DNA of 64,000 bases from NCBI GenBank assembly GCA_033816765.1, contig CM066287.1, forward strand, positions 868,001-932,000, read 5' to 3'. Under the pieces are notes generated by a model, which worked only from the letters and a program-made list of their open reading frames with translations, ran no database searches and was not told where the DNA came from. The position numbers and the translations under genes were made by a program. Positions 1 through 64,000 of the stretch are shown piece after piece; the stretch's first letter is position 1; each line of letters opens with the position of its first letter. The DNA comes from Nothopassalora personata. Its lineage: Eukaryota > Ascomycota > Dothideomycetes > Mycosphaerellales > Mycosphaerellaceae.

Positions 1-3000
1 CTAACGTTTATTCAGTTTAAGGGGATTGGCCTACCGAGATCCTAAGGCAGTCTACATTAAATACTTAGGTACGAAAGCAATAAATAGGCTAACATATAGC
101 TAATATTAGGATGCCGTAGGTCTTCACGATATATAAGCGTAAGGCGGATAAGAAGAAGCTAGTAGACGCGAGCGTTCACGAACGCCTAGAATCACAAGTT
201 AAGGGAGATATAGAATGGAAGCGTAGGGCACTATACCTGGAATCTAAGATACCTAAAGGACAAGGACCGTTCGATAGGAAGTACTTAACTAAGAAATTCT
301 TAAGTATTGAGCGAGGTAGCCGGATTACGCTAGAACGACTTACCTTAATTAAGGTTAGTATTAAGCTATTACTAATAGAAAGGGCCTTATTCGATAAGAT
401 GCTCTACAACCGGGAGGCAGTCCTCGCTTAGGATTTCAGTTATATAAGGCAAATTAGGCACGACGTCGTGCTACCTTAGAAGATCAACACGGTCCCTCAT
501 AGGCCATAGTAGGCACGCCCTATCCGGTTGTACCTAAGTCTTAGGGCAATTGTTAAGCGCATAATTAGAGCCCGGATTAAGAACAACATCCTAGAATACT
601 TATAAGGGGCATATTCCAATAGCTAGTTCCTAGTCGTAAAGAAGGTTAATACCTCTAGAAGCGATATGCTATATCGGTTAATTAACTTAGCTATGCTCCT
701 AAATAAGGTTACTATACGCGATGCTAACATTCTACCGGATACGGATAGCTTCTTAGAGAATTTTGCCGGGTACCGAGTCGCTTTACTTATGGACCTGTTT
801 TTAGGTTATAATTAGATTACTTTAGATAAGTCCTACCGGGACTTAATAGCCTTTATAACCCCTCTTAGCCTAGTACGCAACACGACTCTACCTTAAGGAG
901 CTACTAATTTAGTTACTTAGTTCGTACGTACGGTAATAAAGATTCTACTTAATTATATCTCGTATCGAGCGAAGCCGTTTCTCGATAACATCGGTATTAA
1001 GGGACTAACTAAGGACTATAGGAATGCCGAAGTAGAGCCTAGGTTAAGGAAATAGGTCGTTAAGCACATCGTTTCCCTAGATCTAGTTCTTACTAACCTA
1101 GAAAGAGCTAGTACGGTAGTTACTAGAGGCAAATCCTAATAGTTATACAAAAAGCTTAAGATTGTTAGGTACGTTACTAGGCCGGATAGTCGCTATCCTA
1201 ATCTAAAGGTTGTAGCTAAGATCCTAGATTAGCCTACGCCTACCTATATTAAGGAGGTCCGTACCTATGTAGGGCTATATATGTACTTCCGGATATAGAT
1301 TCCCTAGTTCGTTATTATCGCTCGACTAATGTATAAGCTACTAAAGAAGGACGCCGAGTTTACCTAGACAGAAAATAAGCAGTTCTTAAAAGAGGAGGTT
1401 ACTAGATATCTTATATAGGCTCTAGCCTTAGTTACCCTCTACTACTTACCTAGTGCTAGGTCTATCTTTATCTTAGTTAATACTAGCGGCACTAGATAGG
1501 GATGTATCGTTTCTTAAGAATTAATGGACAGTACCCGACGGCATTACCCGGTGCGGTATAAGAGCGGAATCTAGAATGCGTTAGAATCTAGATATAATGC
1601 TAGTAAGCGGGAATGCCTTAGGGTCCTTAAGGGGCTTAAGAAGATCTAGAGATATATTACTAGCGTTGATTTTGTCCTTAAGGTTAATGCTAAGACACTT
1701 ATATAGTAGCTTAACCGGCCGGCTTCGGACCTACCGAACTCGGCAATAGCCTAGTAGGTTGTATAGATTAGGTTATTTACGTTCGAGGTAAAGCACGTTA
1801 CGGGGACTAGACACACTAGCCTAGATGCCCTATCTCGTAGGCCCTCTACACCTTAGGAACCTAGGGAAGCTAACGAAGACAAAGTCGACCGGATAATTAA
1901 TAATAAGCTATTCGGGTACCCGGAGCCGGTCGACACCTATCTAGTTAAAATCTAGAAAACACGACATCTCGGGGACCGATACTCTAAGGGCTCTTAGTAG
2001 CTTAATTAGGTTATAGAAACTAGGACCCGGCCCGATAGTGTTACCCGTACTAAGTACCGGCGGCTAGTAAAGAAAAGCGTCAATTTCTTTATCCGGGACC
2101 AATTGCTATTCTTCTAGAAGCGCCGAGGAGTACCGTTGCAACTTGTAATTAACGATAATAAGGCTTAGAAGGAGATCGTTATAGAGTGCTATAAGAGACA
2201 CGGTTACCGCAGCGCTAAGGTCGTGTATAACCTTATTTCCGATCGGTATTACTAGGACGGGTGCTTCGCCGATGTCTCTACGTAGGTTCGAAGTTATGCT
2301 CCCTATAGGTTTCGCGAAGGTAACTAGCGCGCTAGTAAGCTTTACTTATCGAGCCCTTAAGTCATTAGTAAGAAGTAGTACTCGGACCCCGTCTAGGTAC
2401 ATAAAAATAGATACCTCCTAGTTGCGCGCGAAGCACTTAGTAACTAGATCGAGGCTAGAGTAATAAGGGCACCTCCTAGCTCTAAGACGGTTACTAAGTT
2501 TCTATACAAAGATGTCTTCTATAGGTACGGCTACTGTACTAAAATTGTGCTTAATAACGCTACGGTTTATGCGGCTAAGGTTAAGCGGTTACTCGTAGGG
2601 CTTAGTGTTCGAAGGATTCGAATATTACCGTACTATCCGTAGTCTAATGCTCCGGTCGAGGCTAGACACCGTCCGATTCTTACAGCGTTAGTAAAGCTTA
2701 TAAGGAACATATACCGCGGATAGGAACAATAGGTACCCGCTATGTTATAGGCTAATAGGACCACGACCTGTCGTACTACTAGAATGACGCTAGCTTAGGT
2801 CCTATATAGCTATCGCACGATTCTACCTATTGAGGTTAAGTACCTAACGTAGGCGAATTACTAATAGGGATCGGTAAGAACGACTAAGGACCTGCTTACT
2901 ATACGTGCGCGTTAACTCTAGGCTCGAGACCTTAGTTTAGAAGAGCTACATACTCGAAGGAAGCGACTAAGAGAACTTAGTAAGGACTACTTTAATTCTT

Positions 3001-3480
3001 ACCGGAATGTTAACTCTATTAGTTTCTAGAAGGGCGACCTTATTATAAGATTCGATAAGCTATATAAGGATAACTTCTCACGTAAGATCGGTTACCGATA
3101 GTAAGGTCTATATCGGGTGTCTAGTGTCTCTAGGGAGTTTAGTACCTATATTCTTAAGGAACTTAATAGTACGCTAATAAAGGGTGTTTAGGCACGAGAA
3201 AACCTTAAGCTAGTTCTTGAGCTTCGCCCGGATAACATAGGAGTACTAGGCCTAGATAATAGGATCGATCTCGTAATAGGGGAGGGAGAAGTCGCTAATA
3301 GCGAAGATAGTAGTAATTCGAACGAGATCGAGCCTATCGCCGACGAAGACGTGCTACCTATAGGAGTTAACGAAAGGGGATCGTATCCTAAACCGGAATC
3401 TAAGAAGCTATAGGTTAGGCCTTATAACCTTTCTATAGCCGAAATTTCACAGTTTAGTAGGATCGAGGCTAAGAACTAAT
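1..3480 (+). pseudogene. RIP-degraded Ty3/Gypsy pol relic (RT, RNase H, integrase)
   Basis: Reading the plus strand through many TAG stops gives a Gypsy polyprotein. Reverse transcriptase lies at about 480-1300, with a MDLFLGYN motif near 790 matching the first RT aspartate block, then TPLSL and FLDNIGIKG. RNase H lies at about 1380-1860 and ends in a DALSRR motif typical of Gypsy RNase H ends. A zinc-binding remnant (about 2190-2280) and an integrase core (about 2430-3000, YYPxSNAPVEARHRP block) follow. Stops are almost all TAG at places where Trp or Gln is expected, as RIP produces. The 5' end is outside the window. Family assignment is firm; no function remains. Confidence 0.85.
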
Positions 3481-3515
3481 TAGTTAGTAATAGCGTACGG
3501 AGTTTACTTCCCTTA

Positions 3516-3534
3516 GGCATGTGTTACACATGCC
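3516..3534. repeat. Perfect inverted repeat, 8-bp arms, 3-bp loop
   Basis: GGCATGTG and CACATGCC flank TTA. The arms are rich in CpA/TpG although the surroundings have lost these dinucleotides. It overlaps the possible LTR start TGTTACAC. Confidence 0.6.
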
Positions 3535-3620
3535 CTTTAGTTTATTAAGTCGATTCGGTTATCTAGACTTCACTTTATAGGGTGTTCTTACCTTAGTTAG
3601 ACCTTAGTTAGTAGAGTTAC

Positions 3621-3646
3621 ATTTACCGGTCCCGGGACCGGTAAAT
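3621..3646. repeat. 26-bp perfect palindrome with CCCGGG centre
   Basis: The core ACCGGTCCCGGGACCGGT is self-complementary and symmetry extends four bases further on each side. The inner 14 bp and the right arm recur at 16870-16889. Confidence 0.8.
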
Positions 3647-4169
3647 CGGTTTACGTAATAGCGTAGTATGCCCCTACCGAATGCTTACCTAGGTAGTTAC
3701 TAGCACTGGTTTTCGGTTACATATAGGGTTATTAGACCTTTAGTGTAACCTTAATAGCACTACTCTTACTACTTATAAGACCGGTCTCGGCGCTACTACC
3801 TTACAACGGTTATAGGGATATACGCTAAGAGGCATACTTAAGCGTAGCTCTCTACCTACTACTTCCTCTCCTTTTCTTTAAACACTAATACTATTACTAG
3901 AGCTACTAACACATCTATCTACTACTACTATATACATTAGACGGTTCTTTAGCCTCTCTCTCTTTACGACCTTAACCTTCTTTAAAGCCCCTACCCTAAC
4001 ACTAAGCTTTTAAAGCTTACTAACACTCTAGAGTAGCACTACGAGATAGCTAGCTCTTTCGATCTTACTACTAGTAAATCCTAGTTATTATAGCTTTAGC
4101 TAGTCTATCGTTACGCCCGGCTAGCTCGAGCATAGCGCTCACTAGTACTGTTACTAGGCTTACCCGCCT

Positions 4170-6501
4170 ACCTTAGACCTTATTCGAGTCCCTTCGCCTA
4201 CCGGACAACGTTAAGCATGTCCTTACTAACACGAACACGCTAAAGTCCGCCGCTAATGTTATGTTCCGAGAGCTTAATCCTTAGAAGCGGGTTAAGGTAT
4301 TAAAGGACTTCTATAAGGGCTTCGAGAAGGTATTTAAAGACTACTCCGTCTAGGTTAACCTATTTTTCGAGGAAGTTAAGAGCGGCATAGGTAAGAGCTA
4401 CTAGGATGAATTCCTTAGTAATAAGAAGCTCGATGTCTTGTTTCCTATCGTCGGCAAGATTCGCAAGACCGGTTTAGAGATTCGTAATAGAGAGAAGACT
4501 CTTCGAGCTACGCTTACCCGCTACTAGCTATAGTAGATAGATAATAAGATTCTTAATCGACGCGTTATCTCCGAGCTTTACAGTACTAATAGCGGGCGCC
4601 GCTAGTTCACGGCCTTTATTAATAAGTACCTAGATTACAGCAGGGCTGTTAGTAGAATTTAGAGGGTACTAATCTAGCGTATAAGGATCGGCCGTAAGGG
4701 CATAGATCGTAAGCGAATTCTAGAGCCTAGTAATCTTACCCGGTACGATAGGGAGGCTAAAGCACGTAGCATTAATCCGTAGTCGGCTAAGAGTAGGGAG
4801 ATTATTAGAAGACACCGCCTAGCCGTCTATAAGGATAGCCTTCTATACTTTATAGAGGGTACTATTACTAAGAAGTCCGCGTCCCCGGAGGACAGCATAG
4901 ATTAACCTAGACTATCTAGCTAGTAACAGCCTTAGCTACGTTAGCTACTACCGGGTAGTAAAGGTAAAGAACGTGTAAAGAGTACTACGCTAACTCTACT
5001 AGCCTCTACCTAGCCTATAGTCCTATCGAGAGGCGGTCGTAAGTCGAGTCGACTTAAGTAGCTCCGTATAGGCGAGAGTATAGGTAAGGGTATAACTACG
5101 CCTACTTAATCCTCGCCTAACCGAACGCTAAACGGCGTACCTATACGCGAAGGCAGTCCGCTAGGTACACCGGTTAGCACCCTACGATCTACTCCGGCCC
5201 TAACTAAGAATAGTAATCCGATACTTACTATGTTACCTTCGGCTATAATTAGGGATGTATTAGTCTTTAAGGATTAGATCCTATAAGAAGACGAGGCCCT
5301 CCGGATTAAGCGCGCTAACTACACCTATAATGAGCGGTACTGTAGCATTAAGTTTAGAAACTCGATTAACGTAGATAGCATTAACTAGCTACCTAAGCAC
5401 CGGATAGCGGGCCTTAAGATGCTCGAATATGCTATCTCGGAGGTTCTTAAGAGGGATAGTAAGGTTAGCGCTGTAATGTGCGATTAGCACGTTCGAGATT
5501 TCTACTATAAGGCCCTCTACTTCGTTACGAATCCCGGTATTACCGCTAATACCCTATGTAAGCGCGCGCTTAAGGTCTAAGACTAGCTCTTTAAAGGCAA
5601 GAGTTTTTTAGCTATTAAGGTAAAGAATAGGTCGTGGTTTCGCCCTAATAAGCGTAGTTAGAAGACTATTAACCCGCTTAGCTACCTCCGTATTCGAGGT
5701 AAGGTCGGTACTACGAGTAGCATCGTTACGTATACTAACTATAACTAGATCCTCGACAAATTTAGCATCGATGAAGCTAACTAAGCCGATCTTAATAGTA
5801 CCGGTACCTACATTAATAGTAACATGCTATACTAGTATAATAACGCTAAACTAGCGCCGCGGGTTAAAACAGTTAGGGAGATAATAAGTCGAGAATTCGA
5901 CGTATACCGATAGCACCTACGAGAATTAAATAAGGTTAGTAACGGCGGCGTCTACTAGAACATGTAGTATTCTCTAAGCTAATAGATTATGCGATAAGAC
6001 CCCGGGCTATAGCTCTTATAAGTAGCGCTGCACCCTTAGTACTACACTCGGTTTATCTCCTTCCCTAGGCCTACGATTTTTAGCTTTAATAGGGCTTATT
6101 AGGGGGGTAACGCGAACACTATAGTGTAGTATGCTAGGGTCGACTTAAACCTCGAAATTGAAAACTACTAGACTAGTAACCGGCTTAATATACTGTACTC
6201 TCTTAACTTAGAGGGCACTAGTAGGCCGGAGTTTTTACACGGTTTTTATAAGTAAGGGAATGCTAGAGAGTTTATCTAGTAGTGCCGGATTAACGACTAT
6301 ATAGAAGACGGCCGATTTAAGCGTTTCTTCTCGGTTAGGGTCTAGAATTACCTAAGTAAGAACAGTATTAGCTAGTTTAGAGAGGACCTAAGCGCTAGGC
6401 AAATGCGGGTAACTACTATAGGCGTTCTAATAAGGTAGGCCGCACATAAGAAGACGCTACGCTAGATTAACCCTTACTTTATCGAGATCCGCGACGATAA
6501 C
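4170..6501 (+). pseudogene. Unrecognised long coding relic D, first part
   Basis: One plus-strand frame can be followed for over 2 kb with only RIP-type stops (TAG, few TAA). It reads as a lysine- and aromatic-rich protein with segments such as VLKDFYKGFEKVFKDY and MLEYAISEVLKRDSKV. I recognise no domain. The frame runs into the B1 insertion at 6501 and resumes in phase at 15491 once B1 and one copy of the 5-bp duplication ATAAC are removed, so this was one gene of roughly 1000 codons. It may be the gag or accessory gene of an LTR element or a protein of another transposon class. Confidence 0.5.
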
Positions 6502-6697
6502 TGTTAAGGGATGTCGCAATGTATAGCACGCCCACGACCTGCTAGTCGTAGATAAACTAATTCTTACCTTTTATTCAAGACGCATCGCGCGTCGTAAGGT
6601 GTACGTATACGCGTTACGTACGGCTTAGTAGCCGGTCGCGACCGTATGTTACATATAAGGCTACATATAAGGGTTAGCTACTAGGCTACCCCTTACA
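6502..6697 (-). repeat. B1 3' LTR
   Basis: 196 bp, reading TGTTAAGGGATGTCGC to CCCCTTACA on the plus strand. It matches 15295-15490 apart from scattered C-to-T/G-to-A differences. Confidence 0.9.
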
Positions 6698-6998
6698 ATT
6701 GCCTCCTCTCCCGTACGAGCTGTCCTTAGCTCGCTAGTTACTACTTAGAGGTTCCTACGTACTTCTAGAACTATAGTTACTATACGGCCTATATACGGGT
6801 TACGTACGTATCGTTATGTAGGTATAGGTAAGTAAGGCTTAGTTACTATACCGACGTAGCTAGTTAGGGGCATAAAACTCTAGCCTAACCTAGCCCTATT
6901 CTCCTAGTACGTTCCCTAGCGTACTACCTCCGTTACACTACTACTACGTACCCGCGCCGTACCCTTACCGTAAGCGCCTCGCTAGCACTATCGTTATT

Positions 6999-8038
6999 AT
7001 GTCTAACGGGCCCTCCTCGCCTCCGTCCTCTAGCCGCTCCGCCTCCTCCCGTAGCATTAGTAGCGATAGTACTACTAGTACCGTAGAAGACGAGCGCCGC
7101 TAGGCGGCTCTAGTACGCGACGCACCTAGAACGCCTAGTAGTCGCAAGCAACTAGCATCCCCCTCGTAGCTACTAACGCCCTCGCCCGCTACTAAGCTCT
7201 CGCTAAGGATTAATATATATATACGGTGCCTCCTATACTTCGTTAAGGGCAAGTCTCTACGCGCGCCGCCTACGATTCGTATACTAACTACTTACTAGAC
7301 GAAGCCGATAACTGTAATAGTATTACTACCGGCGAGCTCCTAAAGAAGTGCGGCCGCTATAGGCGTAATAGACACAAGTACAAGCCTAACACTAGCTACG
7401 CTATCGCCTCGCTAGTAAGCCGCCTACGCGCCGCGCGCTCCTAGCGCGACTTCCTTACGGCTATAATGGGCTAGGCGCCTATAGACCTCTAGTAGTAGGA
7501 GCTAGTAGAGTAGATCCGCCTATGTACCTAGCTAGGTAACGACATTACGGAGGTAAGTCGCTACTTCGCTCCTACGAGTCGACTACTACTCGCGGGGGGG
7601 GCTCTAGTACGTCTCCTATACTTCGGCTAACCCTTTCTATAGGCTATTAGGCAGTTTAATGCCTATAAGTATAAGCGTACCGGGGAGACCCGTATACGTG
7701 CCCCCGCCGCCGCTACTACTACCGCCGCCCCCGCCGCCGTAGCCCTCGCGCTCTAGTAGGAGTAGAACTACGCCCTTAATGGGCTATTCGAACTCGGCCG
7801 CGCCGTAAGTCGCATGTTCCTCGTATACGTATACCCTACTAACCGTAGTCCTAGTTCCTATAGGCGTAGAACATTAATACTACCGCCGCCGACTAGGCAA
7901 TCCTACCTAAGTTACTACGCGACGACGACAACTAAGGCGCTCGCCTTACACGCTACTCGCGGGCTCCTCGCCTACTACTACTCTACGTGGCCCCTAGTAG
8001 GCGCGCTACTCTTTAGCTTTTGTTTTATTTATAGTTAA
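6999..8038 (+). pseudogene. Antisense coding relic between pol and 3' LTR of B1
   Basis: An ATG at 6999 begins a Ser-rich frame, and coding-like sequence continues in shifting frames to a TAA at 8036-8038, just short of the antisense pol stop near 8087. Near 7340-7390 one frame reads KKCGRYRRNRHKY; if the two Tyr codons (TAT, TAC) are RIP products of Cys codons, the spacing is C-x2-C-x6-C, half of the pattern seen in the antisense genes of A, N and C. That conversion is inference. The position, antisense and tail-to-tail to pol, matches the other elements. Confidence 0.4.
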
Positions 8039-8086
8039 GAAAAGTTTTATTTATACTCTAGTGCTCCTATACTAGTCTCATTTGCT

Positions 8087-9584
8087 TCTCCTTAACGCCT
8101 TATAGTCGGCTACTATACGATTTGCATTCGCGAGGCCCTCCGCCGGTTCCTAGCTATTATACTCCTCTAGCTAGTCCTTCTACTAGACTAGATACTATAG
8201 CTTACCCTTACGCTTACGCCTATCTAGTACTGCCTCTACCTTATACTCTCCGTCCTTATTAGCTAGAGGGGGTACGGGTCCATCCTTATCGCTACCGATA
8301 TACGGCTCGAGGAGAGAGATATAGAAGACGTTATAGAGCCTTAAGTCGGCTAGTAGCGCTAGGCGGTACGCCTACGAACCGATAGCGTCCGTAATGCGGT
8401 ATAGGCCGATGAACTTCGGACCTATCTTCTTCTTTAGCACTACTAACTTAAGGTTCTTCATTAATAATAGGACTAAGTTACCTACGCGGTAGGTCTTAGC
8501 TTAGTAGGTCTTATTATAGTAGCGAGCCTAGCTTTCTACTATAGCCTTCTATCGCTCCTCGAGTATAGCGCGTAGTTTTCGCATACGACTCGTAGCTATT
8601 ACCGCTACTAGTACTTCCCCCCCTAGGTCTCGTCTCGAGATCTAGTTAGTGTAGGGGTAATCTTAGGTCGCTAACCGTATACTATCTCGAACGGACTTAT
8701 CCGTAGTATTAGGTAGATGCTATTATTAGCTACGAATTTAGTAACTATAAGCTACTTAGCCTACTTAGTTTAATTGTTACTGTAGTAATAACGAAGATAT
8801 TGTTCCAGGGTTTAGTTTACCCTCTTAGTTTAGCCGTTAGTCTAAGGGTAAAAGGCCGTAGATAGCTTACGCTTTACACGCGCCTCGAAGTAGAAGTTAC
8901 TCTAAAACTAACTAGTAAAGACCGGACCTCGGTCGCTTACTATACCTAACGGGACACTATAGTATCGCACGACTTCGTCTCGTAGGAGCCTCGTAAGCTC
9001 TACGGCTATATAAGTCTTCGTCGTCGGGATGTATAAGCTCATTTTTAAGTAGCGATCGACTATTACTAGGGTCGTATTATATACGTAACCGACTCGCGTG
9101 CTTAGAGGTAGGTCCGTAATAAAATCTATAGTAATTTCCTACTACGGCCGCTCCGGTCTAGGAAGCGGTTATAGCCTACTATAGGGTCGATAGCGTTTAG
9201 TCTTCGAACCCTAGTAGGTTCTATAGGCTTAGACGTATTACTTTACGTCCGTACTAAGTGAGTCCTACTAATAATTACGTCGTAATAGCTCTTTAGTCTT
9301 AGTCCTTCTAAAGTAACCCGCGAGGACGTCGTCGTAGTGCATGCGAATTAGATGCGACCTAATTACGTAATCCCTAGGTACTACGATCGCGTCTCCGTAG
9401 TACATAAGGTTATCCTTTATATACTATCCCTTAGCGTCCCTCGCGCTTAGCGCCTACGCTAAGTATGCGATACACTAGTCGTCTTACTACTACGCGATCT
9501 TTATTAAGAGTAGGATTAACTCACCCGTCGAGCTATAAGCTTAACCCTATATTACTATAGCGTACACTACTACTAGTAACGACG
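8087..9584 (-). pseudogene. B1 integrase and chromodomain relic
   Basis: On the minus strand this reads as the 3' part of Gypsy pol. The last about 55 codons form a chromodomain (YKVEAVLDRR, then a YLV-WK core and a WEPAEGL-like segment) ending in TGA near 8087. Integrase-like sequence lies upstream to the N insertion at 9584. Many TAG stops show it is dead. The C-terminal chromodomain places B in the chromovirus clade, whose chromodomains are known to direct integration to modified chromatin. Confidence 0.75.
9568..9584. repeat. 17-bp direct repeat left of element N
   Basis: TACTACTAGTAACGACG abuts the left LTR of N and is repeated exactly at 11958-11974 beyond the right LTR. It behaves as a target-site duplication but is far longer than the usual 4-6 bp. 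Confidence 0.85.
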
Positions 9585-9900
9585 TGTTACGGTCCGGTAC
9601 GATCGTGCACGTGGAAGAACTTCATTCGTTGGGAATAGGGACACGCGCTGCCAATGAGCGGGTGCTCTTGTGTGACTCATAGCAGAGCGCTCTTAGTGCT
9701 CTACCGAGAGAGCAGGACAGACCGCGCCAAGACATGGCACTATATAGACGACGCTCTTTTGCAAGTAGATAGGAGCTTCGTGCTCAACTCATTTCAAGTA
9801 TACACCATATACTGTTTGGGACCACTACCTTCTCAACGAGTCAGAGACATCACTGCAAAGATCCAAGCCCAGTTGGGATAACGTACAGCGGTTCCTAACA
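9585..9900 (+). repeat. N 5' LTR
   Basis: 316 bp, identical to 11642-11957 by eye. A 75-codon open frame inside it occurs in both LTRs and is not considered a gene. It contains GTGCTCAA (9780-9787), complementary to the site just after the LTR. Confidence 0.95.
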
Positions 9901-9903
9901 ACT

Positions 9904-9911
9904 TTGAGCAC
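9904..9911 (+). promoter_or_regulatory. Probable self-primer binding site of N
   Basis: TTGAGCAC starts four bases inside the 5' LTR end and is the exact complement of GTGCTCAA at 9780-9787 within the LTR. No TGG-type tRNA primer match is seen at the expected position. Confidence 0.6.
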
Positions 9912-9932
9912 CACCACCAGGGCCCTTTGCAT

Positions 9933-10925
9933 ATGTCTGGGAGAGACGCTACCCGGAGTCCGTCACGACAACAGCCACAGTCAACTGGCATCACGGAACG
10001 AATGAGCGAAATGTCGATTACAGGAAGCAGCAAGAACAACAACACTCCTATGGGTATGCTGAACCCATTGGACCACCACCGTGCACCTAAGGTATCTACG
10101 CCGGAGACGTTCGACGGGACCAAGGACAAACTGGAGGCTTTTCAACTGCAGGTTCAGTTGTACCTTCACTTCAACGCACACCAGTTTCAAGGCGAGGCCT
10201 CTAAGGTCTTGTACGCCGCATCCTTCCTACGAGGAAAAGCAGCTAGAGGATTCCGACCATACCTCAAGGACTGGCTACACAACCAGGGCAAGGGAGAAAC
10301 ACCGAAGACGGAAACTCGAAAAATTTTCCACGACTACGACGAGTTTGAGACGAAACTCGATGATCTATACGGGATACCAAATGAGGAGGTATACGCCGAC
10401 CGACATATCCGACAACTTCGACAGACTACTTCTGTAGCGCTGTACGCCTCAGAATTCCAAGGATATGCCGCCGACCTGGAATGGAACGACGCAGCTTTGC
10501 GATCGCAGTTCTACCTCGGGCTGAAAGACAACGTCAAAGCCGAACTATCCCGAAACGCCAGTGTCGTTACGCTAGGGGCGATGATCAAGGCAGCAAAGGA
10601 GATCGACGAAAGGCTCCAGGAGTTGAGGTACGACCGACACGTACAGCCTGGATACCAGAGACCCGCCGCGGGCGGAAGAGGGGGCTTCAAGGCCAGAAGT
10701 CAGGACCCTAATGGTTACGGAGACCCAATGGAATTGGACGTAACGGAACGTAGGACAGGAAGGGGGCTGAAGAGCAAAGGTTCCACCTGCTACGTATGTG
10801 GCGAGCAAGGCCACTTTGCAAGAAACTGCAAGAAGAAGAACATGGTTAGCCGCGAGTTCAACGCAATGATTCGCGAAGAGAATACATACCAGGAATGCGA
10901 GAACTTCTTCTCGAAATCTGCCTAG
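9933..10925 (+). CDS. gag: Gag protein of element N
   Basis: A 330-residue Gag begins at ATG 9933, 33 nt inside the LTR. Residues about 55-235 form a retrotransposon capsid-type region (TPETFDGTKDKLEAF, FLRGKAARGF, YASEFQGYA, FYLGLKDNVKAEL), followed by a Gly/Arg-rich linker and a CCHC zinc knuckle CYVCGEQGHFARNC at about 286-299, which binds nucleic acid in this family. It should form the virus-like particle core in which reverse transcription occurs. It is clearly related to Gag of element A but only distantly. It is intact, and no protease or RT follows it, so particle maturation and reverse transcription would need a helper element. Confidence 0.9.
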   Translation: MSGRDATRSPSRQQPQSTGITERMSEMSITGSSKNNNTPMGMLNPLDHHRAPKVSTPETFDGTKDKLEAFQLQVQLYLHFNAHQFQGEASKVLYAASFLRGKAARGFRPYLKDWLHNQGKGETPKTETRKIFHDYDEFETKLDDLYGIPNEEVYADRHIRQLRQTTSVALYASEFQGYAADLEWNDAALRSQFYLGLKDNVKAELSRNASVVTLGAMIKAAKEIDERLQELRYDRHVQPGYQRPAAGGRGGFKARSQDPNGYGDPMELDVTERRTGRGLKSKGSTCYVCGEQGHFARNCKKKNMVSREFNAMIREENTYQECENFFSKSA

Positions 10926-11037
10926 CAGAAACAACCTGAGGACAGCAAGGCATCAAACAGCGGCTTCTTGATTTGATGACCTAGGACACAGAAGTCAACA
11001 CAACGACACGGGACAAATGACTACTGGATATCACGAC

Positions 11038-11538
11038 TTACGACGGATGGCCATCGGGCCACGAGAACGGAGAAGCGAGGCCGGCTCCAAGAAGATCGCT
11101 CTCGAGACCAGGGAAGTCCGACAGTTCGGGGTCGTTCGGATCGAACTCTGTGTTGGCGGCGAGGTGGGCTACTTCCTCGTCGACCCGGGAGTTATTCATG
11201 TTTCGAACCTCGCGATTGCGACGGATCCGCTGACGGAGAGCCTCGATCTTTCGGAAAATGTCTTCCGCGGAAATCTTGAGCCGCTCTATCTCCTGCTCGT
11301 CTGACTCGATCTTCTCTGTCAACTCTTCCACGACGCGGTCGAGTTTCTCGAGGGAGGAGGTGACACAAGGTTTCCCGAGGCGGGTGCAGTTGGCACAAGA
11401 CATGATGGAAAAATCGGCAATGTAAACGCAGGGGCGCTGATTCCGGCAACAGTGGTCGCAAGGTTTAGAAGGAACAAAGGGATCAGCAAAGATTTTAGCA
11501 AGACGACGTTTTTTGCGCTGGGCGGAGGACGAAGACAT
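11038..11538 (-). CDS. Antisense Zn2Cys6-like coiled-coil protein of element N
   Basis: This 166-residue protein is encoded opposite to gag, between gag and the 3' LTR. The ATG at 11538 is preferred because the longer frame has only a GTG start. Basic residues (RKKRR) precede six cysteines (codons between 11365 and 11460) spaced C-x2-C-x6-C-x10-C-x2-C-x6-C, which fits the GAL4-type Zn(II)2Cys6 consensus. A heptad-like Glu/Lys/Leu helix (about residues 55-115) follows, then an acidic tail ending in ASPF. The antisense protein of A (45203-45706) is a clear homologue, sharing CVYIADFS, CVTSS, EKLDRV and ASPF. Known GAL4-type proteins bind DNA as dimers; a regulatory or nucleic-acid role here is inference. 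The start lies 103 nt from the LTR. Confidence 0.75.
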   Translation of the reverse strand: MSSSSAQRKKRRLAKIFADPFVPSKPCDHCCRNQRPCVYIADFSIMSCANCTRLGKPCVTSSLEKLDRVVEELTEKIESDEQEIERLKISAEDIFRKIEALRQRIRRNREVRNMNNSRVDEEVAHLAANTEFDPNDPELSDFPGLESDLLGAGLASPFSWPDGHPS

Positions 11539-11601
11539 GGTAAGAAAAGGGTGGTTGCGGAATTTGAACTTCGGAGGACAGGACCTACTTATGACTAACG
11601 A

Positions 11602-11607
11602 CACGTG
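11602..11607 (-). promoter_or_regulatory. CACGTG element upstream of N antisense gene
   Basis: A CACGTG palindrome lies about 64 nt upstream of the antisense ATG, next to ACTTATGACTAA. The antisense gene of A has CACGTG and TTAGTAAG in the same order about 53 nt upstream of its ATG. Confidence 0.45.
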
Positions 11608-11641
11608 ATCGCTGGGGCATCGATCCTAGGGAGGGGGATGG

Positions 11642-11957
11642 TGTTACGGTCCGGTACGATCGTGCACGTGGAAGAACTTCATTCGTTGGGAATAGGGACA
11701 CGCGCTGCCAATGAGCGGGTGCTCTTGTGTGACTCATAGCAGAGCGCTCTTAGTGCTCTACCGAGAGAGCAGGACAGACCGCGCCAAGACATGGCACTAT
11801 ATAGACGACGCTCTTTTGCAAGTAGATAGGAGCTTCGTGCTCAACTCATTTCAAGTATACACCATATACTGTTTGGGACCACTACCTTCTCAACGAGTCA
11901 GAGACATCACTGCAAAGATCCAAGCCCAGTTGGGATAACGTACAGCGGTTCCTAACA
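11642..11957 (+). repeat. N 3' LTR
   Basis: 316 bp, identical to 9585-9900, preceded by a purine tract at 11628-11641. Confidence 0.95.
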
Positions 11958-11974
11958 TACTACTAGTAACGACG
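11958..11974. repeat. 17-bp direct repeat right of element N
   Basis: Exact copy of 9568-9584; B1 sequence resumes after it. Confidence 0.85.
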
Positions 11975-14060
11975 GCTTATCTTAATAGGGAAGGTTACCT
12001 CTCCGCACTACTATTAACGCGCCTATATCGCCCTATATCGCCTCGTAGGTAGTAAGCGCGCGCTTTACCGTCGGCTCGCTTATCCCTTCTAGAGACTCCT
12101 TCTAGAAAGATAGCTTACTTTATAAGGTAGGTAGCAAGTTCGAAGTTTATTACGTTATAGCTACGTAGTTACTACGTCTCGAAGGCGCGTCGGCTAGGTT
12201 AGTCTTACCCGGCCGATGCTCTACTATAAAATTAAAAGACTATAGGAACGTAGCCTATCGAGCTTACCGCCCATTTAGCTACTTTACTATTATGAAGCCC
12301 TATAGGTTAGCGTAGTCGACTAGTACTCGTACCGTATACGTAGCGCCCTCTAAGTATAGCCTCTGATACTTAAAAGCCTTAACTACTATAAGTAGCTCCT
12401 AATTGTACGTCTCGTAGTTACACTCGGCTAGTATTATCTTACGTAAATAGAACGCGATAGGATGCTACTTAGTACTAAACAATTAGGATATAATACCTAC
12501 GATCGCGAAACCTAACGCGTCGGTTTCGACTTACGTGCGTAGCGTAGGATCGAAGTGCCTAAGTATTAGTACACCTAAGAATCCGGCCTTAAGCTATCGA
12601 AACGCCTACTCTTCGCTTAAGGTCTACGTAAGAGGGCCCTACTTCTTACCGTCCTTAGATCCCTTTAGTAGGTCCGTTAGGGGCTTATAGACCCTTAAGT
12701 ATCCTTCTACAAAACGCCGGTAGAAATTGCAAAACCTAAGGAAGGACTAGACCTTATAAAAGGTCGTAGGTGTAGGCTATTCCTCGATAGCGGCTACCCT
12801 ACTCCTATCTATCGACACGCCTACGGCGCTTACGATAAACCTAAGGAACTCTATACTCTCCTAGAAGAAGTGACACTTCTTAGGGTTTACGAATAGAGTA
12901 AACTTCCGTAGCCTCGTAAGCACTTTGCGTACGGCTCGTACGTGTGCCTTACGCGTCTCGCTATAGATAAGGATATCATCTAGGTAGACTACGCAAATGT
13001 TATTAACTAAGCCGGTTAGCGCCTTATTAATATACCCTTAAAAGGTTACTAGTACGTTAGTTAACCCGAACGGCATTACTAGGTACTCGTAGTATCCGTA
13101 TCGCGTGCGAAACGTAGTCTTCTACTTATCGCCTCGCTTAATAGGGATACGATAGTAGGCGTCCTTTAAATCGATTATAGTAAAGAACCTAGAACCTAAT
13201 AGCCTATCTAGCGTCTCGCTAATTAGGGGTAGGGGGTATCGGTTCTTTACTATAATCTCATTTAAGCCTCTATAGTCTATATAGAGCCTAAGGGTGCTGT
13301 CTTTCTTTAGCACGAACAAGATAGGCGTACCCGCCTCGCTTACGGACCGCTTAATCTAGCCCTTCTCTATCGCCTTAGAGATATACTTCTTTAAAGCCTC
13401 TAACTCCGTAATGGATTAATAGTACAGCGGCTTAAAGGGGGGTTTCTTTCCTTTAACGAGATTAATCGCATACTTAACCCCGTCGGGCAGCTTACGCTTC
13501 GTACGCTCATTAGGTACGTACACATCTCGGAAGTTAGCGAACTCTTTAGGCTAGTTTAAGCCTTCTCCTTCGTCGGACGCTATAGTAACCGTACGAACAC
13601 TTATAGTATACACCTACTCTAAGTCGCCGAGATCCTTAAGGAACTCGCTTACGCTACGCTACTTTACCGTATACGTCTCCGCGCCGTAGAACCACTAGTC
13701 CTTATAATCGCTCTTTACGATCTAATTACGGTACCTCTAGGGTCTACCTAAAATTACTAATAGCCTACCTATAGGCACCGCGTAGTAGATGGCGTTACTT
13801 ACGCGCTCTACTCCCGCGTTATTAGCGAGTCGTAGCCGAACCGTAAAGGCGCCGTAGTAATACCCTAGGTTATACGTATACGACTCTAACTTCGGTAGCC
13901 TTACCCTATTAATAGGTTACATTTAATGTCGGAGTATATACTTATATAACACTAGGCTAAGATCCGTATAGTTATCTAGGAGAAACGTAGCCTCGCGAAA
14001 GCCCTTACGAGTCTCGACTACGCCTCGTAAGTAACGCGCTAGACACACATCTACTCGCTT
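11975..14060 (-). pseudogene. B1 protease/RT/RNase H relic
   Basis: Minus-strand reading gives Gypsy RT. The best preserved part is 13122-13319, with [19 protein letters not shown] and [17 protein letters not shown]. RNase H remnants continue to the N insertion. B2 carries the same blocks at 56,940-57,800 on the plus strand. TAG stops recur throughout. Confidence 0.8.
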
Positions 14061-15294
14061 AAAGGGTCGACTTTAGGAAAACTCGGACTTAGGAGCGACC
14101 TACTTCTAGTCCTCTACCTTTTCCCTAGTTACTACCCTTCTTAGTTAGAGCCTTCGTAGCGTCTACCCTACGAACCGCTTACGCGTTACGGTCCTTCTAT
14201 AGGTGCCTATTCGGGTAATCCGTCTTAATGTAACCCTTCTTATAGTATCTATAGCACTCCGCTTTAGTCCTATCGAAGGTTATAGACGATCCGCCGGCGT
14301 CCCGCTAGTAACTCGTACCCGGGTCGCGCGACGCCTAACTATACTTCTACTACTTCGAGCTACGATCGCTTCGCCCTTAGTCGCCCTTAGTCTCTCGCCT
14401 ACGGCGACTATGCTGCCCGCGGTCGTACCCTCCGCTACTACGCTCCGTGCTTTTAATGCGCGAAGCTAGGATTACTAGTTCCTCTCTAGTTGTTAGGATG
14501 TTATGAAACTTAACGATTGCGGACCGTAGGCTAGGCGTAAGCTTAGCGAGTATGTGTCGTACGCGTTACGCCTCCGTATAGTCCCCTAACTAATCCTCTA
14601 TAACATCTAGCTTAGTCGTAAACTAACGTACTATCTAGTTATCCTTCTATTTTACCGCCTTATACTCTAACATTACGTTAAGTACGCGGTTTATAGGGTT
14701 ACCGCATACGTCTCGATAGAACTCCTTAAAGTCCTAGTATATATACCCTTTAAGGTTAAGGACGCTATAGTTAGCGTACTATCGCTTACTTACCTCTCCG
14801 CTTAGGTACATAACCCTATATAGGACCTTTAACTCGTTCGTCGTATACGTACCGCCTAAGAGGGTAAAGATAAGAGAGAGCTCCCTTAGGAATACCTGTG
14901 CTTTCTTAATCGAGTCCCCTCTAAAAGGCGTAGGTTCTTTAAGACGTAAACGTGTCGTATGCGATGCGACCGCGCCTCGAGCTACGATATTATCGTTAGT
15001 TACTATATAGATAGAGGGGGGGGAGGGGGAGTAGGGGATAGTTCTCCGCCGGATTCGCCCTAAGGGTCCGCCGGCGGTACGCTTGCGTCCCGTAAGATCT
15101 TTAACTGTTTAATCTCCCTCTATATCCCCTTCTCCTTAACCTCTACCCGAAGGGCATCCCTCCTTACGACTAAGGCTACACGCCTCGCTTATTACTAGGC
15201 CCTAGGGCTTAGGGGAGCCGTAGGCGTAGCGCTACTGTCGTCGCGTTCGGACTCTATAGCGTGTATAGATTATAACGAAGAGAAGAATTAGAAC
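14061..15294 (-). pseudogene. B1 gag relic with CCHC remnant and primer site
   Basis: Minus-strand gag of family B. A CCHC knuckle remnant (ECYRYYKKG, with Tyr where Cys is expected) lies at about 14,200-14,270, and the capsid-like region matches B2 at 55,560-56,160. Next to the 5' LTR, 15283-15291 reads CTAATTCTT on the minus strand, complementary to AAGAATTAG inside the LTR (15350-15358), a probable self-primer site. Confidence 0.7.
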
Positions 15295-15490
15295 TGTTAA
15301 GGGATGTCGCAATATATAGTATGCCTACGACCTACTAGTCGTAGATAAACTAATTCTTGCCTTTTGTTTAAGACGTATCGCGCGTCGCAAGGTGTACGTA
15401 TACGCGTTACGTGCGGCTTAGTAGCCGGTCGCGACCGTATGTTATATATAAGGCTACATGTAAGGGTTAGCTACTAGGCTACCCCTTATA
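15295..15490 (-). repeat. B1 5' LTR
   Basis: 196 bp copy of 6502-6697; its end has a C-to-T change (CCTTATA instead of CCTTACA). Confidence 0.9.
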
Positions 15491-16150
15491 ATAACTATCT
15501 TAAACTCTAGAGAAGCTAGAGTATACACTAGGTAATAGACCTCTATCGTAACTTTAAGACGCTAAGTAAGAGCGCTACGGGGTTTAAGTATCGACGCCTA
15601 GTACCCGGCTATCCTTTTCCTACGGCCGTACACCTTAGTAGCATTAGCCCTCTATCCGATGCCCTAGCGGGTTTAAAGTCTTAGAACAATAACGAAGTTA
15701 TCCTTAATGCTAGAAGGTAGCTTAATGCTACGGTCCGCCTAGACTCGGAGCTCTTCTATAAGAAGATACATAATTAGCGCGTCCGAGCTATGAAATTAAT
15801 AGACAAGTAGCTTAGCTTAGTTACTACTCTCGAGTAGATGTGCTTCATAAGCGAAGGGCGTAATAAGAGCTTCTTCCGTAACTACTATAGGAACTTCACT
15901 AGCTAGCTACTTAGGGACGCGTCTAGTAAGACTAGGGTTAGCTACGATAACGAGTGGGTCTAGATAAAGGAGTTATGTAAGAATAAGTGGAACTAAGTAG
16001 TTAGTACGGGTTTATAAGCTCCTAGTTTCTAGTTAATTTCCGGCTACAGCTATAGCCTATAGGATTCTAGTTCTAATCCTAGTTCTAATGCTAGTTCTAA
16101 TGCTTCGGGTACAGGTGCTTCTAGTCCTTAGATCTTACTTATTTCTTATA
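15491..16150 (+). pseudogene. Unrecognised coding relic D, second part
   Basis: This continues the reading frame broken at 6501, in phase after removing B1. It ends in a Ser/Asn/Gly/Ala-rich repeat-like tail (near 16,060-16,130) and shows the same RIP-type TAG stops. No domain was recognised. Confidence 0.5.
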
Positions 16151-16984
16151 GTTACTTATCTTCCCTTAACTTACTTTCTAGTTACGCGGTAGACTCGCCT
16201 TTAGATTTATTAGGTTACTAGTACTAACGCTCACTTGTCTTATAAATGGCGTTTACGTTATTCGACTATCTAGCCCGCTCGATTAATGCTAACATAGCTG
16301 TCTATTCCCTTACTAGTTTCGTAGCATGCGATAACGTAGTACGACGGGCGTAAGTCGCGGATTATCGACGTTACTATTACGGTCTCTATTAAAGAAATCC
16401 TTTCGACCTTTATAAACTGTCGCTAGTAGGCCCTAGGATTGCCTAACATCTTGTATATTAAGCTAAATAGTAGGGTAAGCTACTATACTACTATAAGACT
16501 ACCTTAGCTTATAGCGACTGACTGCACTACCTGTGTTGCCCGGGCTTACTGCTTTAGAACCTAAGGACAGGTTCGTAATAGGGGAGGATATATTAACGAC
16601 TAATAGGTTGTGTTAACCTTAGGTTTAGAGGGGGGGGTCCCTTAGGTCTAACTTGCCCCAATTTCATTTAGGTTTAATTGGACATTTAGGTAAGCTAGTA
16701 GGACCTAGTATAGCTGTTAAGATATATAATGCGTAGCTAAGCATTGTAAGCGTAGCATTAAGGCATTAATTCAATTTATACCTCTAGAGTAGAGGGCATA
16801 GGGGTTTAGGTCCGCCAATCCTCTTGTTTTATCTAGCTACTATGCTAGTCGTCACGTGACCTGATTTCACGGTCCCGGGACCGGTAAATACCTCTACTTA
16901 CATAAGCGCCGCTCTACACTACCACAACTCGGCCAGGCCTACATAGGGTAGTTAGTAGACATTAGTAGTCTATTAGTCCCCTAA
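16151..16984. other. Non-coding RIP-type sequence
   Basis: No coding frame could be followed. It contains a partial copy (16870-16889) of the palindrome at 3621-3646. No LTR pair could be defined. Confidence 0.5.
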
Positions 16985-17960
16985 TATAGCAAATAAGACG
17001 CTCTTTTTAGTACCGCTATTTACCTTATACTTACTAGGGTTCCTTCTAGTAAATTTAAGACACCTCTAAATAGCATCTTTAAGGTTATTACTTAACTCCG
17101 CAATAATTCTACCCTTAGCTATATCGATAGTATCCTCAATTATACGGTATAGGTTATCTTCTATATATATAGCAAGTGGATAACCCCTCTATCTAAGCTT
17201 CCGGTTAAGCTTAAGCTACTTTATAAGAAATCAGTTAATATTCTTACTCTTAGGTCCCTTTATAAGCTTATCGTATTAGCTCTAAAGAATTACCCTTCTA
17301 CTCTTAGTCTTAGGCTCTAGCTTAGCTTTAATATATATATACTAAGTAGAGAGGGTATCTAGTCGGCTAAGTAGGTCGTTAATATATATTTAGGGAATAG
17401 TCCTCTTAAAGTAGGATTTTAGGGAACGTTTACGAGTTATAAAGTCCTCGTATTCTTTCTTCTAATCCCTATATATCGTATACCGGAGGTTATACGATAT
17501 GCTAATTCTACTAAATAAAGTCTATATAGCTATATTATTGTCTTTAGTAGGAGGGTTAGGTAGAGGGCCTATAACTAGTTCCTAAGGTTTAGGTAATAGA
17601 TCGAGATCTATTTCCTAGGTTGTCGTACCGTCCTATAACTTCCCTTCTATATACTTCTATAAGTCTATTCTAACTACTTTAGCCTAAGTCTAAAGGTAGA
17701 AGTTATTAAATATAGAGGGATCGTAGTAGTTTAGTTCCTTCGTTATCGTAGCGGACGGGTAGTCCTAAAGGTATTACCTAAGATCTATTATATACCTCGA
17801 TTAAGTCTAATAGATATATACAATTCCGAATAGAGACCCTAAGTTGCTTAACTCGGGCTTATAACTATAAAACTAGTAGAGATAGAAGTTTAGAACTAGG
17901 GTATTAAGTCTAGAAATTAGGGTATAAAAAACTATGTTTATTACAAGTAGTAGCACCCTT
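16985..17960 (-). pseudogene. RIP-degraded Ty1/Copia gag relic
   Basis: The minus strand reads, through TAG/TAA stops, as a fungal Copia Gag of the UBN2-like type: EYEDFITRKRSLKSYF, LSRLDTLST and KAKLEPKTKSR blocks in order, then an amphipathic KDAIxRCLKFTRRNP segment. No LTR or pol was identified next to it. The RIP-type sequence ends at about 18,040, where the gene island begins. Confidence 0.55.
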
Positions 17961-18040
17961 AAGATGCTTATATAAGTCTTCTTTTAATAAGAAGCCCTTA
18001 ATTCCTATAATTTAGGTGCCTAATCTTATTTCCTAAAGAC

Positions 18041-18787
18041 AAGTAATCACCACACTCAATTAGGTTATGTCACCCTCAAAACCTGCTATCTATGCATCAC
18101 CCTGGCGCTTTACACTACGCGACATGACATGAATGAGCAGTACAAGATCTGCAAGACCCAGACGAACGGCTCACCGGCTGGAAATCCACTTAATGCTGCA
18201 CAACCATACACCCGGCGACGACTCCATGCTGTGCCAGGTGAAGTCATCACCCTAGCCATGCGAACGCCACGACCTGTGCGCGGAGCCCCATGGAGTTGAA
18301 TCGGACCTGTTAAACCTATGGAAACGCTCTCCGGGGCATGTCAACACCACCGAGCTGACGGGCCGATTGAGACGCTCGAGGTGGAGCCATACCGGCTCTC
18401 GACTCCCCAGCAAGCTGCAGCCTGCATCTTCCTGCCCCGCCAAGCTGGAGCTAACGTTGCAGTAGCGTGAACCTACCGCACATCAGACTTGCCTGGATGT
18501 TGAACTTCACTTCAACAGGTGGGACGTTGGCCTTGCTGCTGGTATACCGCAGACTGAGTTCGAGGTATAAGATCTGTTCGTCCTGCCCGTCATGAAACTC
18601 ATCCTCCAGCACAACGAGCTTGCCTATTCGGTCTTTCATTACCGACACAAGCAATTCTCTCACTTATAATCGCAGCATCATTCGTCTGTGATCCATCGAC
18701 TCCAACCCCGAGCGTGGTCGACGCACTCTTGGGAACAACAATCACAATTGTACCGATACTCACCTACACAACGACCCATTCTTCACA
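18041..18787. other. Boundary of gene island; upstream region of the sugar transporter gene
   Basis: Base composition changes from TpA-rich RIP sequence to ordinary genic sequence at about 18,040. Short minus-strand frames (18252-18443, 18451-18663) lack support. The last about 100 bp is a CA-rich leader ending at the ATG. Confidence 0.5.
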
Positions 18788-20485
18788 ATGGCGGACGGTG
18801 GTGTACCGACCGATGCCCCAGGCGTTGCTGGGGGCTACCTCACTGGAAAGAAGCTCATCTACCCACTCTGCCTGGTCATCTCGCTGTTCTTCCTCTGGGG
18901 CTTTTCCTACGGTCTTCTTGTACGTCAATAAAACCTTGTCGCGTGCTTGTTCAATATGGCTAACGCCCCTCTGTTTAGGATGTTCTGAACAAGCACTTCC
19001 AGACTGTCCTCGGCGTCACTCGTCTCGAATCTACTGGTCTCCAGGTCATGTATTTCGGTGGTGGTTACCTCGTCTTCTCGCCCATCGCCGCTGAGGTCCT
19101 CAAGCGCAAGGGTTACCGCTTTACCATCATCATGGGTCTCTGCCTCTACTCCCTCGGTGCCATCATGTTTTGGCCCACTGCGCATTTCTCCACTCCACAG
19201 AATGAGAAGGCCTCCTTCGGCGGCTTCTTGGTGTGTACCTGGGTCATCGCGTGCGGACTTGCTACTCTCGAGACTTCCGCCAACAGTTACGCTGTTGTCA
19301 TCGGTCACCCTGCCACTGCCTCTGCTCGTCTGCAGTTCTGCCAGTCCTGGAACGGTGTCGCTTCCTTCGTTGGACCACTCATCGCATCCAAGGCTTTCTT
19401 CTCCGGCGAGAACCAGAACTCCCTCACCAACGTCCAGTACGTCTACCTCGCAGTCGCCTGCGCCGGTGCCGCCGTCGGTATTCTGTTCTACTTCAGCAAG
19501 CTCCCGGAAGTCGCCGAGTCGCAGGTCCGCTCGGCATCGATCGTTGCTGCCGATAGTGAAGAGCTCGGTATCGATCAGTATGGCAACGCTATCCGCCAGA
19601 AGCCACTGTACAAGGAGTACACCATGATCTTCGGCTTCATTGCTCAGTTCGCCTACGTCGGTGCCCAGGTTACTTGCGCCACCTTCTTCATCAACTACTC
19701 TACTGAAGCCGCGACCTACACCACCGCTGAGGCCTCCAACATGTTGTCGTACGCTCTGATAGTCTTCACCGTTGGCCGATTCGTTGCAACCGCCTTGGCC
19801 ACAATCTTCGAGTCCAACTTTATCCTCACAGTTTACGCCTCCTGTGCCATCGCTCTGACTGCCTACGTCTCCAACGGTCACGGCAATGCTGGCGTTGGTG
19901 TCCTGATCACCATCTTCTTCTTCATGGCACCAATGTACCCAACCATCTTCACTCTGGGAACCGCCAACCTCGGCAAGAACACCCGTCGTGGTGCCGGTAT
20001 CTTGGTCATGGGTGTCTCCGGTAACTGAAGTACTATTACACAATTATCGAGTATAGCTAACATTCTTCTTTCCAGGCGGAGCTGTGTTCCCACCGATCCA
20101 GGGTGCTATTGCTGATGCTGCGTCCACCAAGATCTCTTACCTGGTACCAATGGTCGGCTTCATCGTCGTCTTGATCTTCGCCGCCGTTTCCTGGGTCCAG
20201 CACGGCTACCACTTCCTGCGCGTCAAGGGCGAGAACGTCGTCGCAGCCTCTCTCGAGGGCGGTGCCGTTGGTGGCGTTGTCCAGACTGTCCACTACGATG
20301 AGCGCAAGCTCTCTGTCGCTGACACTGAGGCTATTCGCAACTCCAGCCTTGGTGGTGCACGTCTTAATAGCATCACTGGTGGCTACAACATGGACACTGA
20401 GAAGAATGGCGAGCGCATCAGGTCGTCGAGCATCGGCGGCGCGCACGTTGAGACTGTTGACTACAGCTACAAGCTAAAGATGTAG
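18788..20485 (+). CDS. FucP-like MFS sugar transporter (3 exons)
   Basis: Exons 18788-18919, 18979-20020 and 20076-20485 join to a 527-residue protein, with GTACGT and GTAACT donors and TTTAG and CCAG acceptors. It is a 12-helix major facilitator most like the L-fucose/glucose-galactose:H+ symporter (FucP) family: LFFLWGFSYGLLDVLNKHFQ at the first helix, a conserved QFCQSWNGVASFVGP segment (helix 5), and SGGAVFPPIQGAIAD at helices 10-11, which is restored only with the second intron removed. It should import a hexose or deoxyhexose across the plasma membrane; the substrate is unknown. The cytosolic tail is long and Ser-rich. Confidence 0.9.
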
Positions 20486-21235
20486 ACTAACTTGCATGAT
20501 CGGAGTGGATGGTTGAAGAGCATACTGCATGGCATGGCGTTTTGTGAGCATTTTTCTGGTGGAAACCTCGACGAATTATGGACGATGAGATACCAATCAA
20601 GTTTGATGTTGAGAAAAGCATTCTTGTATATACTTGCTCGATCACGGGTAACCGTTTCGAAGCGATATCACTCTGCAATCATGGGTTTCCTTTAAAGCAG
20701 TAGTTCTTGGAGCTGGATGGCTCTTCTAGCAAACTTGCAAGGTACCATATATCTTTCTGCACAATATTTGCAGAACGAGATGGTATTGCTATGGTCTCAA
20801 AGCACAGGACACTTTGCATGCTCGCCTCCTGATGCGACCTGTGTGACTCCAGGACTCTATTCCAAATGCCACAGTCAGCCAACATAGCCGTCCGAACAGA
20901 CCGGATCTGTCACTGCAGGTAGCCATCAGGTTACAGCGAACGGTCCCAAACGCACCACGTGTCCATGTGTACGCGAACGAAGCTTGAAGTAGACACGTGG
21001 ATGCATGAGGTCTGCAATTTTCAGCATAAGGAAGCAGCGTTTGACATAGGTCTGTGTTATCAGATGCTTCTCATCATGACCGCACGCGAGGTGCAGATGC
21101 AGAAAGAGGCAACTATACTCGTGGCCAATCTTCTGTCTATACACCATCAACCAGGACGACGAGTATAGCAACTGACAAGAACAAAATCTCGACACATCTG
21201 ACTACAAGCCCGAGCAACACCACCGTACCACCACG
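20486..21235. other. Intergenic region
   Basis: Contains the 3' UTR of the transporter and the upstream region of the secreted-protein gene. Short frames on both strands have no support. Confidence 0.5.
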
Positions 21236-21745
21236 ATGTTGTTCACCTTCCTCACCACGCTCTCCCTCTCCATCACCACCTCTCTCGCTGCACCAGGAAC
21301 CCTTGAATTCAGCACATCCACATTAGCAGGTCTCGACCCAAACTCCTCACTCTCGCTCTTCCGCACCCTCGTCCCAGCCCCAAACGCACAAAACTGCCTC
21401 TCCGAAAAGCACGGCGTCGGCTCCACCACACGAGTCTGCTACACCATCACGATCGGCGCAGTCTTCGACCAAGGCAAAGGCTGCGATGCAGTGCACGTTC
21501 GCGTGGACGAAGTAAGTTCGCTGCCTCACAAAGTGCTCGGGGATGCTAGTTAACATGAGATGCAGGCCACCCACGGCAGACTTAACCACTACACTTGGGC
21601 GTGCACTGGCGGGAGCGGTGAGGGCAATGCCGACTACACGGCACTGTACTTTTGTCTGCTTGGAAGTAAGGATGTGTCGCGGATGAATGAGGAGTTGGGG
21701 GAGGCTTATCCGCTGGTTAATGGGTTTAATTGCTCTAAGGATTAG
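21236..21745 (+). CDS. Small secreted cysteine-containing protein
   Basis: Exons 21236-21511 and 21566-21745 (intron GTAAGT...TGCAG, 54 nt) encode 151 residues. The N-terminus is a classical signal peptide (hydrophobic LLFTFLTTLSLSITTSLA-type core, probable cleavage after AxA near residue 19). The mature part has six cysteines (NCL, VCY, GC, AC, FCL, NC), consistent with up to three disulfides. No domain is recognised. Size, secretion and even Cys number fit the broad class of fungal effector-like or cell-surface proteins, but a role in host interaction is only a hypothesis. It lies about 3 kb from the transposon block. Confidence 0.75.
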
Positions 21746-22201
21746 GAGGGACGAGGGATCTTCATGGTCAATGAAGTGCTTGGGAGTGAAGGAAGGTACC
21801 TATGTCCCTGGCGTTCAAGGACTGCAGCAGTAACAGCACCTTGTCGAGACTGCTGGCCGGTCGAGGCGAGTATGGCACCGGGCACATGCTAGGTGATACT
21901 GATAGGTGGTGTATAATTCTCGCTTTGAGTTGGTAGATCTCATCATCACGTCCCGACGATGCTAGACGGCCCATCCGGGTGAGTGCTTCGAGACTCGAGC
22001 CACAGTCACGTTTAGTTGAGAGACAGTGAGTCCCGATCCTCGACAAATCAATAAATGAGAAAGCTGGGACACAGCACGTGAACATTGCACTAGTGCGAAT
22101 CGCGATTGCACGTACCACATTGAACATCGACGAATATAAACTCTTCGATTGTCTCTCGCCGGCTTCCGATCTACACCTACAACACCAACCACAAACACAA
22201 C

Positions 22202-22579
22202 ATGATATCGCATCCGAACCACGCAAGCCTTCTCGGGCTGCCAGCCGAGCTCCGACTCGAGATATATACCTACACAATAGCCGACTTCAACTTCGAGACC
22301 CTGCGCTACTCTGTGCCGGAGCATCCATTGCTCCAGACCTGCTCACTGATGCGGAACGAAGCTATGGACGTCTGCAACAACCGCCTGAGAGCCATCCTCG
22401 GCGGGCTCAAGATGAAGGTGGTGGCTGCTTCCACTGAGCGGCAGCGGCAGGCAGCGGAGCTTGGATGGCTGAGACCAAGACCAAGACCTTTGCCGGTTGC
22501 AGTGCGTAGGGCGAGCAATAAGGTGACGGCGGCTAGGGAAATTTTGCGCCGGTGTGAGTGGTGGATATCGAAGAAGTGA
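22202..22579 (+). CDS. LPxELRLxIY (2EXR/F-box-like) family protein, paralogue 1
   Basis: This single-exon gene of 125 residues carries an N-terminal LLGLPAELRLEIYTYTI motif typical of fungal 2EXR/F-box-like proteins, then PLLQTCSLMRNEAMDV, the second signature shared by this array. The C-terminal half is basic and helical. The ATG follows a CA-rich leader (ACACAACATGA). It is the best-preserved member of a tandem array reaching to about 26,800. Proteins with this motif are abundant in fungi and mostly uncharacterised. Confidence 0.65.
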   Translation: MISHPNHASLLGLPAELRLEIYTYTIADFNFETLRYSVPEHPLLQTCSLMRNEAMDVCNNRLRAILGGLKMKVVAASTERQRQAAELGWLRPRPRPLPVAVRRASNKVTAAREILRRCEWWISKK

Positions 22580-23005
22580 CGTGCTTTGAAGGGAGATGGG
22601 CATGAAGTCTGACTTGAAGTGAATAGGTCATGGGTCCGTGCCCGTGCATCAGCTGGTTATATAGCGGTCTTTCTTCCACCTTCGTAGACACACAATCAAG
22701 ACACGCATTTTGATGTCTGATGGTGATTCTGAAGGGGTGAAGGCGGCGTGTGCATGTGATAAGAGGGAGCATCAGAAATGCCGTCTCCACGAGCAGCTTG
22801 ACTTGCGTTAAACGAACGGCCGTGATGAAGACTCGGCATTGAGCTATTATATGAGGGGACTGCTCAAATGCGTGCATCCAACCAATTGTTGTGAATGTCA
22901 CTGTTGTCCCCCTGTTTCAAGGTCAGCCTTCCAGCATAGGCCACCTTTCCAGTGACCGGCAAATCAAAGCAGCTCCCCATTACTATCATCAACCCGACTG
23001 TCACG

Positions 23006-23446
23006 ATGAGTAGGTCGATTATGACAGCGGCAAAATTGAAAGACCGCCAGAGCTACCTGCTCAAGCTTCCAGTTGAGCCTCGTCTGGACATCTACCAGCA
23101 GGTCCTCCCCGGCTCTAGGTTTCCACGCTATGCTCGCCATATTCCTAGTTCGACCAACGTCCAAGTGTGCCGCCTGACGCGAGATGAGTGCGCTCCTGTC
23201 TATGACGAACGAGTCCAGCAGATTCTCGAGTTGATCATGGCCGCCGAAGGGGAAGCAGTAGTGGCGTACAGGTCGTTCAAAGAAGACGGCAGCAGAGCCA
23301 GTGCCATTCGAAGAATCGTCCTGCAACAGCAGCTTCACGCCACGACTGACCATTCTGACTGCATATGGCGACTTGTGCAGAAGAAGCGGTTGGCTCTGGA
23401 GCGAGAAGGATTCCGCTGGGCGGTTCCGCCACTTCACTTCTGGTGA
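23006..23446 (+). CDS. LPxELRLxIY family protein, paralogue 2 (diverged)
   Basis: 146 residues from ATG 23006; the longer frame to 22952 has only a GTG start. It keeps LKLPVEPRLDIYQQVL and VQVCRLTRDECAPVYDERV, aligned with paralogue 1. The rest is charged and helical. It has diverged at the ELRL core (EPRL), so function may be altered. Confidence 0.55.
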   Translation: MSRSIMTAAKLKDRQSYLLKLPVEPRLDIYQQVLPGSRFPRYARHIPSSTNVQVCRLTRDECAPVYDERVQQILELIMAAEGEAVVAYRSFKEDGSRASAIRRIVLQQQLHATTDHSDCIWRLVQKKRLALEREGFRWAVPPLHFW

Positions 23447-23621
23447 TGTGGACTTGACAGCCGGCCTCACTCGAGGCATTGAGTTAAGGCCGATCGTCAG
23501 CAGGACTGCGACGATTGCATATTACTCATGAGTCCACTGTCCAGTATTTATTGTTTCCAACGCAGGGCAAGCTAATCATGTCGTCAAGACGAGCATGTGC
23601 TAATTAGGAGGAAGACTCGCC

Positions 23622-23981
23622 ATGTCCAGTTGCATCCAAAGCAAAGTGCGGAGGCTACCAGCTGTGCTACGCCTCAAGATCTACGAGTTCGCCTACGCCG
23701 ACTCGGTCACCCTCGCCAACAGACGCTTCGCCATCTACGACCCCACGGTTCTCCAGACCTGCAAGCTCATTCGCAACGAGGGCGTCCCAGTCTTCACTCA
23801 GTGGTCACTGGATACCGTGGCTCAGATGGAAACAGAGCTTGAGCGAGCCGAAGTAGATGGAAGAAGTCGTGTGGAAGCAAGAACATCCCGAGACTCTCGA
23901 GCCAACAGAAATCTAGTGCTACTCCCGAAAGTGATGTTTGCGTCAATTGCATATGAGGAGACATGCAAATTGGTGCATTAG
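23622..23981 (+). CDS. LPxELRLxIY family protein, paralogue 3
   Basis: 119 residues, one exon. RRLPAVLRLKIYEFAYAD and VLQTCKLIRNEGVPVF match the two signatures of the array. The C-terminal region is shorter than in paralogues 1 and 2. Its upstream region lies inside the array with no other gene. Confidence 0.6.
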   Translation: MSSCIQSKVRRLPAVLRLKIYEFAYADSVTLANRRFAIYDPTVLQTCKLIRNEGVPVFTQWSLDTVAQMETELERAEVDGRSRVEARTSRDSRANRNLVLLPKVMFASIAYEETCKLVH

Positions 23982-24243
23982 AAGCGGTTCGCGCCGAGGC
24001 GGCAAGGCTTTGATGTGTGATGGTGAATAAGCTTCAGAATATGCCTGTACTTTTTAGCGTTTCGTAGCTTGGCATTCACGATATTCGAGAGCAGGCTCCT
24101 TCTCTTCAATACACTTCCACGTCATCACGTCGTGAGTGACCACACGCAGCACCGCACAGATATAGATCTCACTCGATTCCGCCGTAAGTCGTCCTCTCAG
24201 TCTCCTTGATCTAAAATCTCGCTGATTGTGTATCCAGATCACC

Positions 24244-24740
24244 ATGCCGCCCCGCGACCGCTTATCAGAGCTGCCAGCAGAGGTTCGTCTTCAGATCTAC
24301 GAGCACGCCATCCTCGATGACGATACCCTAGACGAAAGGGACCATCGAGCTGATCAGAATCCTCTTCTATATACGAGTATATATTTGCAGAGTGGGGCAT
24401 CGTGTCTCGATCTGCCGGCGCTTACAAGCCCATGCGGCAAGTCCTCTTCGTCCCGCCACTCATACAAGTCTGCAAGCCCCTTCGAAACGAGAGCGTCGGT
24501 ACATTCGACAAGCGCATGACGACGTTTATCGCCAAGAAGGAAGCTGCGAAGGAAGCTGCAGAGATGTGCTACGCAGGATCTAGCGAGCAGCACAGGAAGA
24601 GGACCTGGCTCGGGAGAGGCTTCGACCAATTGATGGTACAGTTCGCTGTTGAGAAGGCTGATAAGACCTACGCAGAAGCTCAAAGTCTGGTGGAGAAGGA
24701 GCGTAGGAACTTGAGGCTCGAGGAGGGTGGTCGAGTCTGA
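24244..24740 (+). pseudogene. LPxELRLxIY family paralogue 4, apparent frameshift
   Basis: The first frame (ATG 24244) gives SELPAEVRLQIYEHAI. The second signature, VPPLIQVCKPLRNESVGTF, and the helical C-terminus ending at 24740 are in another frame. The frames could only be joined by removing a 14-nt GTATAT...GCAG segment near 24,377, too short for an intron, so a frameshift is more likely. A sequencing error or an unusual splice cannot be excluded. Confidence 0.55.
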
Positions 24741-24837
24741 TGTGCCGTTCGACCTGCTCTTGATCTCGAGGCAGGTGTCTTGACAGGTAGTCTAGCGAGG
24801 ACATATACTGCGCCGAATCTATAGTGATGGGAATATC

Positions 24838-25353
24838 GTGGATCCTGCAGTTCGTACCTGTTGCGGCTACCAAGGAGTCGATACCTTGCAGGTCGAACCG
24901 AGGTTGCAACCGTGGCATATCTTGGGTAGCGAACGCATGTGCCGTCTCAGCCTCAACGCCAAGAACATCACTTGCTTCTTCTCAGTCTGCTTGTTCAAAC
25001 CCTCCACCCTTCATCTCGCACACGAGCATGTTCTCGAGGACTTGAAGCTCGACTTCAATTATTCGCGTATCTTGACTAGAGAGCCGGTCCTCCTGCGTGT
25101 CTGCATTGCCATTCGAGAGGAGAGCGTCAGTGCCTTCAACGCGGGCTTGTCTGCTCTGCTTGAATACAAGCAGGCTAAAATGGTATCTGCGAAGAGGAGG
25201 CTCGAGGAGCCGCAGATCAATCCAAACGGTAGCGATGACACAGACATGTTGCTGGACCTGGTTGATGCAGAGAGTAGGATGTTCGTCGCCGACAAACACC
25301 TTGACGACGCTCAAAGCACGGCCAAGAGCATGCATAGCAAGCTGGGGAACTAA
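24838..25353 (+). pseudogene. Degenerate LPxELRLxIY family paralogue 5
   Basis: An open frame without an upstream in-frame ATG carries LQVEPRLQPWHI (compare LPVEPRLDIY of paralogue 2) and later VLLRVCIAIREESVSAF, the second signature, then a long charged helical tail to 25353. The N-terminal motif has decayed. It is probably a dead or truncated copy, or an exon whose start I cannot find. Confidence 0.45.
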
Positions 25354-25479
25354 GCGTTCCCAATCTAAATGGGGCCGCTGTACATGGCGTTTGCCATACA
25401 ACCAGGCTGCAAAGCACCAGTTAGCACACGTCTGCGGTAGCTTCGCATCAAGCAAAGCTTTCTCAAACGCGCAATTCCC

Positions 25480-25910
25480 GCTTGTGTTCGCACATGTTCC
25501 ACCACCGCATCAGACTGACTACCACCACATCCGCACTCACCAGAAAGACCAACAGATCGCACCAAAGAAGCTGGAGGTGAGTACAGTAGCTGCTCCGCGA
25601 CCACAGTATTCGCAACGAGAGTATCGACATCGCTTGACAGCTATACTCGAAGAGGAACAGAAGATGGTGGCCGGTGCGCAGACAGAGGTGGCGCACTCTT
25701 CGGTATGAGCTTGGCTCTCTATAAGTCTTTTGACATGCACTGAAGCATACGAGCACGCGAAGGAGCTGATTAAGGAAGAGCGGCGCATGCTGAGGCTTCA
25801 GAGTCATCGGACTGAGGCAGTGCGTGGCCGTACATCGAGCGTCAGGGCGGATCGCGGGCGGACTACGATGTTCGCACAATTCAGAATATGCTCGCATTAG
25901 AGTCACAGAC
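25480..25910 (+). pseudogene. Remnant of LPxELRLxIY family paralogue 6
   Basis: IRNESIDI followed by a stop (near 25,608) recalls the RNES signature. After an intron-like GTATGA...GAAG stretch (25,706-25,747), a frame reads EHAKELIKEERRMLRLQ, resembling the tail of paralogue 4 (AEAQSLVEKERRNLRLE). The pieces are out of frame with each other and with any good start codon. Confidence 0.4.
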
Positions 25911-26305
25911 GAGCGAGCGTTCTCCGCCACGAGCCATCTCTTCCCTTGTACACTTTCCACCTCTTCACGACGTCAACCCCCCACCAACTCTCTATCACAT
26001 CGCACACCACGCTTCGCGTACCACAGCCACCACCTCACCCGACCAAGAAAAAGTGAGATACCGCGCAACATCTCCCTTCACACGCACTCCGACCAATAGA
26101 ACAGACACCAAACCCCCTTACGGCACCCACGAGACTCTCGCAGGGTGAGCAAAGGGTGCAGAGGGCTGCAACCTTTACTTCCGTTAGCACATGACAATCG
26201 CTGCTCTCGCCACCTTCTGCGCACTTCCAAGCTCTTCACCACATCACCAGACCAACATCATCACATCCACTAGATCACCCACCACAACCACCCGTCCCAT
26301 CAATC

Positions 26306-26806
26306 ATGGCGGCTAAGGAACCACCTCGGAAGACGGTCAAGACGGATGTGGGTGCTGTCTTTCACGAAACCGCAGAGCGTACAAGCATCCCACACGCCAC
26401 CAAATGCTACTTCCTCGCCCTGCCCGGCCAAATTCCGCCTTAAAGTCTACTCCTACGTCTTGTTCGAGTTCGCCGTTGATTCACAGCAAATGTCGCTCAA
26501 GCAGCCACCCCTCCTTTGAGTTTGCCGAATTACTCGAAACGAGAGCATCGACTTCTCAACAAGTGCCTATCCGGCATTCTCAAGGCCCACCAACAGCGAA
26601 TGACAGCTGCTACATCCCTGGTAATGCTGAGATACGTTATTCCGAGTCTCCGATCCGAAGCGCCTTTGACAAGCTGGTCCAGGAGAAGCAAGTACTTGGT
26701 AGGCGCCGAACAGAATTGAGCGACGCTCGTTTAACGCATGGTGAAGAGGCAGCGCGGTGTTCTGAGGTCCGAGGGGCGCTGATTCTGAGATTTGGCGGGA
26801 CGGACT
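26306..26806 (+). pseudogene. LPxELRLxIY family paralogue 7, frameshift and stop
   Basis: ATG 26306 opens a frame (MAAKEPPRKTVKTD) that ends at LPGQIPP. One base away the frame reads LPAKFRLKVYSYVLFEF, then a TGA, then VCRITRNESIDF. Both family signatures are therefore present but broken by a frameshift and an in-frame stop where the others have Gln. A charged helical tail continues to 26806. Confidence 0.55.
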
Positions 26807-26995
26807 GAGTGCGAAGATTGACAGTGAGGCGGCGCAATTGAGGCGGCGCGATGTCGCTATGCGTCGGAGCGCTCAAAATAGGCACCGTATCCTCTCGAGC
26901 GGGTATCAGCTGTGACAGATGGCGACCCTCAATCCCCGTGTGGACAGGTCAAGTAAATCAGAGGTCAGCTCCAATATACTCCTCGGACGACTTCC

Positions 26996-28321
26996 TCAGA
27001 ATCCATCCCCCTCCTTCCACACTCTCCCACTCCCCTTCGCCCTCACCTCCGGATCCCGCCCTCGTTCAATTGCCTCCTGCCTCCTCTTCTCCATCTCCCC
27101 TTCCATCTTAGCAATGAAATCCTCCAATTCTCTATCCATGCCCACTTCCGGCACCACCAAACTTGCTTCCTCCTTGATTCTCCCACCCTTGGCATTTTCA
27201 TGCAAAGTCTCAATCTTCTGCGCCTTCTCCCTCCAAGCTCTCAGCTCTTCCTGAGCCTGATTCTTCTCATACTTCATCTTAAACCATTCATCGAACTTCT
27301 CGGCACTCTCGAAGCACACGCCATACCCATCGCAGTAGCATGCACTCATACTAGGGCAGTGGATAGCAGTCTTGCTGAAGATGAATTGCCAGATGTATTC
27401 GAAGACGCGACCGGAGAGGTAGTCAGAGACGTCGGTGCGAAGGACCCAGTCGCGCATGTAGATGTAGCGCATCTTGGGCGTTTCCTGAATCCGCTCGCGG
27501 GAGACGGCGAATTGGGCGCAGCAGGGCTGGGCGAGGATTGTGGGAATGGGGTCGAGGGGGAAGAGTTGAGACCAGCAGTCTGCGAGGATGACTTCTTCTG
27601 GTTTGTCACGGTTGGCTTTGGTTGAGCCGGGGTGTAGCCAGGCTGGACAGCCTGGGTCCCAGTGGCAGCGGAGGTTCATGTAGCCTTCTCGAGTGACTCT
27701 TTCTGGACTTAACCTCCGGACCATTTCCACAGCGTCCGTGTTGAGCATTTCATTGTTATGCCAAGCAAAGCGATGCGAATGCATGAAGATGCTCACATCC
27801 GGCAATGCCTCGTAATGATCGATGATGTAGCTGAGGTACACCATAACCTCATTCCCTTTATTCTTCGGCGGCCGCAATGTTGCCTTCGGATCGTCGACGG
27901 TGTATACATACGCCCTCAACAACTCCTCATCCATCAAATCCCCCAACCCCTCCTCAACCCACGCCGTATCCTCCATCTTCAATCTCGGAATCACCAGGCC
28001 TTTGGTGTAATTACTCCCCACAGGCTTCAACTGTCCTTGCGGATAAGGGCTGCTGCTCTCTACGATCGGCTCTTTGAAGTGATGCCAATCCCTCCCGCTG
28101 CCAACAGCATTCCCAACATCTTCATCCTCGTACCTCAAATCCGGCAAAATATTCTCCCCACTCTTAATCTGCTCCTCCGACGGCCCCCTCGCACCTCCTC
28201 TTTCTCCCAGCCCAACAAGCTGCCACGGAACCCCTCCATCCCTACCTTGGAAGACGGCAAAGCAAAGTATCGTAGCGAGTCCAGCAAAGAGGAAGAAAGG
28301 TAAGAACCGACGGAAGATCAT
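26996..28321 (-). CDS. DUF3431 family protein with N-terminal membrane anchor
   Basis: Single exon, 441 residues. Residues 4-25 form a signal anchor (FRRFLPFFLFAGLATILCFAVF), so it is a secreted or type II membrane protein. The body carries the DUF3431 signature: LVIPRLKMEDTAWVEE, YVYTVDDP, NKGNEVMVYLSYIIDHY, LPDVSIFMHSHRFAWHNN, and a Cys-containing C-terminal part (MRDWVLRTDVSDYLSGRVFEY, HCPSMSACYCDGYGVC). The family is fungal and its role is unknown; the layout resembles a lumenal enzyme. The C-terminal 90 residues are charged coiled coil. Confidence 0.85.
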   Translation of the reverse strand: MIFRRFLPFFLFAGLATILCFAVFQGRDGGVPWQLVGLGERGGARGPSEEQIKSGENILPDLRYEDEDVGNAVGSGRDWHHFKEPIVESSSPYPQGQLKPVGSNYTKGLVIPRLKMEDTAWVEEGLGDLMDEELLRAYVYTVDDPKATLRPPKNKGNEVMVYLSYIIDHYEALPDVSIFMHSHRFAWHNNEMLNTDAVEMVRRLSPERVTREGYMNLRCHWDPGCPAWLHPGSTKANRDKPEEVILADCWSQLFPLDPIPTILAQPCCAQFAVSRERIQETPKMRYIYMRDWVLRTDVSDYLSGRVFEYIWQFIFSKTAIHCPSMSACYCDGYGVCFESAEKFDEWFKMKYEKNQAQEELRAWREKAQKIETLHENAKGGRIKEEASLVVPEVGMDRELEDFIAKMEGEMEKRRQEAIERGRDPEVRAKGSGRVWKEGDGF

Positions 28322-29716
28322 TCTCCTACCGCGGCGGAAGAAAGCCGTGGTTGCTGTAGTGGTGGTTATTCGAGGGGAGGAAGGGAATATTCACGAGAGT
28401 CGATCGAATTGTAAGGGAAGGATTCGCCATTGGGAGTGCCGTTCGCTTGCTGTAGTTCCGGAGCCGTCTCCCGGAGGAGGGTGGAGTGCGGTGCACTTTT
28501 GTGCAATCGCGTGGAAACAAGTGGTGACGATCCCGGGTGAAGCTTACGTAGCAGTCACGCTAGCAAATCAAGCTTCGAAGCTTAAACACGCAGTCATGGG
28601 AACAGATTCATACCAGGGGGTGGACAGGACTTCAAGGTACAGTCTGGATGAAGTGATGAAATTTAACAGCTACGAACCAGATCCTCATTCCTGTTGTCTC
28701 CTCCCAAAGTCGCCGCCGCCAGAAGAGAAAAGGAAAGCTGCGTTCGATAGCAGCGAGCATTGACTTACCTGACGGGGTGTGCAGTCATCCTCATGATTTC
28801 ATGCAACGATATATCCGCTGAGCAGTACAGAGCTGCAAATGTCCAAGATATGACGCGATCCGATGTCGGCCGTGGTTGCTGCGCGGGCTTGTCGTAAGAG
28901 TGAAGTCGCCAAGCTGTGCCGAACAAAGGCTTGGAAGAGCCAGTGTGATCTGTAATCAGGTCAGCGAGCGCCTTGTGTTGGAGGGGGAGATAGGAATGGG
29001 CTGGAATATATTCAAGCCAGTTGCCACTCCGATCGATGTCGAGCTTCATGACTGGTACTGGTGGGGTGATCAAACTGTTCGTCTAGACTGGTCAAGACGG
29101 ATCATGTTGCATGCTGGAACGACGGATGGTGGTGACAATTGCAGGTTCAGTTGATGCATCAACTGGCTTGCTGTCATGGTGGAGGAGAAGATCGTGTCAG
29201 GCTGCAGAATCGCGCCGTGTCATGTCGAAGTCAAAGCTGATCACGGCAAGGTTGATTGAGTCAGAACGGTGTGGTGCGAAACGGTGACGCATGAAGCTGT
29301 TCCCGGCGTGTCGATTCAGCTGTTGCAAGTGTTCTTGCCGATAATATTCGCCGCGCAGCATTGACGAGGTCGACGAAGGCGAGCCGAACGTATGGGAAGG
29401 AAAGTTGTCTCATCGATTATTCTGATTGCCGAGATTTTGGTGACAGCGAGTGGCGCCGAGGAATCATTGAAAGCTTGACTGTTTCACTGCATGTCGCAAT
29501 GATGGTATCGTCGACCTCTCTGACGCCGCTAATAACACACGCTGAAGTCGCACCGGTGAAAGGAAGGAGGTGTAGTAGTACAGTCTGCCGAACTCCCGCA
29601 AGAACTCCTTGGATGCAAGCCCGAACTCTTGATGCTTCGTGCCGAAATTGGCGCCTGCGTTACGGCACTCTGGTCGTTAGTAGCGCCATGGAAGCACCAT
29701 TACTTTGTGAAGTCGT
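28322..29716. other. Intergenic region between DUF3431 and RNA-binding protein genes
   Basis: Short frames occur on both strands but none shows a motif or consistent splice structure. It holds the upstream region of the DUF3431 gene and the 3' region of the RNA-binding protein gene. Confidence 0.5.
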
Positions 29717-30938
29717 TTAATCGTAGCGGCGACGCTCTTCTCCGCCGTAGCTTCGTGGTGGAGCGTCGCGTGGTGCAGCCGAGTCGCCGCCACCGTAGCT
29801 GCCGCCCTCTGCAGGTGGACCACGTGGTGGGCGGTCATAGCCACCGCCGTAGCCCCCGCCACGTCGGTCCCCACCATAACGATCATCGCGTGATTGGTAG
29901 CGGTCGACTGGTGGGCGTCCGTAATCGTCGCGTCGGCCACCTCCGTAGCCACGGTCGTCGTAGCGGTCACGGTAGCCACCGCCACGGTAGTCATCGCGAC
30001 GAGGTCCACCACGACGGTCCTGTGTCGAGTCAGCGGAAGTGAAGATGAGTGGGAGGAGGATGATTGGACGTACGTCGTAGCGGTCGCCGCCACGGAAGCC
30101 ACCACGTCGAGGAGGGTCGTCTGTTCCAGCGGTTAGCATAGCCGACACACTACCAGAAAGGTAGCCAGGGAGGGCAGACAATATGGGTCGAAAGAACGGG
30201 TGGGCAAACCTCGCTTCGGTGGCCCGAAGTACTTTCCGGGCGTTGGTGTGCGTGGACGCGCACGACGAGCCTTCTCGATAGACAGAGTGCGTCCCTCGTA
30301 GACCTCGCCCTGCAGCGCCTCCTTGGCGGCGTCGGCTTCCTCTGATGTGACCATCTTCACGAATCCGAAGCCACGGCTCTCACGGGTGTGGGGGTCGCGC
30401 ATGATGTTACACTTCTCCACTTGCCCGTACTTCTCGAAGAGGCGTGAGACCTCATCCTCGGTCAAGCGTGGGTGAATACCAGTGACGAAGAGGTTGGAAC
30501 CAGTGTTTACGGAATGCTCGCCATCATCGCCGTTCTTCTGTGTTGGACGCTCGTCGCTAAGTTGCCGTTAGTCATGAGTGGTGTTCCGCCTGTTTCTGCT
30601 GTGCTTACCGGTCGGCACGTCCGTTGGAAGGCTCGTCGCGGACGCGAACGTCGCCGTCACGATCGCGGTCTGGGGAGCGGGAACGGTCACGAGCTGGGTA
30701 GTCGCGGTCATCTGAGAGTGAGCATGTCAGTATGGGCGTGTTGTGTCCGGATGGCAGCAGCAGCAGCAGCAAGGAAGGCATGTGGCATCGGCATGGGTGC
30801 AATGTGGTTGCGTGCTGGCGGCGCGCTGTTTGCAGGCGAGCTGACCACGATGGCGATGTGCTGATGCTGATGCGGATGGGTGAACGTACCCTCGTAGGTG
30901 CGCTGGTCGCCGCCATCGTAAGTGTCAAGATCGGCCAT
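29717..30938 (-). CDS. Transformer-2/SR-like RNA-binding protein (5 exons)
   Basis: Exons on the minus strand, 30938-30890, 30711-30609, 30556-30210, 30120-30074 and 30019-29717, join in phase to 282 residues. A short RS-type N-terminus (RDRSRSPDRDRD) precedes one RRM at about 70-145 (RNP2 NLFVTGI, RNP1 RGFGFVKM), then a Gly/Arg/Tyr/Asp-rich tail. This matches transformer-2-like splicing regulators, nuclear proteins that bind pre-mRNA through the RRM. The first intron is 178 nt; the others are 52, 89 and 54 nt. Splice sites were chosen to keep the RRM and tail in frame; the exon 2/3 acceptor (TTAG) is the least certain. Confidence 0.85.
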
Positions 30939-31833
30939 TCCGGTGGTGGTAAAGAGAATGCGGAGTGATCGACGGGGATATGAGCTGCTTGCGCTGGTGT
31001 CAGAAGCTCCAACGTGTCGTGTCGACCATACGTTGCTGCAATAAATGTCGAATTTGGCGTGCCGCAACTAACCAGAGGTGCAATCCGATGCCGATACGGG
31101 GCGAAAGGAGCGTGGATGGAAGGGAGGGAGGGAGGGAGTGGTAGTGAAGTGTGTCGTGCAAAAGTGAGGCTGCTGCGTTTTTGAAAGAGAAAGCTGGGAA
31201 GACCCCTTGCAGGCGCCAGTGCGAGAGCGGTTAAGCGCGGATCTCGACGGTGTTACAGACAGTCGGGCATCAGCTTCACTTACGTTCCTCACATGCACGC
31301 AACAGCAGCGACAGCATGTATTTTTGACGAGACGGCAGTCATGGCCCGCCGTTTCCTCATCAATTTCAGTGACACTATCGAGAGGCTAACAGCATCGAGC
31401 TGCCTGGGAATCGAATCCCTACCAGCTCTTTCTTGATCTTGCTCAAGCGGGGGAGCCATCGACCGTACCAGATCAGGGAAAGACTGTCTATCACGACGTG
31501 AAAGGTACGTGGTTCACCTCGACTTGACATGTGCTCGATCTTGGTGACTACTCAGCCCTGCAGACACGAGTGGACAAGAACTGAATCTACGCCAACAACG
31601 TTCCTTTTTCCGATGATCTATCCTTCTACTCTAGCTGAGTCATCCGACAATTCACTCATCCTTTCTTCATCGTGACTCGTTGCTCCCTAACATTCATTCC
31701 TACTTATTGCTTTCAGCTCGCTCCAATGTAATACGCATCACATAAAACCACTGCAAGGTCTGTCAGCAAGTTCATCACCAATGATCGTGTAGGCGCGCTG
31801 ACCAACTGTACCACTGGCTTTGTCCGAGGAACC
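30939..31833. other. Intergenic region
   Basis: 5' region of the RNA-binding protein gene (minus) and of a doubtful gene to the right. It contains a GGGA-rich tract at 31,119-31,140. A tRNA-like box near 31,405 was examined and rejected. Confidence 0.5.
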
Positions 31834-32169
31834 ATGCAGTCCTTGAAGACCTATGGGGCTCCTAAAGATCCCTTGGAGCCAGCCGGAGGGACTGAGGAGT
31901 TCCCACTGGCGTTGGCTTCGGCTGAAGCGGCCGAGACGGCCGTGCGAAGCCGACTGGGGGCGAAGATGCAGGTAGAGCATGGCCAGCTGGAGCCGGAGGA
32001 AGCGGCGGAGGCGGCAACTATTGAGCTGATGGTGCCGGTGGCGGCGGCGATACCGGCTGGGCAGGGGAGGCAGAGGCAGAGGCACCACCTAGATTCCAGC
32101 AGCGAAGAGCCAGACTCTGTTCCGTCGCCCACAGCTGTTGGTAGCACTGAGCGCTCATGTCAATACTGA
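31834..32169 (+). CDS. Doubtful small protein gene
   Basis: The open frame from ATG 31834 extends upstream without a stop to about 31,759 as SVSKFITNDRVGALTN..., preceded by an AG, so a 5' exon may exist. The only nearby split-ATG solution needs a 30-nt intron, which is too short. The product is Ala/Glu-rich with a Gln/Arg-rich end. No family recognised. Confidence 0.3.
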   Translation: MQSLKTYGAPKDPLEPAGGTEEFPLALASAEAAETAVRSRLGAKMQVEHGQLEPEEAAEAATIELMVPVAAAIPAGQGRQRQRHHLDSSSEEPDSVPSPTAVGSTERSCQY

Positions 32170-32868
32170 GCGCGCCGACATTATTGGCGGTACACCTTGG
32201 CGACGAAGAAGAGACTCGAGTCTGGACGGACGTTGCCGTTGCCGTTACTGCTGCCAGATCCACCATCTTCTCTCAGGGCTCGATTATGGCATCTAATAGC
32301 GATCGTCTCGCTTGTGGCTCAAGTCCACTGCGAAAAGGAACCTGACGATGACATCGTACCGGACAATGATTTCGAGCCAGTGACATTACATCGCATCATA
32401 GCGCCCGGAGAACATGTCAGGCGGGACGATGATATTCGAGAACTGCTTGAGCCGAAACCCGAAGCAGCATGGCATAACCTCAATTGTAAGTTCTTCGTAC
32501 TGAGCAGGAAGCACCTTCTGACAGTAGCAGTTTCGGAAGTTGCACCACAACTGGCCACTCTGAATCTTCGCCATCCGAGTTATTATTGGGTTGATCAATG
32601 GGTATCATGCCAAGAAAATGCCCAGCTCGACCGCCTGACTCAAGTGACGTTGGGGTTGAACGACACCAATGCAAGATTGCGAAAGCAGAATGGAAATCAC
32701 GCAAAGACCCCTTGTTCACCGTGGAAGATGAATACTGGTTCTAGGCTCATTGCGGAGGCTGTCGAAGGCATCGGCCTACGGCTAGCAGAACTCGGACAAG
32801 GCCACGACGATGGGTGGTGGTACGAATGGAATACAACGTCAGTCAGACTGGGTTCCCACTCGCGATAA
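32157..32868 (+). CDS. Doubtful gene, structure unresolved
   Basis: A 220-codon frame (32197-32868) has no ATG near its start but has coding character: a hydrophobic segment (LWHLIAIVSLVAQVHC) and an acidic stretch (EKEPDDDIVPDNDFEP). It would need an upstream exon, perhaps from ATG 32157. A second plus frame (32814-33230) overlaps it. I cannot tell which strand is transcribed. Confidence 0.3.
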
Positions 32869-33044
32869 ATGCTCTGACTGGCCATCTGTGGCTCGTACCC
32901 GAAGTCGTTGAGAACAGCCCCGATGAAATTGACGAGCTTCGAGATACTGCGCTCGCACCGACACAGACCACCTTGGTCATCGCGAATCCGCCCAGCGTGG
33001 TTGTGCTGCCGCCGATACCAATGTTCTTCGCGCCTCCCAGTCAC

Positions 33045-33356
33045 TCAAACAGCTCCGCCCCCATTTCCACCAGCGGTCAAGGCAGCATCAAACGTCGTCC
33101 AGGTACCCGACTCGGCTTCAAAGTCTACGGTTACAGCTGTTCGAGTCTCGCCCACAGCTTTCTCGGATCCAGCATAGCCTGGAATTTTCACCTTGGTAAT
33201 CGCACCGCGGATCTCGAGAAGGGCTGCTGACGCGGCGTAAGCGCCCGCCACGTCTGGGTGTCTGAAGGTCGCGAATCCAATGTGCAAAGAAGGCGAGGGA
33301 TAATCTGTCAGATCTGAGGATGTTTGAGCGCCACGACGGTATGGAGATTCTCTCAT
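33045..33356 (-). CDS. Hypothetical 103-residue protein
   Basis: A single-exon frame with a good start context (TCAACATGAG). The product has alternating hydrophobic segments (LHIGFATF, AGAYAASAALLEIRG, TRTAVTVDFE), like a small alpha/beta protein. No known family recognised. It lies about 180 bp downstream of the thioesterase gene on the same strand. Confidence 0.4.
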   Translation of the reverse strand: MRESPYRRGAQTSSDLTDYPSPSLHIGFATFRHPDVAGAYAASAALLEIRGAITKVKIPGYAGSEKAVGETRTAVTVDFEAESGTWTTFDAALTAGGNGGGAV

Positions 33357-33532
33357 GTTGAATAGTCAGGAAGAGGTCAGCAGGCCGGACGTCACACGAT
33401 CGGAATGTCTGCGCCGTTCCAAAGATCCGAATCTCGATCAGGTGAGCAAATTGTGTGATGGCGAGGAGAAGTCCACTGGCGGAGGTTCTTGATCCTCAGA
33501 CCCGTCATTCTTACTACGCCCGCCATTACTCT

Positions 33533-34543
33533 TCACCCACCCAACGTCTCCCTCTGCCGACTAGGCCAAAGCCACTGCCTCAACTCCCTAAATCTACTTT
33601 CCCCATCCCTCCCCACAAATCCTTCCTTAACCCTCTCCGCCCGACTCCTCGGCTCAAACTTACACGCAGCCTTGACACAAACCGTCCCATCCATCGTCTC
33701 CAACGTAGCAATCCATTCCGCACCCTCCACCGGAATCCTCACGTTATCCTCCCCAAACGTTGGCACCACCCTTACAGTATAGAAATGATTCGCATACGTA
33801 GGTTTGATATAATCCAGACTGACCTGCGCCGGCTCGTGAGGCACATCTGCTGGATACGGCATTTTGGCGTGATCGCCTGTGCCAGGGAGACGTTGAGGCT
33901 TGGCTGCGGAGGAGTATGATGAGGAGATGGTGGGTTGCGAGAGGGCATTTGCGAGGGCGACTTTCTCCTCCAACACTGTTGCGAGGAGTCCGCCGTGGGT
34001 TACACCGGGCCAACCAGAAAGGCTTCCGCCGAGCCAAACGATGGCGACGAGTTTGTTGGAGGAGCGGTCGTAAAAGAGGCGTTCAACGCCGAGGCGTTTG
34101 GCGCCTTGAAGTCCCTTTGCTAGGTCTGTCTGTCCTTCCTTCTTCTCTAGGGGGGATTTCGATGGCGAGGATACGACCTCAACCCATCCCGCTTCCTTTC
34201 CCTGTAGCGCCTTTGTCACTCCTAAGCATTTTCCCCGTAGGACTTTGATCTTGAACTCCTCCTCGATTCTCTTGTTGAGGTCGTCCATCAAGACCTCGTC
34301 CTCTCTCGAACCTGCTTCGGGCATGATGGGTGGAGAAACGGTATGGACCAGGCCTGTGCCTGCACCCAGACCGAGGAGGAGAGCTGCGGCGCTCCATATA
34401 TACGGCAATCGCGACTTCCGTGGAGGACCAGGAGGAGCTGTGCTGTAAGCGCGGGAGAAAGACTTCGAGCGGTGAAGATGTTGGTAGCGGAGGGAGAGGG
34501 CTGGGCGGAGAGCGCGACGGGGCATCTCGGCGGTGAGGGACAT
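33533..34543 (-). CDS. Hotdog-fold (PaaI/THEM4-like, UPF0644-type) thioesterase, probably mitochondrial
   Basis: 336 residues from ATG 34543. A longer frame reaches 34654, but the downstream ATG gives a better N-terminus: Arg/Ser-rich, acid-poor presequence, a Pro-rich stretch, then a hydrophobic segment (YIWSAAALLLGLGAGTGLV). The hotdog signature GVTHGGLLATVLEE sits at about 185-200, and later strands include HFYTVRVVPTFGEDNV and CVKAACKFEPR. Family members hydrolyse acyl-CoA thioesters; the layout resembles fungal UPF0644 mitochondrial proteins. The substrate is unknown. Confidence 0.8.
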   Translation of the reverse strand: MSLTAEMPRRALRPALSLRYQHLHRSKSFSRAYSTAPPGPPRKSRLPYIWSAAALLLGLGAGTGLVHTVSPPIMPEAGSREDEVLMDDLNKRIEEEFKIKVLRGKCLGVTKALQGKEAGWVEVVSSPSKSPLEKKEGQTDLAKGLQGAKRLGVERLFYDRSSNKLVAIVWLGGSLSGWPGVTHGGLLATVLEEKVALANALSQPTISSSYSSAAKPQRLPGTGDHAKMPYPADVPHEPAQVSLDYIKPTYANHFYTVRVVPTFGEDNVRIPVEGAEWIATLETMDGTVCVKAACKFEPRSRAERVKEGFVGRDGESRFRELRQWLWPSRQRETLGG

Positions 34544-34755
34544 TGTCGCTGAGGAGGCGACCCTTGACTTGGAGGAGTGAAGTGCTTCGAGATGTTCGAG
34601 TGCCGTCTTCCTGGCTCGGCTGCACTTGCCGTCGCAACAATCGCACCTCGGCATTGACACGGGTCATATCAGGACAGCAACTTCACTCATTCCATCTATC
34701 ATACCAGATTTTCTCACTCTTGAGGTCCCTCGTGAGGTCAACGCCATCTTATAAG

Positions 34756-35691
34756 ATGGACGCTTCTCCCCTCATCCGCCTCTCACCAGAGCTGCGCAAT
34801 GTAATCTACGAGTACACCTTCACGTCCCAATACGCCGTAACATTATGCCCGGGTCACGTCCAACACAACCTGACCAAAACATGTCGACAGCTAAGACACG
34901 AGACATTGACGATGTACTACGCCATGACAAGATTCAACGCACATCTAGATGATGGTCCTGCAACACCTTTGGCGGAGTGGCTTAAAGTACAGGGTCCCGA
35001 ACTGGTATCGTGCATCAATGAGCTGAATATCTGGGTAAGCATAGCCTTGTATTTGGCTTCTGGGGGGTCCGTCGTTGATATTGGACTTCGAAGAGCTGGA
35101 TCTATGGCTTTGCAAGGCAACTGATGGATGAGAATGATGTTTGTATCTCCTATTCGGCACGCCTATGATCACGCTATCATCTCTATCGCTCCTGCAGTTG
35201 CCATATCCGCAGATGGCGATGATGCTGACCTTCGCTTCAAGGACATGCACAACCTCAACGGTACCCTCCACGGCACAGATTCCACTGCCTTACTACTCAA
35301 GTCCACTCCTGCAGAAGGAAGGCACTACACCCTTCGGCCAGTCGGCGCATGGGTCTTCAACCGCGGCTGGTACCTGAAAGATATCATGCTTGCTCTGCAC
35401 ACAATCGGTCTCAGCCTCTCCCGTTTCTGTATCGCCGGCACAGATGGTGAAGCTTCGAAGATCAAGCAGACGAGCGAGTTCGCCATCGTGCCACTGAATC
35501 CAGCACCTGTGGACCTGGCCGTGACTGATGACTTTACTGGTGTGAACGAAGCAGCAAGACAGTTCGGGCTATCGGATCGTGCGAGAGGAGAGATGATCAC
35601 AAGAGTCGCGAGCGGGGAAATGACGGTGCGCTTGTGGAGGGTCATCGACGACTTGTGTTTGAGTTTGCTAGGGATGGTGGAATATGGCTGA
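34756..35691 (+). CDS. LSPELRNVIYEY (2EXR/F-box-like) protein, splice structure uncertain
   Basis: Exon 1 (34756-35034) encodes MDASPLIRLSPELRNVIYEY and NLTKTCRQLRHETLTMYY, the two signatures of this fungal family, and ends at a strong GTAAGC donor after ELNIW. A long frame to 35691 follows. The only in-frame acceptor I find is at 35241 (TTCAAG), a 207-nt intron; the better-looking CTGCAG at 35197 breaks the frame. It may be one gene or two. It is more complete than the array members at 22-27 kb. Confidence 0.55.
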
Positions 35692-35811
35692 GGAATGTCA
35701 GGCAAGAGTTCACGTCCGAGCTTGAGGATGTCGATTGGAGTGCCCTTGGTGATCTAGATCGTGAGTAAAGCATGAATAGAAGACTTTGCCTCTTGCCAGA
35801 TCGATCTGTGG

Positions 35812-37696
35812 CTACGGAATCTCCGCCAAAGCTGAGCGCTTCCTCTTGTTGGTGAGCTCGTGGCTACTCTCCTCCCAAACGCCCGGGAAGTCCTTCGCTC
35901 GGTCCTTGGAGCCTTCTGCAATGATGTAGAAGCCATCGTCTGTGCTAGTGGCTCTTGGGTCTCGTGTCTCTGGCGGGATTGGCAGAACGACCCACTGATG
36001 GTTGCCCGTACACAGCAAACAAGCGCGGCGGCGATTGAAGCAAGTCTTGCACGCAAATTTCTTGGGATCTGTGGTAGTCCAGGCTGTACCACTGCCACAT
36101 CCGCTCATCCACGCGTGACCGCAAGGCTTGATATTGGTGGAAGCGGGCTCTATTGGTAAATTCAGGTTCACGCATCGTCGGCGCCGGTTGGCGTAGTATT
36201 CCAGAGAAGCCTGAACAGACTCCGAGACAGCCAACGGCACATCAATCAGCCTACCTAGCTCGAAAGTGCCGTCAGATTTGACGGATTGGACAGGCCGAAA
36301 CATTTGACCAGGGAATGCTCTCGCTGCGAAGGTGATGAGCTCGTCATAGGCATGGCTAGGTAACGTTGGATGATCCAACATGTCTTGCGCGATGTCAGGC
36401 GGTGGCGAGGACAGTGTACGCAGCGAGGTCTCTGACACTTCTCTGGCTGACTCATGCACGTGAGTCGTGGGCTCAGACTGTGGCTTCATGCCCAAGTCAG
36501 GGGTCACTGAGCGCTCAATGGACGACACTGCTCCGCCATGAGATGTGTCGCTGCTCTGGCTGCCGGCATTAGACGACTCGTCATCCGAGAGAATTGTGAT
36601 GACTCCTGCTTTAGAGCTCGTCCTCCTGTCCAGGTTCATGGCGCACAGAGTGGACTCATGCGGCGATAGAGCTTTCGTAAGCGAAGCAAGCCTTTCGTCT
36701 CCTTGCTTCGTCTCATATTGATCGGAAGCCGTCTTATCACCTGCGATGACAGAGAATTTCTGCCGCTCCTGTTCAGTCTGAGCGGTAATCCTGCTCATCG
36801 CCAGGTTCTCGGCCTTTGTGGCCCAAGTCGGCGGCTTTGGGCGGAGCTCGTTCACCTTAGCTAGCTCTTTTTGCATCTGCTGATGACCAACATCAGCGGT
36901 CACGGCCTCGTGCCCGTCAATCCCAAGACGAGCTGTCTGAGTCTCCGGTGTCAGCTTTTGCTTCTTGCGAGGTTGCCGATCGTCACTGAAGCGTCGTCCG
37001 AGTCCGACATCGTCCAGTGGGTCGACCTCATGCTCTTCTAGGTCCCTGCTCACCAGTTAGTCTTACACTCGATGTAAGTGCTTTTTGTACTCACATCTGG
37101 AAGCCAGTCATGGCCGCCTCAGCCTCTGCGCACTCCTCTTCTTCGGAGGCCGCGCGATCGAGATAATTTTGCAGAGCTCTTGCCAATCCCTGGCACTTCT
37201 CGTTCTTGTTGGCGAGCTCCTCTTTGAGCTTCAGTATCTCCACGTCCTTCGCCCGAAGCTGCTCGTAATGGCCCTTGGAGAGACTGTGTATGGTGGACAT
37301 GAGTTGGAATTTCTCGTTCAGCAGATGCTTCACAGCATCGTCCTTCTCTGTAAGCAGATCGTGCTTGTCATCGAACAGACGCGACACAGTCTGATCCTTC
37401 TCTTGTAGTAGTGTATTCTTGTCATCGACGAGAGAATCCTTATCATGCAGAAGTGCATTTTTCTCATTGATGAGATTGTCCTTCTCTTGAAGTAGACGAA
37501 TGATGAGACTTGTAGGCGAGATGTTTCCAGTCGAACTGTTGCTCATAGAATGCTGTGGTGGTGGCGTGCTACCCGTGTGATCTGACGGTGGAGGCGATGG
37601 TGGTCGACTGTTGGCGTTGAGCGACTGGTAACTGAGGTTTGCGGAAAACATGCTGTTCCAGTCCATATCATACGGTTGTTGAGTTGGTGACCGCAT
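35812..37696 (-). CDS. Coiled-coil protein with C-terminal Cys-rich zinc-binding-like region (2 exons)
   Basis: Exons 37696-37095 and 37045-35812 are joined by a 49-nt intron (GTGAGT...GCAG), giving 611 residues. Residues about 60-185 form a striking coiled coil with repeated EKD/DKD heptads (LLQEKDNLINEKNALLHDKD). A disordered Ser/Thr-rich middle with a KKQK basic patch follows. The C-terminal 150 residues hold CGHAW, CGSG, CKTCF and CLLC motifs that could bind zinc in a RING-like way. No named family recognised. A nuclear or scaffold role is a guess. Confidence 0.75.
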
Positions 37697-38008
37697 TAAT
37701 ACTGGCGGCCGAAAATAGTAAGCGGTGTTGAGTTGGTGTCATGGATAAGTCGAGATGGATATTTTGAGAGAGTCTTATAGTGGGTGTCTGGCCCAAGCTT
37801 TGCCATCCAGCCTGCTGCAGTCGATCTGAGCAGAAAGTGAAGCTCTTCTCAGCTGATGGCGTGCCGTCCAGCGGTGCTCGCAGCAAGCTTCAGACGTTGC
37901 AGACCAGCTTGCCCACCTCCCCTACCAACGCCAGCCATGCCACCTCACACCCCACATACTCCATCTTGCACCTCCTTCATGTCCATCTCAGCTCTTGCTC
38001 CTCACCCA

Positions 38009-38317
38009 TCACCTCCCCTCCCTACCATCCTGCTGTCCCTGCCCACCATTAACCGTCTCCTCGCCCAAAACTTTACTAGCAGCCATAAACATGCCTCCAG
38101 CATACCCTCCCAATCCTCTCATCCCCTCAGCCTGCACTGCCGTCATCCTAAGCAAATTCTCCAAGTCCGACATATTCGCGGTCAACTGCGCGAGCTGCGC
38201 GTGCAGGTGACTGAGCTGGCGGGATTTGCTGGCAGTGGCGGCGCTAGCAGTCGAGGTAGATGGGCGAGATGTGTGCCCATAGCCGGAGTTGCCGGGTGTG
38301 CGGGTTGGGTTTGACAT
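38009..38317 (-). CDS. HSK3: DASH/Dam1 complex subunit Hsk3
   Basis: 102 residues, one exon. The central helix reads RQLSHLHAQLAQLTANMSD, then ENLLRMTAVQAEGMRGLG and FMAASKVLGEE, which I recognise as the Hsk3 family core. Hsk3 is a small helical subunit of the fungal DASH/Dam1 ring, which couples kinetochores to spindle microtubules. The Ser/Thr-rich N-terminus and Gly/Gln-rich C-terminus look disordered. The usual length is under about 110 residues. Confidence 0.85.
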   Translation of the reverse strand: MSNPTRTPGNSGYGHTSRPSTSTASAATASKSRQLSHLHAQLAQLTANMSDLENLLRMTAVQAEGMRGLGGYAGGMFMAASKVLGEETVNGGQGQQDGREGR

Positions 38318-38487
38318 TGTTGTTGCGTGTGGGAGGAGTGGTGGTTGGGAAGACGCGTTTGTTGATGGTCCTGACGTGGAGTGCGTGGAACTTTGGGAAA
38401 GATTTGCCGAGGGCGAGGGAACTGCACTCCATCAAAAGGCAGAGCAAGCAATCCACATGCTTCTCGAATCCTCTCTTCAGAACAACC

Positions 38488-38820
38488 ATGGCATCGACAA
38501 AACCTCGAACCTACATCCTCACAGGCGCCGTAGCAGCCATTACAGCCACAGGAGCCTGGTACGGCGCCGGCCTCAAGACGAGGCAGGAGTTTAAACAAGT
38601 ATATCTCCCTCTTCAACTCCCGTTCTCCAATGTATCATGCTTATGATGGACACAGGAACGACAGAACGTCATCGAAGCCTCAACAGCCGATAGGATTGCC
38701 AGTCTAGAGATGACAAAGGCAAAGCTCTTGAAGCAGAGAACAGAAATGCAGAACAAGATCGACCAATTGACTGGAAAGGCTACGACGCCACCACCGGAGA
38801 AGATTGGACCTGGACGATGA
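38488..38820 (+). CDS. Small single-pass membrane protein with coiled coil
   Basis: Exons 38488-38598 and 38656-38820 (57-nt intron, GTATAT...CACAG) encode 91 residues. A basic N-terminus is followed by a hydrophobic segment (YILTGAVAAITATGAWYGAG), then a charged helix (IASLEMTKAKLLKQRTEMQNKIDQL) and a Pro-rich tail. This looks like a small mitochondrial inner-membrane protein, possibly an assembly factor, but no family was identified. It is divergent from HSK3, with about 170 bp between the starts. Confidence 0.65.
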
Positions 38821-39938
38821 GACCTCTAGCACACTTCCAAAGATCTCTCCTCGAAGACTCAGGCCATGGAGGAGGAAGACTTCTCGATGTCCGATGGGGA
38901 CGTCAAAGACCAAATCGCACGGCCTTGCCAAGCTCCATCTATGCCCGAAGAGATGCGCAGCCATCCCTCGCAACCACCAAGCTCAGCGTCCCATCATAAC
39001 AGTTCCTAAATGATGCGCCGTGCCATCTCGACGTTTGCCCCCTCAGAAGGACGAGAAACGAAAGTCTCGCCACAAAATTCGCCGCAAAGCTGTGGAAGAT
39101 GTGTCCACGGCCTGAGGACTGCAGTCGTCCCGCAAAGAAGCAAGCCAGGACGAGACAGCTTAGTCCCGTCCCACAGTATCTGGCAAAGTCGAAGCATCCA
39201 AGACTGCGTTCAGTACCACAGAGATCCAGTCAGATTAGAAAGCGGACATTTGAATAGAGCACGTATGATGTGATGTACTCAAGCCTGCGTGCCCAATTCA
39301 TTGTCCCCAAACATTTCCCTCTTGCTGTATCGCTCGGTGTTGGGAGCAACGCGATGGCATCAGCGCGTCCCTACATATTTGACAGCGCTGAAGCAGACAG
39401 ATCAGCGTCCAGGACCACGGAGCATCGGAATGAATCAGAGGGCTCCTGAGAAAAGCTTTCGACTCCTGCTGTATCGCTTGATGCTGGGAAGTGGTTCGAT
39501 GCCATCAGGGCATCCGAGACGACCGGCAAAGTTGAAGCAAGTAAGAAGTTTACCGCAAGGCATCAACGTAGATTGGTCAGCCCATGAAGATTCGAAAGCG
39601 TGAGATATCATCAAAGCATATATGATACACCAGAAAACTAACCTCTTCACATTTACTCGACCTGAGTCAACTGTTCTGTCACTTTTCGAGAAGAAGAAAG
39701 CAGAGCACACTGGTAGTCGGTATACGCATCGAGAACAAGGTCACTCTCCATCTCAACCCATAGCCTTTTCAGTACTCGCAGCAGCCTCCGATCCCGTGGC
39801 AGATCTCAACGCCGCGAGAGCGCCTCGAACACCCTCACCTCCATATCATAGCAATCCCAAAATTTGCTCGTTGTGTGCACGCTCTCATTGCTTGGTGTCT
39901 GGCCCTTCCATGGGAGCATCATATCCATCGCGCAGCCC
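38821..39938. other. Intergenic region; possible unplaced small gene and short repeats
   Basis: A plus frame from ATG near 38,864 (MEEEDFSMSDGD) is acidic, and a later basic stretch (KDEKRKSRHKIRRK, near 39,046) could belong to it by splicing, but no clean joint was found. Similar short segments recur (CTGCTGTATCGCT-type near 39,317 and 39,465; GGCAAAGT(C/T)GAAGCA near 39,183 and 39,527), suggesting an old local duplication. Confidence 0.35.
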
Positions 39939-40700
39939 CTAACCTCGCGATTGCATGTGCTGCTGTGGAGCCATGGGGTATGCGCCCTGCTGTGCGGCCT
40001 GCTGCTGTTGCAAATAAGCTTGATACTGAAGTGCCTGTTGCTGATCCGCCGTCATGTATGGTTGTTGAGGCTGCTGATTGCGTGGCATGCCTTGTGGTGG
40101 CATGTTGGGAGGCATCGGTGGCGGCGCGGTGTGTTGCTCTTCCGGTGACTCAACAGCAGAGCCATCGCCGTCGACACCGTTGCTGTCTGCGGGCTCCGGC
40201 GCGTTGAGACATGCCTACGCGACGCGTTAGTCAGACGGAAGGTGCGATTGACGTGAAGCCTGCTCACCTGAATGAGGTTCTTGCCCTCGGGCTTCGTGAC
40301 CAACGGCTGAAGCTTGGGTGTGGTGAAAGTGTAGACCAGGCCTGTCTCGGACACTACGAGCAGCAACACCTGGGTGCCAGTGAGGACTGACAACTCATAC
40401 GCCTAGAGCTGCGTGTTAGCATGGAGATGTCGCACGCGCGCGCTCACGACGCGTCCATCGCACCTTCTTCATGATGCCCGCCTTCCGCTTCGAGAAGGTG
40501 ATGTGTCGGCGTGACTTGTCCTGTATGAACTTGATCTCAATCTTGCGGCGCTCGCGACCGGGCTTGTCGTCGTCGTCGTCATCGTCGTCGGCGGCATTAG
40601 AGGTGCGTGGGCGCTTGACGCCGCGTGGCTCGTTGCCGTTCTCCAGCTCCTGCTCCTCGTGGTCGCCGGTCGGGTCCTGACTGACGAGTTCTGCCGACAT
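39939..40700 (-). CDS. MCM1: MADS-box transcription factor, Mcm1/SRF type (3 exons)
   Basis: Exons 40700-40464, 40402-40268 and 40214-39939 join to 215 residues. An acidic N-terminus (eight Asp) precedes the MADS box at about 53-110: RRKIEIKFIQDKSRRHITF, SKRKAGIMKKAYELSVLTGT, VLLLVVSETGLVYTF. The first intron lies inside the MADS box after MKK. The C-terminus is Pro/Gln-rich (poly-Gln with NQQPQQPY), as in fungal Mcm1 proteins. Mcm1 binds CC(A/T)6GG sites as a dimer and works with partners in cell-cycle, mating-type and metabolic gene control. The longer frame to 40733 lacks an ATG. Confidence 0.93.
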
Positions 40701-42389
40701 GGTGCAGTGATAGCGAAGGGAATTGTTTGTCACTCAAGGGCTATGCTGCTTTGGGCGATGGGTGTGGAGATGGATTGCCTGTTGGAGCTGACCAGATGAA
40801 GTAGAAGCTAAACTGCTTCGGCAGAGGCAGGGAAATTGTGCAGGACTGACGGTCGCGGCCTTAGTGGGGAATGGTGTGGCCAAGCTTTTGGTCGGAGCTG
40901 AGTTGCAGCGACAGCAACAGCAACAACAGAGGCGCGTGGTAAAACACTGCTGGATGCGGCCGTCGCGATCCCGTCGAATGCGGATGTGATGGGCCGCCCG
41001 AGTTCTGGGGTTATGGACGTTCCTGCTGGTGAGAGGCTGGGCAGGAATGCGGCAAGGCAACGGCTGTGCTGCAGCCGAGAGAAACGACGTTCCTGTGGCT
41101 TGCACGCACCCCGTCTGATTGCTGCGCGACTGCACTGCCTGTGGTTCGGCACAGGAAGCTGCTTTGTTGGTTGCCCGGTCAGAGTTTTGAAAGCTAACGC
41201 GCTGCGGTAAAAGAGTCGTCGGCGAATGACTGAAGACGCTCAGAGAGGTTTAGAAAGGTCTGCAACAGGAAAGGACACGACAGAACCGGCAGGGGCGACT
41301 ACTTGAGGCCCGAGGGAGAACACCGCCGAGCGGCGACCTCTCCACTCAGCTGACATGGCGGCAAGATGATTACATGGCAGTCATGATGCTGCTATCTCAA
41401 GGCCTCACGGCCCATCAAATTTTGGTGGGGCTCATCAATATTCCACCGGCCCGAGCGGACTCCGCGCTCTCGGTAATGCCGCCCCACCTGCCGTATAGTG
41501 TCAGCCCGCGAGCTTCCTCAGTGGCCGTGCTGGCTCCGCCTGACTAAGGCGCTGGCCGAACTTCGAGACGAGTGGAACCACCCACATCAGGACATGCTTC
41601 CACTTAGGCACAAGATGAGTCTGAAGACCATGAAACGCAACTGTCTGCTGTATCGAGCGACACATCAAACTGATTGTACAACCGATTCACATCGTGGCGC
41701 CATCTCAGCTAAAGACGATCGTCACTTCCCCGAAACTTTGCTTGGCATGTGGTCAGGGAAACATACCTGCTACAGTAGAACCAATCTAGTTGGTGCGAAC
41801 TATTCGCAGACACTGGGGCCACCATCACCAAGAAGTCCAAAATCCCACAGCTTGTTTTGGGTGGTTTTGGTGCCACTGCAAGCTCCATCTTCATCAGCTT
41901 AATCATCGTCATGCACCACTGTTATCGTGCATTCGTGGCAATGCCGTTGCCTCCAAACGGTGAGCGCCTCGTAATCTGGAGGCATGCAGGTTAGATCTGG
42001 TGCTACGAGAGCCGTTGTCACTTCCGCTTAGTCAGGACGTGTTTGTGCCGGAGCCGAGGCAGCAGTGCGCTTCGGAACGATATCAAGGACTTCATGCCGT
42101 TATGGCAGCGACAGATCCCTTCATATGAAGGCTCGGAAATATAGTGCAGATCGCACATGTGCATGCAGTTTCACATGCGGATAACCTGGATGACAGAATA
42201 TCCATGAGCTGACCACCGGCGGATTCCGACCACTAGCTCTCGGCTTCAGCGGCAAAGAAGACATGGTTTAGGAGCCGAACAGCTCGAGCTGAGGCCAAAT
42301 AGCCATGCTGACACGGTAAAACGAAGTGTTTCTTTCTCCTTCAGACCGACAGAACACATTACAGCTTGCCCACAATCAGCGAAACGACC
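40701..42389. other. Long intergenic region upstream of MCM1
   Basis: 1.7 kb without a supportable gene. It includes a CAG/CAA-type tract (40,908-40,928), pyrimidine-rich blocks and short frames (for example 41498-41902) without motifs. It probably holds the MCM1 promoter and 5' UTR. Confidence 0.5.
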
Positions 42390-42641
42390 ATGGTAGCATC
42401 ATTCTTGACGTCTTTCGCTTTTCAGGCGTTTGCTTGTGCCTTCCTCGCGTTGATGATCTTCGAGGCATGCCTGATATGCGTCATGAGCCGGGCGGACGAT
42501 GACAGCGATATCGAATGTGGACCAGCACGAACATACTCGGAAAAACACACACTGGACGATGAGGATGGAGAAGATGAATTGCAATTGAAACTCATTCTAC
42601 ATCTCCACTCGCTTGAAACCGAACAGAGTTCCGGAGTGTAG
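42390..42641 (+). CDS. Possible small membrane protein
   Basis: 83 residues from ATG 42390 in good context (ACCATGG): one strong hydrophobic segment (FLTSFAFQAFACAFLALMIF) followed by an acidic tail (DDDSDIE, DDEDGEDE). No family recognised. It is convergent with the next gene, 12 bp away. Confidence 0.4.
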   Translation: MVASFLTSFAFQAFACAFLALMIFEACLICVMSRADDDSDIECGPARTYSEKHTLDDEDGEDELQLKLILHLHSLETEQSSGV

Positions 42642-42653
42642 CGATGCAGTGTG

Positions 42654-43550
42654 CTACTGACCATCCACCTTTGACTTGACCCTCCCATCAGCCTCAGCAC
42701 CCGGCTGAACAGCCTCCCAAATCGGCCACGGGATCTGGAATCCATTCGTTATCCTCGTATACGTAATGCCCTGAAGCCTTCCTATCGGCTTCGACTTGGC
42801 CGGGTCGATCATGCTCCTATCTTCATCCACCACATCCTCTCTGACCCAAAATCGCTTGGCCTCCAGGATGGTAATCACATTCGCCGTCGTCCCAGGCTTG
42901 GACCGACTCGCAACCTCATGCGTCCCAACCAACTTACACTCTGCCGCAAACACAGCCTCCTTGATCCGAGTCGCTTTCACATCCTCACAGGGCGCCGGCG
43001 TTAATCCCGTCAACGCCCATTCCGACACGCCATAAGGCGCATCCACCGAAGAAGCATTTGCCGCTTCGAGGATATCCTCCGTCAGGACGTGGACCACACA
43101 CTCGCCGGTCTCCAGAATATTCGTGAGACTATCTTTCATGGCCGTAGAGCCGACGGCATGACCCACGACGAATGTCGGAGGGTCAAAGCCCACGACTTGG
43201 AAGAAAGAGTACGGCGCTAGGTTGGTGCTTTGCCCATCTCTTGAAATGGTGCTGACTACCGCTATCGGCCGGGGCACTACTGCGGATGTTATGAGCCGGT
43301 AGTTGAGAGCCGGGTCACGACCTTCCTCAAAAGGATCGATGGAGATTTGAGTGGTTTTGGAAGGATCGTTCTTGTTATCCGCGCCATCCCCGGTGCTCCA
43401 GTCTGGCTTCTTGGTTTTGGTCCAGATGAATTCGGCCGATTCGTCCCAGTCAGGACGGCTGCTTTCTGTGGTCTTGAAGTCGCGGGGGTTGCGTTTGGAT
43501 TTGTCGACTTGGTCTATTCCGTTGACGGTTGTGGAGGAGGAGGAGGACAT
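42654..43550 (-). CDS. Flavin reductase-like (FMN-binding split-barrel) protein
   Basis: 298 residues, single exon. After a charged 70-residue N-terminus comes the split-barrel core: NYRLITSAVVPRPIAVVST at 83-101, STNLAPYSFFQVVGFDPPT at 108-126, then SLTNILETGECVVHVLTED. This is the DUF447/flavin-reductase-like family found in fungi, which binds FMN and is often an oxidoreductase partner. The reaction is unknown. It is the last gene before the right transposon nest. Confidence 0.85.
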   Translation of the reverse strand: MSSSSSTTVNGIDQVDKSKRNPRDFKTTESSRPDWDESAEFIWTKTKKPDWSTGDGADNKNDPSKTTQISIDPFEEGRDPALNYRLITSAVVPRPIAVVSTISRDGQSTNLAPYSFFQVVGFDPPTFVVGHAVGSTAMKDSLTNILETGECVVHVLTEDILEAANASSVDAPYGVSEWALTGLTPAPCEDVKATRIKEAVFAAECKLVGTHEVASRSKPGTTANVITILEAKRFWVREDVVDEDRSMIDPAKSKPIGRLQGITYTRITNGFQIPWPIWEAVQPGAEADGRVKSKVDGQ

Positions 43551-43850
43551 GGTGGAGGTTATGTGAGGTAGTCTTGCTGTGGCGGTTTGGTTTTTGACTA
43601 TTGAGCTTCTTATGCTCTCTGTCTACGGTGATGATGATGATGATGCCTTGATGCTTTAGCAATCACTTGATTCTCCAGAAATCGCAGTCTCAATAACACG
43701 ATTATGAGGCTACAGAACTTGGTTACACATAGCCAATGCGACTCTTACGTGCTTTGGCGCGATATATGAGACATTTGCTGAGCGAGGCCTCTCGCCTAGC
43801 GAGAATATATTCTCCGTTGTAGAGACAGAGTGTCGCCGAGCTGTATCCGT
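43551..43850. other. Upstream region of the flavin-reductase-like gene and island edge
   Basis: No gene. It contains a GATGAT run (43,627-43,645). Transposon sequence begins at 43,851. Confidence 0.5.
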
Positions 43851-44079
43851 TGTTGAGTGCTTCTAACCTTATTAAGTAAGGTGTCTTGCTTTCACCTCCT
43901 TGTTGTTGTAATTAGGTATTTGACGAGTACAAGCTTCCAGATTGAAACGATAGGGTGGATTAGTAACCCTCATGAATTGCTACAAGGTGTGAGACTATCT
44001 AGCTACAGAAAACAGTGTAATATAGTATGTATGTGCTAAGTCCTAACTAATATAGACCTTAGTTACCTAATTTATAACA
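43851..44079 (-). repeat. Copia 3' LTR (229 bp)
   Basis: On the plus strand it runs from TGTTGAGTGC to TTTATAACA. The next bases, CTCCCCCTTTA, read AAAGGGGGAG on the minus strand, a polypurine tract abutting the LTR as expected for a minus-strand element. The partner LTR is outside the window. Confidence 0.75.
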
Positions 44080-44540
44080 CTCCCCCTTTAGACTAACTAC
44101 TATAAAGACAGTCTAATTAACTTAATATCACCTATGTTGCTATATTAGTCTCGAATACCTTCACTAGTTCTAGATACTAGGTTTCTGCTATAAGCAAGTA
44201 TATACTAAGGACAGTAATCTTATTAGATTTGCATGTATAAGAGACCTACTCTTAGACACACTTAGGCCTTATCTTTCCGCTTTTAGAAGTGAATAGAAGG
44301 TTCTCTTGGCTTAAGAAGGTCTAGCTAGGCAGCGACGCACAAACCTCGTAGGTACGCATAAAAGAAGCTAGTTCTTCACCGAGCAACTCTCTCTACTTTA
44401 TACTACTTCACACCTCTCTTCCCCCCTTTTTTGGACTACTATACACACTTACACACCCTAACAACTACTACACACCTATTCTTAAAGCTTTTTAAGAAGC
44501 TTTTAGCAAGGTATGCTATATATATAATAGTGTTTTAAGG
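44080..44540 (+). promoter_or_regulatory. Leader/promoter-like region of the Copia antisense relic
   Basis: A pyrimidine-rich stretch (about 44,380-44,470; CTCTCTCTAC, CCTCTCTTCC) and a TATA-rich box (TATATATATAATAG, about 44,517-44,530) precede the antisense frame. This resembles a fungal promoter, though RIP may have created some TATA. Confidence 0.35.
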
Positions 44541-44730
44541 GTATTGCTAACTTGTAAGTAGCATTATAGTAGATATTGTTGAGTAGACTCCTATAAACTA
44601 GTTTAGTAGTACTAGTAATGTCTTTAGTAGTGGATCTAGCTCTAGTAACGATTAAGATCCTAACAAGCGTCCTCCTAGTAATAGTAGAAGGGGTCTACCT
44701 ACATCTAGTAGGATCTCTAAGCGTGAGACC
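44541..44730 (+). pseudogene. Copia antisense coding relic, first part
   Basis: A plus-strand Ser-rich frame (SSSSNDxDPNKRPPSNSRRG) runs into element A and continues in phase at 51614 (KRETLIKALRLVK) once A and one AGACC are removed. Its ATG may have been lost to RIP. Confidence 0.5.
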
Positions 44731-45108
44731 TGTTATGTCTCGTTCCAGGGCTAATCTCAAGGGGGGAGAGAAGTCAAGTCACGTGGCGGTATTCTTTGGA
44801 GAGGCTGAGGCGAGCTGAGAGCGAAGTGCAATAATTGGAGTAAGAGGTGTATTCCAATCAGTGAGATAGTAACATGAGTTGAACGCCTCGAAGCCATAAG
44901 GGTTTCTCAGCGTTCCTAAATACATAGGAGAATGCTTCTGGCTCGAAGCTCTTGGCAGGCGCGCTGTGTCGCGCTGGCTCGACATTGCGCAGGCTCGACA
45001 GCCGTCGCGCTCTTGCAGCGTCGCGCCATATCTTATTGGTCCTTGCTTCCTGTGAGCTGTAGGGCGTCCATTGGCTGGGCAGTGTCCTCGTCATATTGAT
45101 CCGTAACA
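44731..45108 (-). repeat. A 3' LTR
   Basis: 378 bp, identical to the 5' LTR by eye. Confidence 0.97.
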
Positions 45109-45127
45109 CCATCTCCCTCCTTCCTTT
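45109..45127 (-). promoter_or_regulatory. Polypurine tract of A
   Basis: On the minus strand GGAAGGAGGGAGATGG directly precedes the 3' LTR. The GATGG end is shared with N, and C has GATAG at the same place. Confidence 0.7.
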
Positions 45128-45143
45128 GGCCGTGTCCTCACGG

Positions 45144-45168
45144 TCACGTGTTAGTAAGATGATATAAT
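45144..45168 (+). promoter_or_regulatory. Putative promoter of the A antisense gene
   Basis: TCACGTG (45144-45150), TTAGTAAG, then TATAAT (45163-45168) lie 35-59 nt upstream of the antisense ATG. N has CACGTG and a related TTAGT motif in the same place. Confidence 0.45.
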
Positions 45169-45202
45169 CAGGGTTGTCCCCGCCCTCGTGGATACTGTAA
45201 CG

Positions 45203-45706
45203 ATGTCTTCTCGCAAGTCCTCCGACCGTCATTCTCGCCATCGACGAATACTCGCCAATCCCCTCGACGCTCCAGTCCCTTGCGATTTCTGCTCTTCTCG
45301 TAGCCGTTGCTGCGTATACATCGCGGATTTTTCCCTTATGCCTTGCGCAGAGTGTGCTCGTCGCGGCAAGGAGTGCGTCACTTCTTCCTGGGAGAAGCTA
45401 GACCGGGTGGACGACGCTCTCGCGGCTAGGATCGAGGCCGATAAGAAAGAGATGGACGAGACAACGCGAGAAGCTCTTCGGTTGTTTTCTCGCATGTCGG
45501 AGCTCCAGGCGCGGATAGATCGCAACTCGAAGGTCCGGGATGCGAACAACAAACTGCTGAACGCGAAGATTGCGTGCGTCTCCCGGGAGGTATCCTCCTC
45601 GAATATCGATCCTCCTCCGGATCTAGAATCATTCGCCCAAGACTTGGAGGCTATTGGTGTGGCGTCTCCATTTGTCTTCTCCGGGAGTTCTGAAGTTCGA
45701 TTATAG
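45203..45706 (+). CDS. Antisense Zn2Cys6-like coiled-coil protein of element A
   Basis: 167 residues from ATG 45203; the frame is open from 45188 but with a GTG start. A basic N-terminus (SRKSSDRHSRHRR) precedes six cysteines (45281-45376) spaced C-x2-C-x6-C-x10-C-x2-C-x6-C, the Zn(II)2Cys6 spacing of fungal regulators, then SSWEKLDRV and a charged coiled-coil helix (about residues 60-115) and an acidic tail. It is clearly homologous to the antisense protein of N. Its stop is 6 bp from the pol stop on the other strand, and its start is 94 nt from the LTR. It was probably conserved by selection, since it is intact in two distant elements. A role as DNA-binding regulator is inference. Confidence 0.8.
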   Translation: MSSRKSSDRHSRHRRILANPLDAPVPCDFCSSRSRCCVYIADFSLMPCAECARRGKECVTSSWEKLDRVDDALAARIEADKKEMDETTREALRLFSRMSELQARIDRNSKVRDANNKLLNAKIACVSREVSSSNIDPPPDLESFAQDLEAIGVASPFVFSGSSEVRL

Positions 45707-45712
45707 CGTAGG

Positions 45713-48700
45713 TCACTCTCGTTCCCGAAATTGTTTGATCCTTTGCTGACAGTTCTGAAGGTTCTTTTCTGGTTCCCAGGTATTTTCTGAGTCGTCGTAT
45801 CCTTTCCATTTGACGAGGTAGTGCTGACCTCGCTTTTGCAGGATCTTTTCGACTTCGAATTCGTCTTCTTCTTCCGTCTGGAAATGGAATGTCTGTTGGC
45901 ATGGTGTTTTGGGGTCTGCTGGTTCTAGCTTGGAAATGTGGAATACTGGGTGGATTTTTGCGTCCTTTGGCAATTGCAGTCGGTAGTTGGTTGGTCCTCG
46001 TACTTCCTCAACGAGAAATGGTCCGACTTTCACATGGTCCAGTTTTTTGGTCTTCCTTCTTGTTCTCAATTTTGCGGTAAGGAGGTAGACCTTATCCCCC
46101 TTCTTAAGCTGAGGTGCCATTTGTCGTTTCGCTCGTGTTTTCGTAAGTATTGTCTGTTGTTGTTGAATTCTGGAATTGAGCTTGTCGTGTATTTTTCGTA
46201 GGCTCTCTGTAGCCGTAATTGCTCTTTCCGCTTGCGGGTGGCCTTGCCGTTCTCCGAACAGGTTTGGATGCTTGCCGTAGTTGGCGAAGAACGGTGTCTC
46301 TTTTGTAGTTTCTGATTCGTGATTGTTTAGTGCAAGTTGTGCCATAGGTAGGAGTGATACCCAGTTGTCTTGTGCGTAGTTGACGTAGTGTCGCAGGTAC
46401 TGTTCCAATGTCTGATTTGTTCTTTCCGTCTGACCGTCCGTCTGTGGATGGTACGCCGTGGACAGCTTGTGTCGTATACCAATTTCTGCTACAAGGGTCT
46501 TCCAGTAGTTTGATGTAAATAGCTTGTCTCTGTCTGTAATGAAGACTTTGGGGAATCCGTGGTACCGTACTAGTCTATCGAGAACGAGGTATCCGAGTTG
46601 TTCTGCTGTGTATGTCTCGCTAGCAGGTATGAAGTGTGCATATTTGGTTAGTCGATCGACCATAACAAGTATCATGTCGCACCTTGTCCCGTTTGCTTTG
46701 TCCGTAGAGATAGGGAGCTTTGTAATGAAGTCCATCGTAACTTCTTCCCATGGTTGTGTCGGTGGTGTCCTGAACTGTATTTCTCCGTACTTCTCGTGTC
46801 TTGCAGCCTTGTTTCGTTGGCAGTGTGTGCATTCTTTGATGTACTGAAGCACCTTTTGTCTCATCTGTGGGAAAGAGAAGCTGCGTCGTATGATCTCGAG
46901 AGTCTTCGTGGTTCCAGGATGTCCGTATACGGGGTTGTCGTGATGTTGCTGTATGCATTCTTGTTCTCGTTCCTTCGGTACTTGGTATTTTCCTTGTGCT
47001 AGTGGGAACTGTTCTTCTGTGTCCTGAAGAACGCGCACTATGCTGTTAAACTCCTTTGTGTTGGCGCTAAGACTTCCGTCGTGGTTAGTCTTCAATATTT
47101 GTTGCTGCACTGGTTCTTTTCCTTCCATGTAGTCGCTTCTTCGGCTCAGTGCGTCGGCCCTGCCGTTGTCCTTTCCGGGTGTATAGCGGATTTCGAACTT
47201 GTACTGACCAAGCAGTTCCGACCAGCGGGACTGTCTTCGTGTCAGCACTTTCGTCGTAGTGAAGTAAGTGAGATTCTTGTGATCAGAAAGAATCGTCAGC
47301 TTAGGTGCTCCTTCCGCGTATACCCTCCAGTGCTGCATTGCAGCGACAATAGCGAGAAGTTCTTTATCATGGATGTCGTAGTTTCGTTCCGCGGGTGTCA
47401 TTTTCCTTGAGTAATAGGCCACTGGGTGTCGTTTCCCATCATGCTCCTGCGTGAGGCATGCTCCTATAGCCATGTCCGATGCGTCAGTCTCAATCTGGAC
47501 TTCTTTTGTGCCGTCGAATAATCGTAGTGTAGGTGCTCGGGTGCATTGTTCCTTCAGTAGTTGGAACGCTTGTTGTTCTTTGCTGCCCCATTTCCATTTG
47601 GTATCCTTTCGTGTGAGCGCTGTCATAGCCGCAGCTGTCTTAGAGTAATCCTTGATGAACTTCCTGTTGTAGTTCGCGAGTCCTAGGAAGGATTGTACGT
47701 CCTTGACATTAGCTGGTGTCGGCCATTCTTGGATAGACTGTGTCTTTGCTGGGTCGATCTGGATTCCTGTTGTGCTTATAATAAATCCAAGGAATTTGAC
47801 TCGTTTCTTGTGGAATTCGCATTTCTCTGGTGCCGTCTTGAATCCTGCGCGGGTAAGGCGCTCGAAGACGTCCTGGACCCGTGTAATGTGTTCCTGTAGC
47901 GATCCTCTAGTATAGACGAGGATGTCGTCCATGTAGGCAATAACGCACACGTCGAGAAGGTCTCTCAGTGTCTCATTGACTAGATCTTGACAGGATGCAG
48001 GTGCGTTGGTTAACCCCATAGGCATAACCAAGAATTCGTAGAGTCCGTATCGTGTTCTAAATGCGGTTTTCCATTCCTCTCCTTCTGCCATGCGTATAGC
48101 GTAGAAGGCGTCTCGTAGATCGATCTTCGTGTACCAGTCTGATCCAGTAAGTCTGTCCTGTGCTTCTTCGATATTCGGTAGTGGGTATCGGTTCTTGATG
48201 GTGATCTCGTTCAACTTTCGGTAGTCTTGGACGAGTCGTAGTTTCCCGTTCTGCTTTGGAACAAACATACATGGAGTTCCCGCGCTTGAGGTGGACCGTC
48301 GTATCCATCCTTTGGCGAGTTTCTCCTTCAGCCATTCTCGTAGGGTTTCTAGCTCTTTCTCGGACATTTGATATAGGGGTCCCCATGGAGGCTCTTTCCC
48401 TGGCTGAATGTTTATCTTGTGGTCCCATGGTTGATGTTTAGGTAAGGCGTCTTTGCCCTTTTCCTCTTCAAAGAGCCTCTTCCACTTGAGGTACTCCTTG
48501 GGGATAGCTGGTTCCGATATGCCAGTATCCTTCGATGGTGCGTTACGTCCATCCGTTCCAGTGACTTCGTGATCCGGCGGCCCCACGCCAGTATCTGTCC
48601 CGGTCGAAGGTGGTTCTTCTGTCCTTCTGTTCGGCGCAAGCTCGAATGCGTTGAGCTGTTTCCTTGCCTCATCTACCATCGTCCGCTGTCGATGCGTAGG

Positions 48701-49120
48701 CTGAATGCCAATAACGCAATTGCATTCCCTAAATGTGAGTACTCCTCTCCTCCAGTCGATTGCTGGGTTGTGCTGTCTCAACCAAGGCATACCTAATACT
48801 ATGTCATGACTGGCCATATCAGTGACATCCAAGGTAATATTCTCGTGGTGCTGTTGGATAGCCAGTGGCAATGGTGTCGTCTCCCATTCCACGTTAGGTA
48901 ACGATGATCCGTCTACCGCGATCAACTCGTAACCCCATTTCTTCTTCAGGGTAGCTAACCCGTTTCTTCTTGCGAAAGACTTGGAGACAAAATTCCCCGC
49001 TGCTCCGGAGTCGATCATGACACTAGTTCTGTGTCCGTTGACGATTGCTTTGGTTTGGAAAACTGTTAGTGATGTCGATGCTCGAGCTTCTGTGTTGCAT
49101 AACTCCCTTTGGCCGCTCAT
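45713..49120 (-). CDS. pol: Pol polyprotein of element A (protease, RT, RNase H, integrase, chromodomain)
   Basis: 1135 residues. Protease active site DSGA at 37-40; RT from about 215 to 510 with TKIDLRDAFY and YMDD (396-399); RNase H acidic residues D546, E587 and D613; integrase HHCC (H727 or H726, H734, C764, C767) and a DD35E triad D797, D863, E899 with exact 35-residue spacing; GPF module near 1033-1035; C-terminal chromodomain about 1087-1131 (EKILQKRGQHYLVKWKGYDD). All catalytic residues are present, so it should be active. Known chromoviral chromodomains steer integration to marked chromatin. The start ATG overlaps the Gag stop as ATGA, in the -1 frame. Confidence 0.97.
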   Translation of the reverse strand: MSGQRELCNTEARASTSLTVFQTKAIVNGHRTSVMIDSGAAGNFVSKSFARRNGLATLKKKWGYELIAVDGSSLPNVEWETTPLPLAIQQHHENITLDVTDMASHDIVLGMPWLRQHNPAIDWRRGVLTFRECNCVIGIQPTHRQRTMVDEARKQLNAFELAPNRRTEEPPSTGTDTGVGPPDHEVTGTDGRNAPSKDTGISEPAIPKEYLKWKRLFEEEKGKDALPKHQPWDHKINIQPGKEPPWGPLYQMSEKELETLREWLKEKLAKGWIRRSTSSAGTPCMFVPKQNGKLRLVQDYRKLNEITIKNRYPLPNIEEAQDRLTGSDWYTKIDLRDAFYAIRMAEGEEWKTAFRTRYGLYEFLVMPMGLTNAPASCQDLVNETLRDLLDVCVIAYMDDILVYTRGSLQEHITRVQDVFERLTRAGFKTAPEKCEFHKKRVKFLGFIISTTGIQIDPAKTQSIQEWPTPANVKDVQSFLGLANYNRKFIKDYSKTAAAMTALTRKDTKWKWGSKEQQAFQLLKEQCTRAPTLRLFDGTKEVQIETDASDMAIGACLTQEHDGKRHPVAYYSRKMTPAERNYDIHDKELLAIVAAMQHWRVYAEGAPKLTILSDHKNLTYFTTTKVLTRRQSRWSELLGQYKFEIRYTPGKDNGRADALSRRSDYMEGKEPVQQQILKTNHDGSLSANTKEFNSIVRVLQDTEEQFPLAQGKYQVPKEREQECIQQHHDNPVYGHPGTTKTLEIIRRSFSFPQMRQKVLQYIKECTHCQRNKAARHEKYGEIQFRTPPTQPWEEVTMDFITKLPISTDKANGTRCDMILVMVDRLTKYAHFIPASETYTAEQLGYLVLDRLVRYHGFPKVFITDRDKLFTSNYWKTLVAEIGIRHKLSTAYHPQTDGQTERTNQTLEQYLRHYVNYAQDNWVSLLPMAQLALNNHESETTKETPFFANYGKHPNLFGERQGHPQAERAITATESLRKIHDKLNSRIQQQQTILTKTRAKRQMAPQLKKGDKVYLLTAKLRTRRKTKKLDHVKVGPFLVEEVRGPTNYRLQLPKDAKIHPVFHISKLEPADPKTPCQQTFHFQTEEEDEFEVEKILQKRGQHYLVKWKGYDDSENTWEPEKNLQNCQQRIKQFRERE

Positions 49121-51213
49121 TCCTGGGGAGCTGATCCTTTTCCCGAATGGTATGTGGTTCGCTGTGCTTCGTGCCTAGATGCTTCGGCTAGAACCTGTAG
49201 CCCGTTGCTCTGTGTCCACACCTGTAGTTTGTTGCGTTCCTGGATCTTCTGCGATTCTGAGTAGAGAGCACGTACGTGCTGTACTGCTTGGCGTAATTCG
49301 TTGGATACAAATATCCCTGACGGTGTAAGGTACCCGGTACCTATCATCTTGCTTCCTATTGGTGGTCGCTCGGTCATTGCTCGCATAGTGTCGAGTGTCT
49401 TGTCAAATTCGACTGGATGCAAGTATCTCTTGCCCGAGACCTTGGGTAGGAATTCTTCGTGCTTGCGCGTCAGATAGACAATAATGTCGTAGAACTTCTT
49501 GGGTGCGTCTATCGTGAACGTCAAGACTTCATTGTCGTCGTCAGTTTCGCTCTCTTCTCCTTCGGATGAGTCCTCGCTCGACTCTTCCGGGGTATGATCT
49601 TCTTCGATGGTATCCAGGGTTTCTTCTTGTTGTACGGGGGACCATCGTCCATCCCATGTTGGTTCCTGGTTTTCTTTGTCTTCATCATCGAAGCAAGACT
49701 CATCAATGTCCACTTCTCGGAGCCTGGCATCTTGCCTGTGCTGAGCTCCCAGGGTTCCCCTTGGCTGTTGTGGCCAATACCCTGCTCCTTCCTTCGCGGA
49801 GTAGTGGATCGAGCACGAGTCTTGGTAACAGAAGCTCCAATGAAGGGTTCCGTGACCATTTCGAGGGCCCGTAGCAGCCTCGTTTCCCCGCGCTATCATG
49901 CCGAATTCTCGTTTCTCCTGTCGTTCGATCTCGCTGGTTATTTCCCACCATCGCTTATGGAGGTCGTCGTGTTGTTGTATAGCTGTGAGATCTATCCGGT
50001 CCTCGTGAAGATACATCCAGGTGTCAATCTGGTCGAATGCATTATCGAGGTCGTTCCTTTCCTGGAGAAGTTGTTCGAGTTCGCATGTTTCTGTGAACTG
50101 TTGTGGCTGGTCCTCTTGACCATGGTATCCTCCTCGTCCCATCGAGGGGTCCAAGGAAGGTCCTTCGTTAACTCTTCCTTCCACTCCCTGAGTATAGTCG
50201 GTGTCTCCCAGAGTCCCAACGCTGCTCCCAGGTTTACTAGTTCGTGGTTGCATCATGTTGAACTGCTCGCGGCGCACCATATTTTTACCGCGGCAATCCC
50301 GCGCCATGTGGCCTTCCTTGCCACACGCGTAGCATGTCGGTTTTCCTTTTCCCTTGAAGGGCTTTCCTCGGCCCTTGCCTCTGTCGATCCTTTCTCCTCG
50401 TTGGGTAACGTCCAGCTCCATTGGTTGTGGTCCGTAGTAGGGCTGGTTGTGTCGCGGAAAGTTCCCCTTCGCAACGTAGCCCGTAGAAGGCTTGCGATCC
50501 GGAACGTATCCTGCCATGCCTCCCACTTTGGAGTCGTATTTCTTTTCCTGGTAACGTTCCCACAACTGATCGTCGATCTCAATCGATGCTCGCATCAGTC
50601 GCTCGAGGGTGTCGACCTGTCCTCCGTGTCTCATGAGCTCGTCCTTGACGGAGTCCTTGAGTCCACGTCTGAACATTGTCATCAACGCCGTCTGGTCCCA
50701 TCCGGTAATCTGTCCGTATTCTTCAAACTTGGCCGCGTACTCCGAAGTAGACGTCTTCTGCTTCAGGTGTTGGATTATTCGTATGGCCTGTTGAACCTCG
50801 TTGGAAGTCCCAAAGATAGACTTCATCTTGTCCTTAAAGAGGGTGTAGTTCCTGAACATTCCGGTGGGGTCTCGTTGTCCCATACCGTCAAGGTATTCCT
50901 TGAGGTACGGCTTGATCCAGTTCTGCGCGCTTCCACGAAGGAACGTGATGGCGAAAATAGTTCTCTTGTCGGAGTCGACTGGGTTGAACATGAGGTACAT
51001 ATCCATTTGATTGACCCAATCATCGAACTTGGCCCTGTCTCCATAGAAGAGGTCCGGCTTGGCAGCCTTAACGTCCTTCTTCCTAGGAACGGGTTCGTCG
51101 TCGTCATCAGACTCATCGTCCTTCATGGTGGTTTGTTGCGGTGGCGCACGGCGGATGCTTCCTGCTTCGCTGGGGGCGGGTGTTCCCCTACCAGCTGCCT
51201 GAGTAGCACTCAT
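49117..51213 (-). CDS. gag: Gag protein of element A with long acidic C-terminal extension
   Basis: 698 residues from ATG 51213, 18 nt inside the 5' LTR (the frame extends to 51228 without an ATG). Capsid-like region about 50-225 (KPDLFYGDRAKFDDW, FLRGSAQNWIKPYLKEYL, YAAKFEEYGQITGW, FRRGLKDSVKDEL); CCHC knuckle CYACGKEGHMARDC at about 294-307. About 390 residues follow the knuckle, unusually long, with an acidic central part (EEDHTPEESSEDSSEGEESE). Gag should form the particle that packages element RNA. The stop overlaps the Pol start. Confidence 0.95.
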   Translation of the reverse strand: MSATQAAGRGTPAPSEAGSIRRAPPQQTTMKDDESDDDDEPVPRKKDVKAAKPDLFYGDRAKFDDWVNQMDMYLMFNPVDSDKRTIFAITFLRGSAQNWIKPYLKEYLDGMGQRDPTGMFRNYTLFKDKMKSIFGTSNEVQQAIRIIQHLKQKTSTSEYAAKFEEYGQITGWDQTALMTMFRRGLKDSVKDELMRHGGQVDTLERLMRASIEIDDQLWERYQEKKYDSKVGGMAGYVPDRKPSTGYVAKGNFPRHNQPYYGPQPMELDVTQRGERIDRGKGRGKPFKGKGKPTCYACGKEGHMARDCRGKNMVRREQFNMMQPRTSKPGSSVGTLGDTDYTQGVEGRVNEGPSLDPSMGRGGYHGQEDQPQQFTETCELEQLLQERNDLDNAFDQIDTWMYLHEDRIDLTAIQQHDDLHKRWWEITSEIERQEKREFGMIARGNEAATGPRNGHGTLHWSFCYQDSCSIHYSAKEGAGYWPQQPRGTLGAQHRQDARLREVDIDESCFDDEDKENQEPTWDGRWSPVQQEETLDTIEEDHTPEESSEDSSEGEESETDDDNEVLTFTIDAPKKFYDIIVYLTRKHEEFLPKVSGKRYLHPVEFDKTLDTMRAMTERPPIGSKMIGTGYLTPSGIFVSNELRQAVQHVRALYSESQKIQERNKLQVWTQSNGLQVLAEASRHEAQRTTYHSGKGSAPQE

Positions 51214-51219
51214 CCTGAG

Positions 51220-51230
51220 GGCGTTCAAAG
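51220..51230 (-). promoter_or_regulatory. Probable self-primer binding site of A
   Basis: On the minus strand CTTTGAACGCC directly follows the 5' LTR. TTGAACGCC is the exact complement of GGCGTTCAA within the LTR (51379-51387). No tRNA 3'-end match is evident. Confidence 0.65.
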
Positions 51231-51608
51231 TGTTATGTCTCGTTCCAGGGCTAATCTCAAGGGGGGAGAGAAGTCAAGTCACGTGGCGGTATTCTTTGGA
51301 GAGGCTGAGGCGAGCTGAGAGCGAAGTGCAATAATTGGAGTAAGAGGTGTATTCCAATCAGTGAGATAGTAACATGAGTTGAACGCCTCGAAGCCATAAG
51401 GGTTTCTCAGCGTTCCTAAATACATAGGAGAATGCTTCTGGCTCGAAGCTCTTGGCAGGCGCGCTGTGTCGCGCTGGCTCGACATTGCGCAGGCTCGACA
51501 GCCGTCGCGCTCTTGCAGCGTCGCGCCATATCTTATTGGTCCTTGCTTCCTGTGAGCTGTAGGGCGTCCATTGGCTGGGCAGTGTCCTCGTCATATTGAT
51601 CCGTAACA
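51231..51608 (-). repeat. A 5' LTR
   Basis: 378 bp, identical to the 3' LTR; includes the self-primer complement at 51379-51387. Confidence 0.97.
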
Positions 51609-51613
51609 AGACC

Positions 51614-52540
51614 CTTATTAAGGCACTTAGACTAGTTAAGTAGATTATCGAGAGTAGGCGTAAGATTACTAAGAAGAATATAACCTTATAGCTTACTATA
51701 GCATCCCTTAAGGTTACCTTCTATAAGAAGAAGCTTCTAACTACTAAGGGTAGTATTACTAATCTACCGAACTAGGGTTAGATTAACGCGGCTGCCTAGG
51801 ATTTTAATTATATAACAGTCAACCCTTAAGGTCGTATTTCTAACACTATTACTATAAACCTTAATAGTAGTTAGAACTACCTTCCTACCTTATAGGCTTC
51901 CGCTATAGACTATCTTATTTAGCACTTCGGTAGCGCCTACAACCGCTATAAGGAGAGATCCAACCTTCCCTTTTCTAGTTGCTACACTATTCTAGGATAG
52001 TTTAAGGGCTACTATACTAACTACGCTCTTAACAATTATCACGATAAGTGTAGCTTCTTCTCTCTACGGACCCTACAGTAGAGTGCCGCTAGTCTATCTA
52101 GAACCTACTAGTAGCCTAGTGTAGGTTATACTCGCTCCGCTAGTACTACATTCTAGGGTAGTGCATAGTATGGTCGATCTCCTCCTGTTATACGTAGCAG
52201 TCCTCTACGTAAGGGCTTCCTATCTCTAGTTCTATACTCTCCTAGTATAAGTACCTCTAGATATAGTCTTTAGATGCTACCTACCTAGCTTATTCCTAGC
52301 GATGTAGACTGGCGCCTAAGCATCCCTAGGGCTCCTAGTAATAGTTCTAGAACTGTCCTCCTAGAGCTTCGCCTCCTATTCTCTAACTCCCTCTCTTAGG
52401 ATAAGGTTACTACCTTAATTCGTTAGTTCCTACAGCGCTTAGGCACTAATAATAACTTTTAGGAGGGTGCTATGTTAAACTCGACTTCCTATAAGAGGGG
52501 TTCTAGAGGCTCTAGTAGCAAGTAGTAGTCTAGATAATGT
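51614..52540 (+). pseudogene. Copia antisense coding relic, second part, with DUF3716-like Cys pattern
   Basis: This continues the frame from 44730. Between 51938 and 52051 the frame reads A-Y-N-R-Y, NLPFSSC, FKGYYTNYAL and HDKCSF. If Tyr codons TAC/TAT are RIP products of TGC/TGT, the pattern is C-x2-C-x10-C..C-x2-C-x8-C with PF..C and KCSF, as in the fungal DUF3716 domain. That restoration is inference. A Ser/Arg-rich region follows to about 52,540. It lies antisense between Copia pol and the 3' LTR. Confidence 0.45.
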
Positions 52541-52883
52541 ACTTACATTAGGTCTTAGTAATTTAGTTAGGGCTAAAGGATAAAATGGCCGTTATAAGTA
52601 AGGGCGGTCTACTTCTCTGTTTCCTTCTATTTTAATACTATAGCTCCTATGAATTAGAGTCTATAATAATGAACTAGATCTTGCCTTAAAAGGCGGTTCT
52701 AAAGCAGGCCTCTCTATAGTCTAGTTGCATAAGCATAGTAAGATATGCGATACCCTAAATGAATCTAGCCCTTAAGGCTAATAAAAAATTTCCTCTACTG
52801 TCTCTAAACAAATGAGATATTGCTTTATAAATACTTGTGAACAAATAAAGGTCTTGCTATATACAAATGAAAGTGTAGTTAGT
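52541..52883. other. Non-coding Copia remnant
   Basis: TA-rich with no coding frame; continues at 62,042 after removing element C. Confidence 0.5.
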
Positions 52884-53270
52884 TGTTACGGTTCGGTCTA
52901 AACGGCAGCCCCGACTAGACACACGAAACACTAATCACTTAGAAACACGTGATACTGATCATCTAGACGCACGTGACACTGATCACTTCACGGACTGATT
53001 AGTGTGATTAGTATGCTTAGTAGGACTAATTAAGGTGATTATACTAAGCTATAGGCTCTACGCCGCGAATCTCCTTTATATTTAGGAACGCTAGAAACCC
53101 TTATAGTTCTAATGCGTTCAACTCATGTTACTATCTCACTAATTGGAATACAACTCTTATTCCTATCATTTATCTTCGCTTAGCTTACTTTAGCCTCTCT
53201 AAAGAATAATACCGCTACGTAACTTGACTTATCTCTCTTTTAAGACTAGCCCTAGAACGAGATAATAACA
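52884..53270 (+). repeat. C 5' LTR
   Basis: 387 bp, TGTTACGG to AATAACA. It contains GCGTTCAA (53114-53121). The bases after it, CTTTAAACGC, are one TG-to-TA change away from the perfect complement seen in A. Confidence 0.9.
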
Positions 53271-53287
53271 CTTTAAACGCCCTTAGG

Positions 53288-54728
53288 ATGAGCGCTACTT
53301 AAGCAGCTAGTAGGGGAACACCCGCCCCTAGCGAAGCAGGAAGCATCCGCCGTGCGCTACTACAACAGACCACTACGAAGGACGATGAGTCTAATGACGA
53401 TAACGAGCCTACTCTAAGGAGGAACGACGTTAAGGCTGCTAAGCCAGACCTTTTCTATAGAGACAGGGCTAAGTTCGACGACTAGATTAATTAGATAGAT
53501 ATGTATCTTATGTTTAACCTAGTCGATGCCGATAAAAGAACTATCTTCGCTATTACGTACCTTCGCGGAAGTGCGTAGAACTAGATCAAACCTTACCTTA
53601 AGGAATACCTTAAAGGTATAGGACGATTAGACCCCACTAGAATGTTTAGGAGCTACACTCTCTTTAAAGATAAGATGAAATTAATCTTTAGAACCTCGAA
53701 CGAAGTCTAATAGGCTATACGAATCATTCAACACCTAAAGCAGAAGACGTCTACTTTAGAGTATGCAGCCAAATTCGAAGAATACGGACAAATTACTAGA
53801 TGGGACTAGACGGCGTTAATGACTATGTTCCGACGTAGACTTAAAGACTCCGTTAAGGACGAGTTAATAAGACACGGGGGACGGATTACTAACCTCGAAG
53901 AGCTAATAAAGGCGTCGATTAATATCGATGACTAGCTCTAGGAACGACACTAGGAGAAGAGATACGACTCTAAAGTAGGAGGAATAGTAGGATACGCTCC
54001 GGACCGTAGACCCTTAGGAGGATACGTTACGAAGGGAGAATTCTTACGATAAAGCCAGCCCTACTATAGACCACAGCCAATAGAACTGGACGTTACCTAA
54101 CGAGGACGGAGGATCGATAAGAGTAGGGGCTACGGAAAGCCCTTTAAAGGAAAAGGAAAACTTATATGTTATGCCTGTAGTAAGGAAGGCTACATAGCGC
54201 GAGATTGCCGCGGTAAAAATATAGTGCGCCGCGAGCAATTTAATATAATGCAACCCCGAACTAGTAAATCTAAGAGTAGCGTTAGATCTCGAGGAGATAC
54301 CGACTATACTCGGAGAGTGGAGGAGAGAGCTAACAATAGAAGCACGACGCCTCTCCTAGACCCCTTAGAAGGACGAGGAGGATACTATAGGCAGCAAATA
54401 GTAGTCATTCTATTTAATGCGAAGAACTAACTACGACAGTTTAACATAATAATACGAAGAGTCGACTACGAGACCGAATCCGAGTCTCGAAATGGTTATA
54501 GAAGCCTTCATTAGCGATTCTGTTACTAAGACTCGTGTTAAATCCACTACGCCGCGAAATTAGGCGCAGGGTATTAGCCTTAGTAACTACGAGGAACCCT
54601 AAGAGCGACGTATAGGTAAAACGCTACGCTTAGAGAAGTGGACATCGATGAATCCTACTTTAACGAAGATAGAAGCGATAAAGAAAATTAGGACCTAGGA
54701 TAGAACGGATCATAGTTACTAGAACTAC
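53288..54728 (+). pseudogene. C gag relic
   Basis: ATG 53288 is 18 nt inside the LTR, as in A. The translation follows A Gag (PDLFYRDRAKFDD, YAAKFEEYGQIT, CCHC remnant near 54,170-54,210) through RIP stops, and is cut by B2 at a position corresponding to about residue 540 of A Gag. Confidence 0.85.
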
Positions 54729-54925
54729 TATAAGGGGCAGCCTAGTAGCTAACCCCTACATGTAGCCTTACATATAACATACGGTCGCGACCGGCTGCTA
54801 AGCCGCACGTGACACGCATAAGTACACCTTACGACGCGCGATGCGTCTTAAACAAAAGGCAAGAATTAGTTCATCTACGACTAGTAGGTCGTAGGCGTGC
54901 TATACATTACGACATCCCCTTAATA
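54729..54925 (+). repeat. B2 5' LTR
   Basis: About 197 bp, reverse complement of the B1 LTRs with RIP-type differences. Confidence 0.85.
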
Positions 54926-54960
54926 GTTCTAATTCTTCTCTTCGTTGTAATCTATACACA

Positions 54961-55279
54961 TGTTAGGAACCGCTGTACGTTATCCCAACTGGGCTTGGAT
55001 CTTTGCAGTGATGTCTCTAACTCGTTGAGAAGGTAGTGGTCCGAAACAGTATATGGTGTATACTTAAAATGAGTTGAGCACGAGGCTCCTATCTACTTGC
55101 AAAAGAGCGTCGTCTATGTAGTGCCGTGTCTTGGCGTGATCTTTCCTGCTCTCTCTGCTCTCTCTGCTCTCTCGAGAGAGCACCCGAGAGCACTGAGAGC
55201 ACTCTGCATATCGGGTGCATCCGCTGGTCTGCTGGCATCGATTGGTTGGCTACGGGCTTCCCCAGACCGATCCGTAACA
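54961..55279 (-). repeat. Solo LTR of an N-related family
   Basis: 319 bp with TGTTAGG...CCGTAACA ends and target duplication ACACA/ACACG (54956-54960, 55280-55284); the uninterrupted site is visible in B1 near 15,265. In reverse complement its last about 150 bp match the N LTR closely, while the first half is different and has a CTCTCTG-type microsatellite (55,146-55,200). It is little mutated compared with its RIP-damaged surroundings. It is the product of LTR-LTR recombination. Confidence 0.85.
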
Positions 55280-55284
55280 ACACG

Positions 55285-56440
55285 CTATAGAGTCCGAACG
55301 CGACGACAGTAGCGCTACGCCTACGGCTCCCCTAAGCCCTAGGGCCTAGTAACAAGCGAGGCGTGCAGCCTTAGTCGCAAGGAGGGATGCCCTTCGGGCA
55401 GAGGTTAAGGAGAAGGAGATATAGAGGGAGATTGAACAGTTGGAGATCTTGCGGGACGTAAGCGTGCCGCCGGCGGACCCTTAGGGCGAATCCGGCGGAG
55501 AACTATCCCCTACTCCCCCTCCCCCTCCTCCATCTATAGTAACTAACGATAATATCGTAGCTCGAGGCGCGGTCGCATCGCATGCGACACGTTTACGTCT
55601 TAAAGAACCTACGCCTTTTAGAGGGGACTCGATTAAGAAAGCACGGGTATTCCTAAGGGAGCTCTCTCTTGTCTTTACCCTCTTAGGCGGCACGTATGCG
55701 ACGAACGAGTTAAAGGTCCTATATAGGGTTATGTACCTAAGCGGAGAGGCAAGTGAGCGATAGTACGCTAACTATAGCGTCCTTAACCTTAAAGGGTATA
55801 CATACTAGGACTTTGAGGAGTTCTGTCGAGACGCATGCGGTAATCCTATAAACCGCGTGCTTAACGTAATGTTAGAGTATAAGGCGGTGAAATAGAAGGA
55901 TAACTAGACAGTGCGTCAGTTTACGACTAAGCTAGATGTTATAGAGGATCAGTTAGGGGACTATACGGAGGCGTAACGCGTGCGACATATGCTCGCTAAG
56001 CTTACGCCTAGCCTACGGTCCGTAATCGTTAAGTTTTATAACATCCTAACAACTAGAGAGGAACTAGTAATCCTAGCTTCGCGCATTAAAAGTACGGAGC
56101 GTAGTAGCGGAGGGTACGACCGCGGGCAGCATGGTCGCCGTAGGCGAGAGACTAAGGGCGACTAAGGGCGAAGCGATCGTAGCTCGAAGTAGTAGAAGCA
56201 TAGTTAGGCGTCGCGCGACCCGGGTACGAGTTACTAGCGGGACGCCGGCGGATCGTCTATAACCTTCGATAGGACTAAAGCGGAGTGCTATAGATGCTAT
56301 AAGAAGGGTCATATTAAGACGGATTGCCCAAATAGGCACCTATAGAAGGACCGTAGCGCGTAAGCGGTTCGTAGGGTAGACGCTACGAAGGCTCTAACTA
56401 AGAAGGGTAGCGACTAGGGAAAAGGTAGAGGACTATAAGT
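55285..56440 (+). pseudogene. B2 gag relic
   Basis: A capsid-like region (FRGDSIKKARVFLREL, YLSGEASER) and a CCHC knuckle (CYRCYKKGHIKTDC, near 56,290) with a moderate number of TAG stops. It is better preserved than the same region in B1. Confidence 0.75.
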
Positions 56441-57804
56441 GGGTCGCTAGGTCGCTCCTAAGTCCGAGTTTTCCTAAAGTCGACCCCTTAAGGCGAGTAG
56501 ATGCGTGTCTAGCGCGTTACTTACGAGGCGCAGTCGAGACTCGTAAGGGCTTTCGCGAGGCCACGTTTCTCCTAGATGACTATACGGATCTTAGCCTAGT
56601 ATCGTATAAGTATATACTCCAACATTAAATGCAACCTATTAATAGGGTAAGGCTACCGAAGTTAGAGTCGCATGCGCATGACCTAGGGTATTGCTACGGC
56701 GCCTTTACGGTTCGGCTACGACTCGCTAATGACGCGGGAGTAGAGCGCGTAAGTGACGCTATCTACTACGCGGTGCCTATAGGTAGGCTATTAGTGATTT
56801 TAGGTAGACCCTAGCGGCATCGTAATCGGATAGTAAAGGCCGATAAGGATAACTAGTGGTACTACGGTGTAGAGACGCCTACGGTTTAGTAGCGTGACGT
56901 ACGCGAGTTCCTTAAGGATCTCGAGAGCTTAAAGTAGGTCTATGCGATAAGTGTTCGGGCTATTACTGCAGCAGTACCTAAAGGAGAGGGCCCCTCGTGG
57001 CCTAAAGAATTTGTAGACTTCCGAGATGTATACGTACCTAATAAGTAGGCGAAGCGTAAGATGCCCGACGGGGTTGAGTATGCGATTAATCTCGTTAAAG
57101 GAAAGAAACCCCCTTTCAAGCCGCTGTACTACTAGTCCTTAACTGAGTTGGAGGCCTTAAAGGAGTACCTTACGTAAGCAATGGAGAAGGGGTAGATTAG
57201 GCGGTCCGCAAGCGAGGCGGGTGCGCCTATCCTATTCGTACTAAAGAAGAATGGCACTCTTAGGCTCTATGTTAATTATAGAGGCCTAAATGAGATTATA
57301 GCAAAGAACCGATACCCCCTACCCCTAATTAGCGAGACGCTAGATAGGCTATTAGGTTCTAGGTTCTTTACTACAATCGATTTTAAGGACGCCTACTATC
57401 GTATCCCTATTAAGCGAGGCGATGAGTGGAAGACTACGTTTCGTACGCGATACGGATACTACGAGTACCTAGTAATGCCGTTCGGGTTAACTAACGCACC
57501 GGTAACCTTTTAAGGGTATATTAATAAGGCGCTAATCGGCTTAGTTAATGACATTTGCGTGGTCTACCTAGATAATATCCTCATCTATAGCGAGACGCGT
57601 GAGGCATACGTACAAGCCGTACGCGCGGTACTAGAGAGGCTACGAAAGTTTGCCCTGTTCGCAAACCCTAAGAAGTATCACTTCTTCTAGGAGAGTATAG
57701 AGTTCCTTAGGTTTATCGTAAGCGCCGTAGGCGTGTCGATAGATAGGAGTAGGGTAGCCGCTATCGAGGAATGGCCTATACCTACGACCTTTTATAAGGT
57801 CTAG
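56441..57804 (+). pseudogene. B2 protease/RT relic
   Basis: Reads ETATFLLDDYTDLSL-like protease remnants, then RT blocks [27 protein letters not shown] and VYLDNILIYSE (the YxDD second Asp is Asn). It ends within RT at the junction with C. Confidence 0.8.
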
Positions 57805-60800
57805 TATCGTTACCTAGCGTAGAATGGGAGACGATACTATTGCTACTAGCTATCTAACAGCACTACGAGAATATTACCTTAGATGTTACTAATATAGCTA
57901 GTTATAACATAGTATTAGGTATGCCTTAGTTAAGAAAGCATAATCTAGTAATCGACTAGAGAAGAGGAGTACTCACATTTAGGGAATGCGATTGCGTTGT
58001 CGACATTTAGCCTACGTAGTAGTAGCGTTTACTAGTAGATGAGGTAAGGAAACAGCTAAACGAGATATAGCTTACGCCGACTAGAAGGATAAAAGAACCA
58101 CCTTCGACCGGGATAGACACTAGCGTAGGGCCGCCGGGTTACGAAGTTACTAGAAGTAATAGAAGTAACGCACTATCGAAGAATACTAACATCTTAGAGT
58201 TAAGTATTCCTAAGGAGTATCGTAAGTAGTCGCGACTCTTTAAAGAGGAGAGAGGCAAAACCGCCTTACCTAAGCACCGCCTATAGGATCACAAGATCAA
58301 CATTTAGCTAGGGAAAGAGCCTCTATAGGGACCCCTATATTAAATGTCTAAGAAAGAGCTATAGACCCTACGAGAATAGCTAAAGGAGAAGCTAGCTAAA
58401 GGATAGATAAGAAGATCCACCTTAAGTATAGGAACTCTATGCATGTTTGTTCTAAAAGCAAACGGGAAGTTACGACTCGTACAAGACTATAGGAAGTTAA
58501 ACGAGATTACGATTAAGAACCGATACCCGCTACCTAACATCGAAGAAGCATAGGACAGATTAACCGGATCGGACTAGTACACGAAGATTGACCTACGAGA
58601 TGCCTTCTATGCTATACGAATAGTAGAAGGAGAAGAATAGAAAACCGCTTTTAGAATAAGATACGGACTCTACGAATTCTTAGTTATGCTAATAGGATTA
58701 ACTAACGCACCCGCATCCTACTAGGACCTTGTAAACGAAACACTTAGAGACCTACTCGACGTATACGTTATCGCCTATATAGACGACATACTAGTCTACA
58801 TAAAAGGATCCCTACAGGAACACATAAAACAAGTCTAGAACGTCTTCGAACGACTTGCGCAATTAGGATTTAAGACGGCACCCGAGAAATGCGAATTCTA
58901 TAAGAAAGAAGTTAAATTCTTAGGCTTTATTATTAGCACTATAGGGATAACGATCGACCCTACGAAGATACAGTCAATTAGAGAGTAGCTAGAACTAAAA
59001 ACAGTTAAGGACGTACAATCATTCCTTAGACTAGCGAACTACAACCGGAAATTCATTAAGGACTACGCGAAAATAGCAGCACTAATAACGATGCTTACGA
59101 GAAAGGACGTTACTTAGAAATGGGGAAAGGAATAGACTAAAGCATTTAAGAAACTTAAGGAACAATGCGCTTTAGCCCCTACGCTTCGATTATTCGATAG
59201 TAGCAAGGAAGTCCACATCAAGACCAATACGTCTAATATAGCAATAGGCGCGTGTCTAACGTAGACACACGATAGGTAGAGACACCTAGTAGCCTATTAC
59301 TCCCGGAAAATGACTATAGCGGAACAGAACTACGACATCTATAATAAAGAGCTTCTAGCCATTGTTGCTGCTATGCAACATTAGAGAGTATATATCGAGG
59401 GCCTACCAAAGTTAACGATTCTTTCTAACTATAAGAATCTTACGTACTTCACGACGACGAAAGAACTTACCCGAAGGCAAGCTCGCTAGTCGGAGCTGCT
59501 AGGACAGTATAAGTTCGAAATTAAATATACTCTAGGACGAGAGAATAGCCGCGCCGACGCGCTAAGCCGAAGAAGCGACTACATAGAAGAAAAAGAACTA
59601 GTATAACATAAGATATTAAAGACGAACCCCGACGGAAGTCTTAGTGCTAATACAAGAGAATTTAATAACATCGTACGAATATTAGGCGATAGGGACGAAC
59701 AATTCCCTATATCGTAAGGAAAATACTAAGTACCTAAGGATCGAGAAGAAGAATGTATACGACAACATCACGACGGACTAACTTATAGACACCCTAGAAC
59801 TTCAAAAACAATAGACCTAATATAGCGTAGCTTCTTATTCCTATAAATGAGACTTAAGGTATCACGCTACATTAAACAATGCGTACACTGCTAATGAAAC
59901 AAGGCTGCGAGACATGTAAAATACGGTTACCTATAGTTTAGGACACTACCGACGAAACCATAGGACGAAGTTACAATAGACTTTATTACGAAACTCCTAC
60001 CGTTAAGAGATTAAGTTACGAAACAACTATACGATATAATACTAGTTATGGTTAATAGACTTACAAAATACGCATACTTTATTCCTGCATTAGAAACGTA
60101 CAATGTAGAGCAGCTCGGATACCTCGTACTAGATAGACTTATCCGATACTACGGATTCCCTTAAGCATTTATAACGGATAGAGATAAGCTATTTATATTA
60201 AACTACTAGAAGACGCTTATAGGAACGATCGGAATTAAACACAAGCTGTTAATAGCATATTATCCGGAAACAGACGGACAAATCGAAAGGATGAATTAAA
60301 CGCTAGAACAATACCTACGACACTACATTAATTATGCATAAGACAACTAGGTCTTATTACTGCCAATGGCGCAGATTGCTCTAAATAACCACAAATTAGA
60401 GACAACTTTAACGACACTATTTTATGCGAACTTTAGTAAAGATCCTAACCTATTTAGAATACCTAGATCCTACCTACAAGCCGAAAGAGCAATTGTAACG
60501 ACGGATACTCTTAAGGAAGTGCATAAAGAAACACGTAAGGCGATCGAAGATGTATAACACAAACTGTCTTAATAACGGCAGGACACGAGAAAAATAGCAC
60601 CTCTGCTAAAAGAGGGGGATAAGGTCTATCTCCTTACAAAAAACTTGAGAACAAGAAGATAGACTAAGAAACTGGATTACGTTAAGGTCGGACCATTTTT
60701 TATCGACAAAGTCATAGGACCAGTTAACTACCGCCTACGACTACCACTAGACGCAAGAATCCACCTAGTCTTCTATATCTCTAAGTTAGAACCCGCAGAC

Positions 60801-61019
60801 GCCGAAACACCCTACTAGGAGAGCTTCTATTTCGAACCGGAAGTAGAAAACGAATTCGAAGTCGAAAGAATCCTAGATAAGAAAGGTTAGCGATACCTTA
60901 TTAAATAGAAAGGATACGACGAATTAGAAAATACCTAGGAACTAGAAAAGAACCTACAAAACTGTTAATAAAAGATCCGAGAATATTATAAGAAAAACAA
61001 AGACCTACAAGTTAACTAG
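57805..61019 (+). pseudogene. C pol relic
   Basis: Begins at the equivalent of A Pol residue about 74 (LPSVEWE) and follows A to the end: RT with YIDDI near 58,775, RNase H, integrase and the chromodomain remnant, stop at 61017-61019. Numerous TAG stops. Confidence 0.88.
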
Positions 61020-61558
61020 TAGGGAGTAGTTCGGGTACCTCCTAGAACTCGTTACCGAGACCCTTAATAGCACCCTATGTACCTAGTAACAAGTTGAGAG
61101 CTAGACCCTTACAAGGGATATCCGAAGGAAGTAAAGAAGCCTCTTCTATCTCCTACTCCTCGATCTCCCTTTCCTTAACGGAAATCGCCTCCTCGGCACG
61201 ACGATCCACTAGATCCATCTACTAACGTAAGCGCGCGAGCAATCTTCAGATCCTCGAGAGCCTTCTTATGAACCCGCATCGCCTCCTCCTAAGCGGACCG
61301 AGACTCCTAGATTTTCTAACGAAGACGAGCCTTCTCCTCTACTAACCTCTTAAACTCCGACTAAGTTACTCTTACATCGCACCTTTAGCCGCGACGAAGA
61401 CACTTACTACACTTCCTGGAACGAATGTGTACCTTGCACACGCGACTATGCTTTTTACACGTTAAGCATTTCTTAACTATGACTTCTCCCGCGGATTTAA
61501 CGAACTCGTAGAGACGGCGGCGACGGATAGTGCTAGAAGGGCGTTAGTAGATAGGCAT
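61012..61558 (-). pseudogene. C antisense Zn2Cys6-like relic
   Basis: ATG 61558 lies 92 nt from the 3' LTR. The frame reads to KKCLTCKKHSRVCKVH, then KCSKCLRRG and C: six cysteines (61379-61468) spaced C-x2-C-x6-C-x8-C-x2-C-x6-C, then a charged helix with RIP stops. A later one-base frame change precedes the end. The stop (61012-61014) overlaps the pol stop on the other strand by a few bases. Apart from the cysteine spacing and helix it shares little with the A and N proteins. Confidence 0.7.
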
Positions 61559-61649
61559 CGCAAAGGGAAGAAGCTATACGCGAATACATAGAGGATACCG
61601 TTCGTTATAAGTAAGCTTAAGGAACTAAGCTAGGCTAGAAGGGGGATAG

Positions 61650-62036
61650 TGTTACGGTTCGGTCTAAACGGCAGCCCCGACTAGACATACGAAACACTAA
61701 TCACTTAGAAACACGTAATACTAATCATCTAGACGCACGTGATACTAATCACTTCACGGACTAATTAGTGTGATTAGTATGCTTAGTAGGACTAATTAAG
61801 GTGATTATACTAAGCTATAGGCTCTACGCCGCGAATCTCCTTTATATTTAGGAACGCTAGAAACCCTTATGGTTCTAATGCGTTCAACTTATGTTACTAT
61901 CTCACTAATTGGAATACAACTCTTATTCCTATTATTTATCTTCGCTTAGCTTGCTTTAGCCTCTCTAAAGAATAATACCGCTACGTAACTTGACTTATCT
62001 CTCTTTTGAGACTAGCCCTAGAACGAGACAATAACA
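61650..62036 (+). repeat. C 3' LTR
   Basis: 387 bp copy of 52884-53270, preceded by purine tract GAAGGGGGATAG. Confidence 0.9.
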
Positions 62037-62041
62037 TTAGT

Positions 62042-64000
62042 CTCTAGAAGCCTCCCTTAGAGAATGTAGTTTAGTAACTTTAGCTTTGTAAGCTAATCTA
62101 TAAGCTGCTATGCAGTAGGAATATACTTAACCATAATTAAGCCTTCTTTATAAGCATGTCTATAAAAGTGGTTCCTTAGTCTAACATGCTTAGTTCTTCT
62201 ATAGTTAGTATAATCTCTAACTAGCTTAATAGTAGACTAGTTGTCTACAAAGATCTTAAAGGCTTAAGCTTTATAGTTAGTTATTTTCTAGGTTTTATAG
62301 AGTAGATTTCTTAACTACATTACTTCCCTACAGCATTTAGTTAAGGCTACATACTCTACTTTAGTACTTAATAGTACTATCTCCTTCTGTAGGTTAGATT
62401 TCTAGATAATAGGACTTCTAGCTATTTTAACTAGGAGTCCTAAGGTTAATCTACCTATTAGATCTCTAGAGAAATTAGAGTCTATGTAGATCTCTAGCTT
62501 TAGGGATTGTGTTTTTCTAAAGATTAGGCACTTATTAATTGTTCTAGCAATGTATCTCTAAATATGCTTTACTATAGCAATATGTTCTACTAAAGAATTA
62601 GCTAAGAATTTAGCTAAGTGGTTTATTGCATAGGAGATATCTAGCCTAGTCTAGTTTGCTAGGTACTAGAGTTCCCTAATTAATGTATTAAACAGATTGT
62701 AATCCTGTATATTGCATTGCTCTTTATAAGCTTTATACAGGCGGTTAAGGGGATACTTAACACTTTTAGCTAAGTCTAGGCTATGTTTCTAAAGTTTCTC
62801 TAAAGCATAGTGCTTTTAGGAGACATAGAGATCTCTATTCTTTTCACTCTTTAGTTACATACCTAGGAAAAGGTTAGTGTTAACAGTTTTAATAGAGTAC
62901 TTCTTCTTTAGTCTAGCAATGAACTTGTTAATCTTCTAATTACTGTCGCTAAAGATCTAAAAGTTATCTATATATAGGAGAACTAAAAGATTCTCCCCCT
63001 AAAAAAGACATGTATTAGAATTAAGTCTCTTTAGGCCTAATTCTTCTAGAGCTTCCTTAGCATTATAGTACTAGAGGTTTGTAGCTTGTTTCAATCTATA
63101 TAGTCCCTTCTTAATTTCTAGGACTTTGTTAGATAGATCTTTCTTAATAAGTTCTACCCCTTCTAGTGGTTTAATGTACAAAGGTCTGTTAATGTTAGGG
63201 TTTATAAATGCTGTTTTAACATTAATCTGTCTCCTCTTCTAGCTAAGAACTGTACATAGGGCTAGGAGAATCCTACTTATTAGTAGCCTTAGGGTTGGAG
63301 CAAAGGTTTTAACATAGTCTGTCCCTTACTTTTAAGTAAACTCCTTTACTACCTATCTAGCTCTACGCTTCTTAATAGACCTATTAGGAAGATACTTGTA
63401 GTGTAGGACCTATTTTCCTATAAGCAGTTTCCTGCCCTTAGGGACTTTCTATAATAGGATCCATATAACATATTCTATGTCTTCTAAGGAGTTAAATTCC
63501 TTTCTAATTGCCCTAATCTATTTAGCTCTATTAGGTCTGTTTAATGCTTTAGTTAGGGTAGCAGGATCTACAAGCTTCCCCTTCTTTCTATTATCTATAG
63601 CTATTATAGCGAATACTTTCTTAAGTTTGCTATAATCATAATAGGATCTATTCTGTCTTAAACTTCTCCTAGTTAGCTTAGGATAGACCTTAGCTTATTT
63701 AGTCTTTATAGGCTTATAAGTCCTATCTCTCTTCCTCTTGCTAATGTGTAGGGCAGGGTAGAATAGTGTTATAGCCTAATTAGGGTCTTCTTACACAGCT
63801 AGGGCTGTGTCTTCTTAGTGTGGCTCTTTAGACTATGAAGTCTAAGGCTTATGCTCTATAGGGGATTGTTCCTAGAGCTAGGTATACTCTATAGGAGATT
63901 GTTCCTAGAGCTAGGTGTGCTCTACAGGAGACTGTTCCTAGAGCTAGGGGGATGTGTCTCTAAATAGTAGACGTGAATCTTCTGTCCTATGCTCCCCCTA
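62042..64000 (-). pseudogene. Ty1/Copia pol relic (RT, RNase H)
   Basis: The minus strand reads Copia RT with a YIDNF remnant (near 62,960), then LDISYAINHLAKF, RNase H with STKVEYVALTKCC and RTKHVRLRNHFYRH, and ends near 62,040 after VKYIPTA. It has many TAG stops. It continues past the right edge of the window. Confidence 0.85.

What the first reader, a model, noticed from the sequence alone, without database searches (positions are those of the whole stretch)
45203..45706. Retrotransposon-encoded antisense Zn2Cys6-like gene, conserved in A, N and C
Three Gypsy-type elements (A 45203-45706, N 11038-11538, C 61012-61558) carry a gene on the opposite strand between pol or gag and the 3' LTR. 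All three have six Cys with the GAL4-type spacing (C-x2-C-x6-C-x8 or x10-C-x2-C-x6-C) and a following charged helix. Starts lie 94, 103 and 92 nt from the LTR. In A and N the frame is intact with near-equal length (167, 166 aa) despite distant Gag proteins, so selection is likely. Zn2Cys6 proteins are normally host transcription factors; I know of no description of LTR elements carrying one in antisense, but could not search. The element may encode its own regulator.
Basis: partly seen in the sequence, partly recalled or inferred. Interest (0 to 1): 0.92.

Follow-up and report, generated by a model that had tools for sequence, protein, structure and literature searches.

The report
Swappable antisense regulator genes in retrotransposons
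Virus-like jumping elements of a fungus carry, backwards at one end, a small gene that looks like a fungal gene-switch protein, and many different versions of this gene, mostly each with its own stretch of control DNA, sit on almost the same element backbone, which hints that the elements carry and exchange their own switches.

Summary
In detail: A and N have intact 167/166-aa ORFs antisense to pol/gag, 94 and 103 nt from the 3' LTR, with six Cys in GAL4-type spacing; C is a RIP-decayed remnant. An antisense gene here is not new (Boty brtn, 2011; BRTN's sequence could not be compared). New, as far as my searches go: the gene is an exchangeable cassette. One nearly constant gag (98.7% nt identity) carries at least 13 antisense genes (mean 33% aa identity), mostly each with its own U3; four related pol groups (82-100% aa) carry four more. 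All 17 keep six Cys and an open antisense frame (0 stops; the other five frames 48-116). dN/dS is 0.16-0.32 in 8 of 11 pairs, dS saturated. Models show a C6 module plus long helix; the short Foldseek lists are led, weakly, by Zn2Cys6 proteins. Most likely each is the element's own GAL4-like regulator, probably an activator, exchanged with its neighbouring U3 by template switching. Zinc, DNA binding and antisense transcription are inferred. Against: U3 beyond nt 45 does not track protein similarity, two of 53 elements carry another U3 than their cassette mates, and motif arrays are significant in 4 of 13 U3s.

The parts
45203..45706 (+). element A: antisense Zn2Cys6-like gene, 167 aa (Cys 27-58, predicted helix 61-132, then a tail)
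45713..49120 (-). element A: pol ORF (protease, RT, RNase H, integrase, chromodomain), 1135 aa, tail-to-tail with the antisense gene
49117..51213 (-). element A: gag ORF, 698 aa; its middle is 38% identical to the N gag over 290 positions
44731..45108 (-). element A 3' LTR, 378 nt, identical to the 5' LTR; its U3 end faces the antisense gene
51231..51608 (-). element A 5' LTR, 378 nt
9585..9900 (+). element N 5' LTR
9933..10925 (+). element N gag, 330 aa, with CCHC knuckle; the nearly constant part of the non-autonomous group
11038..11538 (-). element N: antisense Zn2Cys6-like gene, 166 aa (cassette N)
11642..11957 (+). element N 3' LTR; nt 1-151 are the variable U3, the rest (from the TATATA box) is largely shared by the other cassettes
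61012..61558 (-). element C: RIP-decayed remnant of an antisense gene, best matches to cassettes J and O, stops in all three frames of its strand
61650..62036 (+). element C 3' LTR (end approximate, from the match to A's LTR)
54961..55279 (-). LTR of the J cassette type (96% identical); no element of its own seen in the window

Best explanation
The antisense ORF is an accessory gene of a group of fungal Ty3/Gypsy elements that encodes a minimal GAL4-like regulator: N-terminal helix (basic in most cassettes), divergent Zn2Cys6 module, long helix, tail that is acidic/aromatic in most. Its start codon lies 43-103 nt from the edge of the 3' LTR in most cassettes, so its transcript should start in or beside the U3 of the 3' LTR. 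I propose that the protein binds its own U3 as a dimer and activates transcription in both directions: sense transcription from the 5' LTR, antisense from the 3' LTR. In the genomic RNA (R-U5-gag-pol-antisense gene-U3-R) the gene and U3 are neighbours at the 3' end, so one template switch after gag or pol exchanges both. That gives a shared body carrying many different regulator+U3 modules. SHOWN by sequence: the intact selected antisense frame, invariant Cys, one gag with 13 cassettes, four cassettes on closely related pol, gag polymorphisms shared across cassettes, U3 that mostly goes with the cassette. PREDICTED: the helices. INFERRED: zinc, DNA binding, dimerisation, activation (over repression), antisense transcription, template switching as the mechanism.
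For: Antisense frame open in 17 of 17 cassettes, other frames not; dN/dS 0.157-0.32 in 8 of 11 pairs, 3 not computable. Six Cys in 17 of 17 at a mean protein identity of 33% among the 13 gag-type ones. AF2 models pLDDT 88.1 (A) and 86.7 (J): two short helices in the C6 region, then one helix of 72-74 residues. Foldseek against 350,542 PDB chains: top 4 of 7 (A) and top 3 of 4 (J) hits are Pho7, HAP1 and a CBF3 subunit (that all are Zn2Cys6 proteins is recalled), E 0.8-7. Mosaic: in 78 pairs of 13 cassettes gag 98.7%, R-U5 91.6%, U3 62.7%, post-gag region 65.1% nt identity (shuffled U3 55.4%, shuffled post-gag 58.5%). 19 of 27 biallelic gag sites are polymorphic in two or more cassettes and 124 of 351 site pairs show four combinations. 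Pol groups A, T, R, U: pol 100, 89, 82, 82% to A, antisense proteins T, R, U 24-29% to A; the tree joins R with G, U with I, A with D/E/N/B (support 0.90-0.996). Linkage: the antisense 5'UTR (r 0.68, p 0.0001) and, without M, U3 nt 1-45 (r 0.41, p 0.004) track protein similarity. Of 161 same-cassette pairs 142 have U3 identity of 0.85 or more and 14 others differ by a duplication (L022) or repeat number (H); of 1217 different-cassette pairs 1 shares a U3. Repeated 7-mers in U3: J GAGAGCA x6 (3+3 inverted), G x4, H x8, E x17, each at the floor p 0.0033.
Confidence: 0.53

Rival explanations
1. Repressor / immunity module: the protein represses its own U3, like a phage repressor. New cassette+U3 pairs then escape the repression set up by resident families, which would drive the diversification on a constant gag. 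(The rivals listed here do not all exclude one another.)
For: The pattern (constant structural gene, highly divergent regulator next to its control region, swaps by recombination) is that of lambdoid phage immunity regions (recalled). 13 or more types coexist in one genome.
Against: Tails are acidic/aromatic in most cassettes, which in fungal Zn2Cys6 proteins points to activation (recalled); many copies of one type coexist (at least 32 J copies, 5 of them with a stop), which a strong autorepressor should limit. L009 and L024 have U3s unlike their cassette mates'.
Confidence: 0.17
2. DNA-binding accessory for integration or nuclear entry: the protein binds DNA or chromatin and guides the preintegration complex; it does not regulate transcription.
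For: Zn2Cys6 plus coiled coil would suit DNA tethering; TGTTACGG at the LTR tip of all 18 U3s compared, with CGG-N2-CGG in 6 of 18 (p 0.0002 against composition shuffles); the review PMC7264820 proposes nuclear roles for plant antisense ORFs (passages read).
Against: An integration factor need not be read from an antisense transcript; pol already has a chromodomain; the common ancestry of LTR tips is not controlled in the CGG test; U3 diversity is not explained.
Confidence: 0.1
3. Counter-silencing factor: the protein opposes host silencing of the element's copies, like VANC proteins of VANDAL elements (recalled); variety is an arms race with the host.
For: The genome shows RIP-like decay (C element TA/AT 1.77), yet many intact copies persist (121 scored gag copies, 1 with a stop; but only the best 121 of 1045 candidates were scored, so decayed copies are left out).
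Against: Nothing in sequence or fold points to silencing machinery; compatible with, and hard to tell from, an activator.
Confidence: 0.1
4. The antisense RNA, not the protein, is what matters (dsRNA or interference); the ORF is incidental.
For: Antisense transcripts with regulatory roles are discussed for plant elements (PMC7264820, passages read).
Against: Amino-acid level constraint: open frame in 17 of 17, third-position excess, invariant Cys.
Confidence: 0.04
5. The constant gag and variable 3' end reflect capture of one gag by old non-autonomous families, with U3 hitch-hiking; the antisense gene is an ordinary accessory gene of another role and its variety is plain age.
For: Physical adjacency of gene and U3; no co-evolution signal beyond U3 nt 45; cassettes of non-autonomous and pol-bearing elements interleave in the tree; U3 exchanges in L009 and L024.
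Against: Does not say why the families keep the gene intact, non-autonomous ones included (52 of 55 elements with an ORF of at least 150 aa).
Confidence: 0.16

Closest known systems
Boty-like Gypsy elements of Botrytis cinerea with antisense gene brtn (Zhao et al. 2011, Virology 417:248; not held, seen as cited in PMC8365987, PMC7264820, PMC4227169; BRTN homologue in Monilinia in PMC5987419; passages only)
   Same: Fungal Ty3/Gypsy element with gag-pol, chromodomain and one antisense gene between pol and 3' LTR
   Different: The passages I read do not say that BRTN is a Zn2Cys6 protein and I could not compare sequences; cassette exchange, several versions on one gag and U3 linkage are not mentioned in those passages
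[quoted passage not shown] review PMC7264820, passages read)
   Same: Position and orientation; present in most copies; nuclear or regulatory role proposed
   Different: The review reports no clear similarity to known proteins, though it names an SMC domain in PvRetro13 ORF2 and a transposase 28 domain in Retand ORF4; here the protein has a GAL4-like plan
HTLV-1 HBZ (recalled; an antisense promoter in the HTLV 3' LTR is mentioned in PMC7264820)
   Same: Antisense gene at the 3' end, expressed from the 3' LTR, encoding a small transcription regulator with dimerising helix
   Different: bZIP protein of an animal retrovirus; no Zn cluster; not known to me as a cassette swapped between elements; resemblance of plan only
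Fungal Zn2Cys6 transcription factors (GAL4, HAP1, LEU3, Pho7; Pfam PF00172)
   Same: Six Cys in C-x2-C-x6-C-x8..11-C-x2-C-x6..7-C order in 11 of 17 cassettes, short helices, following long helix, mostly acidic tail
   Different: Below the Pfam cut-off in A, N and J and without a match in nine of ten others scanned singly; 6 of 17 cassettes have x13 in the first loop; the 17 proteins have only 159-241 aa; of 112 genomic Zn_clus places one lies within 5 kb of the 202 gag, pol and antisense places compared, about 2.7 kb beyond the 3' LTR of that element (L050)
TR-GAG non-autonomous LTR elements of plants (search listing and starts of abstracts)
   Same: LTRs plus gag without pol (definition recalled)
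   Different: Here a fungal element that also keeps an antisense gene, in at least 13 versions
Immunity regions of lambdoid phages (recalled)
   Same: Mosaic: constant structural genes, divergent regulator beside its operator
   Different: Retroelement; repression not shown; analogy only

Membership tests
Fungal Zn2Cys6 (Zn_clus, PF00172) | six Cys in CxxC-x6-C / CxxC-x6..9-C arrangement | tested here: met
   A and N meet it; 17 of 17 cassettes keep six aligned Cys, 11 of 17 with x6 and 6 of 17 (H, I, K, L, M, U) with x13 in the first loop
Fungal Zn2Cys6 (Zn_clus, PF00172) | score above Pfam's curated cut-off (21 bits) | tested here: not met
   A 11.4, N 10.1, J 10.4; D reaches 21.0; the other nine proteins have no Zn_clus match up to E 1; 8 of 17 members of alignment A3 match at E up to 1, best 0.00036. 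So filed as Zn2Cys6-like, not as a member
Fungal Zn2Cys6 (Zn_clus, PF00172) | Zn2Cys6 fold | tested here: inconclusive
Fungal Zn2Cys6 (Zn_clus, PF00172) | binds two zinc ions and CGG-type DNA sites | not testable with these tools
   needs protein and DNA-binding assays
Ty3/Gypsy chromovirus | PR-RT-RH-IN-chromodomain order in pol | tested here: met
   element A pol, (the integrase core itself scores 30.9 against a cut-off of 32.6)
Boty-like element with antisense brtn | single antisense gene between pol and 3' LTR | tested here: met
   A in the window; T, R, U in 1-kb fetched stretches beside pol
Boty-like element with antisense brtn | antisense protein homologous to BRTN | not tested
TR-GAG-like non-autonomous element | two LTRs, gag, no pol | tested here: met
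   55 elements with LTR, gag and LTR extracted; the ten aligned are about 2.4 kb long
HBZ-type antisense regulator | bZIP domain | tested here: not met
   no bZIP model among the families listed (first 25 of 63 shown); a C6 cluster instead. Works-like only

The most novel reading that the evidence does not exclude
The fungal elements have a modular regulatory identity: [antisense Zn2Cys6-like factor + its own U3] is an exchangeable specificity module moved by recombination among shared gag(-pol) bodies, so that one genome hosts more than a dozen element types that differ mainly in who switches them on: a eukaryotic retroelement counterpart of phage immunity types.
Probability: 0.32. Interest if true: 0.9.

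Novelty: new variant of a known kind. Interest (0 to 1): 0.74.

Why it matters
Antisense accessory genes of LTR elements have been known for years without a function (PMC7264820, passages). Here the protein plan points to a testable one (a private transcription factor acting on the LTR), and the cassettes give a natural set of 17 proteins with their U3s for testing specificity. If true, LTR retrotransposons in filamentous ascomycetes carry their own switches, can change them by recombination, and may be a source of small Zn-cluster proteins annotated as 'hypothetical' in Cladosporium, Hortaea, Pseudogymnoascus, Elasticomyces and the lichen fungus Xanthoria (none of those hits was seen in its genomic context).

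Tried and rejected
Host gene captured recently: 112 Zn_clus places in the genome were compared with 202 gag, antisense and pol places; one lies within 5 kb of them, and none was seen on these ORFs. Origin unknown. Sense-strand ORF with an antisense shadow: rejected, the three sense frames carry 48-63 stops in 17 cassettes, with one open in one family. U3-protein co-evolution over the whole U3: tested and not found. CGG-N2-CGG at the LTR tip: significant against composition shuffles, but the tips look related by descent, so given little weight. Context of homologues in other fungi: no suitable collection; viral contigs gave nothing for pol. The pol donor of the gag-only elements was not identified; gags of T, R and U were not read. 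PDB sequence searches gave only weak hits. Literature: ten searches showed no description of a Zn2Cys6 antisense gene or of cassette exchange; I read listings and passages, subscription papers are mostly not held, and Zhao 2011 could not be read. The host was not identified; that it is a filamentous ascomycete is inferred from RIP-like decay and from the named homologues.

Selection of rows: of 121 scored gag copies (of 1045 candidates), 55 had an A-type match; of the other 66 I read 40 (L021-L060), in the tool's order. With loci and the window this gave 55 elements: 53 in 13 cassettes (grouped by more than 30% shared 12-mers, so N with its variant and H with the L024 variant are lumped) and 2 without an ORF of 100 aa in the stretch searched: L028 (deletion) and L037, whose shortened I-type ORF runs into gag. 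L031 is a J copy whose frame is broken. So 13 is a lower bound and copy numbers are not a census. Cassettes Q (15 copies) and S were not read. Three antisense copies of unequal length were dropped from the within-cassette count. The gag test used 51 of 53 elements (the two D gags are shorter). The B representative is L009, the U3 recombinant. For cassette O, alignments A2 and A3 used a slice 33 nt short. In one search the two LTRs of the E and I representatives are only 93 and 92% alike.

For this second U3 exchange I lowered the best explanation from 0.55 to 0.53 and the novel case from 0.35 to 0.32, and raised the hitch-hiking rival from 0.15 to 0.16.

Full report
CHECK. ORF A (45203-45706 +) and ORF N (11038-11538 -) are intact and lie as described. 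A is tail-to-tail with a complete pol (protease, RT, RNase H, integrase, chromodomain), 6 nt apart. N sits between a 330-aa gag with a CCHC knuckle and the 3' LTR; N has no pol. LTRs start TGTTACGG, and the distances of 94, 103 and 92 nt are right. C is decayed: stops in all frames of that strand, TA/AT 1.77 against 0.77 in A and 0.58 in the window's 20-44 kb region.

IN THE GENOME. The window lies in a 54.5-Mb, 40-contig assembly. Protein A finds 109 places (150 of 195 candidates scored): 9 identical copies, several intact families at 34-44% identity and many copies with TAG/TAA stops. The N gag finds 121 scored copies (of 1045 candidates) at 98-100% aa identity, 1 of them with a stop. 55 of the 121 have an A-type antisense ORF behind them. 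I read 40 of the 66 others; 37 carry an intact antisense ORF of another cassette, L037 a shortened one, L031 a broken one and L028 none. From 55 elements I defined 13 cassettes; 52 of 55 have an antisense ORF of at least 150 aa.

THE MOSAIC. Between the 13 cassette representatives (78 pairs) gag is 98.7% identical on average (95.1-99.9), R-U5 91.6%, U3 62.7%, the post-gag region 65.1%, and the antisense protein 33% (23-64). Shuffled U3 pairs give 55.4% and shuffled post-gag pairs 58.5% with the same aligner; 33 of 78 U3 pairs and 72 of 78 post-gag pairs exceed the best shuffled pair, so both are diverged but not unrelated. Gag polymorphisms cut across cassettes: 19 of 27 biallelic sites vary within two or more cassettes, 124 of 351 site pairs show all four combinations, and gag differs by 0.62% within and 0.83% between cassettes, a small but real difference (permutation p 0.0005). 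Within ten cassettes with two or more copies the antisense gene has 11 variable codons, gag 81. In the LTR alignment the variable U3 gives way, in most cassettes at about a CGCCAAGAC box just upstream of TATATA, to a shared core and R-U5.

POL-BEARING FAMILIES. Pol A finds, among 41 scored of 3595 candidates, 9 copies at 100%, 15 at 89% and 17 at 82%, all without stops. One-kb stretches beside one copy each (L061, L062, L063) show antisense ORFs of three further cassettes, T, R and U, only 24-29% identical to A. In the protein tree R joins G (0.996), U joins I (0.987) and A falls among D, E, N and B (0.90-0.99). Cassettes thus cross between pol-bearing and gag-only elements.

PROTEIN AND U3. 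The antisense 5'UTR tracks protein similarity (Mantel r 0.68, p 0.0001); U3 nt 1-45 does if M is left out (r 0.41, p 0.004; with M r 0.19, p 0.075); the rest of U3 does not. Of 161 same-cassette pairs, 19 have U3 identity under 0.85: 10 through a 54-nt duplication in L022, 4 through repeat number in H, 4 through a different U3 in L024, and 1 (L009-L020) through a different U3 in L009. Of 1217 different-cassette pairs one (L009-L054) shares a U3. Four of 13 U3s hold significant 7-mer arrays (E, H, G, J), four are marginal (B, D, F, K), five have none. So gene and U3 mostly travel together, as their adjacency in the RNA genome predicts, but specific pairing is not proven.

KNOWN OR NEW. An antisense gene at this place is known: brtn of Boty (cited in PMC8365987, PMC7264820, PMC4227169; passages read), a BRTN homologue in Monilinia (PMC5987419, passage read), and plant elements (PMC7264820). 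I could not read the brtn paper or its sequence. The Zn2Cys6-like plan and the cassette exchange did not appear in ten searches. Homologues number 3 (E up to 10), 85 (E up to 0.01) and 104 (E up to 0.001) in three protein searches (candidates capped in the last two, overlapping hits). Those listed with an organism are 'hypothetical proteins' of Cryoendolithus, Cladosporium, Xanthoria, Elasticomyces, Hortaea, Taxawa and Pseudogymnoascus; a few metagenome ones bear unrelated names such as galactokinase.

VERDICT. A real, selected gene. The kind (antisense accessory gene of a Gypsy element) is known; the protein plan and the modular exchange, mostly with U3, make it a new variant. The best reading is an element-borne transcription regulator, more likely activator than repressor; all biochemical steps are inferred.

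Noticed in passing
L015 (G000:C12:1354500-1364400); also L047/L048: Head-to-tail arrays of gag-only elements sharing LTRs: six N units at 2056-nt period on C12, pairs of G, F and J units elsewhere.
   Followed up: no
L009 versus L020 and L054; L024 versus L021, L035, L041, L060: Natural U3 exchanges: cassette B in L009 has the U3 of cassette M (L054), and L024 (H variant) has a U3 unlike the other H copies.
   Followed up: partly
window 54961-55279: A J-type LTR (96%) lying inside the span of the decayed element C, without its own element seen in the window.
   Followed up: no
window 1-9584 and 52884-62036: Strong RIP-like dinucleotide bias (TA/AT 2.35 and 1.77) next to unaffected copies A and N (0.77, 0.89).
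   Followed up: partly
window 49594-51318 (+): A second long ORF (574 aa) antisense to the gag of element A, running into the 5' LTR; not tested for conservation, may be chance.
   Followed up: no
L061 731-872; L022 LTR start: Duplications of the first 71 and 54 nt of the LTR, giving two TGTTACGG tips in one LTR.
   Followed up: no
window 11642-11654 and 17 other U3s: A second CGG two bases after the invariant one at the LTR tip in 6 of 18 U3s (N, B, E, J, C, U); CGG-N10-CCG in T. May be binding sites or shared ancestry.
   Followed up: partly
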